This document shows, piece by piece, positions 1-64,000 of a stretch of 64,000 nt of DNA. Made by a program: the position numbers and the translations under genes. Origin of the DNA: Fimbriiglobus ruber (GTDB lineage: Bacteria; Planctomycetota; Planctomycetia; Gemmatales; Gemmataceae). Numbering within the stretch: position 1 is the first letter of the stretch; each line of letters opens with the position of its first letter. Below the pieces are notes generated by a model. It did no database searches. It had not been told where the DNA came from and saw only the letters and a program-made list of their open reading frames with translations. The stretch is from assembly GCF_002197845.1 (NCBI RefSeq), contig NZ_NIDE01000020.1:171460-235459 (forward strand), given 5' to 3'.

Positions 1-688
1 CGGAAACCTGGTGGTGGAACGGGTAGGTCGGTAGGTCGCCGTTGGCATTGGCCCGGAAGCGGTGCCGCCACTTCAGGCCGGGCAAGCAAAGAGCCTTACC
101 GCCCTTCCGCCGAAAGACTTCATGGATATACCCTTCCTCCATTCCGAATTGCTGGAAGAGGGGATTGAACCCGGGCCACGCCTCGCACCGGGCCATGAAA
201 CAGCCCAGACCCATCGAGTGGATTTCAAACGGCTCGTTCCCGGCTGCCCGCGGGTCGAGTTTCCAGACCCCCCAATACCCGGGAGGGTGGGTCGGTTCGA
301 GATGCGAGGCCATGAGCCGGCCGTCGTCCGACACGAGAGGGCCGCTGACAATGTCCCGGCTGTCGGGGTTGACACGCGCGTAATCGATTGCCGCCTGAAC
401 TGCCCCGCCGCACAACGGCACATGGTCGTCCACGCACATCAGCCACGGCGTCTGCGCGCACTCGAACAATGCCGACCGCGGGGCACTCGTCCCCGTCAGG
501 TCCGGCCGATGAATGTATCGGCCCCCGACCGCCAGGGTCACCGCCCGGGTCTGCGGGCAGGCACGCGGGGCGTTGTCGAGGACGATGATCGGCGTTCGCG
601 GGTGAAACTCGTGCAGGACTTGCAGGGTCATGTAGACCCCCTTAAAGTCCTGATACGTCGCCATGCCGATCGTTAACGGTTCGCTCAT
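1..688 (-). CDS. GT-A glycosyltransferase, 3' end cut by window edge
   Basis: The reading frame starts at ATG 688 and is still open after 229 codons at the left edge. It has the look of a family-2-like glycosyltransferase: an N-terminal TIGMATYQ strand, an acidic MCVDDH segment at residues 84-89 where these enzymes bind metal and nucleotide sugar, then IHSMGLGCFMAR (156-167) and FGMEEGYIHEVFRRKGG (181-197), which resemble acceptor-side and catalytic-base segments. GGAAA lies about nine bases before the start. It follows the Thr/Ser-rich fibre gene by 10 bases, so both probably share a transcript. Glycosylation of that fibre is an inference from position. Sugar donor and exact family are unknown. 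Confidence 0.72.
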   Translation of the reverse strand, partial: MSEPLTIGMATYQDFKGVYMTLQVLHEFHPRTPIIVLDNAPRACPQTRAVTLAVGGRYIHRPDLTGTSAPRSALFECAQTPWLMCVDDHVPLCGGAVQAAIDYARVNPDSRDIVSGPLVSDDGRLMASHLEPTHPPGYWGVWKLDPRAAGNEPFEIHSMGLGCFMARCEAWPGFNPLFQQFGMEEGYIHEVFRRKGGKALCLPGLKWRHRFRANANGDLPTYPFHHQVS

Positions 689-698
689 ATATGATTTC

Positions 699-2702
699 CT
701 AGCTGCATCCGGTCATCATTTGGCACGCGGTCCGCGTGGGGTATATGCCACCACCCACCGGCTGACAGACCCCCAACACGCAATTCCAGCCGATGCCACC
801 GCTACTCGTGCTGCTCGTTGTTCCGTCCGCGCAGACTGCCTGGCAATCGAGGCTCGTCGCGTAGGGGCCGCCACCGGGGGTAGCCCCGGTAGGGCACAAA
901 CCGCCGACGAGGGTGGCGCAGAAGTCCGGGGACGGGCAGCAGTAATACCCCGTCCCCGTGCTGGTACTGGTCGTCGTGGTCGTCGTCGTTGAAGTCGTGG
1001 TGCTGGTCGTCGTGCTGGTGGTCGTCGCGGGGGCAGTGCTGGTGCTGGATGTCGTGCTGGTGGTACTCGTCGTCGTACCGGGCAAGCACGGGGACGCGAC
1101 GCACAGCGCTACGGTGGAGTAAGTCATCCCGGTGTTGATGTCGATTGCGCCCGGGTAGTACATGTAGAGATCGGCCAAGCTGATGTGGCACTCGGCAAAC
1201 GGACCCGAAACGGCCGACCCGTTGTACAGATAAAACGTGTAGCATGTGTACGGCGGTGACGTACTGGTACTCGTCGTCGTGCTGGTCGTCGTCCCGGGCG
1301 GCGTACTGGTCGACGGATTCACGCACGGTGTAATAGCCCAGTCGCACGGGCCGGTAGGAGATCGATCCGGGACGCCGCAGACGCAAACGATGCCGGCGCC
1401 ACTGCACGTTCCACTCACCACGCCATCGCACGTCGTTACCGGCACGGGCAGGCACGAGCCGCTTATCTGGGCCCACCCGCCCAGCCCGTTGGGGCCCATA
1501 ACACAAGTGCCACAGCAGATACACGGAGCGGGCGGTGGCGGCGGAACAGGTGTACTCGTACTGATAGGGCCGCAATACGGAGGGGTGTACGATCCGCCGG
1601 AGATGCAAGCCGTCGTCACCGCGGTAACGCACCCACCGGGCGACACCGGAGGCGGGCACGGCGGCCACGGGCAATCGCACCCTGTCCCGCACGCGAGTGT
1701 CTTTAGGTACTCCCCTGAACCGTTGTCCGTGAAAAGGCAGTAGTTTGGATTGCACCCGGGCGTACTGGTGCTGGTTGTGGTGGTGGTGGTGGTGTACGGC
1801 GGGGCCTGAAACTCCCAATAATACGGCTCGTCCGGCGCCGCAATGACCAACGTCGGCGACACGTACCCCGCCCCGCCGGCCCCCAATACCAGAGTGGCCA
1901 CCTTGCCACCCGCCACGGTTGCGGTGATCACCGCACCGGCACCGGCTGGGTCCGACACCGTCACCTGCGGGGAGACCGTGTAGCCACCAGTCCCGGGGTC
2001 GGTCAGCGTGACGGTCGAAATGCTCCCGCCGGAATTCGCGACCGTGCCTTGGGCCGTCGTCTGCCGATTCGTCGGGCTGGCCCAGAACCGCGCGTTAACC
2101 TTGCCGTGGGTGTCGATTACGGGGATCAGACCTGTCACCGGATCAGGCACGGGAACAGCGTTCCAGACCTGGACCGGATCGGATGTGTCCTGCCAGGTCG
2201 GGGCAGTGGCGGCCGTCACTAATTCTTGCGGCTGCCAACTATAAAGGAACCCACCGGAAGACGACGTGGAGCCCGTCACCCGCCCCCACATGCTGGCTTG
2301 CAGGATACTGAATTCCCACATGCCCGATTGCGTCGGCGACTTCCAGAACCACCCGTATAAGTTGCCCGGTTTGTCGTCAGTGAGCGTGTCGGTCGGGAAC
2401 GGATCGCCCTGTACGGGGAACGACGAGTTGACCACCTCGTCCTGCGAATCGTCATCAATGAACGTGCCGTCCGCCTGCATCACCTGCGGCTGGTAGCTGT
2501 ACACCTTCTGGGCTCCGGGGCCCGCCGCCTTCCCCGTCAATCTCCCCCACTGCCCATCGAGCATGTTGGGCAGCTGGATCGACCTCGCCCCGTTCGGACC
2601 TGGCACCTCCGAGAACGGCGCGGGGAACCGCAACCCCTCGACGGCCCGGAGGCGACGGTCGAGGGCGTCCAGGCGGGCACGGTCGGCTGCTGAGTCTGCC
2701 AT
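699..2702 (-). CDS. Thr/Ser-linker, Cys-rich fibre-like virion protein
   Basis: 667 residues. A short N-terminal heptad segment (ARLDALDRRLRAVEGL) is followed by a region with GWFWKSP and RFWASP strands. A beta module with GTGGY and GGAGYVSPTL signatures sits near residues 235-285. Several Cys-rich domains follow, separated by runs made almost only of Thr and Ser (ACC, ACG, TCC codons). The last two Cys domains share a C-x(4)-C ... Y-x-(T/S)-x(3)-C-x(3)-C pattern. The open frame extends upstream to 2792, but that part covers the promoter, so ATG 2702 is chosen. The position after the tail genes and next to a glycosyltransferase suggests a receptor-binding or decoration fibre. No catalytic domain is seen. 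Confidence 0.7.
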   Translation of the reverse strand: MADSAADRARLDALDRRLRAVEGLRFPAPFSEVPGPNGARSIQLPNMLDGQWGRLTGKAAGPGAQKVYSYQPQVMQADGTFIDDDSQDEVVNSSFPVQGDPFPTDTLTDDKPGNLYGWFWKSPTQSGMWEFSILQASMWGRVTGSTSSSGGFLYSWQPQELVTAATAPTWQDTSDPVQVWNAVPVPDPVTGLIPVIDTHGKVNARFWASPTNRQTTAQGTVANSGGSISTVTLTDPGTGGYTVSPQVTVSDPAGAGAVITATVAGGKVATLVLGAGGAGYVSPTLVIAAPDEPYYWEFQAPPYTTTTTTTSTSTPGCNPNYCLFTDNGSGEYLKTLACGTGCDCPWPPCPPPVSPGGCVTAVTTACISGGSYTPPYCGPISTSTPVPPPPPAPCICCGTCVMGPNGLGGWAQISGSCLPVPVTTCDGVVSGTCSGAGIVCVCGVPDRSPTGPCDWAITPCVNPSTSTPPGTTTSTTTSTSTSPPYTCYTFYLYNGSAVSGPFAECHISLADLYMYYPGAIDINTGMTYSTVALCVASPCLPGTTTSTTSTTSSTSTAPATTTSTTTSTTTSTTTTTTTSTSTGTGYYCCPSPDFCATLVGGLCPTGATPGGGPYATSLDCQAVCADGTTSSTSSGGIGWNCVLGVCQPVGGGIYPTRTACQMMTGCS

Positions 2703-2730
2703 AGGGGGAATGTGGGGTCCGCGGGGGAAC
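2700..2730 (-). promoter_or_regulatory. GTTCCC box before the fibre gene
   Basis: GTTCCC, then CCCCACATTCC, then ATG 2702, with no purine-rich Shine-Dalgarno. It belongs to a group of eight similar leaders in this window. Confidence 0.5.
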
Positions 2731-2739
2731 ACTGTGAGC

Positions 2740-2765
2740 ATCCTAACGAGGTCCGTTGCCTGAGT
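2740..2765 (-). promoter_or_regulatory. TCAGGCAACG promoter, fibre gene
   Basis: ACTCAGGCAACG, 8 bases, TAGGAT. The predicted start of transcription is near 2733, giving a leader of about 30 bases. It lies inside the longer open frame and so argues for the downstream start at 2702. Confidence 0.7.
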
Positions 2766-2800
2766 GAGATAGTGCCCACGAACCGGCCACATTCGGGGGC

Positions 2801-4024
2801 ATGGCAGAACTGGAAAGCGAAGAAATCGGCGGCGACGACCTGTTCCCCGGCGTGCCCAGCTCGGGCTCCCCGGCGTCGTACATTTTGCCCGAGCCCGACC
2901 CCGCCGATAATTTCGACGCGGATACCAATTGGTCCGAGCAAGTCACCGGCAACGAGGCCCCGGGCGGCGGGTCGTCTTTTAGTCGCGACGAGGGGAATGC
3001 GGGGTTGTACGGCTATGTACCGTACAACATGGTTCGGACCGCCGTAAGAGACATGGTCGGGTACTGTTGGGCCGACCAAGGGCCGCCTTGGCAACTCCAC
3101 CGCGTCAACCCGTGGCAACACCCGGACTTCCCGTGGATGCGGTGCCAAAGTGTTCACGTGCAACCAGTTAACCCGTGTGGAGGTCCGAGTCAGGCGGACC
3201 CGACAACCAACGTGATCTGGACCAATTCGGCGGCCACGACGGCGCCTCAGTGGTCGAGCGCAGCGACGGCGGCCGTGCGCCCGAAGCGGCAGATCAACTA
3301 CACGCGGGCCGCGTGTACCCTGAGCTTCAAGCCGTTCCCGTACGTCTTCTTGGAAGACGCGGATATGCAGGCGTATGGGTTGAAGGAGTATTATCGTAAC
3401 TGTGATAGATTTTCTAGTATAGACCCGGCCCTCACGACGTTGATGGCCTCGGCTACTCCGTTCATGACTTTTTTGGAGGGTCTGGACAACTCCACACCCG
3501 GCAAGCCGCTGACCAGTTTTACGCCGCCGCAGATGTTTCAAGGTGATTTGTACGAGCTGCTATGTCAAACGGATCTGGTCTTGGCATGGTACGGGGTGCC
3601 GTTGGATTTTGTCTGCGACCCCTACCTTCCGAGCAAAATCCTTGCATGTGTAGGCACGGTTAACATTAATGATCAGTGGCTGAACGTGTTTCCCAAAGGC
3701 ACGTTGTTGCTGAATGCCCCACACATTAGAAAATCAATACAGAACGTCTGGACAACACCGAACACGATTGGCTTCACAGTCGACGTGTTTTTCCCGTTCA
3801 AATTTTTCAATCCAACAGCTGGCGTTATGCTGGACTACCAGGACGGACGAACCTCATCCCTGACTCAACCGGTTTTTAACGGGCACAATTTGTTCCCGCT
3901 CGGGACGACTGGCAGATACTATTCGGCCGCCAGAAAGAACAAGAATACCCAGCAGGGAGATCCGACAAAGCCACTGATTTCATTCAGCGATTTCGACACG
4001 ATGTTCGCACATGTGAAATCGTAG
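2801..4024 (+). CDS. Hypothetical 407-aa protein, possibly virion-associated
   Basis: I do not recognise this protein. It starts at ATG 2801 after GGGGG and diverges from the fibre gene. The first 60 residues are acidic and low in complexity; the rest is rich in Trp, Phe, Tyr and Pro with no signal peptide or membrane segment, for example FKPFPYVFLEDADMQAYG and VDVFFPFKFFNP. The 3' half is visibly more AT-rich than its neighbours, which hints at transfer. Aromatic beta-rich composition and position beside the fibre gene fit a structural or receptor-related role. The coding assignment is firm; function is unknown. Confidence 0.62.
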   Translation: MAELESEEIGGDDLFPGVPSSGSPASYILPEPDPADNFDADTNWSEQVTGNEAPGGGSSFSRDEGNAGLYGYVPYNMVRTAVRDMVGYCWADQGPPWQLHRVNPWQHPDFPWMRCQSVHVQPVNPCGGPSQADPTTNVIWTNSAATTAPQWSSAATAAVRPKRQINYTRAACTLSFKPFPYVFLEDADMQAYGLKEYYRNCDRFSSIDPALTTLMASATPFMTFLEGLDNSTPGKPLTSFTPPQMFQGDLYELLCQTDLVLAWYGVPLDFVCDPYLPSKILACVGTVNINDQWLNVFPKGTLLLNAPHIRKSIQNVWTTPNTIGFTVDVFFPFKFFNPTAGVMLDYQDGRTSSLTQPVFNGHNLFPLGTTGRYYSAARKNKNTQQGDPTKPLISFSDFDTMFAHVKS

Positions 4025-4029
4025 CCACT

Positions 4030-4055
4030 ACTCAGGCAACGCCACCCGCTACAAT
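4030..4055 (+). promoter_or_regulatory. TCAGGCAACG promoter, cassette A
   Basis: ACTCAGGCAACG, 8 bases, TACAAT, only 6 bases after the stop of the 2801 gene. The transcript would carry a leader of about 108 bases before ATG 4170. Confidence 0.72.
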
Positions 4056-4156
4056 TCCCTTGACGACCAGCGCGGAGTAGCTACCGCGCGTAAACCTTCC
4101 GGCCGGCACTGCGGGTTGCGTTCCCCTGTGGTGTCGGCCGGAGGGCGGGTCGTTAC
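4030..4156 (+). repeat. Cassette 5' module, copy A (promoter plus leader)
   Basis: 127 bp that recur in inverted orientation at 9509-9635. The last 56 bases, through GTCGTTAC, are identical in both copies. The block holds the promoter (4030-4055) and a leader with an 11-bp stem (4099-4109 against 4131-4141, one G-U pair, 21-base loop). It is non-coding and directly precedes the zinc-ribbon and membrane-protein genes. Confidence 0.85.
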
Positions 4157-4169
4157 GAGGGAACGCACG

Positions 4170-4421
4170 ATGAGTGGAGATACTCCTGGCACCGAGACCG
4201 ATGTCACGTGCCCGCAATGCGACAAGCAATTCATCTGGGTTGTCCCGTCCCCACCGCCGGTCCCAGAATCCGGACCGTGGCAGTTGCGAAAATCGGGCGA
4301 CGTGTGGGTCGTCTGCCCAAAATGTAAATACACCTTCCCAGGCAACCTGCCTTTAGAAATCAACAAGGGGATCAAGTGGCCGCAACCGAAACTGACGGAC
4401 AACCCGGGCGAGCAAAGTTGA
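4170..4421 (+). CDS. Zinc-ribbon protein, first gene of cassette A
   Basis: 83 residues from ATG 4170, which has GAGGGA eight bases upstream; an earlier in-frame ATG at 4116 falls inside the conserved leader and is rejected. Two CxxC knuckles, CPQC (near residue 13) and CPKC (near 50), frame a Pro-rich loop and an aromatic strand, the usual layout of a small zinc ribbon. Its end overlaps the following membrane-protein gene, so the two are probably translated together. A DNA, RNA or protein partner cannot be told from sequence. Confidence 0.7.
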   Translation: MSGDTPGTETDVTCPQCDKQFIWVVPSPPPVPESGPWQLRKSGDVWVVCPKCKYTFPGNLPLEINKGIKWPQPKLTDNPGEQS

Positions 4422-4891
4422 TCGCGCGATTACCCGGCCCGGCGGAAGCCGCATACCACGCCACGGCTATCAAGACCGTCGAGCAAACCGTCCCCACGCT
4501 GAACGATTTTTTGGGCAAGATGGTCACGCTCAACGCGGCCCTCCTCGGCGGCGGCTTCTTGGTGGCCAAAGGCGACGTGCTACCGATTTGGTGGGGTATC
4601 CTTGTGATGATCTCGCTTCTGATTTCGCTGAGCGTGGCACTCTGGGGGTTAATGCCAGAGCGGTCGAACGTAAACTTGGACGCGAGGGGCGGGTTGGAAG
4701 CCTACCGAGAATTTGATAACAAGTTGATCGCTAAGAAAGATTGCGCCATCCAAGGGAGCGCCGCCGCGATAATTGCAGCGTTCGCGATCGGGGTCGTGGG
4801 GCTGGCGGTCAAGGCTTGGCCGAGCGAGACAACCGCCACCCAGACTACGGCCGAGCGAGTCAAAGCCGACGGCCACCCGACCGGGAAGTGA
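4376..4891 (+). CDS. Three-TM membrane protein, SLATT/PycTM-like, cassette A cargo
   Basis: 171 residues. The GTG start at 4376 has AAGGGG six bases upstream; a TTG at 4418 that overlaps the upstream stop is an alternative. Three hydrophobic segments lie near residues 48-66, 72-96 and 127-150, with a charged helix between the second and third (EAYREFDNKLIAKKD). Overall layout resembles SLATT and Pycsar-effector membrane domains, but this is a shape match only. The C-terminus AERVKADGHPTGK is nearly the same as that of the 8650-9246 protein, although the rest differs. Superinfection exclusion is one possible role. Confidence 0.62.
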   Translation: MAATETDGQPGRAKLIARLPGPAEAAYHATAIKTVEQTVPTLNDFLGKMVTLNAALLGGGFLVAKGDVLPIWWGILVMISLLISLSVALWGLMPERSNVNLDARGGLEAYREFDNKLIAKKDCAIQGSAAAIIAAFAIGVVGLAVKAWPSETTATQTTAERVKADGHPTGK

Positions 4892-4899
4892 GGGTCGGG
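4876..4899 (+). terminator. 3' hairpin of cassette A around the stop codon
   Basis: CCCGACC pairs with GGTCGGG; the TGA stop sits in the loop. No T-run follows. The surrounding 47 bases are about 89% identical to the 3' end of cassette B. Confidence 0.5.
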
Positions 4900-4918
4900 C
4901 GGCAGAGGCGACCAATTA

Positions 4919-5140
4919 TCAGATAGACCCCGCACCTATCCCCCGCTGAAACCCTTGGATCGACCGATGCCGGAAGGTCAAAGGCTCGATCTTCGCCCCG
5001 CCGTGCTTCGCCCACACGACCGGGGCGATCTCGGCGAGGGCCAACGCCACCCCGATCCGGTCGTGGGCCGTAATCGTCTGCTCCATGAAGTCGGCCACCT
5101 TCTTCACCCGCTCGTCCAACGTCAGTTCGGGGTCGGGCAC
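4919..5140 (-). CDS. Small hypothetical protein with an upstream in-frame stop
   Basis: 73 residues from GTG 5140, mainly helical (ELTLDERVKKVADFMEQT). The only start with a good ribosome site is ATG 5219 (GAGG eight bases away, shortly after a promoter), but that frame meets TAA after nine codons and then continues open into this ORF. Either translation begins at the internal GTG or the gene has been broken by a nonsense change. The peptide between them contains CAKGHSGHLP and could be the missing N-terminus. Function unknown. Confidence 0.42.
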   Translation of the reverse strand: MPDPELTLDERVKKVADFMEQTITAHDRIGVALALAEIAPVVWAKHGGAKIEPLTFRHRSIQGFQRGIGAGSI

Positions 5141-5256
5141 CGCGGGCAGGTGCCCCGAGTGGCCCTTGGCGCACGGCTGCTGGGGGAGTTAGCATTCGGG
5201 GACGAAATTCGTCGTCATGTGTTGCGGCCTCGCGGAATGGGTGTGGGTACGCGGGC

Positions 5257-5282
5257 ATTGTAACGTGGGGCGTTGCCTGACT
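5257..5282 (-). promoter_or_regulatory. TCAGGCAACG promoter, 5.1-kb gene
   Basis: AGTCAGGCAACG, 8 bases, TACAAT, pointing to the small gene below 5219. Confidence 0.68.
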
Positions 5283-5285
5283 CAG

Positions 5286-5612
5286 CTACCACGCCGGCCA
5301 TCTACCCCAAATCTCGCGGCCGATCAGATATGTCGCACTCCCGGCGAGGAAGGCGTGCGGCCAATACCTCGCGGCCGATTCCAACTGGCTCATCCGCGGT
5401 TGTTCGTCAATTTCTCGGGGCTTGTAACACTGCTCCAGATCAGCAGCAAATCCGCCATGGCAAGTAGGGCATTCGACCAACGCGGGCGGGCTAACGCCAT
5501 CGAGGTGGTAGGCTCTCACGACTAATTTCGCGCGGCACGCTGGGCAGTCGGCAAGAATCTCCACACCGGCTGCTGGGAAATGCTCGGGTCTGGCTGCCAT
5601 ACTCGCTTCCAT
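5286..5612 (-). CDS. Zinc-ribbon protein with hydrophobic C-terminus
   Basis: 108 residues from ATG 5612, preceded by AGGGA at eight bases. The frame is open up to 5705, but that stretch contains the promoter. CPAC (near residue 23) and CPTC (near 48) form a zinc ribbon of the type that often reads as MJ0042-like in planctomycete proteins. The C-terminal HAFLAGSATYLIGREIW stretch could be one membrane helix. It is a single-gene unit between two TCAGGCAACG promoters. Function unknown. Confidence 0.62.
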   Translation of the reverse strand: MEASMAARPEHFPAAGVEILADCPACRAKLVVRAYHLDGVSPPALVECPTCHGGFAADLEQCYKPREIDEQPRMSQLESAARYWPHAFLAGSATYLIGREIWGRWPAW

Positions 5613-5646
5613 CACGCTTTCCCTGACGATTCCGGCGCACGCCAAC

Positions 5647-5672
5647 ATCCTACCACCCGCCGTTGCCTGAGT
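5647..5672 (-). promoter_or_regulatory. TCAGGCAACG promoter, 5.6-kb zinc-ribbon gene
   Basis: ACTCAGGCAACG, 8 bases, TAGGAT; transcription would begin near 5640, some 28 bases before ATG 5612. Confidence 0.7.
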
Positions 5673-5722
5673 GGGACGACGCCGGCCCCCGGGAAACTGA
5701 AACACCCTCCGGGGGCGATTCG

Positions 5723-5959
5723 CTAGATGTCACCCGGGCCTTCATATGGGCTCCAGGCCAACACCTTCGGTCGGTCCAATTTCACTTCTGTGGCCACGAC
5801 GTGAACACAGAGGAATGTCCTCGTTCCCATGAGCGACAACGCCTCCTCCTCAGTGCGGGCAACCACGAAGACACGGGCCTCACCATCCCAACTGTCGGTC
5901 CCGCCTTCGTCACCGTCGGGGTCTTTCGAGCCGATGATGTAAAGATTGTAGGTGCCCAT
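5723..5959 (-). CDS. Small hypothetical protein
   Basis: 78 residues from ATG 5959 with GGAGA nine bases upstream; an earlier ATG at 6001 has no such site. The N-terminus is a short beta hairpin (MGTYNLYIIGS) followed by an acidic Gly-rich loop and ARVFVVARTEEEALSLM, a strand-helix pattern. No Cys, no membrane segment. It lies downstream of the antirepressor gene and two inverted repeats. I do not recognise the family. Confidence 0.5.
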   Translation of the reverse strand: MGTYNLYIIGSKDPDGDEGGTDSWDGEARVFVVARTEEEALSLMGTRTFLCVHVVATEVKLDRPKVLAWSPYEGPGDI

Positions 5960-5998
5960 GCGATGGGGTCTCCGTGGGTGTGGGGGTAGAAAAGAAGA

Positions 5999-6025
5999 CA
6001 ACCGTAGCGATCGCCGTTACGGTTG
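5999..6025. promoter_or_regulatory. Inverted repeat, 8-bp stem
   Basis: CAACCGTA and TACGGTTG around an 11-base loop with GCGATCGC at its centre. It lies between the antirepressor gene and the 5723-5959 gene; terminator or operator. Confidence 0.35.
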
Positions 6026-6042
6026 TGATTGCCTCACGGCCT

Positions 6043-6062
6043 TTTTACCGGTATCGGTAAAA
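6043..6062. promoter_or_regulatory. 20-bp near-palindrome after the antirepressor
   Basis: TTTTACCG and CGGTAAAA around GTAT. It sits 26 bases after the antirepressor stop. A/T ends would suit a terminator, perfect symmetry would suit an operator. Confidence 0.4.
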
Positions 6063-6088
6063 TGTAGATGCAACTGTATGTCCGCAGA

Positions 6089-6835
6089 CTAGTTCCGCAT
6101 CCCGGCCAGATCCGAGAACAGGTTCCGTGCGGGTGGCGACTGCCGTTCGGCCGCGATCACTTCGTCCATGATGCGGTCAATGGCGTCGTCCAGACAGTTC
6201 ACCTGCGGGCCGTCCCACACGAGCCACCCGCCGACCTTGTCGGGCACCTCGCCGAACCGCAGCAGCAGGAGGTGACTGGCGAGCCGCGAGATCTTCCCCC
6301 GCTGCTTCGTGGTGGTCGTCAGCCGCCGGTGGTGGCAACGCTCGGCCACGGTGAACCGAGTGATGGAGCGGACCGAACGGCTGTGGTCGATCGCCGCCAT
6401 GACCTGCTTGACCGTTTCGATGACGATGAGGGCGATTTGCTGGGCGGTCATCCCGGACGGCGTCGGCTCCTGTTTCGGGCCGAAGAAGTGGGCGTGCAAG
6501 ACGTCGGCACATTCGTTTTGATACAGCTCGATTTTCTTGACCAGTTCGGGCTTGTCCTTGGCTACGCGGTTCACGTCCAACGTCGCCAGCCACATGGCCA
6601 CCCGCTCCCGGGGGATCATCACGGCTTCCTGCTCGTGCCCGCGGGCGTCTCGTATCAAGATCATCTTGATACGAGCCCACGGCTTCTTCTTCAGCCGCTC
6701 CTGTTGCCCCTGCGGTGAAATGCTGAACGACTCGCACACGCGGCGCACGGAGACGAAGATTTCCCCGTCATCCAGTTTCACGGCGTCGATCACGTCGTCG
6801 TGAAACTTCACCGGCACCAACTCATAACCAGCCAT
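6089..6835 (-). CDS. Phage antirepressor-like protein (P22 AR N-domain)
   Basis: 248 residues from ATG 6835 (GAGG ten bases away). The N-terminal half has the classic antirepressor layout: VPVKFHDD, EIFVSVRRVCESFSIS, LKKKPWARI, MIPRERVAMWLATLDVNRV, then KIELYQNECADVLHAHF. Proteins of this family bind and inactivate a lysogenic repressor. The C-terminal half is helical and basic, and is not recognised. It has its own promoter and lies about 1 kb from the repressor-like gene at 7858, which supports a temperate switch. What induces it is unknown. Confidence 0.78.
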   Translation of the reverse strand: MAGYELVPVKFHDDVIDAVKLDDGEIFVSVRRVCESFSISPQGQQERLKKKPWARIKMILIRDARGHEQEAVMIPRERVAMWLATLDVNRVAKDKPELVKKIELYQNECADVLHAHFFGPKQEPTPSGMTAQQIALIVIETVKQVMAAIDHSRSVRSITRFTVAERCHHRRLTTTTKQRGKISRLASHLLLLRFGEVPDKVGGWLVWDGPQVNCLDDAIDRIMDEVIAAERQSPPARNLFSDLAGMRN

Positions 6836-6887
6836 GTTGCCGATCCTCAGAAGGTAAGTAATCAAAACCTTCCCACACTCGCAATGC

Positions 6888-6913
6888 ACTCTAGCTACCT
6901 GCGTTGCCTGAGT
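6888..6913 (-). promoter_or_regulatory. TCAGGCAACG promoter, antirepressor
   Basis: ACTCAGGCAACG, 8 bases, TAGAGT; leader of about 46 bases to ATG 6835. Confidence 0.7.
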
Positions 6914-6947
6914 GCTCATCCGGCAGATCGCACCCGATAAACGAGAA

Positions 6948-6978
6948 GACCCCGCCGGGCACGCAGCCAAGCGGGGTC
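6948..6978 (-). terminator. Hairpin after the 6985 gene
   Basis: GACCCCGC pairs with GCGGGGTC across a 15-base loop just past the stop at 6985. TTCTC follows on the minus strand, so it is at best a weak intrinsic terminator. Confidence 0.4.
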
Positions 6979-6984
6979 GCACTC

Positions 6985-7332
6985 TCACACCATCACCGAC
7001 CGATACACCTGCGGCCCCTGCCTGCCGCTGCAGCCCAACCCGTCCGCCATTGTTCGGCGGTCCCGTTCGTGCCAAAGTTCCTCGCGGTTCGCCACTCGCC
7101 TCCGCAACTCCTCTACCCTCTCGGCCGATCCTGGATCTGCCTCGCACGCTCTGGCCGCGGGTTTCGTCTCCCGAATTTTGGCCCCGAAGGTGGTCGGCCG
7201 AGTCACGGACCCCGCAGGGTACATCGCACGTACATTCGGTTTCGCGTGGCATGGATGGCAAAGGCGCCGCGGTCGAGTGATCTTCCGTTTCTTGCAGTGC
7301 CGGCAGGGGTCAACGATGGGGGTTGTCACCAC
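6985..7332 (-). CDS. Small Cys/Arg-rich protein
   Basis: 115 residues. CRHCKKRKITRPRRLCHPCH near the N-terminus gives two CxxC pairs in a very basic context, and a helical RVEELRRRVANREELW segment follows. From memory, Gemmataceae genomes carry many proteins with this CxxC plus ELW layout; this was not checked by search. The start at 7332 overlaps the stop of the upstream gene, so the pair is probably one operon. Nucleic-acid binding is likely but not shown. Confidence 0.55.
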   Translation of the reverse strand: MVTTPIVDPCRHCKKRKITRPRRLCHPCHAKPNVRAMYPAGSVTRPTTFGAKIRETKPAARACEADPGSAERVEELRRRVANREELWHERDRRTMADGLGCSGRQGPQVYRSVMV

Positions 7333-7703
7333 GTCGCACCGGCCCTCTCGCCGATCTCTTCGGCCATGCGGTCCATCTCGTCAGCCGTCATCGGGTCCGA
7401 GTCGGGCATGTCGTCGAGTAGTCCGTCGATCTGCCGGGCCGTCCGCCACGCGACCACCGATCGACGGATGCGGGCTTCTAAAGCCATTGACAGACCATGC
7501 TCGCCGTACTGAAGGCTGGAAGCGGGGGCGGACAGGATTGATTCCCGAACTACCTGCTGGACTTCCGCGACATCCTCACCGATGGCAACCAGCATGCGGC
7601 CGAACCGCTCGACGAAATGCCCGGCGTACTTCAGAAAAGAATGTGCGCGTGCGGATTCCGACCGCGGATTGCCCCGCGGTAACAAATGCGATACACTTTC
7701 CAT
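7326..7703 (-). CDS. Hypothetical helical protein, first gene of a two-gene operon
   Basis: 125 residues from ATG 7703, with GGAG nine bases upstream. It is mostly amphipathic helix (FLKYAGHFVERFGRMLVAIG, MTADEMDRMAEEIGERAG) and has no Cys or membrane segment. It diverges from the repressor-like gene at 7858; the 155-base gap holds a strong hairpin and a perfect 20-bp palindrome, so this gene may be a target of that repressor. Family unknown. Confidence 0.55.
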   Translation of the reverse strand: MESVSHLLPRGNPRSESARAHSFLKYAGHFVERFGRMLVAIGEDVAEVQQVVRESILSAPASSLQYGEHGLSMALEARIRRSVVAWRTARQIDGLLDDMPDSDPMTADEMDRMAEEIGERAGATW

Positions 7704-7736
7704 CGAACAACTCCGTGTAGAGCAGAGGGGTTCACC

Positions 7737-7769
7737 GGCTCTCGGGCGTGGACAAGACGCCCGAGAGCC
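7737..7769. promoter_or_regulatory. Perfect 13-bp hairpin in the divergent gap
   Basis: GGCTCTCGGGCGT and ACGCCCGAGAGCC around GGACAAG. It lies upstream of both divergent genes, so it is not an obvious terminator for either. It could shape the leader of the 7703 gene or insulate the two units. Confidence 0.5.
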
Positions 7770-7810
7770 TTGAGAACGATCCGTGTTGCACCACAGACCG
7801 TCCGGGAAAA

Positions 7811-7830
7811 GTGTAATTTATAAATTACAC
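7811..7830. promoter_or_regulatory. Perfect 20-bp palindromic operator
   Basis: GTGTAATTTA followed by TAAATTACAC. It lies 28 bases before the XRE-type gene, is very AT-rich against the surrounding GC, and contains TATAAA that could serve as a -10. This is the likely autoregulatory operator. Confidence 0.65.
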
Positions 7831-7857
7831 TGATTCAATCCCAGAAGGTCGATTCCC

Positions 7858-8091
7858 ATGATTTTTGTGGCCAAGAAAAAGAGCAGCGAGGCAACACCGT
7901 TCGGCCGCAGGCTTCGCGAAAAGCGTGTGGCGGCAGGACTTTCGCAGCTCGCATTGGCTGAAAAGATAGGGATGTTGCGGCCCGTGATCGCCAAGTTGGA
8001 AACGTCTCCGGACGCCAATCCAACCCTGGACACAATTAAGTCACTGGCCGCCGCACTTGATGTGAATCCCGCGGATTTGATCGCGGACTGA
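7858..8091 (+). CDS. XRE/Cro-type repressor
   Basis: 77 residues, essentially one helix-turn-helix domain: FGRRLREKRVAAGLSQLALA, EKIGMLRPVIAKLE, LDTIKSLAAALDVNPADLI. This is the Cro/CI fold. The size suits a minimal repressor without a peptidase or dimer domain. ATG 7858 is used; GTG 7867 is possible. The 20-bp palindrome upstream and the antirepressor at 6.1-6.8 kb make it the best candidate for the lysogeny regulator. Confidence 0.8.
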   Translation: MIFVAKKKSSEATPFGRRLREKRVAAGLSQLALAEKIGMLRPVIAKLETSPDANPTLDTIKSLAAALDVNPADLIAD

Positions 8092-8125
8092 TTCTCTCGG
8101 GCGGCCCACTCAGGGGACCGCCACC

Positions 8126-8611
8126 ATGCCACGTGATTACGACGACGATGACAGCAGCGTTGACTTGCCCCGCCGCAAACCAAAGTCCGCCGGGATACCC
8201 GTGTGGCTAATGCTACTCCTCGGCGCCGCCGCCGCGATGGTCCTTGTCTGTGGGGCGGGGATGCTGCTGTTTGTGATCGGCCTGGGCGGGGCAGCGCGAC
8301 AGGTTGCAGTGGAACAGAAAGTCCAAGAAGATAATGCGACGGCCGCTGCCAAGCAAGCCAAACTCGATGCAGACAAGGACAAGGGGACCGCGCCGGCCAC
8401 AATGACGCGGGAAGAGTTTATGCGAGTCATTGACCGGAAAACTGAAAAGGAAATTATTGCCCTACTTGGCCGCCCAGAATCAACGGACTTGCATTCTGAC
8501 GGATCAACATGGCGGTACATGCACCGAACGGTCGACTCGATTTCTGGGAAAACGGACTACAGTGTCCACATTCGTTTTGTTGACGGTGTGGTAAACAGCG
8601 TCACGTTCTAG
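8126..8611 (+). CDS. Single-TM protein with BamE/SmpA-like C-terminal domain
   Basis: 161 residues. A charged N-terminus (DYDDDDSSVDLPRRKPK) precedes one membrane helix (VWLMLLLGAAAAMVLVCG and on). An Ala/Lys/Asp linker leads to TREEFMRVIDRKTEKEIIAL, LGRPESTD and a closing VHIRFVDGVVNSVTF strand. This last part matches the pattern of small BamE/SmpA-type folds (helix, LGxP turn, strands ending in F.DG.V). It follows the repressor gene by 34 bases and may be expressed from the prophage. A role in host envelope change is inferred only. Confidence 0.6.
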   Translation: MPRDYDDDDSSVDLPRRKPKSAGIPVWLMLLLGAAAAMVLVCGAGMLLFVIGLGGAARQVAVEQKVQEDNATAAAKQAKLDADKDKGTAPATMTREEFMRVIDRKTEKEIIALLGRPESTDLHSDGSTWRYMHRTVDSISGKTDYSVHIRFVDGVVNSVTF

Positions 8612-8638
8612 CCCCCGCATCTCGCCCACCGCCCTCCC

Positions 8639-8668
8639 CCACCCGACCCTTACTTCCCGGTCGGGTGG
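8639..8668 (-). terminator. 3' hairpin of cassette B around the stop codon
   Basis: CCACCCGACC pairs with GGTCGGGTGG (10 bp), with the TAA stop in the loop. The stem is longer than in cassette A and the changes keep pairing. Confidence 0.55.
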
Positions 8669-9246
8669 CTATCGGCTTTGACCCGCTCGACCGGCCCGAC
8701 TTCGGGAACCGCCACCGTCTTCACCTTCGCCCGCTGTTCGACGATCGCACAAGCCAGCGGAACCGCCAGCAGTCCGACGGAACACGCCGACAGGATGGTC
8801 GCCACCATTAGCAACCGGGCCTTGCGGTCGCAGCCGAATAGCGTTAGGGCGGTGGCCAACACCCATTGGCCGGCGAACGCGACTTCCCCGGTCTCCGTCA
8901 GGTCCGCCGCGTACCGCGCGGCCAGCGTAACTGATGGTCTGTACACGGTGCCGACCTGCCGCACGAGTATGCCGTACACGATGGACGCGATGGCGCACGC
9001 GAACGCCGGCATGATCCCGATGGCCGTGGCAGGCCCGATCTTCCCCTCCGCGATGCCGGCGATCGCCCCGACCACGACAAGCCCCGCGCCCCCGCTGAAA
9101 TAGCCGATCAACGCTGCCGCCTTGACGTCCAGGTCGTCGAACGTCTTGAGAGCGTAGGCGTGGTCGTCCTTGGCAGCCTGGAGCACCCACTTGTGGTCGA
9201 CGCCGGGGAGCGGGATATAAGACGCTGCCCATGCCTCCGCGTGCAT
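8650..9246 (-). CDS. Four-TM membrane protein, SLATT/PycTM-like, cassette B cargo
   Basis: 198 residues from ATG 9246. The KTFDDLDVKAAALIGYFSGG segment leads into the first membrane helix, an arrangement that resembles Pycsar and SLATT effector membrane domains; three more hydrophobic helices follow near residues 75-95, 125-140 and 150-172. The C-terminus VERVKADSHPTGK repeats the end of the cassette A protein. The frame is open and protein-like upstream of 9246 but has no start there, while a ribosome site sits at ATG 9419 in another frame. A frameshift within the Pro/Ser tract is therefore possible. Confidence 0.58.
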   Translation of the reverse strand: MHAEAWAASYIPLPGVDHKWVLQAAKDDHAYALKTFDDLDVKAAALIGYFSGGAGLVVVGAIAGIAEGKIGPATAIGIMPAFACAIASIVYGILVRQVGTVYRPSVTLAARYAADLTETGEVAFAGQWVLATALTLFGCDRKARLLMVATILSACSVGLLAVPLACAIVEQRAKVKTVAVPEVGPVERVKADSHPTGK

Positions 9247-9275
9247 CGCGGGCGACCACTCTCTGAGAATCGAGT

Positions 9276-9419
9276 CTATTTCGGTGGGAACCCCCGGCGG
9301 AATGGAACCGGCCGCTGCTCCCGGGGTGGGACCGGCGGGGAGGATGGCGGAGGAGGCGGAGGAGGGGGACTGGATGGCGGCGGGGGTGGCGATGACGGGG
9401 CTCCCGATGACTGGCTCAT
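9276..9419 (-). CDS. Pro-rich 47-aa ORF at the head of cassette B
   Basis: ATG 9419 has AGGA seven bases upstream and encodes a Ser start followed by long Pro runs, ending at TAG 9276, 30 bases before ATG 9246. It may be a separate leader peptide, or the true N-terminus of the membrane protein with a one-base slip in the CCT/CCG tract. The alternative frame reads AAIQSPSSASSAILPAGP, which joins smoothly to the membrane protein. Confidence 0.35.
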   Translation of the reverse strand: MSQSSGAPSSPPPPPSSPPPPPPPPSSPPVPPREQRPVPFRRGFPPK

Positions 9420-9508
9420 TGGCGTTCCTGAGAAGTAACCACGCTCAGCACCAGATAGCTAATCCGGTTGTCGTGGCGCCCACCATCATACGCCAAAACG
9501 CCCGCATT

Positions 9509-9635
9509 GTAACGACCCGCCCTCCGGCCGACACCACAGGGGAACGCAACCCGCAGTGCCGGCCGAAAGGTTTCACACGGTAGCTACTCCGTGTTGGTCG
9601 TCACGGGAGATTGTATCTGGTGGCGTTGCCTGAGT
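9509..9635 (-). repeat. Cassette 5' module, copy B (promoter plus leader)
   Basis: Inverted counterpart of 4030-4156, equal in length at 127 bp, with scattered changes in the first half and a 56-base identical stretch at the downstream end. The hairpin is kept (9524-9534 against 9556-9566, the outermost pair lost). Confidence 0.85.
9610..9635 (-). promoter_or_regulatory. TCAGGCAACG promoter, cassette B
   Basis: ACTCAGGCAACG, 8 bases, TACAAT, pointing away from the tape-measure gene towards the membrane-protein gene. Confidence 0.72.
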
Positions 9636-9681
9636 GGATCAACCGCTGATCGTCCGGAGGAGGAATTCCCGGGCCACTCTG

Positions 9682-11838
9682 TCACCGCCGCCCCACGATG
9701 TGCCTATCAAGCATTTCCCGGGCAGCCACCCCCACAGCACCACCCGTCGCTGCGGAGACGACGCCACTGACGACCGAGCCGCCTGTACCGCCGATCGCAC
9801 GGCCCAACGCCGTGGCCAAGGGCTCGATGTATTTGCCTTCGACAAAATAGTCTCGTAATTCTTTGATCCGTACACCTATTTCCGCGGTGGTGGAAGCTAT
9901 CTTGACCTCCGGCTTCTCGCCGCCAGCTTGTCCAATCCCGAAACTTGACTCTCTGGCCTTGCGAATAACGTCATCGACAGATCCCGTCGAAACATTCCGA
10001 ACGCCCTTACCCTCACTCGCCCCCTTCGTGTCGGGCGTTTCAACACTCTTGATGCCGAAGAATGCGTTCACGGAGTCGACAAGGTACTTGATGCCGTCTG
10101 CCACGGCTTTCACGAATCGCGCGAACGTCGAGGCGGCGCCCAGGACGATGTTCTTCAGCAGGTTGAAGGTCGGGGCGAGTGCGTCCCCGATCGAGCTGAC
10201 CAGCGGGCCGACGGAGTTGGCCAAGGCGCTGAGCGTGTCGCCGATCGAGTCGAATGCGTCTCCCAAGGCGACCACCGATGGCTTGATCACGGCAATGATG
10301 CCGTCGAACACGCCCTTGACTATGCCGACGATTGACGTAAAGGCATTGGCTACGCCGGAAATGATCCGCATCGCGATTCGCAGCGGAGCGGTCAGGGCGT
10401 TGACAAAAACCGATTGCATGTACGCGACGACCGGCTGGGCGACCGACATGATAGTATCGAATGCCGTCTTCATGGGAGACAAGAGGGCGGTGACGACATC
10501 CCCGATCGCCGTGACGACTGCCGATAGTACGTCAAAGACCACGGAAAGAGGGGCGAGGAGCATCGTCACAATTGGGGCCAGTGAAGCCAGAACGGACACA
10601 ATCGGTTTGATGAGAGAGAGAACCGACAGGCTGAATTTCTGGGCCGCGACTCCGACCGTGATGAGCGTCGGGAGAATACTGCCGATGGCCGGGGCGATAC
10701 TCTCGATCACGTTGACGAACAGGCTGATGGCGGTATCCACGTTCTTCAGGACCGCCCCGGCGCCGGTGGTCGCGATCTGAGTGAGCGTGTCGATGATGGG
10801 CGTGATGGCGGTGACGACGCGAGTGAACCCCGCCCCGAGTGCGTCGAGGACGACTTTCATCACCCCGGACAGTTTGCTGAAGATGGGTTGGAGTTCGGCC
10901 AGCGGTTTGGTTGCGGCCGCCATCACTCCCAATCCAACGGCAGCCCCCGCGATGCCGCCCAACAAAACCGAGAGTCCGCCCGTTGCGGTGCTAACAACTG
11001 ATGAGAATACGCCAGTTACGGCGACAAGGGCGCCCATCCCCGTGGCCGCAGCCGCGAGTGCGGCCACCAACGCCTTGCCCTTTGGTGAAAGCGAGGCCAG
11101 TGAATCCGCCACGGCGCGCACAAGGGCAGTCGCGGAACCCATCACGGGTAGCAACGCCTCGCCTATCGACGCGCGCAGGTCCAGCACAGCGAATTCAAAC
11201 CCCTTCACGGCGGTCGGCGAAAACGCCGCGACGTAAGACGCGATGTTGCTTTGGATGGAGCCAGTTAGCGAGTTGAGCCCGTTCGTGATCCCGCTGAAAA
11301 GTTGGGGCGCCCGTCCGAGCCCGGTTGTGAACTTCGAGTATTGGGTCGATACAACTCCGAGACCTTTTTGGAGCTGCGCCAGGGTGCCGGTTTGGGCTTT
11401 CACTTCGGCGTTGGCCTTGGTTCCTCCGGCCGTCAGTTTCTGCGTGTTGGCGACCAGCATCGCCATTTGTACGTTCGCAGGTTGCAATGCGGCGGCGATC
11501 GGCGTGACGTTCGCCAGCAGCTTCGCCACAGGGGGCGGGGACGATTGGTTTGCTCCGGACCCAGAGGGAGTCGCACCCGATTGTGTTTGCGACCCGGTGC
11601 CCAGGCTCGGCGCCGCCTTGCCGACGTTGGCGAAGAAATTCGAGATGGCCGATGTCAATTTGGCCAAAGGGTTCAAATTAGCAGCCGCGGACATGAGTTT
11701 GCCTAGCCCGTTGGCGAGCTGGACTATCCGCACATCGAGCGGGGTGGTGAGTCCCGCTAAAGGGTTCTTTGTCGACGACTGGCTCGGCGCAGGAGACTTC
11801 GGCTGGTTCGGTTTCGGTTGGCTTGGCAGCGGGGGCAT
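9682..11838 (-). CDS. Tail tape measure protein
   Basis: 718 residues from ATG 11838 (GGAG upstream). It is long, Ala/Val/Ser-rich and almost wholly helical, with a Pro/Gln N-terminus and repeating hydrophobic helices such as LVAALAAAATGMGALVAVTG and ALGAGFTRVVTAITPIIDTL. This is the standard look of a siphovirus tape measure, which sets tail length and forms the DNA channel. It follows two tail-chaperone-like genes and the tail tube gene, the expected order. At 718 residues a tail of roughly 100 nm is plausible from the usual 1.5 angstrom per residue. No peptidase or lysozyme domain is seen. Confidence 0.85.
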   Translation of the reverse strand: MPPLPSQPKPNQPKSPAPSQSSTKNPLAGLTTPLDVRIVQLANGLGKLMSAAANLNPLAKLTSAISNFFANVGKAAPSLGTGSQTQSGATPSGSGANQSSPPPVAKLLANVTPIAAALQPANVQMAMLVANTQKLTAGGTKANAEVKAQTGTLAQLQKGLGVVSTQYSKFTTGLGRAPQLFSGITNGLNSLTGSIQSNIASYVAAFSPTAVKGFEFAVLDLRASIGEALLPVMGSATALVRAVADSLASLSPKGKALVAALAAAATGMGALVAVTGVFSSVVSTATGGLSVLLGGIAGAAVGLGVMAAATKPLAELQPIFSKLSGVMKVVLDALGAGFTRVVTAITPIIDTLTQIATTGAGAVLKNVDTAISLFVNVIESIAPAIGSILPTLITVGVAAQKFSLSVLSLIKPIVSVLASLAPIVTMLLAPLSVVFDVLSAVVTAIGDVVTALLSPMKTAFDTIMSVAQPVVAYMQSVFVNALTAPLRIAMRIISGVANAFTSIVGIVKGVFDGIIAVIKPSVVALGDAFDSIGDTLSALANSVGPLVSSIGDALAPTFNLLKNIVLGAASTFARFVKAVADGIKYLVDSVNAFFGIKSVETPDTKGASEGKGVRNVSTGSVDDVIRKARESSFGIGQAGGEKPEVKIASTTAEIGVRIKELRDYFVEGKYIEPLATALGRAIGGTGGSVVSGVVSAATGGAVGVAAREMLDRHIVGRR

Positions 11839-11912
11839 AAACCAATCTCCGACACGTTACGCGGTACTACCCGGTGAACGTGTCGGAGAAAGGGGAACCG
11901 TCTGTATCGCGG

Positions 11913-12452
11913 CTATTCGCTCGCGGGTTCGTCGTAGTTCTTTTCGGCCGTCTCGATGGCGATGCGAATATCTTCGGGGTCTGCTTTGATGGCGGTGCCC
12001 AGTTCGTTGAACAGATGGGGCACGATGGCTTTCATGGCGGAGCGCAACCCCGGCGGATTGTCGGCCGCCATGCCTACCACGTCTTCGTAGGTCATTTTCG
12101 GGTGGTTGGCTTGAAACAGTGACAGGACGTACAGGATGACTCCGGCCTCGCGATTCTTGCCGTTCCGGTATTCCACCCACAGAGGGCGACCGGGCTTCTG
12201 TTCCCCCATCATCATGCGGCGGGAAAGTTGGTCGACCTTCTCGTCGTATTTAGCCTGGTCGACGAACCCCGCCGCCAATTGGCCTCGGATGGCCCCGATT
12301 TCTTGCTTGATGAGCAGATCTTCAAACCGTTTGGAAGCGGCGCCGCCCGGTTGCCCCATTTGGTAGGTTTCGCCGTTCCACTCGACCGTTGCGAGCGGCG
12401 AGACGATTTTTTCGGCGGAACCTGTTAGCGCATGAATCTGGTCGTCAGCCAC
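11913..12452 (-). CDS. Tail assembly chaperone-like protein, short paralog
   Basis: 179 residues from GTG 12452, which has GAGGG six bases upstream; the frame opens at 12485. It shares a pattern with the next upstream gene: VEWNGETYQMGQPGGAASKR, FEDLLIKQEIG, a DEK motif, GRPLWVEYRNG, LFQANHPKMTYED and PHLF. Position between tail tube and tape measure is where siphoviruses keep their G and GT type chaperones. Function is inferred from position and paralogy. Confidence 0.62.
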   Translation of the reverse strand: MADDQIHALTGSAEKIVSPLATVEWNGETYQMGQPGGAASKRFEDLLIKQEIGAIRGQLAAGFVDQAKYDEKVDQLSRRMMMGEQKPGRPLWVEYRNGKNREAGVILYVLSLFQANHPKMTYEDVVGMAADNPPGLRSAMKAIVPHLFNELGTAIKADPEDIRIAIETAEKNYDEPASE

Positions 12453-12510
12453 AAGATACCCTCGCGTGCTTGCTGTCGGTAACATCTGGAAGGTGTCAGT
12501 AAACAGGGAA

Positions 12511-13338
12511 CTAACTGGTCACAGGAACCGGCCCGTAGGCAGCAATCCATTTCTCGGTGTAATCAGCATGACACTTCTCAGCGTCCGCCACCTTCCAGCC
12601 ATCCTTCATAAGTCCATTGACCATATCCCGCTTGGGAACGTAGGCTTCGGACTCATCGGGTCGACCAGGTTCCATCAGTGGCGGCAACCCCTTCCGATCT
12701 CGCTCAATTTGTTCGGCCCGCTTGCGGTTCGACCGGATGTATTGATGTTCGATCTGGTAGTCCGTCAACGTGGCGTATTCGGACGGGTGCCAGGCGTAAG
12801 GCTCCAGGCAAAACATTTCGTAGAGATCGAGCGGGTTGAAGCGATATGCGCGGGCAACGGCTCCGGGTGGCATCGCGTCTGTTTCGCTACTTTGCTTCGC
12901 AACGTCCGAATGAGGGATGAGGCAAGCAATTGCCAGCCGCACGTCCACCCGACAATCCGCACAGATCTCCACAGCATCAGCGACCGATAAATCCGGATGA
13001 CGGTCGGTAAGAAGCGACCACACGAACAAAACGTCGCCGACCTGCGAACAATCCCCGGACGAATATCGTTCCCAAAGCGGACCGCCCGTCCGATGGTCAC
13101 CAGATTCCACGCGGGCGATACACGCCTCAATCTTTTCGTCGTGTATCGCCCGCGAAATCCAGCCGTCCCGAAGCTGTTGTTTAACCAACCGTTTTTCCGC
13201 TTCAACAACTGCGATTTCAAATCGTGCTTTTGCCGCTTGGGTCGGGTGGCCAACGTGGCAGACGACCCCACGCCACTCAATAGTGGGACATGGGCCAGCA
13301 TTGCCCAAAGACTGGAGGATAGATGGGATACGATTCAT
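12511..13338 (-). CDS. Tail assembly chaperone-like protein, long paralog
   Basis: 275 residues from ATG 13338 (GAGG upstream). The N-terminal 165 residues parallel the 11913-12452 protein (IEWRGVVCHVGHPTQAAKAR, RFEIAVVEAE, GGPLWERYSSG, LLTDRHPDLSVADAV, IPHSD). The remaining 110 residues, with LYEMFCLEPYAWHPSEYATL, look like the minor tail-assembly domain found in GT extensions. Unlike lambda, the long form comes first and is a separate gene, not a frameshift product. Confidence 0.62.
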   Translation of the reverse strand: MNRIPSILQSLGNAGPCPTIEWRGVVCHVGHPTQAAKARFEIAVVEAEKRLVKQQLRDGWISRAIHDEKIEACIARVESGDHRTGGPLWERYSSGDCSQVGDVLFVWSLLTDRHPDLSVADAVEICADCRVDVRLAIACLIPHSDVAKQSSETDAMPPGAVARAYRFNPLDLYEMFCLEPYAWHPSEYATLTDYQIEHQYIRSNRKRAEQIERDRKGLPPLMEPGRPDESEAYVPKRDMVNGLMKDGWKVADAEKCHADYTEKWIAAYGPVPVTS

Positions 13339-13354
13339 TCGCCACCTCGGCTGT

Positions 13355-13843
13355 TCACATGCCGTTGGTCACGTTCGGCAGTGCCCCGGACCCGACCGCC
13401 GTGAAGCTGAACGCCCCCGGGTTGCCGGTCGTCCCGTCCACGTCCTGGCTGCGGTCGGTGATTTTGGCCACGCACCCGTAGCGGCCGAGCGGCGACAGCT
13501 TGCTGATGATGAGGTCGAGCACGACGAACGCCCCGTCCGGGAACTTACTGTCGGTAGTGCCCGCCGCGTCCGAGTTGTACGTCCCCGACACCTGCACCGA
13601 CCAACTGGTGATGCCGCCCTGGAGCTGGTACTCGTACACGTTGCCGTACTCGCCGACCGGGTTCTCGAACCCGATGAACTTGCCACCGTCGGTCTTCGGC
13701 GCAACCGACCACTTGTTGATTTCGGCGTTGGGCAATCGGGTGATGCTGCTCGGGGTGATGATCGGCAGATCCGTACCCGTTTGATACGCCACCAGCCCGG
13801 ACGAAAGCCGCCCGCTCGTCCCGGCCCAAATTGTAAATGCCAT
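13355..13843 (-). CDS. Major tail tube protein
   Basis: 162 residues. Alternating strands with a Trp in the middle (INKWSVAPKTDGGKFIGFEN, GITSWSVQVSGTYN) and no helix-rich segment suggest the tail-tube beta-barrel fold. NSDAAGTTDSKFPDG lies in a loop. It is placed between the tail terminator and chaperone genes, as usual for the tube gene, and should be among the most abundant virion proteins. The length is typical for short tube proteins. Confidence 0.68.
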   Translation of the reverse strand: MAFTIWAGTSGRLSSGLVAYQTGTDLPIITPSSITRLPNAEINKWSVAPKTDGGKFIGFENPVGEYGNVYEYQLQGGITSWSVQVSGTYNSDAAGTTDSKFPDGAFVVLDLIISKLSPLGRYGCVAKITDRSQDVDGTTGNPGAFSFTAVGSGALPNVTNGM

Positions 13844-13893
13844 GTCGAATCCTCCCCACCGAAACGATGGGCTTATTTTTCAGGAGGGGATGA

Positions 13894-14409
13894 TTAGTGG
13901 ACGCCCGCGAACACGACGGTGACGACCGCCGCGTTGGATGAGTCGTTGTTCGTGATTCGCACGGTGTCCGATGTGCCGCTCGCCACGGTGAACCCGGCCG
14001 CACTCCACCCGGAGAGCGGGGGGCCGCCCGAGTTAATGCTCCAGGTGTTGCCAACGGCCCCGAAGTTCAACGCGATGGGATGGGTGGGGCCGGTGCCGCC
14101 GATCGTGATGCTGGACGCCCCGCCGGCCGCGAGGATGATCGTGTACCCTTTGACCGTGGACAGCCCGGCGACGGTGGCGCCGAACATGTCCGTCAGCGAC
14201 CCGCTCAGCGTGATGTCCTGGGTGCCGCTGGCCGCGATCGTGTACGTGATCGGGACGATGGTGTTCATCTGCCCGGACGAGGTGCCGAACGCCAGAGTCG
14301 AACTGCCCGACTGCGTGTTGGCCGACGTCTGATTCGGGAGAAACGCGGTGCCGGCCGCAGTGCCGTTGATGCCGACGCTGCCCGATTGGTTAAATGTCCC
14401 GCCGATCAT
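13894..14409 (-). CDS. Minor tail or decoration beta protein
   Basis: 171 residues, rich in Gly, Ser and Thr, with repeated strand-turn units (GGTFNQSGSVGINGTAAGTA, VPITYTIAASGTQDITLSGS, VTVVFAGVH). No Cys and no helices. It lies between tail terminator and tail tube genes. A virion role is likely from composition and place; whether tail or decoration is open. Confidence 0.55.
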   Translation of the reverse strand: MIGGTFNQSGSVGINGTAAGTAFLPNQTSANTQSGSSTLAFGTSSGQMNTIVPITYTIAASGTQDITLSGSLTDMFGATVAGLSTVKGYTIILAAGGASSITIGGTGPTHPIALNFGAVGNTWSINSGGPPLSGWSAAGFTVASGTSDTVRITNNDSSNAAVVTVVFAGVH

Positions 14410-14456
14410 TCTTGGGCACCTCTGTGTGTGCCCCGAACGTGCCGCCGAGATGGGAA

Positions 14457-14936
14457 CTACGGACCCGTACGAAGTGCCTGCACGGAATAGTCGAGCGTCA
14501 CCTTGAACACGTACCCAATCGTCTCGGTCCGCGTCGTGTCCGTCATTCGCCGCTGCTTCGGTGGGAGAATGGTTTCAATCGTCTGGCCGGTTACGGGGAG
14601 GCTGGTACACCAGTCGAACCCTTGGGCCGCGTTGTACGCCCCGGCCCCGAACCGGATGCCCAAAGCGATGGCATCCGCCGCCGCAAGGCTCAGGGCATAG
14701 ATTTCGAACGTGAAGTCTGTGGTCTCGATCACCTCGTACTCGAAGGTCTGGAAGGACGGGGTGGTACCGTTGTCCTTCAGGAGCACGTAGGGCGGCTTGT
14801 ACGGGTTCCCGCTGCCGTCCTTGGCCGGCACCTCGTCAAAGAGGATGGGGACGGGCGGACTCGGCGGTGACGGGGTGGCCACCGGGAGGGACTGGTAGAA
14901 CTCGACGATGGCGCCGATGATGGAAGTGGATGGCAT
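14457..14936 (-). CDS. Tail terminator-like protein
   Basis: 159 residues from ATG 14936, preceded by a GTTCCC box and not by a Shine-Dalgarno; the longer open frame to 15203 overlaps the upstream gene. PYVLLKDNGTTP, TFEYEVIETTDFTFEIYALS and AADAIALGIRFG follow the pattern of DUF3168/gpU-like tail terminator proteins, which cap the tail and join it to the head. The gene stands just before the tail structural genes, as expected. Confidence 0.6.
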   Translation of the reverse strand: MPSTSIIGAIVEFYQSLPVATPSPPSPPVPILFDEVPAKDGSGNPYKPPYVLLKDNGTTPSFQTFEYEVIETTDFTFEIYALSLAAADAIALGIRFGAGAYNAAQGFDWCTSLPVTGQTIETILPPKQRRMTDTTRTETIGYVFKVTLDYSVQALRTGP

Positions 14937-14965
14937 GCCCCGGAAGGTGACGGGGGGCGGGGAAC
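14934..14965 (-). promoter_or_regulatory. GTTCCC box, tail terminator gene
   Basis: GTTCCC (its G is the last base of the upstream TAG), then CACCTTCC, GGGGC and ATG 14936. Confidence 0.5.
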
Positions 14966-15222
14966 TAGCGGCGGTGGCGACGGGGCTTCTGTGCCCCATG
15001 CACCGGCTGACTCCGTCTGTTAACCCCACGGTGCGGACGGTCCAGCGACACATAAAAGTTCTTCCGGCACACTTCCGCCCAATGTTCGCGGTTGCCACGG
15101 CCGGAAGGCGGGATCGGTCCGTCATCGAGATCGGCGTCAGGGTCGCAGGTGTACGCCTCTTGGCGGTAATCGATGTAGTCTTCCCACTGTGACCAATACC
15201 CATAATCGCGGATCATCCCCAT
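14965..15222 (-). CDS. Small head-tail region protein
   Basis: 85 residues from ATG 15222, four bases after the upstream stop; ATG 15216 is possible. The N-terminal part is acidic and aromatic (DYGYWSQWEDYIDYRQE), the C-terminal part strongly basic with RRHRR at the end. It lies between head-closure and tail-terminator genes, where a neck protein is often found, but no family is recognised. Confidence 0.48.
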   Translation of the reverse strand: MGMIRDYGYWSQWEDYIDYRQEAYTCDPDADLDDGPIPPSGRGNREHWAEVCRKNFYVSLDRPHRGVNRRSQPVHGAQKPRRHRR

Positions 15223-15225
15223 TCC

Positions 15226-15606
15226 TCAATACACCGTCTGTACCAGTTTCACCTTCGCATACGGGGCAATATCCGTACTGATCATCGCCCCGTGCAAATC
15301 CACCGTCACCACGCGCAAGTACATGTTCTTCGCTTCTACGGGGTTCCCCCCCTGATTCAGCACGAACAGCCGGTCGCCACGCTGGATGCCCAGATAATTC
15401 GTCCACATCACGTGGCTGACCTGCCACCCTTCCGTCGACCCCTCGACCTGCTGTTCGCTGGTCGACTGCTCGCCGATGTAGCACTTGATCGACGCGATGC
15501 GGGTGGTCCACGCGAGTACGTTGCCCCCGTCCGCGTCCTGGGTGGACGATTCCATTTCGACGCGGGCGCGGTGAACGAGGAGGTCGTCGCCGATGGGGTC
15601 TGCCAT
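15226..15606 (-). CDS. Head-tail closure protein
   Basis: 126 residues from ATG 15606. Layout: helix-poor N-terminus (VHRARVEMESSTQDADGG), IASIKCYIGEQSTSEQQVEG, then GIQRGDRLFVLNQGG and MYLRVVTVDL. The RGDRLFV...L.V..V pattern is typical of gp16-like closure proteins that plug the connector. Its place between the head-tail connector and tail terminator genes supports the call. Confidence 0.6.
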   Translation of the reverse strand: MADPIGDDLLVHRARVEMESSTQDADGGNVLAWTTRIASIKCYIGEQSTSEQQVEGSTEGWQVSHVMWTNYLGIQRGDRLFVLNQGGNPVEAKNMYLRVVTVDLHGAMISTDIAPYAKVKLVQTVY

Positions 15607-15635
15607 GACCCGGAAAGTGGGGCGGGGGCGGGAAC
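15604..15635 (-). promoter_or_regulatory. GTTCCC box, head closure gene
   Basis: GTTCCC, a C-rich stretch, CACTTTCC and ATG 15606; no Shine-Dalgarno. Confidence 0.5.
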
Positions 15636-15829
15636 TAGACCACTGGCGACGTCACCCGCGGTTTCGCTGCCACGACTGCTCGCCCGACGATCCCGAATGC
15701 TTCGTCAACCGTGTATCCTTTTTGGATGAGAATCTTGACTTGCTGTAAAGCCGTGTGCGGGCTGCCGATTTCCCACGGTTCGCCCACTTCAGGAATAGCG
15801 TACATCGCGGGAATTTCGTTCCCAGACAT
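15635..15829 (-). CDS. Small hypothetical accessory protein
   Basis: 64 residues from ATG 15829 with GAGG nine bases upstream. The open frame reaches 15925 but runs over the promoter, which fixes the start here. The tail QQVKILIQKGYTVDEAFGIVG is a likely helix-turn-helix-sized amphipathic unit, not clearly a DNA-binding one. It sits as a single gene within the head-tail module and is probably an inserted accessory gene. Confidence 0.5.
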   Translation of the reverse strand: MSGNEIPAMYAIPEVGEPWEIGSPHTALQQVKILIQKGYTVDEAFGIVGRAVVAAKPRVTSPVV

Positions 15830-15879
15830 GGGCAGCCTCACGGGTATCGGCCCCCAACCTCCGGGAGCCTTACGTGAGC

Positions 15880-15904
15880 ATCCTACCCGCCCCGTTGCCT
15901 GAGT
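15880..15904 (-). promoter_or_regulatory. TCAGGCAACG promoter, 15.8-kb gene (7-base spacer)
   Basis: ACTCAGGCAACG, 7 bases, TAGGAT; the only member of the group with a spacer shorter than 8. Confidence 0.65.
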
Positions 15905-15923
15905 CGTAATCCCGGCCGCCGTC

Positions 15924-15949
15924 ACTCAGGCAACGCGCCCAGTTAGGAT
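15924..15949 (+). promoter_or_regulatory. TCAGGCAACG promoter, 15.99-kb gene
   Basis: ACTCAGGCAACG, 8 bases, TAGGAT on the plus strand, back to back with the minus-strand copy 20 bases away. Confidence 0.7.
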
Positions 15950-15992
15950 GCTGGTGTTGGCGAAATCACCGACGAAATCAATCGAGGAACAC

Positions 15993-16484
15993 ATGAACGC
16001 AGCCGATTTGGAAACTCTGTCGAATGGCCTGTCCGCCCTGAACGGCGTCATTGTGGGACTGTCCGCCAACGCGACCGATGGAGACGTGATCCGTGAGCGG
16101 ACTCATGAAACGTGCGAAAAGATGTGCGAGGTACTGAAGAAATACAGCCCGGCGTCGGCGGGATGGGTGTGCGAATCGCCCGATAAGGAGCCGGCGACCA
16201 AGCCGTCTGCTAATTCACGAACCGTCACGCCCAAGGAAGCCGGAGAAATCCTGCGAACCGACCGAGACCACCACTTTGCCGGAGCCAGCAGCGACTACGA
16301 ATCTGAGGCATATCGGCTTGCTGCTGACATGCTCACCGGGAAGTGGGCGACATGCGACCGTGACCGCGAACCGGTCATCCTTCGTGGTGGCAAGATCATG
16401 ACCCAAACCAGCCGGATAATCCTCCAGGCGGTTGCGCTGGCCGGGAAAGGGATAATGCTCCCGGTCGTCACGTTCCCTGCGTAG
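15993..16484 (+). CDS. Hypothetical accessory protein on the plus strand
   Basis: 163 residues from ATG 15993 with GAGGA six bases upstream; an ATG at 15948 lies inside the -10 element and is rejected. The N-terminal half is helical (LETLSNGLSALNGVIVGLS, THETCEKMCEVLKKYS), the middle polar, and the end hydrophobic. No family recognised. It is a one-gene transcription unit facing against the surrounding head-tail genes, which marks it as an accessory insertion. Confidence 0.52.
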   Translation: MNAADLETLSNGLSALNGVIVGLSANATDGDVIRERTHETCEKMCEVLKKYSPASAGWVCESPDKEPATKPSANSRTVTPKEAGEILRTDRDHHFAGASSDYESEAYRLAADMLTGKWATCDRDREPVILRGGKIMTQTSRIILQAVALAGKGIMLPVVTFPA

Positions 16485-16521
16485 CACCCGGCCGAACAAG
16501 GGGCCAACGGATTGGCCCCGT

Positions 16522-17439
16522 CTAGCCCATCGCAATCACCCGCCGCTTCCGCCGAAACAACGCATTCGCCAACTGGTCGGTCAAAAACGGCGTCACCCCC
16601 GGCCCATTACTCCCCGTCTGCCGCTGGAACGGCGTAATACTGAACGACACGTCCCCCAGGCTCCGGTTCCCCTTGTACCCCAAACCCAGATTCTGTTGAA
16701 ACTTCCACCGCGCCCCGGCCTCCGCGTACATCGCCTCCACGATGTCGGGCGGCACGCACGGCCCCACGGTATACGTCACGCGGATGCACCCCCGCGCGGG
16801 CTCCAGCGTGTAGGCCAGCCGGTCCGGGGCAACTTGCCACCTGAAGTCCCAGACGGTCCGAATACGGCGGAGCAGGTTCGGCGGCTGGAAAAAGTAGTCC
16901 TGCCCGAGCGTCAGGACGGTAGAGACGCCGCACGGCGAGTCGATCGCCACTTGTGGCGCCGCGGCGTAGTTCTCCCCGCCAGCCGTGAGCGTGATGCTCG
17001 TGACCACGCCGTTGACGACCGTGGCAGTCGCCGCCGCGTCCGCCCCGCCCCCGCCGACGAAGATCACATTGGGAATCTGGGTGTACCCACTGCTGCCGCT
17101 GACGAGTGTTACGCCCGTGACTACACCGTTGGTGACGGCTGACGTCGCTGTGGCCGCCGGCAGTCCCTGGAAGCCTTCTGGGGTCGTCCCGGCGTGCCCG
17201 TACCAGTCCTGACGCACTTCGAGCACGCTGGATGCGGGTTGCCGCAGGACGGCCGTATCCGTCCCGTAGCCCGACAGGTATTCCGTCGTGGTGACGGGCG
17301 TGGGATCGTACCCGAGATAGTCGACCACCGCAGCCTGCAGGCCACGGAGGATCGACACCGCGATTTCGGGCGTGAGACTGGAGTCGAGGGCGACCAGCCG
17401 GGCCGGGTCGCACCAGAGGGTCGGGCACGCGGTTGACAT
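16522..17439 (-). CDS. Head-tail connector with inserted beta module
   Basis: 305 residues. The start (LTPEIAVSILRGLQAAVVDYL, then TEYLSGYG, AVLRQPASSVLEV) and the end (LGDVSFSITP) fit gp6/gp15-like connector proteins, which sit under the portal. Between them, near residues 98-170, lies an unusual module made of two repeats with NGVVTGVTLVSGSSGYTQIP and NGVVTSITLTAGGENYAAAP. The same kind of Gly-Tyr repeat occurs in the fibre protein. It probably forms a surface knob on the connector. The length is about 75-100 residues over the usual size because of it. Confidence 0.65.
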   Translation of the reverse strand: MSTACPTLWCDPARLVALDSSLTPEIAVSILRGLQAAVVDYLGYDPTPVTTTEYLSGYGTDTAVLRQPASSVLEVRQDWYGHAGTTPEGFQGLPAATATSAVTNGVVTGVTLVSGSSGYTQIPNVIFVGGGGADAAATATVVNGVVTSITLTAGGENYAAAPQVAIDSPCGVSTVLTLGQDYFFQPPNLLRRIRTVWDFRWQVAPDRLAYTLEPARGCIRVTYTVGPCVPPDIVEAMYAEAGARWKFQQNLGLGYKGNRSLGDVSFSITPFQRQTGSNGPGVTPFLTDQLANALFRRKRRVIAMG

Positions 17440-17467
17440 GCTCGGAAAGTGTGACGGAGTAGGGAAC
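17437..17467 (-). promoter_or_regulatory. GTTCCC box, head-tail connector gene
   Basis: GTTCCC, CACACTTTCC, then ATG 17439; it lies 12 bases after the stop of the small membrane gene. Confidence 0.5.
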
Positions 17468-17478
17468 TAGCGACCACC

Positions 17479-17592
17479 CTACCGGAACCATGCCCCCTCC
17501 GAATTAAGTGCCCACCGGAGGAACAGAAGCATGCCAACACAGCCGACGACGGCGCCGCTAAGACTTGCCCCGATCAGATACACCCAATCCAT
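17479..17592 (-). CDS. 37-aa single-TM protein
   Basis: ATG 17592 has an AAGGAGAA Shine-Dalgarno, the best in this region. The product is one membrane helix (YLIGASLSGAVVGCVGMLL) with a short Trp-rich end. Size and place near the head-tail genes would allow a holin-like or spanin-like role, but nothing specific shows this. Confidence 0.55.
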   Translation of the reverse strand: MDWVYLIGASLSGAVVGCVGMLLFLRWALNSEGAWFR

Positions 17593-17710
17593 GATTCTCC
17601 TTCACATAAATAAGGTCTGTTCAGGCCGGCGTTCGGCTTACGGTGCAGAACAGCATACACCTAGGACTTCCGCCCCTTCGGACGGGACGGGCGGCGGTGG
17701 GAAAACCGGA

Positions 17711-17751
17711 AACACCTGCCGGCTCACCTTAATGAGAACCCGGCAGGTGTT
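17711..17751 (-). terminator. 12-bp hairpin after the 17760 gene
   Basis: AACACCTGCCGG pairs with CCGGCAGGTGTT across a 17-base loop, 9 bases past the stop of the 17760 gene. No T-run follows; possibly Rho-independent only in part. The same ACCTGCCGG stem recurs at 59364. Confidence 0.55.
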
Positions 17752-17759
17752 GTTTCGCG

Positions 17760-18032
17760 TCAGTCTGATCCGTCGCCCCTAGCGTAAAAATACTGCACGC
17801 CCCGCACATTCACCCGCGGGATACAAAGCGTACACCGCAGGTTGTCGGTGGTCAGGCTCCGGTCCAGGGCGATCGTGATCGCTTCGGCCGTGTCGCGGAC
17901 CACGAATCCGCACGATTCCATTTCGCTCATGCCGGCCGCCTCATCGGGGGTCGCGGGCCAGCCGGTCGTGATCTTGGAGTCGAACCAGCGGACGAAGGCG
18001 ATCTGCTTGGGGGCGGGCGGTTCTTCGTTCAC
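17760..18032 (-). CDS. Hypothetical protein of the head-tail region
   Basis: 90 residues from GTG 18032, which overlaps the stop of the upstream gene (GTGA) and has GGAGGGGG eight bases away. IAFVRWFDSKITTGWPATP, MESCGFVVRDTAEAITIALD and VQYFYARG indicate a compact mixed fold. No Cys cluster or membrane helix. Coupling to the 18029 gene suggests joint function, possibly within the accessory unit started at 18281. Confidence 0.52.
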   Translation of the reverse strand: MNEEPPAPKQIAFVRWFDSKITTGWPATPDEAAGMSEMESCGFVVRDTAEAITIALDRSLTTDNLRCTLCIPRVNVRGVQYFYARGDGSD

Positions 18033-18274
18033 TGGAACCAACCCCCTCCTATCGGAAACCACAGGTCCACCACCTTCGTCACCATCTCCCCCGCCACCCC
18101 ACTCCGCACTACCTCCGTCCCCGCGCCCCGCTTGCACGTCAGGACGATCTCGCCATACGCCCCGGCCACCGATTCCACCTTGGCGAACTGGCCGTCGATG
18201 CGAACGATGTCCCCGACGACGATCGTTTCGAGTAGGACGCGGGCGGTGGTGTGGGAGGAGTCGGAAGGGGTCAT
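18029..18274 (-). CDS. Small beta protein, probably translated from a leaderless mRNA
   Basis: 81 residues from ATG 18274. The sequence VVGDIVRIDGQFAKVESVAG, YGEIVLTCKRG suggests a small SH3-like barrel. The predicted -10 TATGAT ends at 18281, so transcription should start at or next to the ATG and no Shine-Dalgarno is present. It is followed by an overlapping second gene. Function unknown. Confidence 0.52.
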   Translation of the reverse strand: MTPSDSSHTTARVLLETIVVGDIVRIDGQFAKVESVAGAYGEIVLTCKRGAGTEVVRSGVAGEMVTKVVDLWFPIGGGWFQ

Positions 18275-18280
18275 GGGAGG

Positions 18281-18306
18281 ATCATAGCGGGGTGCGTTGC
18301 CTGAGT
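18281..18306 (-). promoter_or_regulatory. TCAGGCAACG promoter, 18.27-kb gene
   Basis: ACTCAGGCAACG, 8 bases, TATGAT; only 6 bases separate the -10 from the ATG. Confidence 0.7.
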
Positions 18307-18803
18307 CAGAACTGGCCAGATGCCGCCGCGATCAAGCCGAGTGTCAGGAGGTGAAACGTGTTGTCCACAACGATGACGGACCACGGCGACATTCCAACGG
18401 GCGGAAGCGATGCGAATACCGTTTGCCCGCTGACGTTCCGCATCCACCTACCCGCGAGACGGAAACGATCGATAGGCCAGTGAACCGCGAAACACACCAG
18501 TAAACCCCACCACGGCATCCACCAGAGGGAGCAGGCGAACACGGCCAGCGTGTACAGGCAGCAGTGAACGGTGCAGGCGAGGTGCCCACGAAGGCTGGTC
18601 GCCCGCTGTCCTGAGTAGGCATCCATTGCTGCGTTTCGGTCTAGCAATTTTCGTGAATAAGCGGGCAAATCGAACGGGTCCGCATCGACAGCCCAAGTGG
18701 GCTTGCGAGGACAGAGCGGGTTCGTCTTGTTCCCCGCCATCCAGTCATTCTGAAAAATGTAATCACCGAGCATATGCCCAACGATCAACCAGAACCCGAC
18801 CAT
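18306..18803 (-). CDS. DUF3307-like membrane protein
   Basis: 165 residues from ATG 18803 (GAGGG upstream). The opening GHMLGDYIFQNDWMAGNK and the later HLACTVHCCLYTLAV and FAVHWPIDRFRL are the marks of the DUF3307 family: a conserved H-x(2)-GD...Q motif and two further His sites between membrane helices. About four hydrophobic segments are seen. Family members are integral membrane proteins of unknown activity found in bacteria and phages. It is a one-gene unit with its own promoter. Confidence 0.68.
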   Translation of the reverse strand: MVGFWLIVGHMLGDYIFQNDWMAGNKTNPLCPRKPTWAVDADPFDLPAYSRKLLDRNAAMDAYSGQRATSLRGHLACTVHCCLYTLAVFACSLWWMPWWGLLVCFAVHWPIDRFRLAGRWMRNVSGQTVFASLPPVGMSPWSVIVVDNTFHLLTLGLIAAASGQF

Positions 18804-18842
18804 GAAATGCCCTCGCGTCAGTGATTCTCACGACCCGAGAGC

Positions 18843-18868
18843 ATCCTACCGCCCCGCGTTGCCTGACT
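18843..18868 (-). promoter_or_regulatory. TCAGGCAACG promoter, DUF3307-like gene
   Basis: AGTCAGGCAACG, 8 bases, TAGGAT; it overlaps the 3' end of the upstream 18846 gene and gives a leader of about 32 bases. Confidence 0.7.
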
Positions 18869-19064
18869 CACAACCCGGCTCAACATCCCGTCGATACAGG
18901 TGATCTATCAGCGAATCCGCCGCTTCATCCGCGGATTCTTCGGTGGGCGACAGACCCCACCCTACCACCGTGTCCGCCTGCCTACGGCCAAAAACGGCCC
19001 AATAGTACAGGCTCGACGGGTCGCAGTCGTCCATCCGGAAGACACGCTTGGAATACGCAGCCAC
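18846..19064 (-). CDS. Small hypothetical accessory protein
   Basis: 72 residues from GTG 19064, with GAAGGGG six to seven bases upstream. MDDCDPSSLYYWAVFGRRQAD suggests a strand-rich start, and ESADEAADSLIDHLYRRD an amphipathic helix. No known family. Its 3' end overlaps the promoter of the next gene, so the two accessory units are packed without a gap. Confidence 0.5.
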   Translation of the reverse strand: MAAYSKRVFRMDDCDPSSLYYWAVFGRRQADTVVGWGLSPTEESADEAADSLIDHLYRRDVEPGCESGNAGR

Positions 19065-19088
19065 AGCACACCCCTTCAGGATGCGACC

Positions 19089-19114
19089 ATCCTAACACGA
19101 AGCGTTGCCTGACT
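19089..19114 (-). promoter_or_regulatory. TCAGGCAACG promoter, 19.06-kb gene
   Basis: AGTCAGGCAACG, 8 bases, TAGGAT, two bases past the stop of the 19116 gene. Confidence 0.7.
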
Positions 19115-19115
19115 C

Positions 19116-19310
19116 CTACTTCCCATCCTTCCGCCCCACTCGCCCGGGCTTCGCCACAGGCTCCGGAGCATCCGCAGGGACAGGTGGAACGACAGCGGGC
19201 TGGGTATAGATCGTCTTGGCATCTTCTGATGCGACGGCCTTGGATTGATTGGCCTTGTCGATCAACGTGGCAAGGTGAGCGAACGCGAATAACGCCGGCA
19301 TCGGGGGCAT
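19116..19310 (-). CDS. Small Ala/Pro-rich protein
   Basis: 64 residues from ATG 19310, GGAG nine bases before it. A helix (LFAFAHLATLIDKANQSK) is followed by a Pro/Ala/Val linker and a basic end (KPGRVGRKDGK). It sits directly after the decoration-protein gene and may be a short virion or assembly factor. The longer frame to 19511 overlaps the neighbouring gene and is not used. Confidence 0.45.
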   Translation of the reverse strand: MPPMPALFAFAHLATLIDKANQSKAVASEDAKTIYTQPAVVPPVPADAPEPVAKPGRVGRKDGK

Positions 19311-19337
19311 CGTCGTTTCTCCATCGGGTAAAAGAAA

Positions 19338-19374
19338 AACCGCCGCCCACGGCTGGGGGACCGTAGACGGCGGC
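19338..19374 (-). terminator. Interrupted hairpin after the 19405 gene
   Basis: CCGCCG and ACGG pair with CCGT and CGGCGG across small internal loops. It is within 30-70 bases of the stop at 19405; weak evidence for a terminator. Confidence 0.3.
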
Positions 19375-19404
19375 CGGGGGATGGATCTCGACCAAAAGGC
19401 CGCG

Positions 19405-20160
19405 TTAGCTCGCAGAGCCCTTCTCGATCGCGTAATTGATGACGATGGCACCGGTCTCGGCCGTGGACGTCGCCGCGTTGTACACCGTGATCTTGAAGCT
19501 ACCTGCGGCAACCCCGCTGACGTAGGCGACGGAGTTCCCGGAGTTCGACCCGCTGGCGATGCTCAGGTTGACCGTGTCAGCCGCCCCCATCGTCGAGTTC
19601 GTCACGGTGAATTGCGCGTATGCCGCGGCCGCCAGGCTCGTCGCGTTCGTCGTGATCTGGCCCGTGACGGTGTTCAGCGTCACGCCGGTCGTCCGACTGG
19701 TCGCCTGGGTAACGGTCCCACCAGATCCGGTCGTGTAGCCAACCCCGGCAGTCGGCGAACTGGATAACAGGGCCCCGGACGAGATCAGGCCGGTTGTAGC
19801 GGGGGTACTGACCGGCAAGTCCGAGGTGCCCACGAACGCGCCGGACGCACCTGCCAGAACCACGGACCCCGACCCGAGGGCGGACAGGTTTACTTGAATC
19901 TGGGTGGCCAGCGGTGCCTTGACCAGCCACGACTTCGGGGACGTCGACCCAACCGAAATGTTGCCGGTGACGACGTTCCCGGTCGACTGATCGACCACGC
20001 CGATCGGCAGATAATTCGTCCCGTCAAGGGATTGGTAAAACGAAAGGGTGGCCCCGGTGAAGGTGCCACTCGCCTGAACGACGGCAGTGGTATCGGTCGC
20101 CTGCTTGGTGAACGTCACCGTGTCGGTGGTCGACAGTGTCTGGGCAGCAAACGCGGACAT
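19405..20160 (-). CDS. Capsid decoration or head fibre protein
   Basis: 251 residues from ATG 20160 (AGGAG upstream). The C-terminal 115 residues, beginning GGTVTQATSRTTGVTLNTVT and passing through LAAAAYAQFTVTNSTM to VAAGSFKITVYNAATS, belong to a beta domain that recurs in phage head decoration and head fibre proteins. The N-terminal half has LSFYQSLDGTNYLPIGVV, an adhesin-like strand pattern. It lies directly downstream of the capsid gene with another beta protein. No enzymatic motif. Confidence 0.65.
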   Translation of the reverse strand: MSAFAAQTLSTTDTVTFTKQATDTTAVVQASGTFTGATLSFYQSLDGTNYLPIGVVDQSTGNVVTGNISVGSTSPKSWLVKAPLATQIQVNLSALGSGSVVLAGASGAFVGTSDLPVSTPATTGLISSGALLSSSPTAGVGYTTGSGGTVTQATSRTTGVTLNTVTGQITTNATSLAAAAYAQFTVTNSTMGAADTVNLSIASGSNSGNSVAYVSGVAAGSFKITVYNAATSTAETGAIVINYAIEKGSAS

Positions 20161-20190
20161 GCGGGGGATCTCCTGCGCGGTGGCGTCGGG

Positions 20191-20622
20191 TTAGTTGATG
20201 GCCGGCGGCTGGGCCGTCCCGTTCTGGAAGCCGAAGTTCTGGTCGATCTTCTGCTCAGCCAGCATGACGACCGAGATGAGGCAGCTCGTCCCCACGAGGG
20301 TGGCGACGGCTCGGACGTAGTTGTAAGTGCCGGTCGTGTTCTGGAAGGGCACGATCTGCACGGAATTGGCAGCCGTGATCGCCGTTCCGACCGCGTTGGT
20401 GATGTCCGTCCACCCGGTCGACCCATCCGCGGACTGTTGGACCTTGACGGTGACGCTGGTGAAGGTGTTCACCGCGCCGACGGACACGAGCATGTTCCCC
20501 ACGTTGGGACCGACGCTCGCCATGTTAACGGCGGTGCCGTTGGTGTTCCCGCTGATCGACTGCGGGACGATGGTCTGGGCCTGGTACGCAACCAGACTTA
20601 AGTCGTTAAACTGCGTGGACAC
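20191..20622 (-). CDS. Probable decoration or capsid-associated beta protein
   Basis: 143 residues from GTG 20622 with GGAGA eight bases upstream. Strands such as MLVSVGAVNTFTSVTVKVQQ and YNYVRAVATLVGTSCLISVV and the phrase QQSADGSTGWTDI are typical of small beta-sandwich proteins next to phage capsid genes. It is expressed between capsid and decoration genes. Its role as a capsid stabiliser is inferred from that place. Confidence 0.58.
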   Translation of the reverse strand: MSTQFNDLSLVAYQAQTIVPQSISGNTNGTAVNMASVGPNVGNMLVSVGAVNTFTSVTVKVQQSADGSTGWTDITNAVGTAITAANSVQIVPFQNTTGTYNYVRAVATLVGTSCLISVVMLAEQKIDQNFGFQNGTAQPPAIN

Positions 20623-20690
20623 TGAGGTATCTCCGGAAGGCGTGCGGGTATAAGAGGGGGCGGCGCGGTCGCCCCCGGAGGTGTCATTGC

Positions 20691-22154
20691 TTAGATCAGG
20701 CCTTGGCTACCGATGACGTTGGTCAGCCAGAGAAAAGCTTCGGGGTACTCGAACCCGACGTCTCCGTACATCGTTCCTTTGACGATGTACTGACCGTTCA
20801 AAAACGTGAACCCGTCGTGGCCTTGGGTGAACATCAGGGCGCCGTAGGTCGCCATGATGGCGTGGTTCCACATCCCGTAGAAGGCGTCGGAGAGGTTCGT
20901 GCCAGACCCCTTGGTCCGCGCCCCGTTGATGTTCGTGGACTGGACTACCCGCCGACCCCGCCACTGCTGGGGGCCGCCGTCCGAGAACCGGCGGAGCAGG
21001 TCGACCAGCGGCCCGGCGCCGTCCCCGGCGGTCACAGCGTCGGCCCGGACGCCGAAGGCGGAGGCGAGGGCCGTGGGCCGCATGATCCACGTACCCTTGG
21101 TCGCGTCGAGGTTGAACGACCGCTCCTCGATCAGAACGGGGAGCAAGTCGCCATACTGCGGTAGAAGGGTGTTCCCGTTCGCCCCGATCCCCTTGCCGCT
21201 CGGGTAAGCGGTCTCGACGTTGATTACGGCCGCCGCATATTCGGCCGATGTCAGACCGGCAGGGATACTCGTCCCCCCGGTCCCGTAAAACGCGAATGCG
21301 TCGGCCTTCAGCCCGAGGGTGATGCCTAAATCGTTTTGGGCGATCGTGTCGATGGTCCCCGAGGTGTAGTTGGTCGCTTCCTCCGAGATGTACATCGCCC
21401 CGCTAATCTTCTTCGCCGTCAAGGTCATCTGGCCGGTCCCGACCGTCGTGGCCGGGGTGGTCACGCCTTCGCCGAGTGCCGAGGCGACGGTCGGCCGGGT
21501 CAGACGGGGGCGCACGTACCGCCCTGACGGGGGAAGAGTCATCGACTGGGCACCCGCAGCAAGGAAGGCCGCTTGCGGGCGGATCAAGGGAATCACTTCC
21601 CCTTGGACCGGCGGGGCCACCAACGACCCGCCGAGATTATCAATGAACGCCGATTGGCCGGTCGCTTGGGTCGCGGACTTCCGGATGATGCCGCGGCGGG
21701 CCAGCCATTCGGCTTCTTCCGGGTCGTAGCTGCCGCCGGTGCGAACGGCCGCGTCCTGTAAGACGGCCTTGGCGAACTTGCCGTCGTCGGTTTCCGCGAC
21801 GTGGTCAAACCCGTCCCACCGGAGAGGGAGCCACTTCGCCCCGGCCGGGGCGCCGACCAGCCCTTGCCCGGTGGCGTGGAGGGCCTTGGAGAAACGGTCG
21901 ATGGTGTCCATCTCGAACTTGGCGGCGGAAACGTCGTTCCGCGCGAGTCCGTTGATGGCGAAGGACGTCATCGAGAACCGCTTGGAGTCCGGGTTATTGG
22001 TCCCTGAGTGCCCCTTGGTGAACCGGGCGTTACCCGGACCGGCGCCGGGGGCCGGGCGGTCCTCCATCTCGCGGAGTTTCCTCTCGGCGGACTCCGCCTT
22101 TTCTTCAGCTTTCTTGACGCGGCTGATCAGTTCCGCCGCAGTGTACTCGGCCAT
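20691..22154 (-). CDS. Major capsid protein, HK97 fold
   Basis: 487 residues from ATG 22154. An N-terminal coiled coil (ELISRVKKAEEKAESAERKL) acts as the scaffold-like delta domain that the protease removes. From about residue 180 come ATGQSAFIDNLGGSLVAPPV, LTAKKISGAMYISEEATNY, the helix TIAQNDLGITLGLKADAF, then YPEAFLWLTN: the N-arm, E-loop, spine helix and P-domain order of HK97 capsids. It directly follows the protease gene. The N-terminal region is about 80 residues longer than the lambda-like minimum. Confidence 0.85.
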   Translation of the reverse strand: MAEYTAAELISRVKKAEEKAESAERKLREMEDRPAPGAGPGNARFTKGHSGTNNPDSKRFSMTSFAINGLARNDVSAAKFEMDTIDRFSKALHATGQGLVGAPAGAKWLPLRWDGFDHVAETDDGKFAKAVLQDAAVRTGGSYDPEEAEWLARRGIIRKSATQATGQSAFIDNLGGSLVAPPVQGEVIPLIRPQAAFLAAGAQSMTLPPSGRYVRPRLTRPTVASALGEGVTTPATTVGTGQMTLTAKKISGAMYISEEATNYTSGTIDTIAQNDLGITLGLKADAFAFYGTGGTSIPAGLTSAEYAAAVINVETAYPSGKGIGANGNTLLPQYGDLLPVLIEERSFNLDATKGTWIMRPTALASAFGVRADAVTAGDGAGPLVDLLRRFSDGGPQQWRGRRVVQSTNINGARTKGSGTNLSDAFYGMWNHAIMATYGALMFTQGHDGFTFLNGQYIVKGTMYGDVGFEYPEAFLWLTNVIGSQGLI

Positions 22155-22198
22155 TGTCTAAGACCTCGGAGTGAGAGTGTGCCTGGTGCGGCGGATGG

Positions 22199-23506
22199 TT
22201 ATTTGGTGCGGGATTCGATCTTGCGAGTCTTGCGGTCGACCCGCTTGAGACCGGCGTTAAGTTCGCGGAGTTCGGCCGGAGTGAGTTCCAGACCCTTACT
22301 GACGGTCGCGGCCGGCTTGCGAAGGTCCGACACCTTGAACCGGGTCGGAAACCCCTTCCTGAACGCCTTGGACATCACGGCGCCGTCGTCCGTCATGGGC
22401 ATCGTGTCGTCGGGCTCTCCGGTGTCGTTGTCCGGGGCTCCGAACCCGCCATCGGGCCACACCTTCTGGGCGTCCACCTTGGCTTCTTTCGCCAACTCCT
22501 CGATCTGGTCTGCGACACCAGAGAGAAGTTCCAACCCTTCCTTGTCTTCCAGGTCCGGGCCGGCGACCGCGTCCTTGATCTGCTTGGCCGTGTCCATCAG
22601 TTGTTGGATCAGAGACATGACGGCCATGCCGGTCTTCTTCAGGCCCGGAGCGGCCTCTGCGTCCGGTTCCGTACTCGTCTCGTCGGGTTCGCCGGTATCC
22701 GCCGTGACATCGTCCGGGGTGTCTTCCGGGTCGGGCGCCGGATCGTTGTAATCGGCCATTGCTTTCCTCACGGGAACAGGGGTTTTGAGGTCGACCCCCG
22801 GAACCATCGCCCGGCGGGTAAATTGATCCAAATAAGGCTGGAGCGACTTCCGAATCAGCGGGCGAAGCGGCTCGCCGTTCAATCGCCCGGTGCCCGCGAT
22901 CTGGAACGCCTTCTCGACTAACTCGGGGGCCAACACTTGCGCCCCGGGGTTGATCGGGTGCCGGCAGTGCGCCCATCCGTCGCCTTCCCACTCGTGGATC
23001 GCGTAGGCCGGGCCGCCCCGAATCAAGGACCGCCCGCGGACTTCACTGTTGAGCGAGTGGGCTTCCAGGCTCACACCAGTCAAAATCCCGTGCTCAACCA
23101 ATGCGAACGCCTGCGGGGCCACCTGGAGGCTTTCGTTGGGGTCGTACCGGCCGACCCGCCGGCCCTTCCCGTCGACGATCGCCATGTCCACGCCGTTCAG
23201 ATCGCTCACCCGTTGGGCAAAGTGGGACAGGCCGATCGGGAGTTCCCATTCCTTGCCGTCGATCATTGCCATCCGGGTCGTCGGGACACCGTGGCCGATC
23301 GGAATGCCGTGCTCGTGGTTCACGCACGGCGTGTCAGCCCACCCGCGGCACCCGTCGGGGGCCACCAAGTCGCCCTCAAGGTCGACTGTGGGGTACGTCA
23401 GGACACTTGTGACCGTCATCCGCGACGGGTCGATCGCAGTCAGTTCCGGCAGAGCCTTCGTGAAGCGGTCGAAGGTCGCGCGGATCGCCTTGCGGGTGGC
23501 AACCAT
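22199..23506 (-). CDS. Prohead protease with C-terminal scaffold region
   Basis: 435 residues from ATG 23506 with GGAGG nine bases upstream. The first 190 residues look like an S78-type capsid maturation protease: GDLVAPDGCRGWADTPCVNH includes a His, and GILTGVSLEAHSLNSEVRGR contains the GVSLEA segment with a candidate nucleophile Ser. The rest is acidic and coiled (LIQQLMDTAKQIKDAV, DQIEELAKEAKVDA), as in protease-scaffold fusions. The enzyme would cut the capsid delta domain. Catalytic residues are assigned by pattern only. Confidence 0.75.
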   Translation of the reverse strand: MVATRKAIRATFDRFTKALPELTAIDPSRMTVTSVLTYPTVDLEGDLVAPDGCRGWADTPCVNHEHGIPIGHGVPTTRMAMIDGKEWELPIGLSHFAQRVSDLNGVDMAIVDGKGRRVGRYDPNESLQVAPQAFALVEHGILTGVSLEAHSLNSEVRGRSLIRGGPAYAIHEWEGDGWAHCRHPINPGAQVLAPELVEKAFQIAGTGRLNGEPLRPLIRKSLQPYLDQFTRRAMVPGVDLKTPVPVRKAMADYNDPAPDPEDTPDDVTADTGEPDETSTEPDAEAAPGLKKTGMAVMSLIQQLMDTAKQIKDAVAGPDLEDKEGLELLSGVADQIEELAKEAKVDAQKVWPDGGFGAPDNDTGEPDDTMPMTDDGAVMSKAFRKGFPTRFKVSDLRKPAATVSKGLELTPAELRELNAGLKRVDRKTRKIESRTK

Positions 23507-23510
23507 CGAG

Positions 23511-23855
23511 TTACCCTCCCGCCGGCCAAGGCCGCATTGCGTCATTCGTGTACGACGACTGGCACCCCAGGCACCGGCACTGCCCGCCACCGCAGTCCAT
23601 GCACTTGTCGCCACACCCGGGGCACTCGTAGGCCCCGCCCAGAACCAAGTCCGGGGGCACTTCGGTCGTCCCGGGCGGCAGGGCGTGAGCGTGGTCGGCG
23701 ATCGTCTGGAGATGCCCCGACTGAGCGATCCCGGCCAAGTGTTCGGTCGCCTCGTCCGGATCGGCACCGGGCGCAAAGAGCACGTCGAACACGTGGGCGA
23801 GCACGCGGCCTTCCGCGGGCGTTAGCGACTCGGCAGTGGGGGCGTCGATGGACAT
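23511..23855 (-). CDS. Cys-rich protein upstream of the protease
   Basis: 114 residues from ATG 23855, preceded by a GTTCCC box; the frame extends to 23942 but that part covers a strong hairpin. The N-terminal half is helical (GRVLAHVFDVLFAPGADP). The C-terminal half carries ECPGCGDKCMDCGGGQCRCL, seven Cys in 20 residues, probably one or two zinc sites. It ends four bases before the protease start, so the two are likely coupled. Confidence 0.58.
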   Translation of the reverse strand: MSIDAPTAESLTPAEGRVLAHVFDVLFAPGADPDEATEHLAGIAQSGHLQTIADHAHALPPGTTEVPPDLVLGGAYECPGCGDKCMDCGGGQCRCLGCQSSYTNDAMRPWPAGG

Positions 23856-23884
23856 GCCCCGGAAGGTGGGGCGGGGGTGGGAAC
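23853..23884 (-). promoter_or_regulatory. GTTCCC box, 23.8-kb gene
   Basis: GTTCCC, CCCCACCTTCC, GGGGC and ATG 23855, about 35 bases after the large hairpin at 23919-23949. Confidence 0.5.
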
Positions 23885-23918
23885 TATAAACGGGGTGAGA
23901 TTGGTACGGGAAATAACG

Positions 23919-23949
23919 CGCCCGGGTGTCTACCGTAGACACCCGGGCG
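23919..23949 (-). terminator. Perfect 14-bp hairpin
   Basis: CGCCCGGGTGTCTA and TAGACACCCGGGCG around CCG, about 40 bases past the TIGR02996 gene stop at 23986. It separates the accessory block from the capsid module. Confidence 0.7.
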
Positions 23950-23985
23950 GTCGGGGAAAAGGTGGGGGATGTGATGGGTGAGGAA

Positions 23986-24876
23986 CTACTCGGCGGATCT
24001 TTCTACGGCCTGCGACCACTCGCGGAACGTCGGGGTGCGGACGAGACGGACACGGCGCCCTTCGATCAGAGTCGCCATTTCGTTGAAGCGATCCATTTGC
24101 GCAGTCGCACTGCGGAACGCTTCGGCGAGACGGTCGGCGGCATGAGTCGCACGCCTAACGGGGTATTCCCGCCCGTCACCGTACCACATAGCGGTCGGCC
24201 GCGGCTCCATCTCGAACACGATGCCGGGGAAAGCGTCGCGCAAGATCCGCATCAGCACCGTGTCAGTACGACCAGTTCCGCGAACCTCGTCTCGCCGGGA
24301 ATTAAGGACCATGTGTGTGAAAATTGGTGGGGCGTGTCCCTCGCCAACGGTGTTTATGCAATAAGTGGTCGTGCCGTCACTGAAGACTTCGCCGTAATAC
24401 CAGTCTTCCCACGCCATCCGCACCCGCTCCAGGCCGGGGTTCGCCGCGGCGAACCCGCGGATGTGGGGGAGAAGGAAGGAGGGCAGAACGCCGGAAGCCT
24501 CTGAGACGAAACCGCGTCGGAAGCGAATGTCTTCTTGCACATCTCCAACATGCACCAAATAGCGGCCACAAGCCTGTATCCTCAATGCCTTTCGAAACAG
24601 ACGGGCCGGGGCCTTCTTCTCCACCCATTGCATTACCAACTCATCCGACCGCCGAGCCAAGGGGTTTGTGATCCATTCGCCAATCCGGGTAACAACATCC
24701 GCACCCTTCATTTGCTTAATAAAAGGCTCCAATTCTATCTGCACACGGATCGTCTCGGCCTCCGAGTGCCGCCCGTGCTCGTCCAGCCAGTCGGCATAGA
24801 CAAGTCGTGGCAGGTCGTCGGCCTTGTTCGCCCGGATCGCGGCGAGGAACCCGGCCTCGTCGGCGGAGATGACCAT
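23986..24876 (-). CDS. TIGR02996-domain protein
   Basis: 296 residues from ATG 24876 (GAGGATAT upstream). The first 45 residues are the Gemmata-type domain with DDLPRLVYADWLDEHG and an ETIRVQIELE helix. The remainder holds FRRGFVSEASGVLPSFLLPH, the usual downstream pattern of these proteins (a LRR-like scoring domain). In Gemmataceae this domain heads large, variable families of unknown role. It ends a four-gene minus operon that begins with an XRE regulator. This is direct evidence for host-linked gene exchange. Confidence 0.75.
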   Translation of the reverse strand: MVISADEAGFLAAIRANKADDLPRLVYADWLDEHGRHSEAETIRVQIELEPFIKQMKGADVVTRIGEWITNPLARRSDELVMQWVEKKAPARLFRKALRIQACGRYLVHVGDVQEDIRFRRGFVSEASGVLPSFLLPHIRGFAAANPGLERVRMAWEDWYYGEVFSDGTTTYCINTVGEGHAPPIFTHMVLNSRRDEVRGTGRTDTVLMRILRDAFPGIVFEMEPRPTAMWYGDGREYPVRRATHAADRLAEAFRSATAQMDRFNEMATLIEGRRVRLVRTPTFREWSQAVERSAE

Positions 24877-24877
24877 G

Positions 24878-25069
24878 TCAAATATCCTCGCGCCGAGCAA
24901 CGTAACACCGCTTGCACCACCAGAGAATCGGGTTGTCTTGATCTGGATTTACAGACGTCAGGAACGGGTCCGGCGCACATATGCACGGCCGTGTTTCGTC
25001 ACACTGTTCGCAGCGGAGAACAACGGCATCGCTCGCTGTGGTCCATTCTTCGTCAGGGGTGGTTGTCAC
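24878..25069 (-). CDS. Small zinc-finger protein
   Basis: 63 residues from GTG 25069 with GGAGG seven bases upstream; the frame is open to 25105. CEQCDETRPCIC and WWCKRCYVAR supply six Cys, enough for a zinc-ribbon. It overlaps both neighbours by a few bases, so it is part of the 25669-23986 operon. Partner and function unknown. Confidence 0.52.
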   Translation of the reverse strand: MTTTPDEEWTTASDAVVLRCEQCDETRPCICAPDPFLTSVNPDQDNPILWWCKRCYVARREDI

Positions 25070-25394
25070 GAGGATGCCTCCCCGTCCAATTCTGGCGGCT
25101 TCCAACTCGGTTCGCGAAGCGGGTGCACCAGCCCTCTACCTTGTCGTGTTCATCGGTCGTTGACGGGTACACGAATCCGCCATTGGCCACATAAACACAC
25201 CGGATATCGTCCGGAGGCCCAAACCCGCGGATCTCCACAATTTCTAACTTCGGCTTCGCATTGTTACCCCGGCCGTACAGGTAGCCGTAGAACCACCACC
25301 GCGTGCCGGGCATGCGAGGGAAGGCTTTCCGCCACGGGTTCATTTCGGCCACCGTGGGAAGCGGGCCGAAATCGTGTCCTTTCCAGACGGTCAC
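25053..25394 (-). CDS. Hypothetical protein in the XRE operon
   Basis: 113 residues from GTG 25394, whose first bases overlap the TGA of the XRE gene. Aromatic and basic start (MPGTRWWFYGYLYGRGN), then LEIVEIRGFGPPDDIRCVYV and GGFVYPSTTDEHDKVEGWCT. Possibly a small beta protein. Translation is coupled to the regulator upstream, so it may be the effector gene that the regulator controls. Confidence 0.5.
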   Translation of the reverse strand: MTVWKGHDFGPLPTVAEMNPWRKAFPRMPGTRWWFYGYLYGRGNNAKPKLEIVEIRGFGPPDDIRCVYVANGGFVYPSTTDEHDKVEGWCTRFANRVGSRQNWTGRHPRDNHP

Positions 25395-25669
25395 TTCTTC
25401 TTACCTCCCTTGGGCGTCTCTCCGCCGAACATGAGCCACTGAAACGGCACCCCATAGCCCTTCGCGATGTCGAACAAGAACTCTATCGTCGGGATGGCCG
25501 TCTTGCCCGTCTCGATCTTGTTCAAGTTGGCAAAAGGCACCCCGCACCGCTCCCCAGCCTCGCGTGCCGATAGCCCCGCATCCGCGCGGATGCGGCGTAT
25601 CCGTTCCCTCACCCCTTCTGCCCACGCGAGCAATTCGGGGTTCATCTCTTCTGGTCGTTTGCGTCCCAT
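25391..25669 (-). CDS. XRE-type regulator
   Basis: 92 residues from ATG 25669. The helix-turn-helix spans residues 17-75: RERIRRIRADAGLSAREAGE, CGVPFANLNKIETGK, IEFLFDIAKGYGVPFQWLMF. A basic GGKKK tail follows. It diverges from a plus-strand operon at 25781; the 111-base gap holds a promoter and an ACGATA/TATCGT inverted repeat that could be its operator. It heads an operon that includes the TIGR02996 gene. Confidence 0.75.
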   Translation of the reverse strand: MGRKRPEEMNPELLAWAEGVRERIRRIRADAGLSAREAGERCGVPFANLNKIETGKTAIPTIEFLFDIAKGYGVPFQWLMFGGETPKGGKKK

Positions 25670-25702
25670 GAAAACATACTACCCAATATTTTTTTCTAGT
25701 CA

Positions 25703-25730
25703 ACGATATTGACAACGTTGCCGGTATCGT
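25703..25730. promoter_or_regulatory. Inverted repeat operator in the 25.7-kb divergent gap
   Basis: ACGATA at 25703 and TATCGT at 25725, 16 bases apart, straddling the -35 of the plus-strand promoter. A binding site for the adjacent XRE regulator is likely. Confidence 0.45.
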
Positions 25731-25737
25731 CTACATT
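25709..25737 (+). promoter_or_regulatory. Sigma-70-type promoter
   Basis: TTGACA, exactly 17 bases, TACATT. It drives the four plus-strand genes from 25781. Unlike the TCAGGCAACG promoters it matches the ordinary bacterial consensus. Confidence 0.65.
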
Positions 25738-25780
25738 ACTCTTGTCGACATGACCCCCCCCCCACAAAGGACTCTGAGCC

Positions 25781-25924
25781 ATGCCCGCCCTCCTGCGCTC
25801 CGCCGCCTGGACCGTCGCTTACCTCCTGCTCACCTGCGCGTTCGGGGCGATCGTCGCCGGGACGGTTGGGGCAGTGCTGATGCCGGTGGTGATTGTGATT
25901 CTGGCGTTCTGTAACAACCGCTAA
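25781..25924 (+). CDS. 47-aa membrane protein
   Basis: ATG 25781 with AAAGGA upstream. Two hydrophobic stretches (AAWTVAYLLLTCAFGAIVAG and VGAVLMPVVIVILAF) separated by a Gly-Thr turn. First gene of the plus-strand operon driven by the 25709 promoter. Size and layout would suit a small holin or a membrane peptide; nothing more specific can be said. Confidence 0.58.
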   Translation: MPALLRSAAWTVAYLLLTCAFGAIVAGTVGAVLMPVVIVILAFCNNR

Positions 25925-25931
25925 CCGGGAG

Positions 25932-26363
25932 ATGACCATGTGCCGAGTCGCCAAACTCAAAGTCGCACCGACCGCCCGTATCGTCGGACCCATCCTTCCC
26001 CTGTGGGACATCCTCAGCGACGGCACCATGATTAGCTTCTGCCCCTCCCGCCGCGTGATGGAACTTCAGGGCCAGCGAGACCGGGCCATCACCTTGTACG
26101 CCCTGACGGAATGCACGGCCGTTGGCGGGAAGGGGATCACGTTGACGAAGGCGGTGGGTCGCGGGACGGATGCTGAGGCGGACGGCTACACTGTGTTCGT
26201 CAGTGACTGTGGGCGGCGGGATAGTTGCGAGTGTCGTGGGTGGTTGCGACACGGGGGGTCTTGTCGGCATATTCTGGCGTGCCGGAAATTGGTGGGGGCG
26301 GGGTGGTTGGCGATGGGGAACCCGATGACGGAGATGCCGGAGACGGTGGGGTGCCCGTTCTGA
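25932..26363 (+). CDS. SWIM-type zinc-finger protein
   Basis: 143 residues; ATG 25932 with GGGAG close upstream, ATG 25938 possible. Near residues 98-115, CECRGWLRHGGSCRHILACR gives the CxCx(n)CxH pattern of a SWIM finger, a nucleic-acid or protein binding unit. The N-terminal 90 residues are a beta-rich region with LSDGTMISFCPSRR. In Gemmataceae such small SWIM proteins are common, from memory. Second gene of the operon. Confidence 0.68.
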   Translation: MTMCRVAKLKVAPTARIVGPILPLWDILSDGTMISFCPSRRVMELQGQRDRAITLYALTECTAVGGKGITLTKAVGRGTDAEADGYTVFVSDCGRRDSCECRGWLRHGGSCRHILACRKLVGAGWLAMGNPMTEMPETVGCPF

Positions 26364-26385
26364 GGCAACTTCTGGGAGATAGGCA

Positions 26386-26652
26386 GTGGCTGACGAATTT
26401 ATCGCCTTGGATTACTGCGGGTGGAACCAGACCTATGGCCGGTTCACACACATACCGTCCGGGGACACGTTGTTGTGTCTGCCCGGCATGGGGCAACGGG
26501 AATGGGACGAAGCCCAATGGCTGTTCCTCCAACAGTATCCGGGGCTGAATGTTCACATGTGCCCGGGGGCTTACACGACCGATGCGAAGTTACTCGGCTC
26601 GGCGGACGAGATTTGCGAACGGTTGGTTAAACGGCTCCCGGCCCCAATGTGA
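26386..26652 (+). CDS. Small hypothetical protein
   Basis: 88 residues from GTG 26386 with GGGAG eight bases upstream. Contains DYCGWNQTYGRFTHIPSGD, WDEAQWLFLQQYPGLNVHMC and a C-terminal helix EICERLVKRL. No recognised family. It is coupled to the next gene through an ATGTGA overlap. Confidence 0.5.
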   Translation: MADEFIALDYCGWNQTYGRFTHIPSGDTLLCLPGMGQREWDEAQWLFLQQYPGLNVHMCPGAYTTDAKLLGSADEICERLVKRLPAPM

Positions 26653-26669
26653 AACAAGAGAAAAAGCCT

Positions 26670-26864
26670 ATGACCACCGAAGTCAACGTGACCCTGACCG
26701 AACAGTTCTACCACGCCATCGAGGACCGCCGCCGGGACTGCTGGCAGCGGTATAACAGGGCACGGCTCAGCGATGCCATCATTGCCCGCTACTGGCAGGA
26801 TCGCCACGAGCGGTGTCAGGTGGCGTTGGAGTATTTGCAGGGGCGGTTTGAGCGGTCTCATTAG
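26670..26864 (+). CDS. Small helical protein at the end of the 25.8-kb operon
   Basis: 64 residues from ATG 26670; GTG 26649 in frame overlaps the upstream stop and is the alternative. Almost all helix (LTEQFYHAIEDRRRDCWQRY and ARYWQDRHERCQVALEYLQG). It converges on the 26861 gene and their stops overlap by four bases, leaving no room for a terminator. Confidence 0.48.
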   Translation: MTTEVNVTLTEQFYHAIEDRRRDCWQRYNRARLSDAIIARYWQDRHERCQVALEYLQGRFERSH

Positions 26865-29317
26865 CCCTTGTACGCCGCCAAATCTTTTCCCTGACTCGGC
26901 ATCATGAAATTGTACATCCGCCCGTCCTCGTGGATCGCCCCCCGCTTTAAGTCGTGGTCCTTGGCCATGTGGACCTCGCTCAGCTTGTGCAACTCCAAGT
27001 GGCGGTCCTTGTTAAGTTGGTACATGGCATTCTGCACGTCGTTGACGGACGGCACGGTCTGCCCGTTGGCCTCCGCGTCCTGTCGAACCTGACTGATGAT
27101 CCGGTGCAGAGGAATCATGCCGGACCGGTGTTCCTCGAACATATGCTGGGTTTCGTAGGCGTCTTTGATGGCTGCCGCGTGCTTCGCGGCCAGTTGCTTC
27201 CGGTGGCCCACGTCGGGATTGATCGGGGTGTGGTAGTCGCGGCCGTGCTTGAACAGGTAGCTGCCCTCTTTGGGGTCGACGTGAACCTGCTCGGCCCCCG
27301 CGGGCACGCTACCGGAGGGCAGACCGGCCGACGGCTTGGCAGCCTCTGGCTTCGGGGCGGCAGGGGGCTTGGCTTCAGGGGTGGCAGACTTCGGCTGTGC
27401 CTGAGTCACTGGCTCGCCCTTGGGTGCAGACACCCCTTCGCCGGTGGCCGCGGCCCGCTTCGCCGCTTGCTCCCGCTGGTGATCCTCGGCCCGGCGCCCC
27501 GTGTGGTCCTTGTTCTGCCTTTCGTGGTAGCCGCCCGTCTCCGGGACGTTGATCAAGTGAAAATGCGTGTTCCCATGTCTGATCTCGGACCGATCTACAA
27601 AATCCGGGTGGTGGAGCTGCGGCAAATCGGCGCGAGATAGTTCGACCCCTTGCCCGCGGCCACCGATTGATTCGACCAATTTCTTCTTGAACACTTCCGG
27701 CGTCAGACTCGGATCCTCCTTGTGGAAGTGGTCATACATGTCCGAGATAAACACCTTGTTCCCGAACCCGTGCGGGAAGTCCTTGGCCGCCTGGTTCACA
27801 GCCGCCGCAAATTCCGCCGTGGGCATTGCTGCCACCCGGCCTGCCTTGGTCGGTGCAGATTCAGGGGATGGAGCGGCTTCCTCCTGTTTCGCTTGCTCGG
27901 ATTCGTGGGCGGCGAAAGCGGCCTCCGCCTTGGCCTTCAGTGCCTTGATGCGAGCGGTCTCGGCCTTGGTCGGCTTGCGCCCTTCGGCGAACGCCTGGTC
28001 GTTGATGCGAGACGACTCCCGACCGTGTTCGCGGTCGGCCTTTTGCCAATCGCCGAAGGTGTCGGTGGGCGTAGCCGGCGCCGGTTCGCCCGGCGGGGGC
28101 GCGGCGGCCGGCGTTGGGGCTTCCGCCGCAGGTGTGGGCGGGGGCTCGGGAGGGGTGGCGGGGGGCGACGCAGATGCGGGGGCTTCCGGCTGTGCCGCTC
28201 CCTTCGCCTCGATTTCCTTCGGGACCGGTGCCGCCTGAGCCTTCGCCCCCACGTGGGCCAACACCGCCCTCGCCGCCAACTTCCTCGCCACCTCCGCCTT
28301 CCCTCCACTCGCCCTCAGTCCCAGCCGACGCTTCACCTCGTGCAGATCCTTCGCCGAAACCCGCGTCGTCAGGGTGTGGGCCAATTCACGCACCGCCTCC
28401 GGGTCCGTCGCCAGTCGGGTCGCCAGACCCTTGACGTGTTCGTGGGCTTCGTCGGCGGTCATCCGCTCGTGGGAGTAGTGCCGCAGGTTGGAACGGGTCG
28501 GAGCTGCGATCCGCTCCGCCAACTTGCGGGACACTTCGGCCTTTGTCCCGGACGCCTTCACCCCGAGTTGCTTCTTGATCTCGGCAAGTTCGGCATGAGT
28601 ATGCCCGGTGAACGCATCCGCCAACGCCCGCACCGTCTCTGGGGTCGTTAGACCCTGGTCGGCTTTGAGCTTGTGGACGAGTGCCACGGTCTCGGTCACG
28701 GTACGGGGCTTCGACTGCTTGCCTGCCGGCTTCTCCGGACTGGCCCCGCTTGTCGCTACCTGGCCCGTCTCCTGCGTCTGGTCCCCTACCACCCGCTTCA
28801 ACGCCCGGTGCCCGCTGGGATGGTCACCCCGGCCCCGTTCTCGAAACTCACGGGCGCGGTCGTATTCCTCCGCGTCGTGGTCGTCAGGGGAGTAAGGTTG
28901 CTCGCGAGACTCGTCGACGGGCTCGCGGGCAGCAGCCTCATCGAGTCGCCGGTCCTGTTCGACCTTGCGGGCCTTGACCGAGTCGTCATCGCCGTTGCCT
29001 TTCGTCTTCCCGGTTGCGTCGTTGGCATGCCCCTGAGCGATCTTCGCCTTTTCTTCCGGTGTCGCTTTATCTAACACCTCGGATGGGATAAATTGGCCAC
29101 CAACGTAATCCTTGCCCCCGACCGTTACGCCGCCCTTGGGTGCGTGCGTTGCGGCTTTCCGGATCAGCATCCCCGCCCCGGGCATGGTGACGGTCGCCAG
29201 TACGTCCGCCGACACCCCCGCCGTGACGAGCAGTTCCGTGACCCGCTTCCGCTCGGACAGGGTGCCCTCGCCGAAGGTTTTGCGGAGGATGCTCTTGGTT
29301 AACTTTTGGTCGGTCAC
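26861..29317 (-). CDS. Large virion-associated protein with SAP-like and winged-helix-like repeats
   Basis: 818 residues from GTG 29317. N-terminus: KGGVTVGGKDYVGGQFIP, a motif I associate with planctomycete phage proteins. Two SAP-like repeats follow near residues 240-290 and 310-350 (LAEIKKQLGVKASGTKAEVS and LHEVKRRLGLRASGGKAEVA), which in other proteins bind DNA. After a Pro/Ala linker come two globular parts: FGNKVFISDMYDHFHKED with LSRADLPQ, and MIPLHRIISQVRQDAEANGQ, both winged-helix-like. It lies between portal and protease genes. A DNA-binding injected or internal head protein is inferred. Confidence 0.6.
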   Translation of the reverse strand: MTDQKLTKSILRKTFGEGTLSERKRVTELLVTAGVSADVLATVTMPGAGMLIRKAATHAPKGGVTVGGKDYVGGQFIPSEVLDKATPEEKAKIAQGHANDATGKTKGNGDDDSVKARKVEQDRRLDEAAAREPVDESREQPYSPDDHDAEEYDRAREFRERGRGDHPSGHRALKRVVGDQTQETGQVATSGASPEKPAGKQSKPRTVTETVALVHKLKADQGLTTPETVRALADAFTGHTHAELAEIKKQLGVKASGTKAEVSRKLAERIAAPTRSNLRHYSHERMTADEAHEHVKGLATRLATDPEAVRELAHTLTTRVSAKDLHEVKRRLGLRASGGKAEVARKLAARAVLAHVGAKAQAAPVPKEIEAKGAAQPEAPASASPPATPPEPPPTPAAEAPTPAAAPPPGEPAPATPTDTFGDWQKADREHGRESSRINDQAFAEGRKPTKAETARIKALKAKAEAAFAAHESEQAKQEEAAPSPESAPTKAGRVAAMPTAEFAAAVNQAAKDFPHGFGNKVFISDMYDHFHKEDPSLTPEVFKKKLVESIGGRGQGVELSRADLPQLHHPDFVDRSEIRHGNTHFHLINVPETGGYHERQNKDHTGRRAEDHQREQAAKRAAATGEGVSAPKGEPVTQAQPKSATPEAKPPAAPKPEAAKPSAGLPSGSVPAGAEQVHVDPKEGSYLFKHGRDYHTPINPDVGHRKQLAAKHAAAIKDAYETQHMFEEHRSGMIPLHRIISQVRQDAEANGQTVPSVNDVQNAMYQLNKDRHLELHKLSEVHMAKDHDLKRGAIHEDGRMYNFMMPSQGKDLAAYKG

Positions 29318-29338
29318 GGTGGCGGCACTCCGGGGAAG

Positions 29339-29368
29339 ATGCCGGGAAGGTGCCGCGAAAGTGGGAAC
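29339..29368 (-). promoter_or_regulatory. GTTCCC box, 818-aa protein gene
   Basis: GTTCCC, GGCACCTTCC, then GGCAT; the actual GTG start is 22 bases further on at 29317. Confidence 0.4.
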
Positions 29369-29375
29369 TAGGGCT

Positions 29376-30452
<1,077 letters not shown>

Positions 30453-30492
30453 CGTTGGGGTTCTCGTCAGGGGTGCGAAAAGTCCACACCCC

Positions 30493-30518
30493 AGTCTAGC
30501 CGACCGCGTTGCCTGACT
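30493..30518 (-). promoter_or_regulatory. TCAGGCAACG promoter, ClpC N-domain gene
   Basis: AGTCAGGCAACG, 8 bases, TAGACT; it touches the stop codon of the portal gene and gives a leader of about 36 bases. Confidence 0.7.
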
Positions 30519-33500
30519 CACACCGTGACCACATCGGCCGCCGACAACCCCTTGACGAACCTCAACGCGGCCCGCCTTATCCTTCGCCGCTTCGCCTTCA
30601 TCTTCGGACCTGCCGCCGGAGGCACCAGCGTCCCGCCCACCGCGTTCAAGTTCGCAGACATGCCCCCGATAGCCTTTTGCATGTGAGCGGCCCCGGAGAG
30701 CAAGATGGGCGTCTCCTGGCCGTCCGCGTCCGAGAAGTGCAAATGATGGGTCACTGCCTCCTCGTTGATCGTCCCCATCCGGCGGGCGTGTTCCGCCCCC
30801 AACCCCGGTTGGACATAGGCGATGGTCGCGTGCGGGACGTACTTCGCTCGGGTGTTCGTATGGGGGAGCAACTTCCGTAGTTTCCGGTTCAACCGCCTGA
30901 TCCCGGCACCGTGAACTTCAGCGTACAGAATGTCGTGCTCCGGGTGGCTAAACACCCGAACTCGCCCGAGCCGGTATTTCACGGGCCTCGAAGTTCCCCC
31001 TACGGCCCATCGCACGTCTTCCGGGTCGTCCGTGTGCAGTCCGTATAGCGTCGTGATGTGCGGGGAATCCTCCCGGCCGTCATCGAACGCGAGATGGTCG
31101 TCAGGGATGGAATCGGCGAGGGCCGTGATGTGGGACGCCAGGTGCCCCGGGAGTTTCACGTGGGTCGATGACAACGGCCGGTCGTCCGCGTCCATCCCCT
31201 TCTTCATGCGGGGCGGCAACGATCCCTTCCCGGCCGGGTTGCTGGGGCGGGGCGGCCAGTTCGCGGCCCCGGCCGGCTTGCCGTGCTTCGGCACCGGCAC
31301 CCGCTTCGCCCGCACCGTTACGCCACCCTTGCTCGCCGAAACCGGACCGCCGGCCTTGATCTGTTGAACCACCTGGCCGGCCAAACTCTGGATCAGATTC
31401 GACAACAGAGCATGCGCGTGCGACTCGGAGATCCCGAGTTTCGCAGCCACCCGCCCCGCGTGCTTCGACGCCTCGCTCGCCGCCCAGACCGCCGGCTTGT
31501 GGCTCAAAATCTTGGCGTGCCGCGGGGTCAGCCGCTGGGCGACGGGCAACGCGCGAGACGCGACGGCCGGGGCCACATGCTTCGCCAAGGGCGCCACGGT
31601 CGGCGGGAGCGGGGCTGGCGTAAACTCCTTGGTCGCGTCGGCGTTGGGGGGCGGCGTTCGGCTGGCGGGTTGCGCAGGCGTCGGGCCGCGGCCAGCAATC
31701 AGCGGCGCCGCAGGTGCGGCTGGCGACGGTTTCTTTGTCGGTGTGTGGTGGAACGCGGCGTCGATGGCCTCCGAGTTATCCCTCACTGGTACCGAAGATT
31801 GTCGCGGGGGCGGCGTCGGGGCCGAAGGCGTCGGCTTGGCAGCGGATTGAGACGCAGGGGCAGGCTGCCCGGCCAACACCCGATGCTTCTCGGCCGCTTC
31901 CACGTGGCCCTTGACCGCCCCTTCGGCCCCGCTCACACCGGACTTCTCTTTAGCCGTCCGCTCGTGAACGGCGGCTGCGTCTTGGTGAATCTTTGGATCG
32001 GTCTTAGCCCCGGGCGGAATGAACTCGTACCCTTCTTTCCCCGATTTGTCCCACAGGAGAGCCCCAGCCCCCCACTGGTTGCCGTTCTTGTCTCGCCCAT
32101 CGCTGTTGATTACGACTTTCTTGTGCCCGTCATCGGTGTGGAGGACTACCGTGTAGCCCTCCTTCGATTTTTGACGGACCAGATCTTCGACATGCTTCGT
32201 CGCCGCCTTCATATCGACGTAGCCGTTGCTGCCCGTGAATTGCTTCAACAACGAACCTTTGGTGATCGGTGCCTGGTGCGGCGTAGCAGTCGATGGCGAC
32301 GGCTTGTCACCTTCCTCTGGCTCCACATGACCGGCCTGTGCCCGTTGCAGCTTCTCCGCAAGGTCGTTGCGATCGGACAATTTTTGAAAGTGTGCCTCAC
32401 CGTGGGCGCCCCACTCTTCTTTTGGTTTGCGCACCCACCCCTTCATTGACTCGTCAATGCCCTTATCGGCTACGGCCAGTTTTGACTTCAGGTCGGCCAC
32501 GTGCGGCGAGTCTGGCTGAGCCCCGTGGGCCGCGATCGCCGCGTCCAGTTTCTTCCGTTGGCCTGGGTCTGTCACCTTGGCCCGAAGGGCTGCTGCGGCT
32601 TTCGGGTCTTTGGCCGCTGCTGCTACTTCGTCTTTATCGACGAACTCCCCATGATCATCTCGCGGATGCTGGTCTTCGAACCCTTTCTGGAACGGATCGC
32701 CCGGCTTGATCCCCAACGCCTGCAACACCTCATCGGTGATGAGACTGCGGGGGTCGCCAGTATCGGGGAGAGGTTCCTCGCCCTGTGCGTCCAACTCGGG
32801 GACACCGTTGGATCGATCGGGGGCCACAACGGGCGGGGCCGGTGGCGTGGGGGCGGCAGGTTGCCCGGGTGCGGGTTGTGGCTGGGTTGCGGCCTGGGCC
32901 TTGGCTTGGAGTCCGGCCACATACACCGACGGGGGGACCTCCCCTCCTTCCACGGGGTCCAGATCGATCATCCCCCGCAGTTCGTTCGTCATGATATAGC
33001 CAGACGACGCACCAGCATTCATTCGAGCCTGCTGGATATCGTGGTCGTCAATCTGTGGCGGGTCGATTTTTACGACGAGATGGTCTTTCTCCCAAAAACG
33101 CTTCGCCAGATGCTTGGTCAGTTGCTCGCCAATGTCCTTCACGACCGGCCCGAGCCCGAGCGTGAAGAACTGCTTGAGTTTTGCGTAGAACGCCGCGTAG
33201 CTGTCCGCGGGCTTCAGCCCCGCCACGGTTGGGTCGGCGAGCCACAGGGCACAGACCATGCCCATCATCCGGTCCCACCCGGACCCGTAGTCCATGTCAC
33301 GGGCGCCAGGAGTGAGTAAGTTCGTAATCTTCACATCTTCGTCGCCAGCCAGCCCGATAATCCGATTTCCGCGAGCGCCGCTATACCGCTGCGAGACCTG
33401 AGCCAGTGCCGCCTCAACCGCCTCCTGGTTCGCCCCCGGCACACTGATAATCGTGTCAGCCGACAGTCCGTTGTCCATCGACCGCTTCCAACTATCCGCG

Positions 33501-34243
33501 ATCGCGTCGATCGTGTCGATCATCCTCGCCCCGGCTTGCATCTTGGGCCACGTCGCCCACTGATACAGCGGGTGAATCTCGTGGTCCCAGATGGCATCGC
33601 GCCGGTCGATCGTCCACGGACCACCCATCCCGAACGGTCCCACGATCCCCGTCACGTAGTTCGTGACGTACCACCCACCGCACGGGTACTGGGTGCCCAT
33701 CGGGATCTGATTCGTCGTCGGGGCAGGCACGATCCACAGGTCGGCCGGCGTACCAACCTCGCTCGGTCGCCAGGGCACAATCACTTCGCCCACGAGCTGC
33801 TTTTGGAGCGTCCACGACGAGAGAAATTGGCTGATCGTCTCGACTTCGTTGGGGTCTTGCATCAGCCGGACGAGTTTGTGCTCGTCCGGGGCCGGCTGGT
33901 ACTCGTGGTCCTTCGCCCCCGGCGCCCCAAACGCCTTCTTGAACGGCACCCTCGAGGCCGTCCCCATCCCCTTCGGCCGCTGCTTCCGCTTCTGCTCCAC
34001 CCGGACCGTGCAGCTCCCGACCGCGTGCATCAACGCACGGATACAGAGGTACTGGACGTCCTTGTATTTGCTGGCCTGGGTGAGCCGATCAGAGAGTGCC
34101 GGCCCCGGGATGTCGCGGCTACGAATCTCCAGGACCGTTGACCGCGCCTGATTCGTGGCGGGTTGAGGAAGTCGTTGCGTCGGGTCGGGCAGCCCGAGAA
34201 TGCGGGAGCGGCTGGATTCGGCGGACTGCGTAGTAGGTGCCAT
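30518..34243 (-). CDS. Portal protein fused to a 2H phosphoesterase domain
   Basis: 1241 residues. Residues 1 to about 440 are a portal of the HK97 type: YLCIRALMHAVGSCTVRVE, a wing with TLQKQLVGEVIVPWR, the crown helices and FYAKLKQFFTLGLGPVVKDI. A linker (LGIKPGDPFQKGFEDQHPRD) and long Ala/Lys/Pro spacers follow. Residues about 1020-1180 (31186-30703) form a 2H phosphoesterase: SPHITTLYG with His 1062 and VPHATIAYV with His 1138, the two HxT motifs, about 76 residues apart as in the LigT fold. The tail is basic (KMKAKRRRIRR). The enzyme would ride in or on the portal and could act on cyclic or 2'-5' nucleotides. Substrate is unknown. ATG 34243 follows a GTTCCC box. Confidence 0.78.
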   Translation of the reverse strand: MAPTTQSAESSRSRILGLPDPTQRLPQPATNQARSTVLEIRSRDIPGPALSDRLTQASKYKDVQYLCIRALMHAVGSCTVRVEQKRKQRPKGMGTASRVPFKKAFGAPGAKDHEYQPAPDEHKLVRLMQDPNEVETISQFLSSWTLQKQLVGEVIVPWRPSEVGTPADLWIVPAPTTNQIPMGTQYPCGGWYVTNYVTGIVGPFGMGGPWTIDRRDAIWDHEIHPLYQWATWPKMQAGARMIDTIDAIADSWKRSMDNGLSADTIISVPGANQEAVEAALAQVSQRYSGARGNRIIGLAGDEDVKITNLLTPGARDMDYGSGWDRMMGMVCALWLADPTVAGLKPADSYAAFYAKLKQFFTLGLGPVVKDIGEQLTKHLAKRFWEKDHLVVKIDPPQIDDHDIQQARMNAGASSGYIMTNELRGMIDLDPVEGGEVPPSVYVAGLQAKAQAATQPQPAPGQPAAPTPPAPPVVAPDRSNGVPELDAQGEEPLPDTGDPRSLITDEVLQALGIKPGDPFQKGFEDQHPRDDHGEFVDKDEVAAAAKDPKAAAALRAKVTDPGQRKKLDAAIAAHGAQPDSPHVADLKSKLAVADKGIDESMKGWVRKPKEEWGAHGEAHFQKLSDRNDLAEKLQRAQAGHVEPEEGDKPSPSTATPHQAPITKGSLLKQFTGSNGYVDMKAATKHVEDLVRQKSKEGYTVVLHTDDGHKKVVINSDGRDKNGNQWGAGALLWDKSGKEGYEFIPPGAKTDPKIHQDAAAVHERTAKEKSGVSGAEGAVKGHVEAAEKHRVLAGQPAPASQSAAKPTPSAPTPPPRQSSVPVRDNSEAIDAAFHHTPTKKPSPAAPAAPLIAGRGPTPAQPASRTPPPNADATKEFTPAPLPPTVAPLAKHVAPAVASRALPVAQRLTPRHAKILSHKPAVWAASEASKHAGRVAAKLGISESHAHALLSNLIQSLAGQVVQQIKAGGPVSASKGGVTVRAKRVPVPKHGKPAGAANWPPRPSNPAGKGSLPPRMKKGMDADDRPLSSTHVKLPGHLASHITALADSIPDDHLAFDDGREDSPHITTLYGLHTDDPEDVRWAVGGTSRPVKYRLGRVRVFSHPEHDILYAEVHGAGIRRLNRKLRKLLPHTNTRAKYVPHATIAYVQPGLGAEHARRMGTINEEAVTHHLHFSDADGQETPILLSGAAHMQKAIGGMSANLNAVGGTLVPPAAGPKMKAKRRRIRRAALRFVKGLSAADVVTV

Positions 34244-34271
34244 GCGGCGAATGTGCCGCAGAACGGGGAAC
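34241..34271 (-). promoter_or_regulatory. GTTCCC box, portal gene
   Basis: GTTCCC, GGCACATTCG, CCGC, ATG 34243; the first G ends the TAG of the gene before. Confidence 0.5.
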
Positions 34272-34558
34272 TAGCCGACTCTCACAGGCTCGTCCGCCTC
34301 AACGCTTTCCGCCCGCTTCACCAATTGCATCTTGGTTTCCAGATGCGACTCTGACGGCAACGCGAACGAAGCAAATGGCAGGACTACCCACCGCGCGACC
34401 CACATCTTCATTGTCCCGTCGTCGAGCGTCTTAATGGCCGGGCGACGGAGTATCTTCACCCCACTGATCCGTAATTCCACGACCTCCCAACGATACGGCT
34501 CACCCGGTTCCATCCAGATATCGCCCACCCGCACGTCAGGTCGCTCAGCCTCACTCAT
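34271..34558 (-). CDS. Small hypothetical protein before the portal gene
   Basis: 95 residues from ATG 34558, overlapping the upstream stop by eight bases. RVGDIWMEPGEPYRWEVVEL and RISGVKILRRPAIKTLDDGT form a compact beta pattern, then an aromatic helix (MWVARWVVLPFASFALP). This DIWxxP..YRWEVxE layout is also seen in phage proteins of unknown role. Part of an overlapping run from 35415 to 34271. Confidence 0.52.
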   Translation of the reverse strand: MSEAERPDVRVGDIWMEPGEPYRWEVVELRISGVKILRRPAIKTLDDGTMKMWVARWVVLPFASFALPSESHLETKMQLVKRAESVEADEPVRVG

Positions 34559-35018
34559 TAGTTTCCCCCAGGAGATACATCGGCACCCGCCCCACCTCCA
34601 ACCGCCTGATCTTCCCCGCCGCCACCAGTCGAGCGACCACCCGCTTCACCCGTTCCCGACTCTTCTCGGGGACTGCCGCCGGTCTGCGGACTTGCGCGAC
34701 TACCGGACACCACGGACACGGGCCATCAGTGTTGAGGAACCGGGTGACTTGGCTGATCTGAAGGCCGATGCCTCGATGCCGCGAGAAAACGCTGAGCACG
34801 TCGGATTCGCGGCGTTTAACCCCGCAATTAAGGCAATAATACACCGCAACAGGCTCCGGATCGCTCGCCGGGACAAACTGCCCGCAGCCGCCGTCGCACA
34901 ACACCACGTGCACCACATTGTTACCAGAAGGCGCAGGCGACCCGTCTCCGTCCCAGCGACCAATGAACGGCCCCTGGATGTCGCGGTCGATCATCTCGCG
35001 CAGCCGGTCGTGATTCAC
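34551..35018 (-). CDS. Zinc and winged-helix-like protein
   Basis: 155 residues from GTG 35018 with GGAAGGG upstream. CDGGCGQFV, YYCLNCGVKRR and CPWCPVV provide about seven Cys. The C-terminal 60 residues (ISQVTRFLN, then RVKRVVARLVAAGKIRRLEV and PMYLLGE) resemble a winged helix with its wing. A DNA-binding role is likely. It overlaps the next gene. Confidence 0.55.
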   Translation of the reverse strand: MNHDRLREMIDRDIQGPFIGRWDGDGSPAPSGNNVVHVVLCDGGCGQFVPASDPEPVAVYYCLNCGVKRRESDVLSVFSRHRGIGLQISQVTRFLNTDGPCPWCPVVAQVRRPAAVPEKSRERVKRVVARLVAAGKIRRLEVGRVPMYLLGETNE

Positions 35019-35091
35019 GGTCCCTTCCTCCCCGTCAGAGTTAGGATATAGTGCTCGGTGAGGAAGCGGTCGAGGCACTGTGCGGTCATAC

Positions 35092-35415
35092 TCAGTCTCC
35101 CTCGACTGGAGCCGCTTCCAGCACATCTTCTGGCACGTCAAAGTGAATCGCCTTCATTAGATCAGCCAACTCGCCCCGCGTGCGGTAGTAGCCCGGGAGC
35201 ATCACCATGTCGCCCTCTTCCGGGTCAGGATCTTTGAGGAACACGTATCCGCGGTTGTCCGGGACCGAGATCGCCCAGACGATCGTGAGCCACGGCTTCT
35301 GGCAACCGGGCACGTCGCGCGGCTTCTCGGTGATTCGCATCTCGTCGCCCTTGCGCGTCCACCCCTGCGTCTCCATCCACTCGGGGGTTAGGAAAGTGTC
35401 GCGGTCGTTGCTCAT
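35092..35415 (-). CDS. Hypothetical 107-aa protein
   Basis: ATG 35415 overlaps the stop of the previous gene by four bases. FLTPEWMETQGWTRKGDEMR, then PWLTIVWAISVPDNRGYVFL and a C-terminal helix RTRGELADLMKAIHF. The EW...GW...G pattern is common in small phage proteins that are often annotated only as hypothetical. No Cys cluster. Function unknown. Confidence 0.52.
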   Translation of the reverse strand: MSNDRDTFLTPEWMETQGWTRKGDEMRITEKPRDVPGCQKPWLTIVWAISVPDNRGYVFLKDPDPEEGDMVMLPGYYRTRGELADLMKAIHFDVPEDVLEAAPVEGD

Positions 35416-35645
35416 ATCGCCACCTTAAACGGCCTCGCCTTCCCCTCATCTGCCCACGCAACAAATGACGCGAGCGGCCCGAACGACGCCTCGAACTGCT
35501 CGGCCCAGATTCGCCGAATGTTCTCCCGGAACCGTTGGTCGGCACAGGGGAAGCACGTGCACTTCGCATCGCCCGTACACGTCGACGGGAGAGGAACGAT
35601 TTCGAGGGGCGGCTCGGGAACTCCCACGAATATGGTCTTGTTCAT
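35412..35645 (-). CDS. Small Cys-containing protein
   Basis: 77 residues from ATG 35645; the frame stays open to 35849 but that stretch has no start with a ribosome site. CTGDAKCTCFPCADQRFREN has four Cys in 12 residues, and a long amphipathic helix follows (IRRIWAEQFEASFGPLASFV). It ends in an ATGA overlap with the next gene. About 180 bases upstream are without a convincing gene. Confidence 0.48.
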   Translation of the reverse strand: MNKTIFVGVPEPPLEIVPLPSTCTGDAKCTCFPCADQRFRENIRRIWAEQFEASFGPLASFVAWADEGKARPFKVAI

Positions 35646-35824
35646 TCTGTTGCCACCAATCTGACTGTCATCCAGACCGTTCCCACTGCCAGCGAGCCGA
35701 AACACGCCCACCCCTGCCACTCGCAAGGTCGCGGGTTGGATGCCAGACTCGGTGTGTACCACTTCGTCGGCTTCAATTGGTTTAGGACTGGCTGATCGGC
35801 AGACAGAGTAATTATCACAGCTTT

Positions 35825-36052
35825 CTACCTCCGGCTGACGATAAGCCAATCAACCGAGCACTCCGCGTACGCCCACCCGACTACGATCAAGCCAGACGCA
35901 CAAAATGCCAGTAACCCAACGGGCGCTGCGAGCAAACAAAACGTGGCAGTCTGCTGGGCGGAATACGTTTTTGGTGGCACCAGTCTGATGAACATCGCCA
36001 TCAGCGGGTAGGACACCACCGCGTAGATTGCCAACCACCAATACCAGTCCAT
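35825..36052 (-). CDS. Two-TM membrane protein
   Basis: 75 residues from ATG 36052; GGAG lies two bases before it, GAGGG further upstream. WYWWLAIYAVVSYPLMAMFI and FCLLAAPVGLLAFCASGLIV are two clear membrane helices joined by a short polar loop, and the C-terminus is polar. Size and topology are like small holins, but similar proteins also occur as accessory genes. Stands between two small hypothetical genes. Confidence 0.52.
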   Translation of the reverse strand: MDWYWWLAIYAVVSYPLMAMFIRLVPPKTYSAQQTATFCLLAAPVGLLAFCASGLIVVGWAYAECSVDWLIVSRR

Positions 36053-36095
36053 CACTCCGACCCTCTCAGTGTGTCTGCCACGATCTGTTGCCACC

Positions 36096-36386
36096 TCACC
36101 CCATCCTCAGTTTCAACACTGTTACCGCAATTAACTCCGCCTCGCCCGTAAGATCCCGCGGCACCCCTATGACCCACACCGCGCACAACTCCGCGTCGTA
36201 CCAGAACTGATTCCCCGATCGCACACAGATACTCTGCCGCCGCTTCTTCCTGTTAAAGTGCTGCACCTTGGTCGGCGACACGCGGACGGCGCCGGCCAAC
36301 GATGCGACCAGATCCCCCGCCGGGAATCGCTTGAGGAAGCGGTCGAGGCAGTGGTTGGAGACGGCGACGGTTGGTAAGGTGGTCAC
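36096..36386 (-). CDS. Small basic hypothetical protein
   Basis: 96 residues from GTG 36386 with GGAG upstream. HCLDRFLKRFPAGDLVASLA is helical, followed by VSPTKVQHFNRKKRRQSICV, a basic segment, and strands FWYDAELCAVWVIGV. The layout resembles small proteins that bind nucleic acid, but no family is certain. A phrase like its CLDRFLKRF also occurs in a tiny ORF near 35.05 kb. Confidence 0.48.
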   Translation of the reverse strand: MTTLPTVAVSNHCLDRFLKRFPAGDLVASLAGAVRVSPTKVQHFNRKKRRQSICVRSGNQFWYDAELCAVWVIGVPRDLTGEAELIAVTVLKLRMG

Positions 36387-36391
36387 GCTAT

Positions 36392-36601
36392 TTACTCCGT
36401 CTCCCCCACAATTTCTTCTTCACCGGCACAACCCCCGGCTCCTCCACCTTTACCCCGTTCAAACCCTCCGCCGCGTCCATCCCCAAGCCGCCCAGCGAAC
36501 AATGCGGGTTCGGACACCCGCCCCCATTCCCAATGGGTGAAGTGGCACTTCGGGCAGTCGATCACCACGCCGGACTGGTCCTTGGGCTGGTAGGCGGCCA
36601 T
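36392..36601 (-). CDS. Small CxxC protein with Gly/Glu tail
   Basis: 69 residues from ATG 36601, GGAG eight bases upstream. IDCPKCHFTHWEW gives one CxxC-x(3)-H site; the rest is low-complexity Gly and Glu. Stops four bases before the next gene's GTG region. The tail may be disordered. Weakly supported but in a coherent run of small genes. Confidence 0.42.
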   Translation of the reverse strand: MAAYQPKDQSGVVIDCPKCHFTHWEWGRVSEPALFAGRLGDGRGGGFERGKGGGAGGCAGEEEIVGETE

Positions 36602-36656
36602 TGGCGGACTCCGTGGCGTGTGGGGTACGTCAGGGATGGTGGGGTCGGGCGGGGAA

Positions 36657-37097
36657 TCAAGCAGTCGATTCGACCACCTGCCGCGCCACAGACGAAGGCG
36701 GCTCCGGCAGACACGCCAGCGTCCAACGGTTCTCTGGAAAGTGGTCGGCCGGGACCGCGCGGGCGCCCACCACTTGGAATACGCTCGTCCTGTCGGCGAA
36801 CTGTACACTTCGCAATTCCAGAAAACCGCTCTTTCGGTGATACCACCACAGACCAGATTGCGATGGGTTTTCGAGCCACACCGCCTCTTCCGGTTCCTCA
36901 TTCGCCCCGGACTGCTTCCCGCCGCCGATCTGTTCCGCCACCTCGCACGGAAGTCTCGACAGCATCTCATGCCGCAGACACTTGGTCGCCAAGTGGTACA
37001 GTGTCTCCGCCGACATGTCGACGTACTGCCCGCTCGGGAACGAGTGCTTGGCGTAGTGCTCCAGAACCCGGAACGCCAGGTCGATCGCAGCCGACAT
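36657..37097 (-). CDS. Hypothetical 146-aa protein
   Basis: ATG 37097 with GAGGG eight bases upstream. The N-terminal third is helical (IDLAFRVLEHYAKHSFPSGQ), the middle has GLWWYHRKSGFLELRSVQFA, and the C-terminal third is mixed. No recognised motif. About 275 bases upstream, to the GroES gene, hold no clear gene; they include AAAGAAAACG repeats of no evident function. Confidence 0.52.
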   Translation of the reverse strand: MSAAIDLAFRVLEHYAKHSFPSGQYVDMSAETLYHLATKCLRHEMLSRLPCEVAEQIGGGKQSGANEEPEEAVWLENPSQSGLWWYHRKSGFLELRSVQFADRTSVFQVVGARAVPADHFPENRWTLACLPEPPSSVARQVVESTA

Positions 37098-37371
37098 GTC
37101 GCACCCTCGGATAAAGAAAACGCGCGCGGGATTGCTGTTACGCTAAAGACGACTGTGGCTCACGCGATTATGCCACGCCCGGTCACTGTTCGTTCCGGCC
37201 CCTAGTTCCCCGAGTCCGCCTACTCCGTGGCCCGCGTGCGTTACAGCGGGATTGCGCCGCGGAGGTCTGCGTCATGCCGTTTCGTGTCGGCGTCACATTC
37301 ACCCGGTTCAGGCGTCACTTATTATGGATGGCTGCCTTCAGGCCCACCACCCGCGCACGTGTCTCCAACGG
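37098..37371. other. Intergenic stretch without a supported gene
   Basis: 274 bases between the 36657 and 37372 genes. Short frames exist on both strands but none has a ribosome site or a protein-like composition. A GTTCCCC sequence at 37205 is on the plus strand and does not lead to a gene. Confidence 0.5.
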
Positions 37372-37689
37372 TTACAGGATGCCGACCACTTCCCCCGCCC
37401 GCATCACCAGATAATCCTCCCCGTCCAGTTCTATCTCGCTCGCCGAGTGTTCACTGAACAGCACCCGGTCCCCCACGGCGACATCCATCGCACACCGGAC
37501 CCCGCTGTCCGTAATCCGACCCGGGCCGGCGGCGGCCACCACGCCCCGTTTGGGCTTGCCCTTGGCGCGGTCCGGAATGAGGATACCGCCTGGGGTCTTG
37601 GTCGCCGGTTCATCAGGGGTGATGAGGATGATGTCGCCGGTCGGCCGGAAAGTCACAGCGCATTTCTTGGCACAGGTGGTCTTGGTCAC
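37372..37689 (-). CDS. groES: GroES-type co-chaperonin
   Basis: 105 residues from GTG 37689 with GAGG nine bases upstream (a TTG at 37704 is the alternative). Full-length Cpn10 fold: DIILITPDEPATKTPGGILI with the mobile-loop GGIL, then KPKR-GVVAAAGPGR, VGDRVLFSEHSASEIELDGE and YLVMRAGEVVGIL. The mobile loop binds the chaperonin lid. Phages such as T4 bring their own GroES analogue to fold the capsid protein with the host GroEL; the same use is inferred here. No groEL gene is present. Confidence 0.85.
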   Translation of the reverse strand: MTKTTCAKKCAVTFRPTGDIILITPDEPATKTPGGILIPDRAKGKPKRGVVAAAGPGRITDSGVRCAMDVAVGDRVLFSEHSASEIELDGEDYLVMRAGEVVGIL

Positions 37690-37731
37690 AGTCGTCAGCC
37701 TCAAAGGTGTTGGATAAAAAAACGCTTCGTG

Positions 37732-38448
37732 TTACGTCTTCGACAGATTCACATTGACTTGCACCGCCGGCTGAGCCGGATCTGGCGATACTGACGATAC
37801 TGACGATAGCAGTTGCGCGGCCGACTGGTTACCATCCAGCTTCCACGACCGGACCAAGCCACTCGTCGCTTGATAAGCCGCCTGCGTGCCCCGAGCGTCA
37901 GCCGCAAAGCTCATTGCCCCCTTCGCGGCTATGCCGTACTTGGCCGCCTCTTGGATCGCGTCTTGGTTCGCACCCAGGAACAGGAATTGCCAGCCATATT
38001 TGGTCGTCTGGTGTGCCACCCGCTCGTTCAATTGGACACGCGTGAACAGCCGAGACTGGTTTTCTTCGCCGTCGGTCATGATGACGACGACCACCTTGTC
38101 TGGGCGGTCCGCATCGCTCATGCGGGCGAGCCGGGTGCCGGTGCGGTCGATGGCGATGCATACCGCGTCGATCAAAGCCGTGCCGCCCCGCGGTTTGAAC
38201 GTTTCGGCCGACAACCGAGGGGCATCGGTCTGTGGCTTGGCTTCGAACACGACGAGCGGGAACTCCTCGCCCGCACCCCGGGCCGACGCCGTGTCATCGA
38301 ATTGGATCATTGTCCAACACCCTTCGCCGGGCACCCGCGTCTGTTCCTCGACAAACGTGTTGAACCCGGCGATCGTTGCTTCCTTGATGGACGACATCGA
38401 GCCCGATCGGTCCAGGATCATCGTGATGTCCGTGAAATCTCTCGGCAT
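37732..38448 (-). CDS. von Willebrand factor A domain protein
   Basis: 238 residues from ATG 38448. MIDAS motif complete: D13-x-S-x-S (LDRSGSMSS), the Thr in RGGTALIDA near residue 90 and Asp in IMTDGEENQ near 124. These residues hold Mg or Mn for protein contacts. The C-terminal part (LFLGANQDAIQEAAKYGIAA) is typical of stand-alone bacterial and phage vWA proteins. It is preceded by its own promoter and may also cover the GroES gene 43 bases downstream. Partner unknown. Confidence 0.8.
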   Translation of the reverse strand: MPRDFTDITMILDRSGSMSSIKEATIAGFNTFVEEQTRVPGEGCWTMIQFDDTASARGAGEEFPLVVFEAKPQTDAPRLSAETFKPRGGTALIDAVCIAIDRTGTRLARMSDADRPDKVVVVIMTDGEENQSRLFTRVQLNERVAHQTTKYGWQFLFLGANQDAIQEAAKYGIAAKGAMSFAADARGTQAAYQATSGLVRSWKLDGNQSAAQLLSSVSSVSPDPAQPAVQVNVNLSKT

Positions 38449-38498
38449 ACCGTCAACCCTCGTGTCGTTGTGTAAAAGTTCGTACCCACCCCACCCCT

Positions 38499-38524
38499 AC
38501 TTTACCCGCCCGCGTTGCCTGAGT
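38499..38524 (-). promoter_or_regulatory. TCAGGCAACG promoter, vWA gene
   Basis: ACTCAGGCAACG, 8 bases, TAAAGT; leader of about 42 bases. Confidence 0.7.
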
Positions 38525-38535
38525 CGGCCACCGGC

Positions 38536-38904
38536 TCACCCGTACCCCTTGTCGAGCGGGTCCGGCCCAGTCGCCGGGTCGAAGTCGGGTCCGTAAGGGT
38601 CGACCGGCTTGGGATCTACCAGCCTCGCTTTTATCGCCTCGCCCCCCGTTACAGGCTCAAACCGCTCGCGAAATGTCTCGTCGCCCGCCACCTCAACCGC
38701 GATCCCATCCCTGAGAATGAGCCAGTCGCCCGGGTGGACGTCTTGTCCCGTGGCCACCAACTGCCAGGCCGATGCGTACTTCAGGCGGGCGGGGTCGGGG
38801 CGGTGTCGCAGCCCCATTGCCACCACCAGGCGAGGATCAGAATGAGTTGTCTCGGGCCACTGGACAGCCTCGACGGTGACAGGTTTGGTGCGGAACGTCG
38901 GCAT
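38536..38904 (-). CDS. Phage protein of the 'VxAVQW...PGDW' family
   Basis: 122 residues from ATG 38904. It starts FRTKPVTVEAVQW and later has VHPGDWLILRDGIAVEVAGD and FRERFEPVTGG. This order (KPVxVEAxQW, then GDWxI, then F...F.P) is a very common small phage family without known function. It overlaps the next upstream gene, which carries a related pattern. Confidence 0.62.
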   Translation of the reverse strand: MPTFRTKPVTVEAVQWPETTHSDPRLVVAMGLRHRPDPARLKYASAWQLVATGQDVHPGDWLILRDGIAVEVAGDETFRERFEPVTGGEAIKARLVDPKPVDPYGPDFDPATGPDPLDKGYG

Positions 38905-39194
38905 TACTCATACTCCGCCACAGTCTGGAACATCGCCCCAAATTCGCCGCCCGTGTACACCACCCTGGCTGTCGCTCCGTACCACGCCTCGAAGTCTACG
39001 AGCCAGTCCCCCGCCGTCAGGGCCCGGTCCGCGAACGGGCACACGTAGACAACCTGCCCCTCGTGGGGAGCGGCGAGGATCTTGTAACGTGCGGCTTGGT
39101 CTATGTCGCCGGGGCGGAATTGCTCGGCCTCGACGGGCACGGTCCGGCCCACGATCGTGGACGGGACGTGTGGTTGCAGGACGAATCGCGGCAT
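38904..39194 (-). CDS. Paralog-like small phage protein
   Basis: 96 residues from ATG 39194. VPVEAEQFRPGD, YVCPFADRALTAGDWLVDFE and GGEFGAMFQTVAEYE echo the VEAxQ, GDWLV and F...F pattern of the 38536 protein, so the two are probably old duplicates. Stop and start of the two genes overlap at 38904. Confidence 0.55.
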   Translation of the reverse strand: MPRFVLQPHVPSTIVGRTVPVEAEQFRPGDIDQAARYKILAAPHEGQVVYVCPFADRALTAGDWLVDFEAWYGATARVVYTGGEFGAMFQTVAEYE

Positions 39195-39196
39195 GG

Positions 39197-39418
39197 TCAC
39201 TTGTCCCCTTTCTTCTTCTTTGCATCCCGTCCGATCTTTGCCATTTCCTTCGCTAGAGACGCGATGGCGCCAGATGACATCAGTGTAATGGTGAACGAAT
39301 CCCTAGCGGTGTAGATGGTCAGTTGAAAGAGGTCGTCGAAATCATCGCCCCTGCTGTTCTTTTGGGGCGCAGCCTCTACAGTGGGGCAATCGGCGTTCAC
39401 GGATACAATGTGCGCCAC
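39197..39418 (-). CDS. Small hypothetical protein
   Basis: 73 residues from GTG 39418 with GAGGG seven bases upstream. DLFQLTIYTARDSFTITLMS forms two strands; the end is a basic helix (LAKEMAKIGRDAKKKKGDK). Part of the run from 40113 downward. No family recognised. Confidence 0.5.
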   Translation of the reverse strand: MAHIVSVNADCPTVEAAPQKNSRGDDFDDLFQLTIYTARDSFTITLMSSGAIASLAKEMAKIGRDAKKKKGDK

Positions 39419-39434
39419 AACTCAACCCTCTGGC

Positions 39435-39788
39435 CTACCCGATCCTCACCGACCCGCCCGCCGAAATACTCCCGCCCAGCCGACCCGCTGCCCTGACGCT
39501 GCCGCCCGCCGTAACATCCCCGGCGACGGAGCCACACGTTACCGACCCGCCAGCCGACACGTCATTCGCATTTCCGGTGACAGTTGCATCCCCGTCGGCC
39601 GTCAGGTTGCCGACATCGCCCGTGATGTTCACGACCACGCTACCGGACTGCGAATAGGTCGTCGCCTTCCGGCCGCCGATCGTGACGATACCGTTGACGA
39701 TCGAGATGTTGGCGCCCGCGGGCATGTCGATGGCGACGCCGTTGATGGTCATTTGGCCCATGTTTCCGCCTCTGATGTTGATGCTCAC
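39435..39788 (-). CDS. Small beta-solenoid protein (polymer-like repeats)
   Basis: 117 residues from GTG 39788, four bases after the upstream stop; ATG 39761 is also possible. From residue 45 there is a repeating Gly-Ser-Val pattern: VVVNITGDVGNLTADGDATV, DVSAGGSVTCGSVAGDVTAG, ISAGGSVRIG. Each unit is 5-7 residues and predicts a left-handed beta helix as in bactofilin-like or polymer-forming proteins. Similar short repeats are common in phage genomes, function not known. Confidence 0.6.
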   Translation of the reverse strand: MSINIRGGNMGQMTINGVAIDMPAGANISIVNGIVTIGGRKATTYSQSGSVVVNITGDVGNLTADGDATVTGNANDVSAGGSVTCGSVAGDVTAGGSVRAAGRLGGSISAGGSVRIG

Positions 39789-39792
39789 GGTG

Positions 39793-40113
39793 TCACATCC
39801 CCGACGAATCAAACGACGAACCGCCGCAATCGAAATTACCGCCCCCGCCCCCGAAGTCCATCGGGCTGGAGTCTGCCGGCGGCGAGATAGACGGCGCGGA
39901 CGTATCGGGGCACAAAGGCGGCGACGAATGGTGCGACAAAGTGTCGCTATAGATCCCGTACGGGCACAGGGGACTGAGGATGTTCAGCGGCGACAGGATG
40001 TTCGTCGGGTTGGTCAAATCGTCGGAAGGTGTGGGCGGCGGCAATGCCCCACCCACGAACGACTTCGATTTCTCGCCCTTCTTCTCTTTTGGCTTGCGGT
40101 TCCACGGCCACAT
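39793..40113 (-). CDS. Low-complexity protein, first gene of the 40.1-kb unit
   Basis: 106 residues from ATG 40113 with GGAG about ten bases upstream. A basic start (WPWNRKPKEKKGEKSKS) is followed by Ser/Pro-rich and Gly-rich stretches (FGGGGGNFDCGG). A disordered protein; the Gly-Gly-Phe-Asp-Cys tail could bind metal or membranes. It heads a possible four- to five-gene unit under the 40153 promoter. Confidence 0.48.
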   Translation of the reverse strand: MWPWNRKPKEKKGEKSKSFVGGALPPPTPSDDLTNPTNILSPLNILSPLCPYGIYSDTLSHHSSPPLCPDTSAPSISPPADSSPMDFGGGGGNFDCGGSSFDSSGM

Positions 40114-40152
40114 GAGTCGGTCTCCGTCGGGTGAAGTTAGTCGCCCGTGATC

Positions 40153-40178
40153 ATCCTACCCGCTCGCGTTGCCTGAGT
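40153..40178 (-). promoter_or_regulatory. TCAGGCAACG promoter, 40.1-kb gene
   Basis: ACTCAGGCAACG, 8 bases, TAGGAT; diverges from a plus-strand copy 19 bases away. Confidence 0.7.
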
Positions 40179-40196
40179 GATTTCGGGAGCCGCACG

Positions 40197-40222
40197 AGTC
40201 AGGCAACGGGAGGCGGTAGAGT
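40197..40222 (+). promoter_or_regulatory. TCAGGCAACG promoter, plus-strand island
   Basis: AGTCAGGCAACG, 8 bases, TAGAGT; transcription should begin near 40229 and cover six overlapping genes to 42348. Confidence 0.7.
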
Positions 40223-40258
40223 AGATGGCGAGGGCGAATCATCCACCGGGGTCACGAA

Positions 40259-40471
40259 ATGACAGCACGGGGCATCGAGAATCTGAATTGGTCGTCAGGC
40301 GTTGTCGGCGTGACTTTCGGCGTCTTGGGAGTCACTGGTGGGGTTCTGAATTGGTGGTCCGACCCAGTGATTGCTTCATTGCTTACCGTCGGCCTTCTTT
40401 CGCCGTTCAACCTCATGATGGCGTACAGGCTTCGCACGCAACGTCTGCAAACTCACGGGGATCATAAATGA
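40259..40471 (+). CDS. Two-TM membrane protein, first gene of the plus island
   Basis: 70 residues from ATG 40259, GGGG eight bases upstream. VVGVTFGVLGVTGGVLNWW and VIASLLTVGLLSPFNLMMAY are two membrane helices; the tail is basic. Layout fits a small holin or membrane-peptide. Start overlaps nothing, but its stop overlaps the next ATG by four bases. Confidence 0.55.
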   Translation: MTARGIENLNWSSGVVGVTFGVLGVTGGVLNWWSDPVIASLLTVGLLSPFNLMMAYRLRTQRLQTHGDHK

Positions 40472-40671
40472 CCTACCACGCCGCCACACTCGGCCAGATC
40501 CGGCAAGCCGTCAACGCCTTCATCGAACGGCTCGGGCCGGATGCCCCGATCCGCCACCGAGTCGACCACGACTTCCTCACCCTGTGGTGGGTGCAGGTGG
40601 ACTTTGCGACGGGGCAGGTTGTGACCGAGGGGCCGACGCCGAGTCAGGCGAATGCCGTGCTGGTCGACTGA
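40468..40671 (+). CDS. Small hypothetical protein
   Basis: 67 residues from ATG 40468, ATGA overlap with the gene before. LGQIRQAVNAFIERLGPDAP is a helix and HDFLTLWWVQVDFATGQVV a strand pair. The pattern suggests a compact alpha-beta protein; not recognised. Confidence 0.5.
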   Translation: MTYHAATLGQIRQAVNAFIERLGPDAPIRHRVDHDFLTLWWVQVDFATGQVVTEGPTPSQANAVLVD

Positions 40672-40686
40672 ACAGGAGAATCCACT

Positions 40687-41157
40687 GTGTCTCGTTCCAC
40701 ATCTGATCTTTACCAGAGGGTCAGAGAAAGCGTCCCTTGTCATCTTGAGGAGGCCATCCCTGTGAGCTTCGGAAAATACATCTATCTCGGACCCTATGTT
40801 GTCTGCCAACGTCCGGCGACAATGGGTCAGGACGACTACATGGCCATGAAGCGGGAATTCCACGACGATAAGGATCGCCTCATCTGCATGCGGCGAGACA
40901 CTCGTAACGATGACCGCGTGGCCACTAGGCACGTCTGGACGTCCAACCGCCGCGACGCCGAACCGTCCGGCCGGTCGTGGCACCTACCCTGGAACGATGC
41001 GACGGTCGCGGCTTACGACGCCGCTGACGTGCAAACCGACACCGCCATCTTCAATTCCTTCTACAAAGTCGAGCTGCACATGCTGAGGAAGTTCTACGGG
41101 ACCGACAACGTAGCCGTGCGGTGGGGCTTGCTGCACTTTTGGATGGGCGACGAATGA
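40687..41157 (+). CDS. Hypothetical 156-aa protein
   Basis: GTG 40687 has AGGAGAA eight bases upstream. The middle holds FGKYIYLGPYVVCQRPATMG and YMAMKREFHDDKDRLICMRR, the end FKVELHMLRKFYGTDN-like segments; there is no Cys pair or membrane helix. It is the longest of the first four genes on the island. No family recognised. Confidence 0.52.
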   Translation: MSRSTSDLYQRVRESVPCHLEEAIPVSFGKYIYLGPYVVCQRPATMGQDDYMAMKREFHDDKDRLICMRRDTRNDDRVATRHVWTSNRRDAEPSGRSWHLPWNDATVAAYDAADVQTDTAIFNSFYKVELHMLRKFYGTDNVAVRWGLLHFWMGDE

Positions 41158-41309
41158 TCCCCCGCATCCCCCGCTCCTTCACCCACCTAATGCGACTCGA
41201 ATGCTACGCCTTCAACCGCTGGCGGCGGACGCTCTCGCCGCTCTGGTTAAGACTTGGGGCGGCGTGCAATCGGGCGGTCAAAGATCACCCCGAGTACCGA
41301 GGAGTCTGA
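41154..41309 (+). CDS. 51-aa basic protein
   Basis: ATG 41154 overlaps the previous stop (ATGA). Rich in Arg and Trp (RLECYAFNRWRRTLSPLWLR). Ends where the next gene begins. Perhaps nucleic-acid or membrane interacting; unsupported by motif. Confidence 0.4.
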   Translation: MIPRIPRSFTHLMRLECYAFNRWRRTLSPLWLRLGAACNRAVKDHPEYRGV

Positions 41310-41620
41310 TGACGAACGAACAGATCGTGGAAGCCCTTGAGACATTCGTTGACGAAGCCGACGTCAACGTCGAGGGGGACGGTCGTGTTGTCTTCGCTAC
41401 AAAGCTCCGGCCGGGCGAAGGGGAAACGTACGGCGACGTGGCGGGCGACGAGATGTGGCAGATCAAATGGGAACTCGACCATCTCGGGTTAGAATCCCCC
41501 GACATCGCCCATGAGGGGAAATGGGTCTGTGGGTCGGTCCGTGAGAAATCACCGCCGCCTTTCCCGCCCGACTTGTTCGCCCCCGTCACCACCCCCGCCT
41601 ACTCCGGGTACATCGTATGA
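41309..41620 (+). CDS. Hypothetical 103-aa protein
   Basis: ATG 41309 overlaps the previous TGA and has GAGGAG seven bases upstream. IVEALETFVDEADVNVEGDG, then YGDVAGDEMWQIKWELDHLG: an acidic alpha-beta protein. The C-terminus is Pro-rich. Coupled to the TIGR02996 gene by an ATGA overlap. Confidence 0.5.
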   Translation: MTNEQIVEALETFVDEADVNVEGDGRVVFATKLRPGEGETYGDVAGDEMWQIKWELDHLGLESPDIAHEGKWVCGSVREKSPPPFPPDLFAPVTTPAYSGYIV

Positions 41621-42348
41621 CCGAGAGGGACGCCCTGCTGCGGGCGGTACTGGAGAACCCAGACGACGACTTGCCGCGTCTGGTGATGGCGGACTGGCTG
41701 GAAGAACACGGCCAAGAGAGCGAGGCGGTGAAAATTAGATATGGCGTGGCCAATCCGCATGAAACAGAGGGGAAATATTTGGCCCAAGCCATGTCGTTCG
41801 CATCTATTCGTCGCGGCTTCATCGAACAAGTTGCGTGCCCGTGCGAAGTGTTTATGGCCAAGGCGGGGGAGTGGTTCGGAGTGCAGCCAATTACGCGGGT
41901 GGTACTAAGCGACAAGCGGCCACATCTTCCGCACGTCGGGAGACCGGGCGAGACAAGGCATCTGGACTACAGCCCCTGGAAAGCTTTCTATTGGAACTCA
42001 CCCTACCACTGGAGCGAGCGGTTCATGGACTGGCGAGGCGATAATTCGGTCCCCCATGTCCTGCCCGCACAATTGCTTTCTCGGTTCCCTCCGGAATACG
42101 TAAAAGCTGTATACGAACAAGAAAACGGCCAGCGGGGTATGCACCGCCGCGGCTACGAATTCCCTGCACACAAAACGATAACGTCGTTGCACTGGGATAA
42201 CCAAATTTCATACCGACTTATCTACAGTCCACAGAGTTTTAATTTGTCCTTTGACCCCGAGCGATACTCCGAGATTTGCCTGTCCGCTGCCTGCGTCTCC
42301 TACGGCCGCACCCTCGCCGGATTGTCCCCGTACACGCCGGGAGTTTAG
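41617..42348 (+). CDS. TIGR02996-domain protein, last gene of the plus island
   Basis: 243 residues. The domain spans residues 1-45 with DDLPRLVMADWLEEHGQESE. The rest includes RRGFIEQVACPCEVFMAKAG, the standard RGF(V/I)E strand after this domain, then an aromatic region. Its TAG stop overlaps the stop of the large terminase on the other strand at 42345-42348, so the two transcripts collide without a terminator. Function unknown, host-derived type. Confidence 0.74.
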   Translation: MTERDALLRAVLENPDDDLPRLVMADWLEEHGQESEAVKIRYGVANPHETEGKYLAQAMSFASIRRGFIEQVACPCEVFMAKAGEWFGVQPITRVVLSDKRPHLPHVGRPGETRHLDYSPWKAFYWNSPYHWSERFMDWRGDNSVPHVLPAQLLSRFPPEYVKAVYEQENGQRGMHRRGYEFPAHKTITSLHWDNQISYRLIYSPQSFNLSFDPERYSEICLSAACVSYGRTLAGLSPYTPGV

Positions 42349-43994
42349 CGGCCCCCGCCCGCCACGGCGACGACGAGGCCGCCGCTCCTGCCCTCGTAGT
42401 ACGCCAAGTTCATCGCGTCCATTCCATCTGGGGATCGGCCAATTTTCTTCTTGGTGTCATCTTTCGGCTCGACGCTTCGCCGGCCCTTTGAGTCGGGCCA
42501 CCAGATCGGCGCCAACGCCTGCGATTCGAGACGAGCCACGACCCCCGACTTCCGGGCGTTCAACGCGGCGAGACTTAGCCGCCCACTTTTCGCCCGCTCG
42601 ACCGTCGAGAACCACAGCTCGTGCCTCACCTTCTCGTACTTATCAGAATCCTTAGCCGTCTCGGAGCTGTTAACCGGAATCACGTTGTATTTATCGGCCC
42701 GGAGGATGCTGACAACGCCGCCCCCGCACCCGGTATCATCGACCTTCATCTTGATCTGCTTTGCTGTGACCGCTGGTAGCGTCTTCGGTCTATCCTTGTT
42801 AGCTAATGCCGCTAATTCGGCCACCACATCCTTCAGCCGTGTGGCCACGCGGACTTCATCCCACCCATTCACAGCCTCGTGGTCCAAGCTCACGTTACCC
42901 CACCGGGAATGCGTCTCGGTCCAGTCGTCGCCGAAGCGGGCCACGTCGCAACCCAACTCCGGAAACTCGTTCATCCGGTGCGGAGACCGATCATCATTTT
43001 TTACCGCCATCGACCACAACGCCTCGGACCATACCCCGTAAGTTCCGGCCGAGGGTCGCCGGCCGAGAACCCTGGCTTCGCCCAGTGGCCCGGGTCGCCA
43101 CCACTGTCCGCTGCCGGGCGGGAATTCAATGTCCGTCGCCGCATGAGAGTCCGCCGCGATTCGTTCGAACCAATCTCCCAGCCACGTCCTGACCTGTTCG
43201 ACAGACACCGCGTTCGGGATCGGTACGGGCAGCGGTAACTCGCCCCGTGCGATCCGCCCCTCGTTCTCCAGGCCGACGGCTATGTTCGGGTGGCTGAGGC
43301 TACTGACCGTGAACACCTGCCACTTACGAAGCCCGTCAGCGCCCACCGCTCGCTCTTCGATGAAACTCTGACTGGTCGTCGTCGTGGGGTTCAGAATCGC
43401 GAAGAAAGCGTGGTCGCCGTTGGGGTGGAACATCGTCTCCGCCGTCTGCCAGTAGTTCGCACTGACGCCCTCGGCCTCATCGAATACGAACAACATCCGG
43501 GCGCGGTGCCGCCCCTGGAAACTCTCACCTTTGCTGGCCGTGTACCCTTTGGCGTAGTGGTCGTCGCCCGTGCGCATCTCGGGCGCCGCGGGACCGATGA
43601 AGTCGAACGGGAGAGGTAGTTTCGCACGCTGCCGTTGCAGCCTCACTTCAGTCCAAAGGAGATCCACCACGTCCCGCTTTGTGGGCGCCGTGGTAATGGC
43701 CACCCCGGGCTTCCGGGTGTCGTACCACCAGTTGACGAGCCACGCCGCAAGAAACGTCTTTCCGATCGAATGGCCCGACTTCACGAGCACTCGGTACGGT
43801 GGGCAGAGAATGGCCGGTGCGATTTGGGATTGATCTGGCGTGGGTAGAATACCAAGCACGTCACGCGCGTAACCGAGAGGATCATTCAAGTAGGCAGAGA
43901 AATCCCGATCGATGCTGGCTGAATCGTCACCCATCTCTTCTTCGATCTGACGGGCGAGGCGGTCGATGGCGTTGCTCGTTGCGAACGACTTCAC
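42345..43994 (-). CDS. terL: Terminase large subunit
   Basis: 549 residues from ATG 43994. Packaging ATPase and nuclease: Walker A SGHSIGKTF at residues 73-81, motif AITTAPTKRDV, Walker B MLFVFDEAEGVS near 165-176, coupling motif FAILNPTTTT. The nuclease half begins FPELGCDVARFGDDWTETHS near residue 345, with Asp in the usual place of the RNase H-like fold, and ends with PDGMDAMNLAYYEG. Its start overlaps the small-subunit stop by four bases. It cuts and packs genome DNA into the prohead. Confidence 0.9.
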   Translation of the reverse strand: MKSFATSNAIDRLARQIEEEMGDDSASIDRDFSAYLNDPLGYARDVLGILPTPDQSQIAPAILCPPYRVLVKSGHSIGKTFLAAWLVNWWYDTRKPGVAITTAPTKRDVVDLLWTEVRLQRQRAKLPLPFDFIGPAAPEMRTGDDHYAKGYTASKGESFQGRHRARMLFVFDEAEGVSANYWQTAETMFHPNGDHAFFAILNPTTTTSQSFIEERAVGADGLRKWQVFTVSSLSHPNIAVGLENEGRIARGELPLPVPIPNAVSVEQVRTWLGDWFERIAADSHAATDIEFPPGSGQWWRPGPLGEARVLGRRPSAGTYGVWSEALWSMAVKNDDRSPHRMNEFPELGCDVARFGDDWTETHSRWGNVSLDHEAVNGWDEVRVATRLKDVVAELAALANKDRPKTLPAVTAKQIKMKVDDTGCGGGVVSILRADKYNVIPVNSSETAKDSDKYEKVRHELWFSTVERAKSGRLSLAALNARKSGVVARLESQALAPIWWPDSKGRRSVEPKDDTKKKIGRSPDGMDAMNLAYYEGRSGGLVVAVAGGGR

Positions 43995-44515
43995 TTCTTG
44001 CCCGCCCGCTTCGCCGTGAGCTCCGCCAGTTTCTCCGATAATTCTTTCACCTTGTCCGCCATGCCCAGTAACCCGACGAGTTCGACCCGCTTCTCAACAC
44101 AGTAGCCCACGATGCGAAGAAATTCGGCCGACCCGTCCCGCCCAGCTTTCTTCACCTTCCGGCTAATCGGTGTGCCGGGCAGAGGCGGGGCGTTGTCACC
44201 TGCCACAGCCGGAACATCTTCAACGTCAATCGTCACCGCATCAGCCTGGCTCCGCTCCCACGCCCGCCACGCCTCTGCCTCGACGCGGTCCAGTTTCGCC
44301 ATCTCTTGGGCCACTCGCCGCCCGTAAGCAGTCCGGGCTTCCTTCACCCACTCCGCGCGGATCGCCTTCAGGTCTTCGCTGATGACCGACTGGGTAACCC
44401 CGACATCGGGCGAGTTGGCAATGTCCCATTGGGTATGCCCGGTCAGATACAACCGAGCCACGATCGCTCGTCGGGCGGTAATTGCAGTGTCGACGGCTGT
44501 GGAGCGGCGGCTCAC
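43991..44515 (-). CDS. terS: Terminase small subunit
   Basis: 174 residues from GTG 44515 (AAGG ten bases upstream; frame open to 44560). N-terminal helix-turn-helix: ITARRAIVARLYLTGHTQWD and GVTQSVISEDLKAIRAEWVK. A central helix (KLDRVEAEAWRAWERSQAD) and C-terminal coiled coil (KVKELSEKLAELTAKRAG) fit the ring-forming fold of small terminases, which recognise the packaging site. Directly upstream of and overlapping the large subunit. Confidence 0.75.
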   Translation of the reverse strand: MSRRSTAVDTAITARRAIVARLYLTGHTQWDIANSPDVGVTQSVISEDLKAIRAEWVKEARTAYGRRVAQEMAKLDRVEAEAWRAWERSQADAVTIDVEDVPAVAGDNAPPLPGTPISRKVKKAGRDGSAEFLRIVGYCVEKRVELVGLLGMADKVKELSEKLAELTAKRAGKK

Positions 44516-44528
44516 TCGGTATTGCCTT

Positions 44529-44603
44529 AAACGTATTGGGCCACGGCCGCTCCGCCACACAGGGTTACTGAGCGGGAAACGGCGGGTTGAGCGGTGGCCA
44601 TGA
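44529..44603 (-). CDS. Possible 24-aa leader ORF before the terminase
   Basis: ATG 44603 lies at the end of a GTTCCC box and encodes 24 Ala/Val-rich residues ending 14 bases before the small terminase GTG. It may be a leader peptide or chance. Confidence 0.25.
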
Positions 44604-44634
44604 TACCCTGATAGTGCGGGGCGGGCGGGAACTA
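44601..44634 (-). promoter_or_regulatory. GTTCCC box before the terminase genes
   Basis: GTTCCC, GCCCCGCACTATC, then ATG 44603; the second half matches less well than in the other copies. Confidence 0.4.
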
Positions 44635-45120
44635 CGCTGGAGGGGTGACATTGGCATCGTGGAGCCGCCCCTTAGCCCACGCGATGGACGCGGGCATGTT
44701 CTCGACGGTGTCAACCACCACCTCGTGCGTATCGCTTCCGCATGTTTCCAATCGCTCGATTTGTCCAAACTCCTTGTCAAGAACGAGAATGTCAAAGCGT
44801 GGCTTCTCGGATGACAACTGGTCTAGCTTGTATCCGAGTTCGGTCAGATTTTTCAGCGACGGCGGGCGCTTCGGGCATCCCTGATCGAGATCGTGTTCAC
44901 GGGGGCGGGAGTAGTGGTCAGTCACCTCGGCCGAGATGCCCATAACCACCATCTCTTCTTCCCATGTGGTCTGGGTGTCCTTGTCCCAAAACACTTTGAC
45001 GACCCGGATATTGGTCGGTGCCGGGGAAACAGTAACCGCCCGCGGACGGAAAAAGTACACTCGCGGGTCCGGCTTGTATCGCCGGGGTTCACGGGTCGCA
45101 GAGGGTTGTTCAGCGGACAT
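44632..45120 (-). CDS. Hypothetical 162-aa protein
   Basis: ATG 45120 with GGAG eight bases upstream; the frame extends to 45150 over the neighbouring gene end. Contains RVVKVFWDKDTQTTWEEEMV, then LTELGYKLDQLSSEKPRFDI and VVVDTVENMPASIAWAKGR. Predicts an alpha-beta fold without Cys pairs. Sits just upstream of the terminases, but nothing links it to packaging. Confidence 0.5.
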   Translation of the reverse strand: MSAEQPSATREPRRYKPDPRVYFFRPRAVTVSPAPTNIRVVKVFWDKDTQTTWEEEMVVMGISAEVTDHYSRPREHDLDQGCPKRPPSLKNLTELGYKLDQLSSEKPRFDILVLDKEFGQIERLETCGSDTHEVVVDTVENMPASIAWAKGRLHDANVTPPA

Positions 45121-45146
45121 AATCGGCTCCCCATTGGTAATGGAAA

Positions 45147-46178
45147 TCACTCGCCGTCGACCTGAATCACACCGCCCGGCGGGTTCTGGCCCGTCCCGAA
45201 TAGGACCCGGGCTTCTTCGTCACTCATCCCGTCAAGGGGGAGGGTTTGTATCGCTTTCCTGAACGCCGCCCAACGGCTCCCGGGTCCGCTACGTGGGGAA
45301 AGTCGAACAGGAACTGGTGGCGGTTCAGGATCGATGACCCGCCCCGACATCGTGCGGTTCCCGTTCGCTATCGGAGGCATGTTGTAAAACCTCCGCAGCT
45401 CGTTCACGGTGATGGCGTCAATGCGAAATCCGAGTTGGATGCTGTCGTCCCAGCCACCAGGGTTGCCTGGTGGCCCCCACCGCTCGACCTCCACCGTCAC
45501 CCCCAAATCCGCTGTCAGTAACGCGGCGGCGTGATCCTGATAATATTGGAAGGTGTTTGCGAACGGCACAGCGGGCCATCCAGCAAAATCTTGCGGCCAA
45601 GAGCCCCGGTAAATGGTTCTCGCACCATCCCGCATCTCGAACCCCATCGCCTTGTCGTTGCCGTCCATAAACAGCCACAGATTCTCGGCCGCCAGCCCGA
45701 TCCGCTCCAGCCCCGGGCACGCCCGCACGAATTCCCGGGCGTGGGGGAGGAATCGGGAGGGGGTCACACGGTCGATACCCCGGACGAGCCCGCGGTCGAA
45801 TTGGAGCCAGAAACTGTCGCCGTTCCGCTCAACCACGCGGATCATTCCGCACCGCGGATCGACAGTGGCACCGGGGTCGCCATCGACCCACGGGAGCGGT
45901 GGCAGCCACTCCCAGACGTGATCGCGGAGCAACTTGTGGGCAGTCGCCATCAGCTGCTTTTGGCGGTCTAGATTGGGCCCGGACCACCCGATATCGACCA
46001 CCCACCCGGGGATACGCTGCATCTCGCACTGTGCCCGGATAAACCACGCCCGCTCCGGTTGCCCGCCCCTCTCCTCGTACCAGTCAGCCAGCACGAGTCG
46101 GGGCAGGTCGTCGGCGGGGGCCGCGCGGACGGCTTCGAGGAGGGCGAGTTCGTCAAACGATGCGATTGCCGTCATCAT
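45147..46178 (-). CDS. TIGR02996-domain protein
   Basis: 343 residues from ATG 46178, overlapping the upstream stop. Domain at residues 1-50: DDLPRLVLADWYEERGGQPE and ARWFIRAQCEM-like helix. Downstream RGLVRGIDRVTPSRFLPHAR and CPGLERIGLAAENLW form the typical second region. The C-terminal 90 residues are new. Third member in this window; this one has its own partner gene at 46175. Confidence 0.76.
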   Translation of the reverse strand: MMTAIASFDELALLEAVRAAPADDLPRLVLADWYEERGGQPERAWFIRAQCEMQRIPGWVVDIGWSGPNLDRQKQLMATAHKLLRDHVWEWLPPLPWVDGDPGATVDPRCGMIRVVERNGDSFWLQFDRGLVRGIDRVTPSRFLPHAREFVRACPGLERIGLAAENLWLFMDGNDKAMGFEMRDGARTIYRGSWPQDFAGWPAVPFANTFQYYQDHAAALLTADLGVTVEVERWGPPGNPGGWDDSIQLGFRIDAITVNELRRFYNMPPIANGNRTMSGRVIDPEPPPVPVRLSPRSGPGSRWAAFRKAIQTLPLDGMSDEEARVLFGTGQNPPGGVIQVDGE

Positions 46179-46372
46179 ACTCTCATGTTGGCGATGTTGA
46201 TAAGCATATCAGCGATCTGACTAATAGTTTCCCTCACCGCGAACGCTTCCTTTTCGACTGACGTTGAAATCACGGTGTACTTATCATTCGCTTCAGCCGA
46301 AACGAAGTGGTCCAGGTTGACCAAAATCTCTCGCCCCGACACAGCACCCGTCAGTTTAAGCCAAGCGTTCAT
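46175..46372 (-). CDS. Small beta protein before the TIGR02996 gene
   Basis: 65 residues from ATG 46372. WLKLTGAVSGREILVNLDHF is followed by TVISTSVEKEAFAVRETISQ and an apolar helix. The WLKLT...VNLDH...V.E pattern occurs, from memory, in many small planctomycete proteins. Overlaps both neighbours by four bases, indicating one operon. Confidence 0.52.
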   Translation of the reverse strand: MNAWLKLTGAVSGREILVNLDHFVSAEANDKYTVISTSVEKEAFAVRETISQIADMLINIANMRV

Positions 46373-46977
46373 TTATGTCCCTCCGAAGCGAATACGGTCC
46401 CGATGAACTTCCACTTCCACCCCGCACACTCGTCAATAATCCGTGCCGTCTGGCACCCAGTCTTCCCTACCCCGCATACCGTGGGGATCGTCACACGCTC
46501 AAGCCACGTCGTCTCCAGATTGGCGGCCCCGCTGACGTACCCGACGACGACTTCCGGCCAGTCGACTCGGCCGGTCTTAATGAGGTACGCCCCGATTTGG
46601 GTTGGGGCGTCTTGCCACGGTTGGTCCGCGTTCGGTGCTACAGGGTCTACCGGCCGCGATAATGCAATCGGCCATTCGCATCGATACACAGTAAAGCTGA
46701 CACAATCATCGGGGTCGATTTTGCGCACCAAGTCAGTTGGGGCCGGGTCACTGAGACCGGTGTCACCGCTGAAGGTCGGACGTTTCCAGGCGATCGGGCG
46801 TGGATTAGAGGAGACCCCGTTAGTGAACGAAAGTGGGGGCTGAATCCCTCCCAGACTGCTCCGCCCATCGGATGGTTCGACACGGTATAACCTTACCTCC
46901 CCATCGGCGCAATGGCACCACCAGTGCCCCCGTTCGGTCGGATGACTGCGCCACTCGTTGGTTAATCCCTTGTGCAT
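46369..46977 (-). CDS. Hypothetical 202-aa accessory protein
   Basis: ATG 46977, chosen because the open frame upstream to 47049 covers the promoter. GHWWCHCADGEVRLYRV at the N-terminus and LERVTIPTVCGVGKTGCQTA at the C-terminus hold paired Cys. The middle is beta-rich with DPDDCVSFTVYRCEWPIALS. Heads a three-gene unit with the 46175 and 45147 genes. Not recognised. Confidence 0.52.
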   Translation of the reverse strand: MHKGLTNEWRSHPTERGHWWCHCADGEVRLYRVEPSDGRSSLGGIQPPLSFTNGVSSNPRPIAWKRPTFSGDTGLSDPAPTDLVRKIDPDDCVSFTVYRCEWPIALSRPVDPVAPNADQPWQDAPTQIGAYLIKTGRVDWPEVVVGYVSGAANLETTWLERVTIPTVCGVGKTGCQTARIIDECAGWKWKFIGTVFASEGHK

Positions 46978-47010
46978 GGTCGGCCCCGCTGTGATGAATT
47001 GCCCACGGGA

Positions 47011-47036
47011 ATCATAGCGGGGCGCGTTGCCTGACT
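47011..47036 (-). promoter_or_regulatory. TCAGGCAACG promoter, 46.98-kb gene
   Basis: AGTCAGGCAACG, 8 bases, TATGAT; the rightmost copy in the window. Confidence 0.7.
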
Positions 47037-47038
47037 CG

Positions 47039-47803
47039 CTACGCCGCACCCGTCACGCCGCCCACGCGGGCCGCCAACCGAAGCACCTCGGACTCGTCCA
47101 CCTTCATCGCCTTGGCCTTGGCCTCAATCGCCTTAAACTCCTCTGGATACAGCCGGACGACCACCGTCTTAAATGCCGATGCGGGGGACGTGGGCGGCGG
47201 GGAGTTTTGGTTAACCGTAGCCCAGATCGCCTTGCACACGGCGGCCAGCGGCGCTTCGGAGTTACTGATCGCCACCACCCCCTTGTTGGGGTCGACCTTG
47301 ACTGTCCGGTTGGGCTTCCGGTCCGCCATCGGTTCCGGCTTGCCGGGCTGCTTCGGCTCCCCGTGGATGACCGCCTTCTGAGCCTCCGGGGTCCGGATGG
47401 TGCTCTTGTTGAATACCTGGATGATCTCCCGCAGGCTCAATTCGTCGAGGTCCACGTCGCGGGAGAACTCGTCGCCCCCGACGAACACCGCGACCGCCTT
47501 CGTCTTGGCGAGCCGCTTCTGGTCCTTCATGTTCATCTCGGACATCGCCGTCAGGAGCCGATACCGCCCCGCGTATTGGGCCACCAGCCCGGGGTGCAGG
47601 CGGCCGGTCCCAACCATCGGGAGCCACTTGGCGAACGAGCACTTGAATTTCGCCATGGGCACGCCGCGGTCTTCCAGTTCGCACCAGATGGCGGCCAACC
47701 GCGAGATCGACAGGGCGGACATTCTCATCAGCCGATCGAATTCATCGACCAGTTGGCCCGTCGTCATTTGGGCCACGTTCGCCTTAGTGGTCTCGTCGTT
47801 CAT
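47039..47803 (-). CDS. Probable DNA-binding protein with ribbon-helix-helix C-terminus
   Basis: 254 residues from ATG 47803 with AAGGAG six bases upstream. The last 45 residues, KTVVVRLYPEEFKAIEAKAK and AMKVDESEVLRLAARV, have the beta strand plus two helices of an RHH dimer. The N-terminal 150 residues (SRLAAIWCELEDRGVPMAKF and KFKCSFAKWLPMV) resemble DUF3102-like replication or partition proteins. An acidic loop divides the parts. Regulator or partition-like protein. Confidence 0.55.
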   Translation of the reverse strand: MNDETTKANVAQMTTGQLVDEFDRLMRMSALSISRLAAIWCELEDRGVPMAKFKCSFAKWLPMVGTGRLHPGLVAQYAGRYRLLTAMSEMNMKDQKRLAKTKAVAVFVGGDEFSRDVDLDELSLREIIQVFNKSTIRTPEAQKAVIHGEPKQPGKPEPMADRKPNRTVKVDPNKGVVAISNSEAPLAAVCKAIWATVNQNSPPPTSPASAFKTVVVRLYPEEFKAIEAKAKAMKVDESEVLRLAARVGGVTGAA

Positions 47804-48486
47804 TTGCAGTCTCCTTGGAGGGAATCGAGGGCTTGGGTCAGTTTGGAACGGATGTCGTGAAATTGCATGCCGACGTCCAATTGCTTTGCATTCACGTACC
47901 TTGCGCGACCGCGGCTCCGCTCGCGTTTTTGCTTGCAATTCGCCGAGCATTTAGACTGCGTGTAGTGCCCTATGAATCGTTTGCCGCACACGCTACACAG
48001 TCTGCTGTAGCCACAAGACAAACAAGAAGGCTGTCGGTCGCGGCGCGATGCCGACAACAAATGTTTAGCGGTCCTTACGACTCGTTTTCCGCAGTCGCAC
48101 AAGCATTGCCATTTTTGGCTAGATGTTAAATTTTTATAGCCGTAAGTGCTCACGGGTTGCAAAACCGTGAGCAACCCAAATCGATGCGACATCAGATCTC
48201 GCCACTGCCTTCGCAGAGCACTTGCAGTCAACGCAACCTTTTTGGCCGCGCACGGTCGACATGAACAAGCATGACCGTAAGACGAATACAACAAATATTG
48301 CCGGGTTACAGTTCTGTACTTCCCGCACTCACACTTGCACACCCAAACACGATCTTTAGGAGATATTCGTTGGTGGCCACAAATGCGATCCACGCCCAAC
48401 ACCGTCAGCTTCCCGTACTCCCTCCCCGACAGTTCCCCCTTCCTGTACGGCGGCGCCTTCTCCCGTTTGGCCTTCACTTCTCCCAT
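47800..48486 (-). CDS. Tandem phage zinc-domain protein
   Basis: 228 residues from ATG 48486 (GAGG upstream). Two copies of a phage domain: GREYGKLTVLGVDR with VWVCKCECGKYRTVTR, and HRFGLLTVLQPVS with WQCLCDCGKRVVRTAKHL. Each ends in a Cys pair. A third zinc site, LCSVCGKRFIGHYTQSKCS, follows. Single copies of the CxCxCGK domain are common in phages, often beside AP2-like proteins as here. Nucleic-acid binding is likely. Confidence 0.64.
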   Translation of the reverse strand: MGEVKAKREKAPPYRKGELSGREYGKLTVLGVDRICGHQRISPKDRVWVCKCECGKYRTVTRQYLLYSSYGHACSCRPCAAKKVALTASALRRQWRDLMSHRFGLLTVLQPVSTYGYKNLTSSQKWQCLCDCGKRVVRTAKHLLSASRRDRQPSCLSCGYSRLCSVCGKRFIGHYTQSKCSANCKQKRERSRGRARYVNAKQLDVGMQFHDIRSKLTQALDSLQGDCK

Positions 48487-49070
48487 TGCCACCCCTCCCC
48501 GAACATCACCTGCTGCGTACTCGCCGCCCGCCCCCGCCGCGACCACCACGGGCGAATCCGCACCCCGCGGCACCTGGCCACCGTGACGCCAACCCGGTCG
48601 CCCCACCCTTCCGGGACCGCCAGATACCCGGGCGCCCACGCCACGTCCGGCAGCGGGTCATAACCGCCGTGTCGCAGTCTCCGCATTATCATTTCGTGGG
48701 CCAGCTCCGGGCTGTCCACCGGGCCGACCAAATACGTCACCTGCCCCAACCGGACAGTCGCAACGAACTTACCCCGATGCCGCCGCACGTACTTCGGGAG
48801 AATGTGCGGGCGAATCACCCCGGCCGCAACGCCTCCCTTGATTGCGGCCCACACGTCAAGGGTTGTCGTCAGGGGCGTGGATCGGCTGACGAACTTCACC
48901 GCAGCCCACGCCAGCCCTTCTGACGGGTAAAGCCCGAGATTGATACTTCCGCCTGCCGACTCGGGCAACCAGAGTCGGGCCTGGAACAGCCCCGGTTTGA
49001 TTTGCCGCACGTACTTATGGCGGCACCTGTGAGACGTATCCCGTTCGATTTCGCGCACATCCCCCAACAT
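48474..49070 (-). CDS. AP2-like DNA-binding protein
   Basis: 198 residues from ATG 49070. Two AP2-type units: IKPGLFQARLWLPESAGGSI with NLGLYPSEGLAWAAVKFV, and GKFVATVRLGQVTYLVGPVD with SPELAHEMIMRRL. This G-x-(F/W)-x-A-x(n)-G-x-(Y/F)-x-(S/T)-x-E-x-A pattern is the integrase or HNH-linked DNA-binding module of phages. No nuclease domain is present. Gene overlaps the zinc protein downstream by 13 bases. Confidence 0.62.
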   Translation of the reverse strand: MLGDVREIERDTSHRCRHKYVRQIKPGLFQARLWLPESAGGSINLGLYPSEGLAWAAVKFVSRSTPLTTTLDVWAAIKGGVAAGVIRPHILPKYVRRHRGKFVATVRLGQVTYLVGPVDSPELAHEMIMRRLRHGGYDPLPDVAWAPGYLAVPEGWGDRVGVTVARCRGVRIRPWWSRRGRAASTQQVMFGEGWQWEK

Positions 49071-49091
49071 GCGAGAAGCCTCCGGTGAGAG

Positions 49092-49784
49092 TTAGTCGAC
49101 GAGTTTCCGCAATAACGGCCTCAGCCGCTCCGTCGCCAGGTTACACAGTTGCCGGACCCGTTCCCGGCTGATCCCCTCAATCACCCCGATTTGACGCAGG
49201 GTCAATTGGTCGTACCCGAGCAGCCCGTACCAGTGGCAGAAAATCCGCCGCTGCCGGATCGGGACTGCCAGCAGGGCCTGCTGGATGTCTCGACGGAGGT
49301 GGGTCCGCCACACCTCCCGCTCTCCGTCTTCCTTGGACGACACCCCGAGCGAGTCCCAGCCGGCCGTGGTCCCGCCGTCCAAGTCGCGGACCGCGTCCAC
49401 GGGGATGAGGGAGTCGGGCTCGCCGGCCCTCCGCATGTTCGTTCGCTGGCACTTCGCCCGAATGTGTGCGGCCGCATAGGTCACAAACTTGACCCCGCGC
49501 CGCGGGTCGAACTTCGTCGCCGCGATCGTCGCACCCAAGTAGGCCGCGAGTTTACACTCCTCAAAGTGATCGTCTCCACGGGCAACGATCTGATTCCACG
49601 TCCCCCGGTAGGCCGTCGAGAGTACGAGGATCGGCTCCGGGTACAGGTCGATAAACTCTTTGAGAATCCGCTGCCCCGACTCCCGGAGTACGGGCTGCCA
49701 TTCCCCCCGCTTCTCGTCCCACACGAGGCGGGCGAGCGGGCCGATTTTGGGCTTGAGCGGGCGGTCGAATAGTGTCGGCTGCAT
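49092..49784 (-). CDS. Phage-encoded sigma-70-family factor
   Basis: 230 residues from ATG 49784. Region 2: ECKLAAYLGATIAATKFDPR and GVKFVTYAAAHIRAKCQRTN, the core-binding and -10-recognition helices. Region 4: LTLRQIGVIEGISRERVRQL and CNLATERLRPLLRKL, a -35-type helix-turn-helix. Region 3 is short and region 1.1 is absent. The first 70 residues are not recognised. In phages such factors direct host RNA polymerase to a class of phage promoters. The 16 TCAGGCAACG promoters are obvious candidate targets; this link is inference. Confidence 0.82.
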   Translation of the reverse strand: MQPTLFDRPLKPKIGPLARLVWDEKRGEWQPVLRESGQRILKEFIDLYPEPILVLSTAYRGTWNQIVARGDDHFEECKLAAYLGATIAATKFDPRRGVKFVTYAAAHIRAKCQRTNMRRAGEPDSLIPVDAVRDLDGGTTAGWDSLGVSSKEDGEREVWRTHLRRDIQQALLAVPIRQRRIFCHWYGLLGYDQLTLRQIGVIEGISRERVRQLCNLATERLRPLLRKLVD

Positions 49785-49847
49785 GTACGCTCTCCTGATT
49801 TATTTGTCATCGATTTCGTGCGGGGAGGAATGCGTCCGGCGTCTCAA

Positions 49848-50666
49848 TCACGGCGCAACCCGCCCGTTGAGTACGAAGGCGGCGTGTGTGATCGGCCAGC
49901 CCTGCTTGAACATCTCTTCGCAGGCCAAGGCACCGAGTTCGATCTCGTGGAGTGGGTAACTGCGGAACGTCGCCTCTTCGCTGCCGACTCGCAACGATAG
50001 GAACGACATCAGCGACCGCGGGTTGCACGTCACCCAGCAGGATGAGTAGATGCCGACCGGCAGACAGTCACGGGCCAAGCCGGGGTCCAATTGCCTGGAC
50101 AATTGACGCTCATACCGAGCGTATTCGTCCTTGTAGCCTTGCTTCATATCGCTAACGATCTCGTCGTATTTCTGGTCGGCCGCCGCTTCAGCAATATCTC
50201 CGAAATGTTCCATGTCGGTCACCAAAGCCATCGACTGATCCAGGGTTAGGAACTTCGGTCGACCGGGTTTCCAGCCATCCACTTTTACCATTGGCCTGTC
50301 TCTCGCTGGAATGTAGAAGACCGGGTCGAGTTGCTTATACCTTGCACTCTCTTCATTGTACGAAAATCCGATCCTGTGCCGGTGCCACTCCCTCCACACG
50401 AAGATCGGGGCCTTCACGCAGAAGGTCATTGCCGAATGCTCGAACGGTGTACCGTGCCGGTGTTTGATCAGGTAGTTGATCACCCCGCGTACGTCGTCCG
50501 GGTTCTCGACGGCTCGCCTGAGTCCTTGCTGGGCACTGGTGGACACCCATGCGGCCGACGCGAGCATGGCGTCAGAGCCCATCGATTGAATCAGGGTGAC
50601 ATCGACCGATGATTTAAATTCCACGTTAAACCTCACGAACAGTTTGGATTGTTGGGACGGGGTCAT
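49848..50666 (-). CDS. thyX: Flavin-dependent thymidylate synthase
   Basis: 272 residues from ATG 50666 (GAGG upstream). Makes dTMP from dUMP with methylene-tetrahydrofolate and FAD. Signature at residues 96-110: RHRIGFSYNEESARY, with eight residues between RHR and SxR where the textbook motif has seven. HGTPFEHSAMTFCVKAPIFV provides the usual dimer strand. C-terminal FRSYPLHEIELGALACEEMF is also typical. It is part of a nucleotide-metabolism group with dCTP deaminase. Length is normal for the family. Confidence 0.9.
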   Translation of the reverse strand: MTPSQQSKLFVRFNVEFKSSVDVTLIQSMGSDAMLASAAWVSTSAQQGLRRAVENPDDVRGVINYLIKHRHGTPFEHSAMTFCVKAPIFVWREWHRHRIGFSYNEESARYKQLDPVFYIPARDRPMVKVDGWKPGRPKFLTLDQSMALVTDMEHFGDIAEAAADQKYDEIVSDMKQGYKDEYARYERQLSRQLDPGLARDCLPVGIYSSCWVTCNPRSLMSFLSLRVGSEEATFRSYPLHEIELGALACEEMFKQGWPITHAAFVLNGRVAP

Positions 50667-50995
50667 ATGCGGCGAGCCTCCGCCGCCGGCGGCTTGTTGA
50701 ACCCGTGCCGCCCGTACCTGTGCATCGTCGACCGGCCCCCGTACTTCGGCCCCGCCAACTCCTCGTCCGCCGGCCGCGGGACGTTCTCCATCACCTTTTC
50801 CAGAGGCACTTTGTACAAGCAACAGAGGGTAAGGATCTCGCAGACTTTGAACTGAATCTCGCCGGCCTCTCTCCGGTAAAGCTCGTTCGATCCGAGGTGT
50901 AGCAGTTTGCACACCTCGTCCTGCGTGTACCCGGCGTTCTCGCGGGCGACCGCGATGTTGGCCGCGATCTGGGGCATCATGCGGCGAATGAACAC
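50663..50995 (-). CDS. XRE-type regulator in the nucleotide operon
   Basis: 110 residues from GTG 50995 with AAGGGA seven bases upstream. Helix-turn-helix: NIAVARENAGYTQDEVCKLL and GSNELYRREAGEIQFKVCEI. The C-terminal 30 residues are polar. It lies between dcd and thyX and overlaps thyX by four bases, so it may control this operon or be an unrelated early regulator. Confidence 0.66.
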   Translation of the reverse strand: MFIRRMMPQIAANIAVARENAGYTQDEVCKLLHLGSNELYRREAGEIQFKVCEILTLCCLYKVPLEKVMENVPRPADEELAGPKYGGRSTMHRYGRHGFNKPPAAEARRI

Positions 50996-51008
50996 CGGGA
51001 GTCCCTTT

Positions 51009-51701
51009 TTACTCGGCACCGGCCACCCCCTCCACAATGGGTAACGTCAACCCCATTTGCCCCTGATATTTCCCACCCTTATCCGCATAACTCACCCGGC
51101 ACTCCGCCTCGCCCTTGAGGAACAGCATCTGGGCGATCCCCTCGCCGGCGTAGATCTTGGCCGGCAGCGGGGTCGTGTTGCTGATCTCGATCGTCACCCG
51201 GCCGCGCCATTCGGGTTCAATGGGCGTAGTATTGATTATGATGCCACAACGTGCGTACGTGCTTCGTCCGACGCAGATGGCGAGCACGTCCCGCGGCATC
51301 TCGATCCACTCGACGGTCTCGGCGAGGGCGAAGGAATTGGGCGGGATGAGGACGTGATCCGGCCTGTCCGAGACAGGGCAGACCGCGTCAGCCTTTTCTT
51401 TCGTTTGGTAACACCGCGCGCACCCCTGACCGCTTTGGTTTGGAGACTTGATCCACATCTGCCAGAATCTGTGTTCGCCGCTCGGCGTCAGGTCCACATC
51501 CACGAACGCCTTCGCATCAAAGCTCTTGGGATCTACCACCCCGCGATGGGCGTTGGTAAAGATCTTGAACTTGTACCCGGCCCGCACGTCCAATCCATAG
51601 GACGAGAGCCCCCAGCTAATCCGCCCGGGGGTCTTGTCCCAGGTCGGGGGCGGGTCGATTTTGACCCTCGCCGCGATCATCCAGTCGGGTAAGACGCCCA
51701 T
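51009..51701 (-). CDS. dcd: dCTP deaminase
   Basis: 230 residues from ATG 51701 with GGAGGG ten bases upstream. [16 protein letters not shown], then [40 protein letters not shown] and [20 protein letters not shown] are the trimer-core motifs of the dCTP deaminase or dUTPase fold, with the catalytic Glu in ...VTIEISN. An insertion of some 30 residues with [20 protein letters not shown] and three Cys is not usual. It supplies dUMP or dUTP for ThyX. Dcd versus bifunctional form cannot be separated by eye. Confidence 0.85.
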
Positions 51702-51702
51702 C

Positions 51703-51843
51703 TCAGTTGTTCCCTCCAATGCTCACCAGCCACGCACACAGCCGGTAGGTTCCGGCGACCATAATCGCCATGAGACACAAATAAAACACGGCCACGATGC
51801 ACCCCGTAGCAACGTCGCCTTGGTCGTTAGGCTTATCCGCCAC
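51703..51843 (-). CDS. 46-aa single-TM protein
   Basis: GTG 51843 with GGAGG eight bases upstream; the stop overlaps the dcd leader by two bases. One membrane helix ([19 protein letters not shown]) with a polar N-terminus. It lies within an operon of enzymes, so its role as a membrane anchor or lysis factor is open. Confidence 0.52.
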
Positions 51844-52072
51844 GCCCGTCCTCCGGGGTAAAAGGAAGAACTACGCAGCACTTGCCCCGAAATTCTTCTC
51901 GCTCGGAACGGGGCGGCTCTGCCCCGTTCAGCCGCCCCGCCATCTCCCGGTATGAGTTCATGCACACCCGGCACAAGTCCCACATGCTCGCTGTGTTCGG
52001 GCACGCCCCGTTCTGGCACCGCTTGGGCTTCCGTTTCTTTGAGGTGCGGTCGGCGGCTTTAGTCTTGGGCAT
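51833..52072 (-). CDS. Small zinc-binding protein
   Basis: 79 residues from ATG 52072, GAGG upstream. A basic leader (KTKAADRTSKKRKPKRC) is followed by RCQNGACPNTASMWDLCRVC, a compact four- or five-Cys site, and a helix. Overlaps the methyltransferase 3' end by 14 bases and the next gene by 11, so translation is coupled. Confidence 0.55.
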   Translation of the reverse strand: MPKTKAADRTSKKRKPKRCQNGACPNTASMWDLCRVCMNSYREMAGRLNGAEPPRSEREEFRGKCCVVLPFTPEDGRGG

Positions 52073-53027
52073 CGGTCGGCACCTCGTCGAACAGGGAGGG
52101 GGCGGCCGGGGTCGCAATCGCCTCGACCTTCGCCCCCGTCACCCGCTTGTAACTATTCCACCCGCTCTCCACGTCCCGCAGTCGGTTCCGGGCAATCTCG
52201 ACCTGACTCTCGCGGATGTCGCATCCGATGAAATTCCGCCCATGAATAATGGCGGCATGGGCTGTTGTTCCGCTCCCCGTGAAACAGTCGGCGACCGTGC
52301 CCCCGGGCGGGCAGCAGGACAGGACGAACCGCTCGACCAGTTCCAAGGGGTAGGGAGCTTCGTTATCGTGGGCCGCGTCGTGGCCCATTTTGCCGCCGCC
52401 GACAACGCAGTCGACGATGTCGCCGTGTTCGTAGCGGGCGAGTATCTTGGTGACCTCTTCGGCCGTGTAGGTGCGATTGATAATGATGCCGGGGTTCGCC
52501 TTCACAGGTGGTTGGTAAGCGTTGCCGTTCTGAATGTCCCCGTTTTTCGCCCCGCAGGTAGCTCGGCCGATAGGAGCCACGACATGCGAAGGTCTGTGGC
52601 CATCGAGGGACACTGCTTTGGTTCCCGGCGCCTTCGACCCGCGTCGCGTTTTTGCCCCCGTCTTGCCCCATTGATTGACCCGCGATCCGCTGCTCACCCG
52701 ATGGCTCATTTCTCCGCCCGGTCCCCACTTCGGGGTATGCCCACACGCCGTGTTGTCGCTCCACGGCAACCGCCCCGGGCGAGCGACGCAGATGATCGGC
52801 TCGGAGTCCCCACGGAACCAGTCTGGGCCACCACTACCGGGGATACCAACACGCCGGTAGATACACGGTTTCCGCAACGTGAACCCCAGACGGATCAGGT
52901 CCGCCATAAGCAGATACGGTGTTGCGGAGTAGCTGTAATCTTCCGTTCGCCCCTCACACACGATCGCAATCAACCCCGTCACCTTGGGGACGCGGCCTGG
53001 ATGATCGTGACCATCCAGTCGACCCAC
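52059..53027 (-). CDS. DNA methyltransferase, C-terminal part (frame -1)
   Basis: Up to 322 residues. The first residues before PKVTGLIAIVCEG are a shadow of the N-terminal frame; the real part begins near 52994. Motif I lies late, PPGGTVADCFTGSGTTAHAA, and IHGRNFIGCDIRESQVEIAR follows, the arrangement of beta-class N6-adenine or N4-cytosine methyltransferases (PF01555), with SAM bound by FTGSGTT. The catalytic PPY motif is in the other frame at 53.1 kb. A -1 shift at GTCCCCAAG would restore one protein of about 390 residues. Confidence 0.72.
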   Translation of the reverse strand: MGRLDGHDHPGRVPKVTGLIAIVCEGRTEDYSYSATPYLLMADLIRLGFTLRKPCIYRRVGIPGSGGPDWFRGDSEPIICVARPGRLPWSDNTACGHTPKWGPGGEMSHRVSSGSRVNQWGKTGAKTRRGSKAPGTKAVSLDGHRPSHVVAPIGRATCGAKNGDIQNGNAYQPPVKANPGIIINRTYTAEEVTKILARYEHGDIVDCVVGGGKMGHDAAHDNEAPYPLELVERFVLSCCPPGGTVADCFTGSGTTAHAAIIHGRNFIGCDIRESQVEIARNRLRDVESGWNSYKRVTGAKVEAIATPAAPSLFDEVPTDAQD

Positions 53028-53221
53028 GCCTGACCCGTCAGGTTGAACCCGATCCCGTATGACCTTTGGGCTTCGTAAGGCGGGGAACCCATGAACAGAT
53101 CGACGCTGTCATTGGGCTGGCGGTTCCACCAGTCGATCGCATCGCCCTGTTCCACCGCCCACGTCCCGCCCATCACCCCACCCCCTTCGTCAGCCGCCGC
53201 CCGCAGTTCTTCATCCGCCAT
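52979..53221 (-). CDS. DNA methyltransferase, N-terminal part
   Basis: 80 residues from ATG 53221, GGGGG upstream, overlapping the previous stop. It carries VEQGDAIDWWNRQPNDSVDL and FMGSPPYEAQRSYG, where SPPYE is the catalytic (D/S)PPY motif IV. It ends at TGA 52979 just after TIIQAASPR, while the C-terminal frame continues smoothly with VTGLIAIVCEG. Either a mutation, an assembly error or ribosomal slippage divides the enzyme. Target sequence unknown. Confidence 0.7.
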   Translation of the reverse strand: MADEELRAAADEGGGVMGGTWAVEQGDAIDWWNRQPNDSVDLFMGSPPYEAQRSYGIGFNLTGQAWVDWMVTIIQAASPR

Positions 53222-53642
53222 TGGTCGTTACCCCCAGAGCCGCCATGAGATTCCGAAAGTGCCCCCGCGTTTTCGGCCACAGGCGATCCGGTAGCCTTTG
53301 GTCATCCACTCGCCAGTAATTGCTCACATCGTTGGGGTTGTCGCCGGCCGGATACACCACAACGGAAATACTGCCCCGCCGCAGTATGGCATTGTCCTCG
53401 CCGTGAGGCGCAAAGCCCTGTTGGATGAGCCACGTCTCCGTCACGGGCTCGTCCGCGTCCTCCGTCGGCAACAGGCCCAGCACCGCGCGGGCCACACCCA
53501 TCGCGTCGTCGCGAATCTGGTTCGCCGGCTCCGGCTCCAGGCTTTCGTCAAAGGGCGACGGTTCGTCCTCGTGGAACCACTCCATGAGAATCCGTTCGGC
53601 CGCCGCCCGCAGTTGGTCCGCCGCCGGTGTCTCGCTGCTCAT
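53211..53642 (-). CDS. Hypothetical 143-aa protein
   Basis: ATG 53642. Acidic helical start (DQLRAAAERILMEWFHEDE) and a more structured end (VTETWLIQQGFAPHGEDNAI, ISVVVYPAGDNPNDVSNYWR). This WLxxxGF...I...G.I.V pattern is shared by many small phage proteins of no known role. Overlaps the methyltransferase gene by 11 bases. Confidence 0.52.
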   Translation of the reverse strand: MSSETPAADQLRAAAERILMEWFHEDEPSPFDESLEPEPANQIRDDAMGVARAVLGLLPTEDADEPVTETWLIQQGFAPHGEDNAILRRGSISVVVYPAGDNPNDVSNYWRVDDQRLPDRLWPKTRGHFRNLMAALGVTTNGG

Positions 53643-53643
53643 G

Positions 53644-54099
53644 TCAGGTGCCCTCCGGGGTGTCGTTAGTGGGTGCCGGTCGCTGCGGCACGTAAGCCGT
53701 CCGCGAAAAACAATCGTGGTGCATCACCCCTCGCTCCGACCGGAACCACTCGAACCACCGCGGACGGGGCTCGTCCCAATGCAGGCCGACGGGCGTTTCC
53801 TTGCCGATCCCCCTGCCACACTTTTGGCAGCGGGAAAACAGACGTCGCCGCAGAGTTTGAAGTGGGTGGATCTGGAGCCGCCAGTGCCAGAAGTGGTAGC
53901 GGGGATGCTTCCACCATGCCCGCGGCCGCGGGTCTTGCCGGTCCTCGGCCTTCCCCTTGTTGAACCAGTCGCACGAGTCGTCGCTCCCGTCCCTCTCCGG
54001 GTCGACGTGCCAGACCGTTACCAGGGCCGGACGGTAGCCGTGGATGGAGCGCACGAACGGGTTCTTGATTTCGAACGCTACTGTCATTGGGTCATGCAT
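53644..54099 (-). CDS. Phage zinc protein with WHW motif
   Basis: 151 residues from ATG 54099 with AAGGAG six bases upstream. VWHVDPERDGSDDSCDWF, YHFWHWRLQIHPLQTLRRRL then SRCQKCGRGIGKETPVGLHW and VMHHDCFSRTAYV. The HFWHW...P...RR...C.CG order matches a phage protein family often found in actinophages and others, function unknown; zinc binding is likely. Confidence 0.58.
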   Translation of the reverse strand: MHDPMTVAFEIKNPFVRSIHGYRPALVTVWHVDPERDGSDDSCDWFNKGKAEDRQDPRPRAWWKHPRYHFWHWRLQIHPLQTLRRRLFSRCQKCGRGIGKETPVGLHWDEPRPRWFEWFRSERGVMHHDCFSRTAYVPQRPAPTNDTPEGT

Positions 54100-54176
54100 T
54101 GGATGCTCCTTGTTTCCTCTCCGCCGCCCGACCCAGACACTCCGCCTGGGCCACGATCCGAAATCGCCCAGATCGC

Positions 54177-54566
54177 TCAACCGTTGGCCCACGCGATCAC
54201 GTCCGCCACTGAATGAAACACCGGGATGCCACGACCCATCGCCTCTGCCGTCTCCAAATCGGCCCCCGTCGACAGTCCAGGCAACCGGAGAACCGCGTCA
54301 GACACGGCCACCCACGGCAGATCAACCCCCATCCAATCCTCATGCGTCGTGTCGCCCGGTAACACGCTCGCGATCGACGCCACAACGCCCTCCGGGTGAC
54401 GGCTGCTAATGGCTTCATACGTCGACCCGTGGTACACGCTCCAGTGCGGACACCACGGGGCCAACCCCGCACGCAGGAGGGCGGCAAACGCCGCGTCTGC
54501 CTGTCGGATGTTGTGGGCCAGACAACCCTTGCTAATGGGGCCAGCTATGTAGACTCGTTTTTTCAT
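54177..54566 (-). CDS. DUF4406-like protein (deoxyribosyltransferase-like fold)
   Basis: 129 residues from ATG 54566 with GAGGG eight bases upstream. KKRVYIAGPISKG at the start, CLAHNIRQADAAFAALLRAG and LPWVAVSDAVLRLPGLSTGA with later GIPVFHSVADVIAW fit the DUF4406 or nucleoside 2-deoxyribosyltransferase-like fold: the YIAGP loop binds nucleotide and ...DAVLRLPG..GAxxE is the conserved second site. A nucleotide-salvage or modification role is plausible, not proven. Confidence 0.68.
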   Translation of the reverse strand: MKKRVYIAGPISKGCLAHNIRQADAAFAALLRAGLAPWCPHWSVYHGSTYEAISSRHPEGVVASIASVLPGDTTHEDWMGVDLPWVAVSDAVLRLPGLSTGADLETAEAMGRGIPVFHSVADVIAWANG

Positions 54567-54578
54567 CGTTCACCCTCG

Positions 54579-54785
54579 TTAAGGTTTCGCCCCGCACACA
54601 ATGCACTTCCCGCAATTCAGCGGCTCCGGGTGCGGGCAGTCCCGCCGCAGGAGCGCGAGATCGTCGCGCAGCGTTTCCATCCGGTTCTCAATCTGCATCG
54701 TCGCCGCCTGCCGGGCGGCGAACTCGTTCCACATCTCCGCCGCCCGCTTGTCGTCGTTCCCGCACCGGTGGCGGATGTGGGCCAT
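54579..54785 (-). CDS. Small protein with C-terminal CxxC, copy 1
   Basis: 68 residues from ATG 54785 (GAGGG five bases upstream; ATG 54806 is the alternative). A helical body (KRAAEMWNEFAARQAATMQI) ends in RDCPHPEPLNCGKCIVCGAK, a C-x-HP...CxxC zinc site. The next gene has the same closing pattern, so the two are probably paralogs. Confidence 0.52.
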   Translation of the reverse strand: MAHIRHRCGNDDKRAAEMWNEFAARQAATMQIENRMETLRDDLALLRRDCPHPEPLNCGKCIVCGAKP

Positions 54786-54825
54786 GATGCCCTCGGTCGC
54801 TCGCATGTAAGTTGTCTCGTTCGTG

Positions 54826-55122
54826 TTAGATAGTCGCCCCACACACCAAACACTCGTCCCAACTATCCGAGCCGCCCGCCGGGTCCGCATGCCACTTCGT
54901 CGTCGGGTGCCGGCAGTCGCGATGTACGGCCGCCAGCTCCGCGTCCATCGCCGTAATCGCGAGCCTGTGAGCCCGCTCCGCAGCGGCCTTCCTGTCGCGA
55001 ATCTCAGCCACCTTCCGCGCCGTGCACTCCAGGTTGTGCAGGTAGCCCGCCAACTGGACGTCCGACTGATCCGGGTGGTTTCGCCCATGGTGGTGGGCGA
55101 TGAGTTCGGGGGTAATCTTCAT
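54826..55122 (-). CDS. Small protein with C-terminal CxxC, copy 2
   Basis: 98 residues from ATG 55122 with GGAGG ten bases upstream. ELIAHHHGRNHPDQSDVQLA, a coiled helix LECTARKVAEIRDRKAAAER, then DCRHPTTKW and DECLVCGATI. The DC-x-HP...CxVCGA ending parallels the 54579 protein. Overlaps the upstream gene by four bases. Function unknown. Confidence 0.52.
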   Translation of the reverse strand: MKITPELIAHHHGRNHPDQSDVQLAGYLHNLECTARKVAEIRDRKAAAERAHRLAITAMDAELAAVHRDCRHPTTKWHADPAGGSDSWDECLVCGATI

Positions 55123-55592
55123 GTGGCCTGCCTCCGTTTGGATTCCAACACCGCCACCAGACTCGCGGCCGCCGTCCCGTCCGCCAGCGTCTTCGCTGTC
55201 GCTCTGACCAACGTCCAGCCGAGCACGGCCGCCGCGTTGTACTTGGCCATGTCCTCGTCGTACCCGTTCCCGATCGCGTGCCGACTCATCAACAGCCGCC
55301 GCGGGTGCCGGCACTTCTTGCACGGGAGGGGTACCCAAATTCTTCCTTCCCGCTCAAACGCCGTCATTTGCTCGGGCCAGCACAGGTCGAACCGCCATTC
55401 CCGCCCCATCGCCTCTTTCGCGAACCGATGCTCGCGGGTCGGCTCCGGGAACCCCGCCGCCCGCACCGCCGCCAGCAACGGCCCCAGGTCGTCAACTGCC
55501 GGCAGGTTGGTCTTGGCCCCGGCCACGATCGCCGCGGGGTAGTTGGACATGGCCTGGAGTTGTTCCAGGGTCATGCGGACGCGGCGGGTCAA
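55119..55592 (-). CDS. Endonuclease-like protein (VSR/PD-(D/E)XK type)
   Basis: 157 residues from TTG 55592, which overlaps the previous stop (TTGA) and has GGAGG eight bases upstream; ATG 55574 is the alternative but lacks a site. Core: EHRFAKEAMGREWRFDLCWP, then EQMTAFEREGRIWV and GYDEDMAKYNAAAVLGWTLV. The WRFDLxWP...E...G, then ...K.N.A...GW...R order is the very-short-patch-repair-like nuclease fold that phages use for DNA processing. The metal residues are Asp in RFD and Glu in AFE. Confidence 0.6.
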   Translation of the reverse strand: MTRRVRMTLEQLQAMSNYPAAIVAGAKTNLPAVDDLGPLLAAVRAAGFPEPTREHRFAKEAMGREWRFDLCWPEQMTAFEREGRIWVPLPCKKCRHPRRLLMSRHAIGNGYDEDMAKYNAAAVLGWTLVRATAKTLADGTAAASLVAVLESKRRQAT

Positions 55593-55939
55593 GATGTCGC
55601 CTCCGTAGCCCTGATCGCCGCCCGGCAAATCGCCTCCGGGAACCGGTCCCTGAGAACCACCAACACGTCCGGCCACGCGGCTATCATCTGGCCGTCACTG
55701 AAAGTCGCCTGCCCTTGGATGGCTTGCAGGTACGCGTGCCGGCGAGAGAGGATCCACCCGCACGCCACCTGATGGACCTTCCACGCCAACGCGATCTCCG
55801 TCGAGTACGCCGGTACGTCCATCGTCATCCATTCGTCCCGCGCCGGGTCCGGCTGCCAGATCGCCACCCCGTGGGCGTTGATCGCGCCGCCCATGATGCG
55901 GGTGTGGACCGCCGCGTCCAATTCACGAAGACTGCTCAT
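55589..55939 (-). CDS. Phage ABA-sandwich domain protein
   Basis: 116 residues from ATG 55939, ATGA overlap with the gene before. LRELDAAVHTRIMGG, then VPAYSTEIALAWKVHQVACG, and RDRFPEAICRAAIRATEA: the helix, PAYSTD-like strand and A(I/L)C(R/K)AAL(R/K)A ending are characteristic of Phage_ABA_S (DUF2591-like) proteins. Members are small and uncharacterised. Confidence 0.66.
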   Translation of the reverse strand: MSSLRELDAAVHTRIMGGAINAHGVAIWQPDPARDEWMTMDVPAYSTEIALAWKVHQVACGWILSRRHAYLQAIQGQATFSDGQMIAAWPDVLVVLRDRFPEAICRAAIRATEATS

Positions 55940-56190
55940 GCCCATATCCCCCGCTTGACCCCCACCCGCGCCCACGCCGCCTGAACCTTCGCCCAATCGA
56001 CCACGGCCGCCGTCCTCACCGCCGCCCGGCACAACATGTCAACGCCGTGGTCGGAGACATCGGGGTTACCGACCGCTTGCATGATCACGTCCTCTGTGTC
56101 GCGGATGTACTGCTCCGGGTCGTGCGTCAGGGTACCAACGAAGCCGGCTGGCAGGAGGGTTCGGAATCGAGCGGGTTGCGTCTCGTTCAC
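55936..56190 (-). CDS. Small hypothetical protein
   Basis: 84 residues from GTG 56190 with GGAGGGG upstream; start overlaps the previous TGA. LPAGFVGTLTHDPEQYIRDT, then VDMLCRAAVRTAAVVDWAKV form mostly helix. Tightly packed in the overlapping run from 58521 to 49848. No family recognised. Confidence 0.5.
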   Translation of the reverse strand: MNETQPARFRTLLPAGFVGTLTHDPEQYIRDTEDVIMQAVGNPDVSDHGVDMLCRAAVRTAAVVDWAKVQAAWARVGVKRGIWA

Positions 56191-56795
56191 TTCGGCCCCT
56201 CCCCCGTGTACTCCCGCCCGTCCAACACCCGGCCCGAGACCGCGGCGCCCAACCGCGTCATGAGAATCGTCCCTTCGATCGGGTAACTCTCCGGCCGCTC
56301 GCAATCCGTACTCCACCGCCCGTCAATCGTCACCCACGCCATCCGGTCGCCCAGAATCTCCTCTTCCGTCAGGTCGCCGCAGCCGACTTCGGCATACGGT
56401 GCCCATTCGCCCCACGCGGCCATCTCGAAGCCGACCCCCGCCCCCTCGCAATCGTCGCGCAACTTCCGCACCCACGTAGGATGACAGGGCTGTGCGTCGG
56501 GGCCGGTCTCGCCCCGCACAATCACCGCGTCCAGGTTCCGCCCCGCAATCTTCAAAGGCCGGTCCGACGGGCACACACGGCACAACACCACCTCCCAGAG
56601 CGGGCTTTCCTCGTCGGGATCACGAGCTTGACCGCATTCTTCGCATCGCCACCAGCCCAGGTGGTAGGCCGCGAGCGACACTGGACCGCCCGCCCCCAAC
56701 ACCACTTCTACCTCCCGCCGCCCCTCCAGCCGGAGGAACGGTGGGATCAGTGCGTCGGCCTCGGCCTGGCTGCGGACGGTGATGCGGTGGGTCAC
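56187..56795 (-). CDS. DUF5131 (Gp37/68-like) C-terminal fragment
   Basis: 202 residues from GTG 56795 with GGGAGG upstream, overlapping the gene before. CEECGQARDPDEESPLWEVV, then LKIAGRNLDAVIVRGETGPD and CHPTWVRKLRDDCEGAGVGF are the late part of the DUF5131 family (the GGESG...HP.WVR..R..C...G..F pattern). AWGEWAPY and GRVLDGREY close it. Normal members have an N-terminal radical-SAM-like half that is absent here. Either shortened for a new use, or decaying. Confidence 0.62.
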   Translation of the reverse strand: MTHRITVRSQAEADALIPPFLRLEGRREVEVVLGAGGPVSLAAYHLGWWRCEECGQARDPDEESPLWEVVLCRVCPSDRPLKIAGRNLDAVIVRGETGPDAQPCHPTWVRKLRDDCEGAGVGFEMAAWGEWAPYAEVGCGDLTEEEILGDRMAWVTIDGRWSTDCERPESYPIEGTILMTRLGAAVSGRVLDGREYTGEGPK

Positions 56796-57020
56796 GCGAC
56801 AGCCTCCCAGAACAACCACGGCAACGACCCACCCACCACGTGCGGCCCCGCGTCCACCTCTTCCTTCCCTTTGGCCGCCGCCTCCGTGCCCCACAGGGAT
56901 ACCAGGGGCTTCCATTCCGCCCCGCCCATCGTACTTCATGTGTTGGGCGATCGGGCGGAAGTCCTTGCCGCCGATGCGGACCTGCCCGTTGCGGACGGTC
57001 CGGTAAACGCCGTGCTTCAT
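56792..57020 (-). pseudogene. Small gene with a one-base frameshift
   Basis: ATG 57020 opens with MKHGVYRTVRNGQVRIGGKD and HMKYDGR, and another frame gives AEWKPLVSLWGTEAA and GGSLPWLFWEAVA ending TGA 56792, in a GTGA overlap with the next gene. Removal of one G in the GGGCGGGGCGG stretch joins both into one of about 75 residues. I judge it frameshifted or a sequence error. From memory, similar small Gemmataceae proteins carry this SLWGTEAA phrase. Confidence 0.5.
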
Positions 57021-57176
57021 GGTCGCCCCTCCCCCTCATGTTCCCCTTGTGTCACGCCCCAGCCACCGCCCCGCGTCGAGCGGAAGAAGTGCCATAGTGC
57101 CTCAGTCGTCGTTCGATCGGTCCGTGGTGTAGAAGTTGTTCTCGTCGTTCGGGCACTGTTCCCGCATCATGACCAG

Positions 57177-57332
57177 TCATCGCCGGACCGACCGCCCCGA
57201 TGTCCCGTATACCTCAACCTGATGCTGGCACTGGCTGCACGTCACACAGATTCCATCCACGGTCCGGGGCTCACCATTCCACTCTCCTTCGCCTTCCAGG
57301 TCGCACTCCTCGACCTCGCACTTCACTCGCAT
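57177..57332 (-). CDS. Small zinc-ribbon protein with an in-frame TGA
   Basis: 51 residues from ATG 57332, overlapping the previous stop: KCEVEECDLEGEGEWNGEPR and GICVTCSQCQHQVEVYGTSG give CxxC pairs. After TGA 57177 the same frame stays open for 24 codons (LVMMREQCPNDENNFYTTDR and on) to TGA 57102, and this tail looks like a natural end of the protein. The TGA replaces what may have been Cys in RRC-L. Nonsense change, read-through, or a genuine short form are possible. Confidence 0.5.
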   Translation of the reverse strand: MRVKCEVEECDLEGEGEWNGEPRTVDGICVTCSQCQHQVEVYGTSGRSVRR

Positions 57333-57535
57333 GCCTTGACTCCTTCGTTAGCGTTGTCCTCTTTGAGTTTGGCGGACCGTCTCGAAAGGTAGTCCGTCAA
57401 GATCTTCAGCAGGTGAATCCGGTCGTCCTCCGTCACCGGGCCCTGGAATTCCACGCCAGACACGGAGATGGTCGCCAAGTGCAGCCCGTCGGCCTTGGCG
57501 CGGTCCTTCTGGGCTTTCGTGTATGTCACTGCCAT
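57323..57535 (-). CDS. Small hypothetical protein
   Basis: 70 residues from ATG 57535 with GGGAG five bases upstream. VTYTKAQKDRAKADGLHLAT, then DRIHLLKILTDYLSRRSAKL: strand and two helices. No Cys site. Overlaps both neighbours. Function unknown. Confidence 0.52.
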   Translation of the reverse strand: MAVTYTKAQKDRAKADGLHLATISVSGVEFQGPVTEDDRIHLLKILTDYLSRRSAKLKEDNANEGVKACE

Positions 57536-57795
57536 TAGTTGCTCCCGTTGGGTTCTTCGTTCAAACAGGCGGCCATCACAGGTTGCGATTCGCTGTCCGT
57601 GTCACCCCTGACGAACGCCGCTAGCCCCCTCCAGACTTCGTCCACCTTCATCAGCCGTTCGACTTCCCAGATCGCGGCCTGGTGGTCTGGGTCGACTGGA
57701 ATCGGTGGCGGTTCCGCGTGGATCGCGCCGCACCCGATCTGGTGGAACCGAAACCCCACCCTCATGGCTTCCGCGTGCAGTTCTCTCGGACTCAT
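57535..57795 (-). CDS. Small hypothetical protein
   Basis: 86 residues from ATG 57795 with AGGAGG. SPRELHAEAMRVGFRFHQIG then DHQAAIWEVERLMKVDEVWR are helices. Its ribosome site lies inside the end of the 58030 frame, which argues that the longer overlapping frame ends near here. Function unknown. Confidence 0.52.
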   Translation of the reverse strand: MSPRELHAEAMRVGFRFHQIGCGAIHAEPPPIPVDPDHQAAIWEVERLMKVDEVWRGLAAFVRGDTDSESQPVMAACLNEEPNGSN

Positions 57796-58030
57796 CGCTG
57801 TCGGCCTCCTGGTGTTTCCAGGATGGGCTTAATGCCCATCCGCAATAGACTCCCGGGACGATCACACCCCGGGTCTTTAGGGCTTCCACCGTCGCGGCCA
57901 GATACTCGGCCGTCTGCCGGAATCCGCCATCGCACACTTCGTACATCAACCACTTGCCAGATCCGCCGCAGAGTGATCCCCCGCGGCGCATGGCCTCGAC
58001 CACTTCCATCTGCGGCTCGCTCAGTTTCAT
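57602..58030 (-). CDS. Small winged-helix-like protein, C-terminus doubtful
   Basis: ATG 58030, ATGA overlap with the gene before. The first 70 residues are protein-like: LSEPQMEVVEAMRRGGSLCG, WLMYEVCDGGFRQTAEYLAA, VEALKTRGVIVPG, the layout of a small winged helix with a Cys-containing hairpin. After SPSWKHQEADSDE the frame runs 190 bases into the next gene with unnatural Arg/Pro/Gly composition, and a one-base slip would stop it beside the next ATG. The real end may be near 57796-57830. Confidence 0.45.
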   Translation of the reverse strand: MKLSEPQMEVVEAMRRGGSLCGGSGKWLMYEVCDGGFRQTAEYLAATVEALKTRGVIVPGVYCGWALSPSWKHQEADSDESERTARGSHEGGVSVPPDRVRRDPRGTATDSSRPRPPGRDLGSRTADEGGRSLEGASGVRQG

Positions 58031-58521
58031 GTCAGTCGCTCGATCATCTCGAACAGCCCCGGTCCTTTGGTGGACTTGATCTCCGGCAGGGCTGCGGCCA
58101 AGTTCTCGGGCGTGTTCGGGGCGTAGCCCACGGCACACCGGCAATCGAGGCACCGGACGGACAGGTGAACGGTTCCGTCCCTGAACGTCTGCTTTCTCAT
58201 CTCTGTCTGGTCGCCCTCCCGGTTGTTGCACTTGGTGCAGACCAATCCATGACCGGCCGTGACCACCGCAGGCATAGCTACCGGCGCCTCGACCATCACC
58301 AGTCCCTTCGGCCGTTTGCTCCGGTAGGGGCACACCGCCATCGGGCAGACGGTGCCCACGTCGGCCGCCGTTACGTACCCACCGATGAACACTGCGGCCC
58401 GGCAGGTGCCGCACTGCGCCTCAACCACGACGACGGACGGCGGTGTTTTCGGCCGCGGCGGAGGGGTCCGCCGCTTCGGAGGTACGGGCTTGGGCGGGGG
58501 TGTCGTCGGTCGGGTTGACAT
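58027..58521 (-). CDS. Zinc-ribbon protein with Pro-rich leader
   Basis: 164 residues from ATG 58521 with GGAGGAA upstream. A Pro/Lys N-terminal tail (PPPKPVPPKRRTPPPRPKTP) leads to AQCGTCRAAVFIGG, VCPMAVCPYRSKRPKG, LVCTKCNNREGD and VRCLDCRCAVGY: four Cys pairs, two zinc ribbons. First gene after a strong terminator, so it likely starts its own operon that runs to the sigma factor. Confidence 0.6.
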   Translation of the reverse strand: MSTRPTTPPPKPVPPKRRTPPPRPKTPPSVVVVEAQCGTCRAAVFIGGYVTAADVGTVCPMAVCPYRSKRPKGLVMVEAPVAMPAVVTAGHGLVCTKCNNREGDQTEMRKQTFRDGTVHLSVRCLDCRCAVGYAPNTPENLAAALPEIKSTKGPGLFEMIERLT

Positions 58522-58536
58522 TTCGTTCCTCCGCTC

Positions 58537-58565
58537 AAAAAAGGCAAGGCTTTCTTAGCCTTGCC
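58537..58565 (-). terminator. Intrinsic terminator after the DUF669-like gene
   Basis: On the minus strand GGCAAGGCT, AAGAA, AGCCTTGCC and then TTTTTT: a perfect 9-bp stem with a U-run. The clearest Rho-independent terminator in the window. Confidence 0.85.
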
Positions 58566-58609
58566 GCCATCAACATTTACGTCAAAAAAAATACACCGGC
58601 GGGTCCGAC

Positions 58610-59323
58610 TTAGAAGGGGATCGCCCCTTGGAAACCGAAGGACTCGGCGGTTTTCATTTGGTCTTCCGGGGCGCCTTCGGGCATGACCCACGTATCACAG
58701 GCCATGTGGTTGCCTGTCACCATCCAGCTTTCGCACTCACTGGCCGTGCCCGCGTACCACTTCCCGTCCGCGTCGGCCCATTGCCACCGGGAGCCGGGGG
58801 CGGGCTGTTTCGGGGCCGGGGGCGGCCCGGGAGGGGCTACGGGGGGCTTCGGCGGGGCCGATCTGCCGGCTTGCGGAGACGTCGGGGGTGCCACGGGAGG
58901 CGGCACTGGGCCGGTCGGGGATTGGACCGCGGCCTGGATAATCGACTCGGGCCACGCTCGGGTGCCTTCGTTCTTGGCCATGATCGTGAACAGCTTGCCG
59001 ACGAACTGCGTGGTGTCGAACCCCAGCATCGGGTCGGCCACTCCCAAGGACTTGGCCAGCTTGTACAGGGACGAGGCGTTCCCCTTACCTTGGACGCCCG
59101 CGAAGAGGTTCTTCCGGACGAAGGTGCTCAGTTTCTTGCCACGGTACGGCCCGTCCGCCACCGAGAACTCGAAGACGAGTCGCGGTGTCTTTCGTTCGTC
59201 GTCCGCCTTGTGCGCGATTTCCACCACGTCATCCAGGCGGCAGGTGTAGATCCCGGTCGGAAAGTCGTAGTCCGCATCATTCCGCTGAGCACTGCCCGCG
59301 GCTGTCGTCGTGTCGATACGCAT
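58610..59323 (-). CDS. DUF669-like single-strand-DNA-binding or recombination protein
   Basis: 237 residues from ATG 59323 (GGAG six bases upstream; ATG 59329 possible). FPTGIYTCRLDDVVEIAHKA, RLVFEFSVADGPYRGKKLST, then ASSLYKLAKSLGVADPM and FVGKLFTIMAKNEG match the OB-like layout of phage DUF669 proteins, which act in replication and recombination. A Pro-rich linker and C-terminal domain (RWQWADADGKWYAGTASECE) are additional. It follows the primase and helicase genes. Confidence 0.62.
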   Translation of the reverse strand: MRIDTTTAAGSAQRNDADYDFPTGIYTCRLDDVVEIAHKADDERKTPRLVFEFSVADGPYRGKKLSTFVRKNLFAGVQGKGNASSLYKLAKSLGVADPMLGFDTTQFVGKLFTIMAKNEGTRAWPESIIQAAVQSPTGPVPPPVAPPTSPQAGRSAPPKPPVAPPGPPPAPKQPAPGSRWQWADADGKWYAGTASECESWMVTGNHMACDTWVMPEGAPEDQMKTAESFGFQGAIPF

Positions 59324-59363
59324 ATTCATCTCCGTTAACGTGTTACGCAACTCTCGCACAGCA

Positions 59364-59387
59364 ACCTGCCGGCACACGCCGGCAGGT
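59364..59387 (-). terminator. 10-bp hairpin between helicase and DUF669-like genes
   Basis: ACCTGCCGGC, ACAC, GCCGGCAGGT; perfect stem with a four-base loop, no U-run. The inner sequence repeats that of the 17711 hairpin. Confidence 0.55.
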
Positions 59388-59461
59388 GTATCGTTGGATT
59401 CCGATTCCTCCCCCGCTTCTCAACCCCTTAGCATGCGTTGGGACGGGAATTCGGAACAGCA

Positions 59462-61048
59462 TTATTCATTCGGTTCCAGATCCTGTTCCTCACTCTTGCC
59501 CAGGGGTGGAACTCCCGGGGACGAATCGAATGAGACTTTGGACCACCGAAACGGGCTGCCTTTGGTCCCAAGGCCCATCCGCTCGTACTCGCCGCCCTCC
59601 ACCCGGCGGTTCAGTTCATCGATCAAGTCTTTCTTTCGGACCCCTTGTCCGTCCCGGCCCGATTCGGCAAGTGCGGACTGGATTTCATCGAATCGCTTCG
59701 ATTCCGTCCCGACGATAGAGGTGAGCAAGGCCTTCCAGTCGCGGGCGGGCGGAAGAACGATCGGCGGTCCGTCGTCAGGGTCGCCGTGGGACACATACCC
59801 GCTCGGCGTCAGTTCGATCAGCAATTTGGCCGGGGTCTCGCGGTAACGGCCGCCGCCGACCAGAACCCGGTGGCAGTCCTTTGGATCTTCCGTGTTCCGG
59901 CTGAACTCGATCAGGGTTTCGCAGAACGCCGGAAGTCCACCCGACCCGCGGCTGCCCGTGAATTCCTTGCCGCCGCTCTTCCGGTTGTGGTGGACCATCA
60001 GGAGGGCCGCGCCCCCGTTGGTGATGTTCCACACCGGCATAAGGGCGTCCTCGACCTGACCGGCGTCGTTTTCTTCCCGGACAGGCCAGAGCTTGGAAAT
60101 GGTGTCGAACACCACCAAGTCAAAGCGGTATTCATCCACTGACTTGACTACCGACCCGAGGAACGCGGCCCATTCTGCGGGAGATGGTCGCCCCTTGAAT
60201 GGCCGGCACACCATGCCGACGTGATCCCCGATCCCCAGGTCGTCGCGCCGTTCGGCCCACATCTCCTCATGCTCTTCCGACACGTACAGCACACGGCCAG
60301 GAGTAATCGGCCGACCGAGGAACAATTCCGACCGTCCGTCGAACGCCCGGATCAGGTGAGAGAGTAGCGTCGACTTCCCGGCTTTCCAGAGCGCGGAGAG
60401 CATCGTCACGCCGCCGCGGGACAGGTAGCCATCCCAAAGCCATTTATCGTTCTGCGGCCGAAACCGCAGCTCGCTCATCCACCGAAACAAGCGGTCGGGT
60501 TCTGCCGGCTCGCCGGTCGGGGTCAGGATGAGTCCGGACCCGGTGACGTTCCTGCTGTGGGATGGCAGAACGATGGGAACTTCCGGCTGTCGGTGCCCAT
60601 AACCCCGGTCGGCGAGCGCCCGAGCTGCGGCCTTGAAGTCGCCGCGGTGGTTGAGAGCGGTGAAGACCGCGAATCGGTTATAAGGCTGTTCGGCCACGAA
60701 TTCCGGCACGCTGGTCGACCAGCACCAGAATAGTGGCCATCCGTTCTGTCGACTCGTGACCATCCCGATCGATGCCGAAACCCCGCCGTCTTTGCCGGGT
60801 CGCGTGATGAGTCCGCGGTCGTCCCCGGACTGCCGGACCCAAGCCCACCCCTGATCGAACAAGCCGGTTTCGGACCACGACCCGCGGCGGTTGAAGTCCG
60901 TGCCCGGGGAATCGTCGGACGGCGATCCAGTCGGGCCGGACGACGGATTGGATATCGGACGGTCGGGGGCAGCGAACTCATTGATCGCGCATGCCCGTTC
61001 GACCCATCCGGCCCATACCTCGACCGGAATCTGATGGTTCGGGTTCAC
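59462..61048 (-). CDS. RepA-like AAA helicase with primase C-terminal region
   Basis: 528 residues from GTG 61048, which overlaps the stop of the primase-polymerase (GTGA); the frame extends to 61102. Residues 60-150 (RFAVFTALNHRGDFKAAARA, LADRGYG) resemble the region found at the end of phage primases. The RepA-type ATPase follows: Walker A ALWKAGKSTLL at 219-229, VLYVSEEHEEMWAERRDDLG, Walker B DLVVFDTISKLWPV near 305-318, then ALLMVHHNRKSGGKEFTGSR with the sensor and arginine finger. The end is a winged-helix-like tail. It unwinds the replication fork with the primase. Confidence 0.8.
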   Translation of the reverse strand: MNPNHQIPVEVWAGWVERACAINEFAAPDRPISNPSSGPTGSPSDDSPGTDFNRRGSWSETGLFDQGWAWVRQSGDDRGLITRPGKDGGVSASIGMVTSRQNGWPLFWCWSTSVPEFVAEQPYNRFAVFTALNHRGDFKAAARALADRGYGHRQPEVPIVLPSHSRNVTGSGLILTPTGEPAEPDRLFRWMSELRFRPQNDKWLWDGYLSRGGVTMLSALWKAGKSTLLSHLIRAFDGRSELFLGRPITPGRVLYVSEEHEEMWAERRDDLGIGDHVGMVCRPFKGRPSPAEWAAFLGSVVKSVDEYRFDLVVFDTISKLWPVREENDAGQVEDALMPVWNITNGGAALLMVHHNRKSGGKEFTGSRGSGGLPAFCETLIEFSRNTEDPKDCHRVLVGGGRYRETPAKLLIELTPSGYVSHGDPDDGPPIVLPPARDWKALLTSIVGTESKRFDEIQSALAESGRDGQGVRKKDLIDELNRRVEGGEYERMGLGTKGSPFRWSKVSFDSSPGVPPLGKSEEQDLEPNE

Positions 61049-61578
61049 GAAGCCATCCACCCTTCCGTCTCGAAGACGTAAGGCTCGTTCGACTTGTGGC
61101 ACTCCGGGGGACAGCCGGGGGCGAGAACTTGGTGACCGGCACCGCGGATCTCAACCTTGGTATCGCCCTTAGCGTATCGGGACAGCTTGCCGCCACAGAC
61201 TGATGCCGGTAGGCGAACCCAGATGTGCCTACCGCCGGACGGTGTGCGGACCACAGGGCAGATTGGCAGGTAGGCTTTCAGTTCGGGGGCGAGTCCGTTC
61301 AACCACTCGGCGAATGCGGACGCGCCGCCCTTGTTTTCAAAGTCGAGAACCACAAGGTTGCCACTGGCCGGCCCGGGGACGACCCCGATCCCCACATTGT
61401 TCCGGTCCTTGAACCACTCGACCAATTCGTCGTCGGTCGGAAGGCGGTCGGTATATTCTCGCCACCCGGAGTAGAGAGGAGCTTTGCTCCCGTCGGCTTT
61501 CACCGGGATCACGCTCAGACCGGCCGCCACGTACCGGCGGGCAACGGCGAGCATGTTGGGCGATGCGGTTGCAATCAT
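61045..61578 (-). CDS. Bifunctional primase-polymerase (PrimPol)
   Basis: 177 residues from ATG 61578 (AAGGA upstream). PF09250-type archaeo-eukaryotic primase: PVKADGSKAPLYSGWREYTD, then NLVVLDFENKGG with the acidic metal site, RTPSGGRHIWVRLP with the SxxH-like motif, and VEIRGAGHQVLAPG with the third acidic or His site. It starts strands for phage replication. The short form lacks a helicase, which is encoded next door in an overlapping frame. Confidence 0.83.
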   Translation of the reverse strand: MIATASPNMLAVARRYVAAGLSVIPVKADGSKAPLYSGWREYTDRLPTDDELVEWFKDRNNVGIGVVPGPASGNLVVLDFENKGGASAFAEWLNGLAPELKAYLPICPVVRTPSGGRHIWVRLPASVCGGKLSRYAKGDTKVEIRGAGHQVLAPGCPPECHKSNEPYVFETEGWMAS

Positions 61579-61680
61579 GGTGTCCTTCGTCAGGTGCGCG
61601 GCGGTCCCGAAACCCCAGATTAATCTTTGGGGCCGAAATAACCTACGTTCGTAATAAGAGGGCGTGAAAAGACACCGAAC

Positions 61681-61711
61681 ATGCCAAATCGGCTACATGC
61701 CAATATGGCTA
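61681..61711. promoter_or_regulatory. Tandem operator-like repeats at the primase promoter
   Basis: Two 15-base direct repeats, ATGCCAA-ATC-GGCTA... and ATGCCAA-TAT-GGCTA, one base apart. The second contains the palindrome GCCA-ATA-TGGC and covers the -10. Confidence 0.55.
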
Positions 61712-61730
61712 GTTCGGTCCGACAAGTCAA
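61702..61730 (-). promoter_or_regulatory. Sigma-70-type promoter of the replication genes
   Basis: TTGACT, 17 bases, CATATT on the minus strand, overlapping the tandem repeats. It would drive primase-polymerase and helicase. Confidence 0.5.
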
Positions 61731-61753
61731 TATGGATAGGCCAAAATAACAGG

Positions 61754-61975
61754 CTACTTGCCCAGATTCTTCAACAGGCAGCGGATGTGTTTCGCGTGGC
61801 AAAGAGGAATATCGGTGTCCAGCCGTTCCGATCCTTCGAAGCGCAGATAGGTGCGGTATCCGATTCCGAGTAGCGCGGCCATTTCGGCTTGCGTCAGTTG
61901 GAACGACTGCTCGCGGATCGCCTTGAGTTCGGCGCCGCTGAGTGCTTCGGAGTTTCGTTTCGGTTGCCGTGACAT
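61754..61975 (-). CDS. XRE-type repressor upstream of the primase
   Basis: 73 residues from ATG 61975; the frame is open to 62035. LKAIREQSFQLTQAEMAALL and GIGYRTYLRFEGSERLDTDI form the helix-turn-helix, and a helix follows (KHIRCLLKNLGK). Tandem operator-like repeats lie 43 bases past its stop, over the next promoter, so it may regulate replication. No dimer domain beyond the small fold. Confidence 0.68.
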   Translation of the reverse strand: MSRQPKRNSEALSGAELKAIREQSFQLTQAEMAALLGIGYRTYLRFEGSERLDTDIPLCHAKHIRCLLKNLGK

Positions 61976-61986
61976 AGACCACCATT

Positions 61987-62172
61987 TTAAACAACTCCCA
62001 GTGTTTCGTGTAGAACCGCCCGAGATTCGCCGCATTCCCGAATTCCCGCCTCAATCGCGTCCTGCCGCCCTTCCAACCACGCCCCCTCCATCTCCTCGGC
62101 CGCGTCCACCTGGCCGGCGTCGATGAGGGCACGGAGGCTCAAGAGGATGAGGCGGGCGGCGGGAGGGGTCAT
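61987..62172 (-). CDS. Small helical protein
   Basis: 61 residues from ATG 62172, overlapping the previous stop by four bases. LILLSLRALIDAGQVDAAEE and LEGRQDAIEAGIRECGESRA are amphipathic helices. Directly before the repressor gene with 12 bases between. Function unknown. Confidence 0.5.
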   Translation of the reverse strand: MTPPAARLILLSLRALIDAGQVDAAEEMEGAWLEGRQDAIEAGIRECGESRAVLHETLGVV

Positions 62173-62384
62173 TCAGCGATCTCCAAGCTGGCCTCGGGTA
62201 TCCCGTCGTACCCCCGCTCCACACCAAATCGCACCGAGTACACCCGGCGACCGTCCCGCCACTCACCCACCCAGATCGTCCCCATTCGCCCGGGTTCGAA
62301 CCCGCCGGCCCACTGAGTCAGTCGGACCTGTTGCCCGGGGCGGAACTGGTGGGGGCCGGGGAAGACGGCTGGTGACTTAGCCAA
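62169..62384 (-). CDS. SH3/KOW-like small protein
   Basis: 71 residues from TTG 62384, with GAGG about ten bases upstream and overlapping the previous stop; no ATG precedes residue 37. FRPGQQVRLTQWAGGFEPGR and MGTIWVGEWRDGRRVYSVRF resemble a KOW or nitrile-hydratase-like SH3 barrel. Function unknown. Start is uncertain. Confidence 0.5.
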   Translation of the reverse strand: MAKSPAVFPGPHQFRPGQQVRLTQWAGGFEPGRMGTIWVGEWRDGRRVYSVRFGVERGYDGIPEASLEIAE

Positions 62385-62691
62385 GAATCTCGCCCTCGAC
62401 CGGCACGTCCTCCGCCGGGGCGAACGTCCACGTCCCCCGCGCCCACCGCGTGCCCGGCAACTCACCCTCCCGGCTCGCATCCTTCGCGAAGCCCAACCGG
62501 GCCAGTTTGTTCAGGGTCGCCAGCACCAGACGACTTGAGAGCCGCATGTGCCGCGAGATTAAATCGAGGGTCACGGCTCGCATGCCGGGCTTCATGGCCC
62601 CGTTCTGCGTGTAGAGCGTGATCGTGTCGAGGACGCGGATATCGTCCGGGGTGAGCACGATCGAGCTGCGCGGGAGGTTGTTCAGGATCAT
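62377..62691 (-). CDS. Winged-helix DNA-binding protein
   Basis: 104 residues from ATG 62691. LTPDDIRVLDTITLYTQNGA, LDLISRHMRLSSRLVLATLN and KLARLGFAKDAS describe helices H1-H3 and the start of a wing. It stands at the head of a five-gene run to the repressor. Probably an early transcription regulator. No promoter is obvious, as a tRNA-like sequence lies upstream. Confidence 0.58.
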   Translation of the reverse strand: MILNNLPRSSIVLTPDDIRVLDTITLYTQNGAMKPGMRAVTLDLISRHMRLSSRLVLATLNKLARLGFAKDASREGELPGTRWARGTWTFAPAEDVPVEGEILG

Positions 62692-62721
62692 CAGTTAGGC
62701 TCCGTTGGATCGAATGAAAGT

Positions 62722-62823
62722 CAGGGCACCTGCGAGGAGTCGAACCTCGTGGACTGGTCTCGGAGGTTTCGGGTCGCTGCCGGCGAGGAGCCCTTGCGGG
62801 TGCTCTACCGACTACCGGGCACG
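62722..62823 (-). other. tRNA-like sequence, no clean cloverleaf
   Basis: On the minus strand CGAGG-TTCGACT-CCTCG is a perfect T-arm and GTAGTCGGTAGAGC looks like a D-arm, but about 53 bases separate them and I cannot form a proper anticodon or acceptor stem. A decayed or interrupted tRNA gene, or a tRNA-derived site, is possible. Confidence 0.35.
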
Positions 62824-62915
62824 CTCCTGTGTATCCAGCCGCCTCGTGCCAATCGCGGGTCGCCACGCTTGCCCCAGGTGTCACCAGTGCCTCGGTCGTC
62901 CCGGCACCCAAACCG

Positions 62916-63113
62916 TCAGTACGGCTCAACCCAAGCGTGCTCGCAAGCGTGACACTTCCAGTCCTCGCCGTCCCACTCGCCCATCAGTTCCGTCTGCCAC
63001 TTCGACCCGCACTCAGGACATCTGACCGCACCGAGGCGGCATGTGAGCCAGAATGCTGACCATAGCCAAACCGGCCCAACGACTAGCCCAACAGCGATGT
63101 AGATGGCGATCAT
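62916..63113 (-). CDS. Single-TM zinc-ribbon protein
   Basis: 65 residues from ATG 63113, ATGA overlap with the gene before. A membrane helix (AIYIAVGLVVGPVWLWSAFW) is followed by VRCPECGSKWQTELMGEWDG and WKCHACEHAWVEPY, one zinc ribbon. The order helix then ribbon places the metal site in the cytoplasm or periplasm; direction unknown. Confidence 0.58.
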   Translation of the reverse strand: MIAIYIAVGLVVGPVWLWSAFWLTCRLGAVRCPECGSKWQTELMGEWDGEDWKCHACEHAWVEPY

Positions 63114-63412
63114 GACACTTCCAAAACGAGCGGTTCGGTTGACACTTCGCGGGCCTTCTGCATCAGCAGTTTGACCAGTCCCATGACGTCGGCCGGCTTC
63201 AGGCCGATAGATCGCACCGGCTTACCGAAGTCGACAACGACGGTGCCCGTCCGCGGGTCGGCGGCAACCGCAAAGGCCAACTGCCCTTCGTCGTGGGCAC
63301 CTAGCCGTCCGGCCGGGTACTCACGCGGCATCTTGCCTTCGGATTGCTTGAAGAACTTGTCGAACAACTTCCGCTGGTCGTCGCCAGCCGGCGTGTGATG
63401 ACTCGTTGACAT
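63110..63412 (-). CDS. Hypothetical 100-aa protein
   Basis: ATG 63412 with AAAGG upstream. KLFDKFFKQSEGKMPREYPA, then QLAFAVAADPRTGTVVVDFG and PADVMGLVKLLMQKAREVST: a small alpha-beta protein. From memory the DFGKPVRSIGL type phrase recurs in phage proteins. Overlaps the zinc-ribbon gene. Confidence 0.5.
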   Translation of the reverse strand: MSTSHHTPAGDDQRKLFDKFFKQSEGKMPREYPAGRLGAHDEGQLAFAVAADPRTGTVVVDFGKPVRSIGLKPADVMGLVKLLMQKAREVSTEPLVLEVS

Positions 63413-63559
63413 ACATCGCACCTTTCAAATTGTGTTTGACGGCCGGGAGCAACCCCGCTTATTCCCGACTCCGCACCGGTAGTCGCGGACTCCACACCAG
63501 GCCCGCGGTAACGGTCAGGGTGCGGAGGTGAGCAGTCGCCCCCGGGCCGTCGTGTAAGG

Positions 63560-64000
63560 TCAGTGGCCGTCAAATAGTAACCCGGCATACATCGCTCGCC
63601 GGTCACACCCATTACACAGCATTCCCGTCTTGGCCAACACGACGCCATTCGGCTCGGATGGCGGCCGTGTGCCCCAGACCGCGTGCGTGCCACACTCTTT
63701 CGCGATCACCGTCAGCCGGTCTATTTCTTCGGCCACGTCTGGAGCGTATCGGCGAATCCTGTCTATCTCCCCAGGAACGGCGAACGCACCACAGAAGCAT
63801 TCCCCCGACATGCCCATCGTTGCCTTCAGTTGGTTCCGGGGCAGGTCGTGCTCATCCATGTAGATCCGCTGTTCTTCGTCAGTCCAGTCGAAACACGGAG
63901 CCGTCCAAACTCGGTGTTTATTGGTCGTCTTGCCTGACTTCTTGCTCATCTCACCGATCTTGATTGGCTCCGTTGATCCCATGCGGCGTGCGCTCTCCTC
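63560..64000 (-). CDS. PAPS-reductase-like protein, 5' end outside the window
   Basis: The frame is open through the right edge (at least 146 codons); ATG 63982 is internal, since EESARRM precedes it, part of the GxRxxESARR motif. HRVWTAPCFDWTDEEQRIYM and then SGECFCGAFAVPGEIDRIRR follow the C-terminal layout of phage PAPS/APS reductase or DndC-like ATP pyrophosphatases, with the extra Cys that bind a cluster. Such genes are frequent in phages and may serve sulfur or DNA-modification chemistry. The nucleotide-binding SGGKDS part is not in the window. Confidence 0.68.
   Translation of the reverse strand, partial: EESARRMGSTEPIKIGEMSKKSGKTTNKHRVWTAPCFDWTDEEQRIYMDEHDLPRNQLKATMGMSGECFCGAFAVPGEIDRIRRYAPDVAEEIDRLTVIAKECGTHAVWGTRPPSEPNGVVLAKTGMLCNGCDRRAMYAGLLFDGH

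Follow-up and report, generated by a model that had tools for sequence, protein, structure and literature searches.

Phage SPO1, a lytic Bacillus phage, uses gp28 and gp33/34 as sequential phage sigma factors at promoters with normal -35/-10 spacing, and in the P2/P4 pair the satellite uses regulators of its helper. In known holoenzymes, region 4 of sigma contacts about -38 to -30, where it is positioned by the beta flap, also when region 3 is missing. The sigma factor of phage 7-11, gp47, has a region 4 and its promoters read GTAAtg-16-aCTA (PMC8948821); motif search could not predict them, and experimental mapping was needed in the 2022 study (PMC8948821). The phiEco32 gp36 promoter consists of the single element tAATGTAtA (PMC8948821). 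The T4 activator MotA acts from a box placed 12 ± 1 bp away from the -10 element (PMC2988021; structure, PMC6755090), and extended -10 elements are common in T4 middle promoters (PMC2988021). A keyword search of the open literature returned nothing on transcription control in planctomycete phages, a subject that appears little studied.

Here, we report a promoter class and its candidate readers in a temperate siphophage integrated in the chromosome of a probable Gemmata-family planctomycete, as judged by gene content. The window, i.e., the whole stretch of DNA analysed, is 64,000 nucleotides long and corresponds to C20:171460-235459 within a 12.36-Mb assembly; negative numbers are window coordinates left of position 1. 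Almost all genes of the element are on the minus strand (Table 1). The early (replication) block holds no box, and the late block, with the large terminase, portal, major head, and tape-measure genes, holds every one. At the junction, sigma1 is succeeded by an AP2-like gene, a zinc-ribbon/HNH-like gene, and gene 47039-47803; the first late box (47025) comes next.

Table 1. Features of the element in window coordinates; for promoters, the box, its gap to the -10 (nt), and the -10 hexamer are given.
Feature	Position	Strand	Details
Early block without boxes	49848-61578 (about 47-62 kb)	-	Profile search and by-eye calls
Primase/helicase, early block	59462-61578	-	Profile search
SSB, early block	58610-59323	-	Profile search
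DNA methyltransferase, early block	52059-52982	-	Profile search
ORF, early block, presumably dCTP-deaminase-like	51009-51701	-	Recognised by eye
ORF, early block, presumably ThyX-like	49848-50666	-	Recognised by eye
sigma1, phage sigma-70-like protein, 230 aa	49092-49784	-	Region 2 (about 60-118), region 4 (about 165-226, helix SRERVRQL)
Protein with two AP2-like (beta-beta-beta-alpha) domains, 198 aa	48474-49070	-	Next gene, 21 bp past sigma1
Zinc-ribbon/HNH-like gene	47800-48486	-	Between AP2-like gene and gene 47039-47803
Promoter	47011-47037	-	Box 47025-47034, gap 8, TATGAT; first past sigma operon, toward terminase genes
Putative terminase small subunit	43991-44560	-	By position; PHROG match is a family labelled RNase E
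Terminase genes	42345-44560	-	Large subunit 42345-43994
Promoter	40196-40222	+	Box 40199-40208, gap 8, TAGAGT
Promoter	40153-40179	-	Box 40167-40176, gap 8, TAGGAT; divergent with 40196-40222
Promoter	38499-38525	-	Box 38513-38522, gap 8, TAAAGT
Portal protein, 1241 aa	30518-34243	-	C-terminal 2'-5' RNA ligase-like domain (PF13563, 5.8e-10)
Promoter	30493-30519	-	Box 30507-30516, gap 8, TAGACT; directly ahead of Clp_N-domain gene
Clp_N-domain protein	29376-30452		
Major head protein	20691-22154	-	Profile search
Promoter	19089-19115	-	Box 19103-19112, gap 8, TAGGAT
Promoter	18843-18869	-	Box 18857-18866, gap 8, TAGGAT
Promoter	18281-18307	-	Box 18295-18304, gap 8, TATGAT
Promoter	15923-15949	+	Box 15926-15935, gap 8, TAGGAT
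Promoter	15880-15905	-	Box 15893-15902, gap 7, TAGGAT; divergent with 15923-15949
Tail tape-measure protein	9682-11838	-	Profile search
Promoter	9610-9636	-	Box 9624-9633, gap 8, TACAAT
Promoter	6888-6914	-	Box 6902-6911, gap 8, TAGAGT
Promoter	5647-5673	-	Box 5661-5670, gap 8, TAGGAT
Promoter	5257-5283	-	Box 5271-5280, gap 8, TACAAT
Promoter	4029-4055	+	Box 4032-4041, gap 8, TACAAT; prefix TAC, the sole non-SAS prefix
Promoter	2740-2766	-	Box 2754-2763, gap 8, TAGGAT
sigma2, second phage sigma	-2991 to -2383 (C20:168469-169077, in L137)	-	Just off-window
Off-window promoters (two)	Boxes -8497 and -2315		-2315 ahead of sigma2
Box without -10	-3136 (C20:168314-168323)		Off-window, CAC prefix, inside predicted coding gene

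The box TCAGGCAACG occurs in 16 exact copies within the window and in no copy with one mismatch (chance expectation with up to one mismatch, 5.4 ± 2.4). Every one of these copies has TANN[ACG]T downstream at 7-8 nt, in agreement with the 16-member class described in an earlier note on this DNA. With the flanks included there are 19 boxes, from -8497 to 47034, and 18 of them are followed by TANN[ACG]T, 17 after 8 nt and one (15893) after 7, i.e., the gap described earlier as a fixed 8 bases has a single exception. A scan of gaps 0 to 25 in the 18 promoters found no TANN[ACG]T elsewhere; the background chance per site is 0.005, which gives P of about 1e-40 for 18 such elements among 19 boxes. 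Aligned on the -10, with the hexamer set as -12 to -7, the promoters read [CG]A[CG]-TCAGGCAACG-[CG]-N5-G-N-TANNNT (SAS-TCAGGCAACG-S-N5-G-N-TANNNT). Invariant in all 18 are A-32, T-30 to G-21, G-14 (the extended -10 position), T-12, A-11, and T-7. The box runs from -30 to -21 and lies within the normal promoter spacer, with the invariant CAGGCAACG at -29 to -21, and the -35 to -30 segment, the -35 site for a 17-bp spacer, reads N-Y-S-A-S-T. This site is partly TTGAC-like (A-32 in 18/18, C-31 in 12/18, G-33 in 9/18, T-34 in 8/18), with TTGACA matched at 2.7 of 6 bases on average.

The structural half of the element contains all 18 promoters, placed 30 to several hundred nt ahead of a gene start on the same strand; three are on the plus strand, two of these in divergent pairs (15893/15926 and 40167/40199). 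The element yielded no further repeated promoter class. We suggest that the TCAGGCAACG promoters serve as the late class of the phage, "late" being judged from position and content. One could instead take the box chiefly as an operator or an antiterminator-loading site, lambda Q-like, overlaid on ordinary promoters: the DNA site bound by Q lies within the late promoter (PMC6606751), and both box -3136 and a tandem pair in another prophage (C19, below) have no fixed -10. With 18 of 19 boxes locked to a -10, however, and with antitermination usually needing one or few such promoters, such a role is extremely unlikely. We rejected a single-subunit polymerase as box reader because the -10 is of the sigma type and we saw no gene for such an enzyme.

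As a source of recognition, sigma1 was examined at the level of sequence and predicted structure. It matches Pfam Sigma70_r4 at E=2.7e-8, which exceeds the curated cut-off, and Sigma70_r2 at E=0.0017, which does not; of the two sigma regions claimed for it earlier, region 4 thus stands and region 2 is weak. Region 3 was not detected by Pfam. PHROG_351 ("RNA polymerase sigma factor") matches at E=5.9e-15, and among PDB sequences RpoS matches the whole protein at 1.6e-12. The AlphaFold model has a mean pLDDT of 60, with about 77-88 in region 4; its best Foldseek match is RpoS (E=9e-6, probability 1.00), aligned over about the whole length with region 2 included, and all 50 Foldseek matches listed are sigma factors or sigma-containing complexes. 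By these comparisons and the model, the ORF is confirmed as a sigma-70-type protein with a clear region 4 and a weak region 2. The recognition helix SRERVRQ is of the canonical RERxRQ type, and two host sigmas have KERVRQ. Region 2 is divergent: A-H stands at what we take, from the E. coli sigma-70 reference, to be the position of the W433/W434 dyad, and the presumed core-binding QEGN stretch is not kept. Because these key residues for core binding and the -10 are changed, core binding by sigma1 is uncertain. Among viral contigs, a single-protein query gave no relatives of sigma1 and a profile query gave six, all distant.

The sigma1 gene ends the early block, just ahead of the structural half, and has no box ahead of it, the nearest one (47025) being downstream; its lack of a box had been stated earlier, as expected for an early product, and agrees with the present layout. 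Because sigma1 ends the early block and the 18 promoters are all in the structural half, a dedicated late sigma fits, and a link between sigma1 and the box promoters is, by position, the leading single hypothesis. Please note that phage 7-11 is a caution for assigning the box to a sigma factor, since its promoters were not predictable by motif search. In our proposal, the early operon would make sigma1 near its end, and sigma1 would take over the host core RNA polymerase, with region 2 reading the extended -10 (G-N-TANNNT) and the canonical region-4 helix reading the weak -35 (NYSAST, -35 to -30). A second phage DNA-binding protein would probably read CAGGCAACG in the spacer and hold the complex. 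Such a second reader is probable because the box sits outside the usual sigma contact, and it is the more likely reader of CAGGCAACG because the sigma1 helix is canonical and the -35 is separately conserved. We hold this explanation as a whole tentatively, its chances being somewhat short of even.

The earlier note had let sigma1 alone read the entire box, with region 4 shifted downstream in an altered region 3/4 geometry. The near-constant gap and the missing Pfam region 3 would suit this idea, but the canonical helix, the box position, and the separate NYSAST conservation at -35 speak against it. The beta flap normally sets region 4 at -35, and it is established that loss of region 3 causes no shift in ECF sigmas. 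Moreover, at least 10 invariant bases make a site larger than usual for region 4, and gp47 of phage 7-11 has a 16-bp spacer (PMC8948821). We regard the shifted arrangement as quite improbable. Of the earlier claim of a dedicated sigma, the positional part is supported and the direct reading by a shifted region 4 is not.

The best candidate for the second reader of CAGGCAACG would be the tandem-AP2 protein encoded next to sigma1. Its model contains beta-beta-beta-alpha twice, with pLDDT of about 90 in the domains, and the best VIA-align matches are the TEM1 AP2 (Z 6.1) and the WRINKLED1 tandem AP2 (Z 5.9, residues 10-135). The ERF1 AP2 is also among the structural matches, and those from the viral library are AP2/ERF and HNH-AP2 proteins. 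A Z of about 6 is modest by itself; that several AP2 entries ranked first supports an AP2 fold for the modeled protein, which has no Pfam AP2 match. Relatives in other genomes of the family occur in loci without boxes or nearby sigma1 relatives, so the protein is not tied to the box, and its role as reader is weakened by this, not removed.

DNA-binding candidates of this sort (the tandem AP2 and two XRE-type HTH proteins, at 50663 and 25391) would equally serve an analogue of MotA/AsiA, in which reading of the extended -10 falls to the host primary sigma, a phage activator on the box takes the place of the -35 contact, and sigma1 serves another set or role. The -10 and G-14 suit a housekeeping sigma, the combination of a long conserved box with a sigma-70 -10 downstream of it is that of MotA promoters, and the divergent region 2 of sigma1 points the same way. 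On the other hand, the box-to--10 gap is shorter than that of MotA, no MotA or AsiA homologue was seen among the proteins scanned (part of the ORFs), and sigma1 would need another target in an element with no other repeated promoter class. On balance this account is somewhat unlikely.

A second phage sigma, sigma2, which the earlier note had missed, lies behind the box promoter at -2315 (Sigma70_r4 E=3.8e-6; PHROG_351 2e-8) and shares 25% identity with sigma1 along its length. Its recognition helix, TQGRVDQ, is unlike that of sigma1 and the KERVRQ of the two host sigmas. Under our late-sigma proposal, sigma2 may run a later step or feedback. Its own box promoter, and a diverged helix that would suit a non-TTGACA site, could also mean that sigma2 reads the box and amplifies itself, sigma1 starting sigma2 or another set; yet a late-block gene would need another trigger, and the C19 homologue has no box array, which makes this very unlikely.

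That homologue (335457-336080; 36%, E 5e-25) belongs to a prophage with two integrases (C19:320000-359999; L140 + L141) and has a second sigma gene close by (336710-337498). The pair is just ahead of the terminase region, the terminase genes being those we take as such by eye. The same prophage has a tandem box pair at 329090/329059(-). In the G010 prophage the sigma gene is in the early region, and the scan of that prophage found no repeated box. The C2 locus (C2:896000-998802; L172-L177), with a terminase 71% and a tail-region protein 78% identical to those of the phage, has a sigma-like gene at L176:12617-13348. The comparable positions of early-placed sigma genes in other prophages of the host family support our reading of sigma1, and, judged by gene order, early/late-junction sigmas recur in phages of this family with differing sequences. 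The C2 locus also contains a dispersed palindromic intergenic repeat, CCGCCCCTCCGGGGCGGCCTAACGTAGACCCGGGCGGGAGCCCGGGGACACCGG, often in inverted pairs (local 28407, 36785, 93784); a repeated 8-mer, CCGCCCCT..., upstream of C2 genes was rejected as a promoter class, being a dispersed palindromic repeat.

Strict pattern scans gave 2 single hits in 2.9 million viral contigs and 12 in 84,980 genomes, and no second phage bearing the class emerged from them; loose scans gave single, chance-like hits only. Forty relative genomes gave one chance hit (G016, within host coding DNA), and TerL relatives (35-51% identity) had no repeated box. The class appears specific to this element, apart from two paralogous island-like loci in the same genome, also missed earlier, at C9:238816(-) and C9:335737(-) (L280, L282). 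Their class promoters are complete (gaps 8 and 7, G-14, TAGACT) and stand ahead of a 109-aa gene, nine homologues of which in other genomes have upstream regions without the box. The upstream 14-mer GTGCGATCTGCCGG is common to the C9 loci and phage promoter -8497, and in alignments of the C9 upstream regions promoter -8497 scored above all 500 shuffles and 6911 above 497; we take the C9 upstream sequence and promoter -8497 to be homologous. Encoded at these loci are a primase-like protein, with an NrS-1 pol-like domain, and a ParB/methyltransferase protein; the loci may be phage satellites borrowing phage machinery. It had been argued that the motif driving genes in phages lacking sigma1 would refute the link. 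No such phage was found, and the C9 loci, with no convincing sigma1 or sigma2 match, neither refute nor prove the link because sigma1 could act in trans. A further version, with bipartite recognition in which sigma1 reads -10/-35 and the tandem-AP2 protein reads the invariant box, the same promoters drive sigma2, and chromosomal islands have acquired them to sense the phage, we consider decidedly improbable.

In an unrelated phage contig, L245 (IMGVR_UViG_3300032722_000006), the stretch 7594-13873 includes a complete gene for a sigma factor (9935-10624). It also has five AGTGTAAC boxes that precede TANNNT by about 17 nt, and one of these boxes stands immediately before the sigma gene; with its normal spacing, this is a second candidate for a phage sigma and its promoters.

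The element offers 18 test promoters, two sigmas, and a DNA-binding candidate, to which the islands add two promoters of this class. The system could show whether a phage late switch can rely chiefly on the promoter spacer for recognition. As in P2/P4, island elements carry helper-type promoters, with the C9 islands as possible satellites here. As in SPO1, there is more than one sigma in one phage, but SPO1 is lytic and its spacing is normal, and here the box is in the spacer. With T4 middle promoters the class shares a phage box upstream of a sigma-70-type -10; it differs in that the MotA box tolerates change, in the gap (12 ± 1 in T4, 7-8 here), and in the presence of a phage sigma, with no MotA/AsiA seen among the proteins scanned. 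Like 7-11 gp47 and phiEco32 gp36, sigma1 would be a phage sigma made before the late genes and acting with phage-specific late promoters; unlike those two systems, this one has 18 copies of an invariant spacer box followed after 7-8 nt by a sigma-70-like extended -10.
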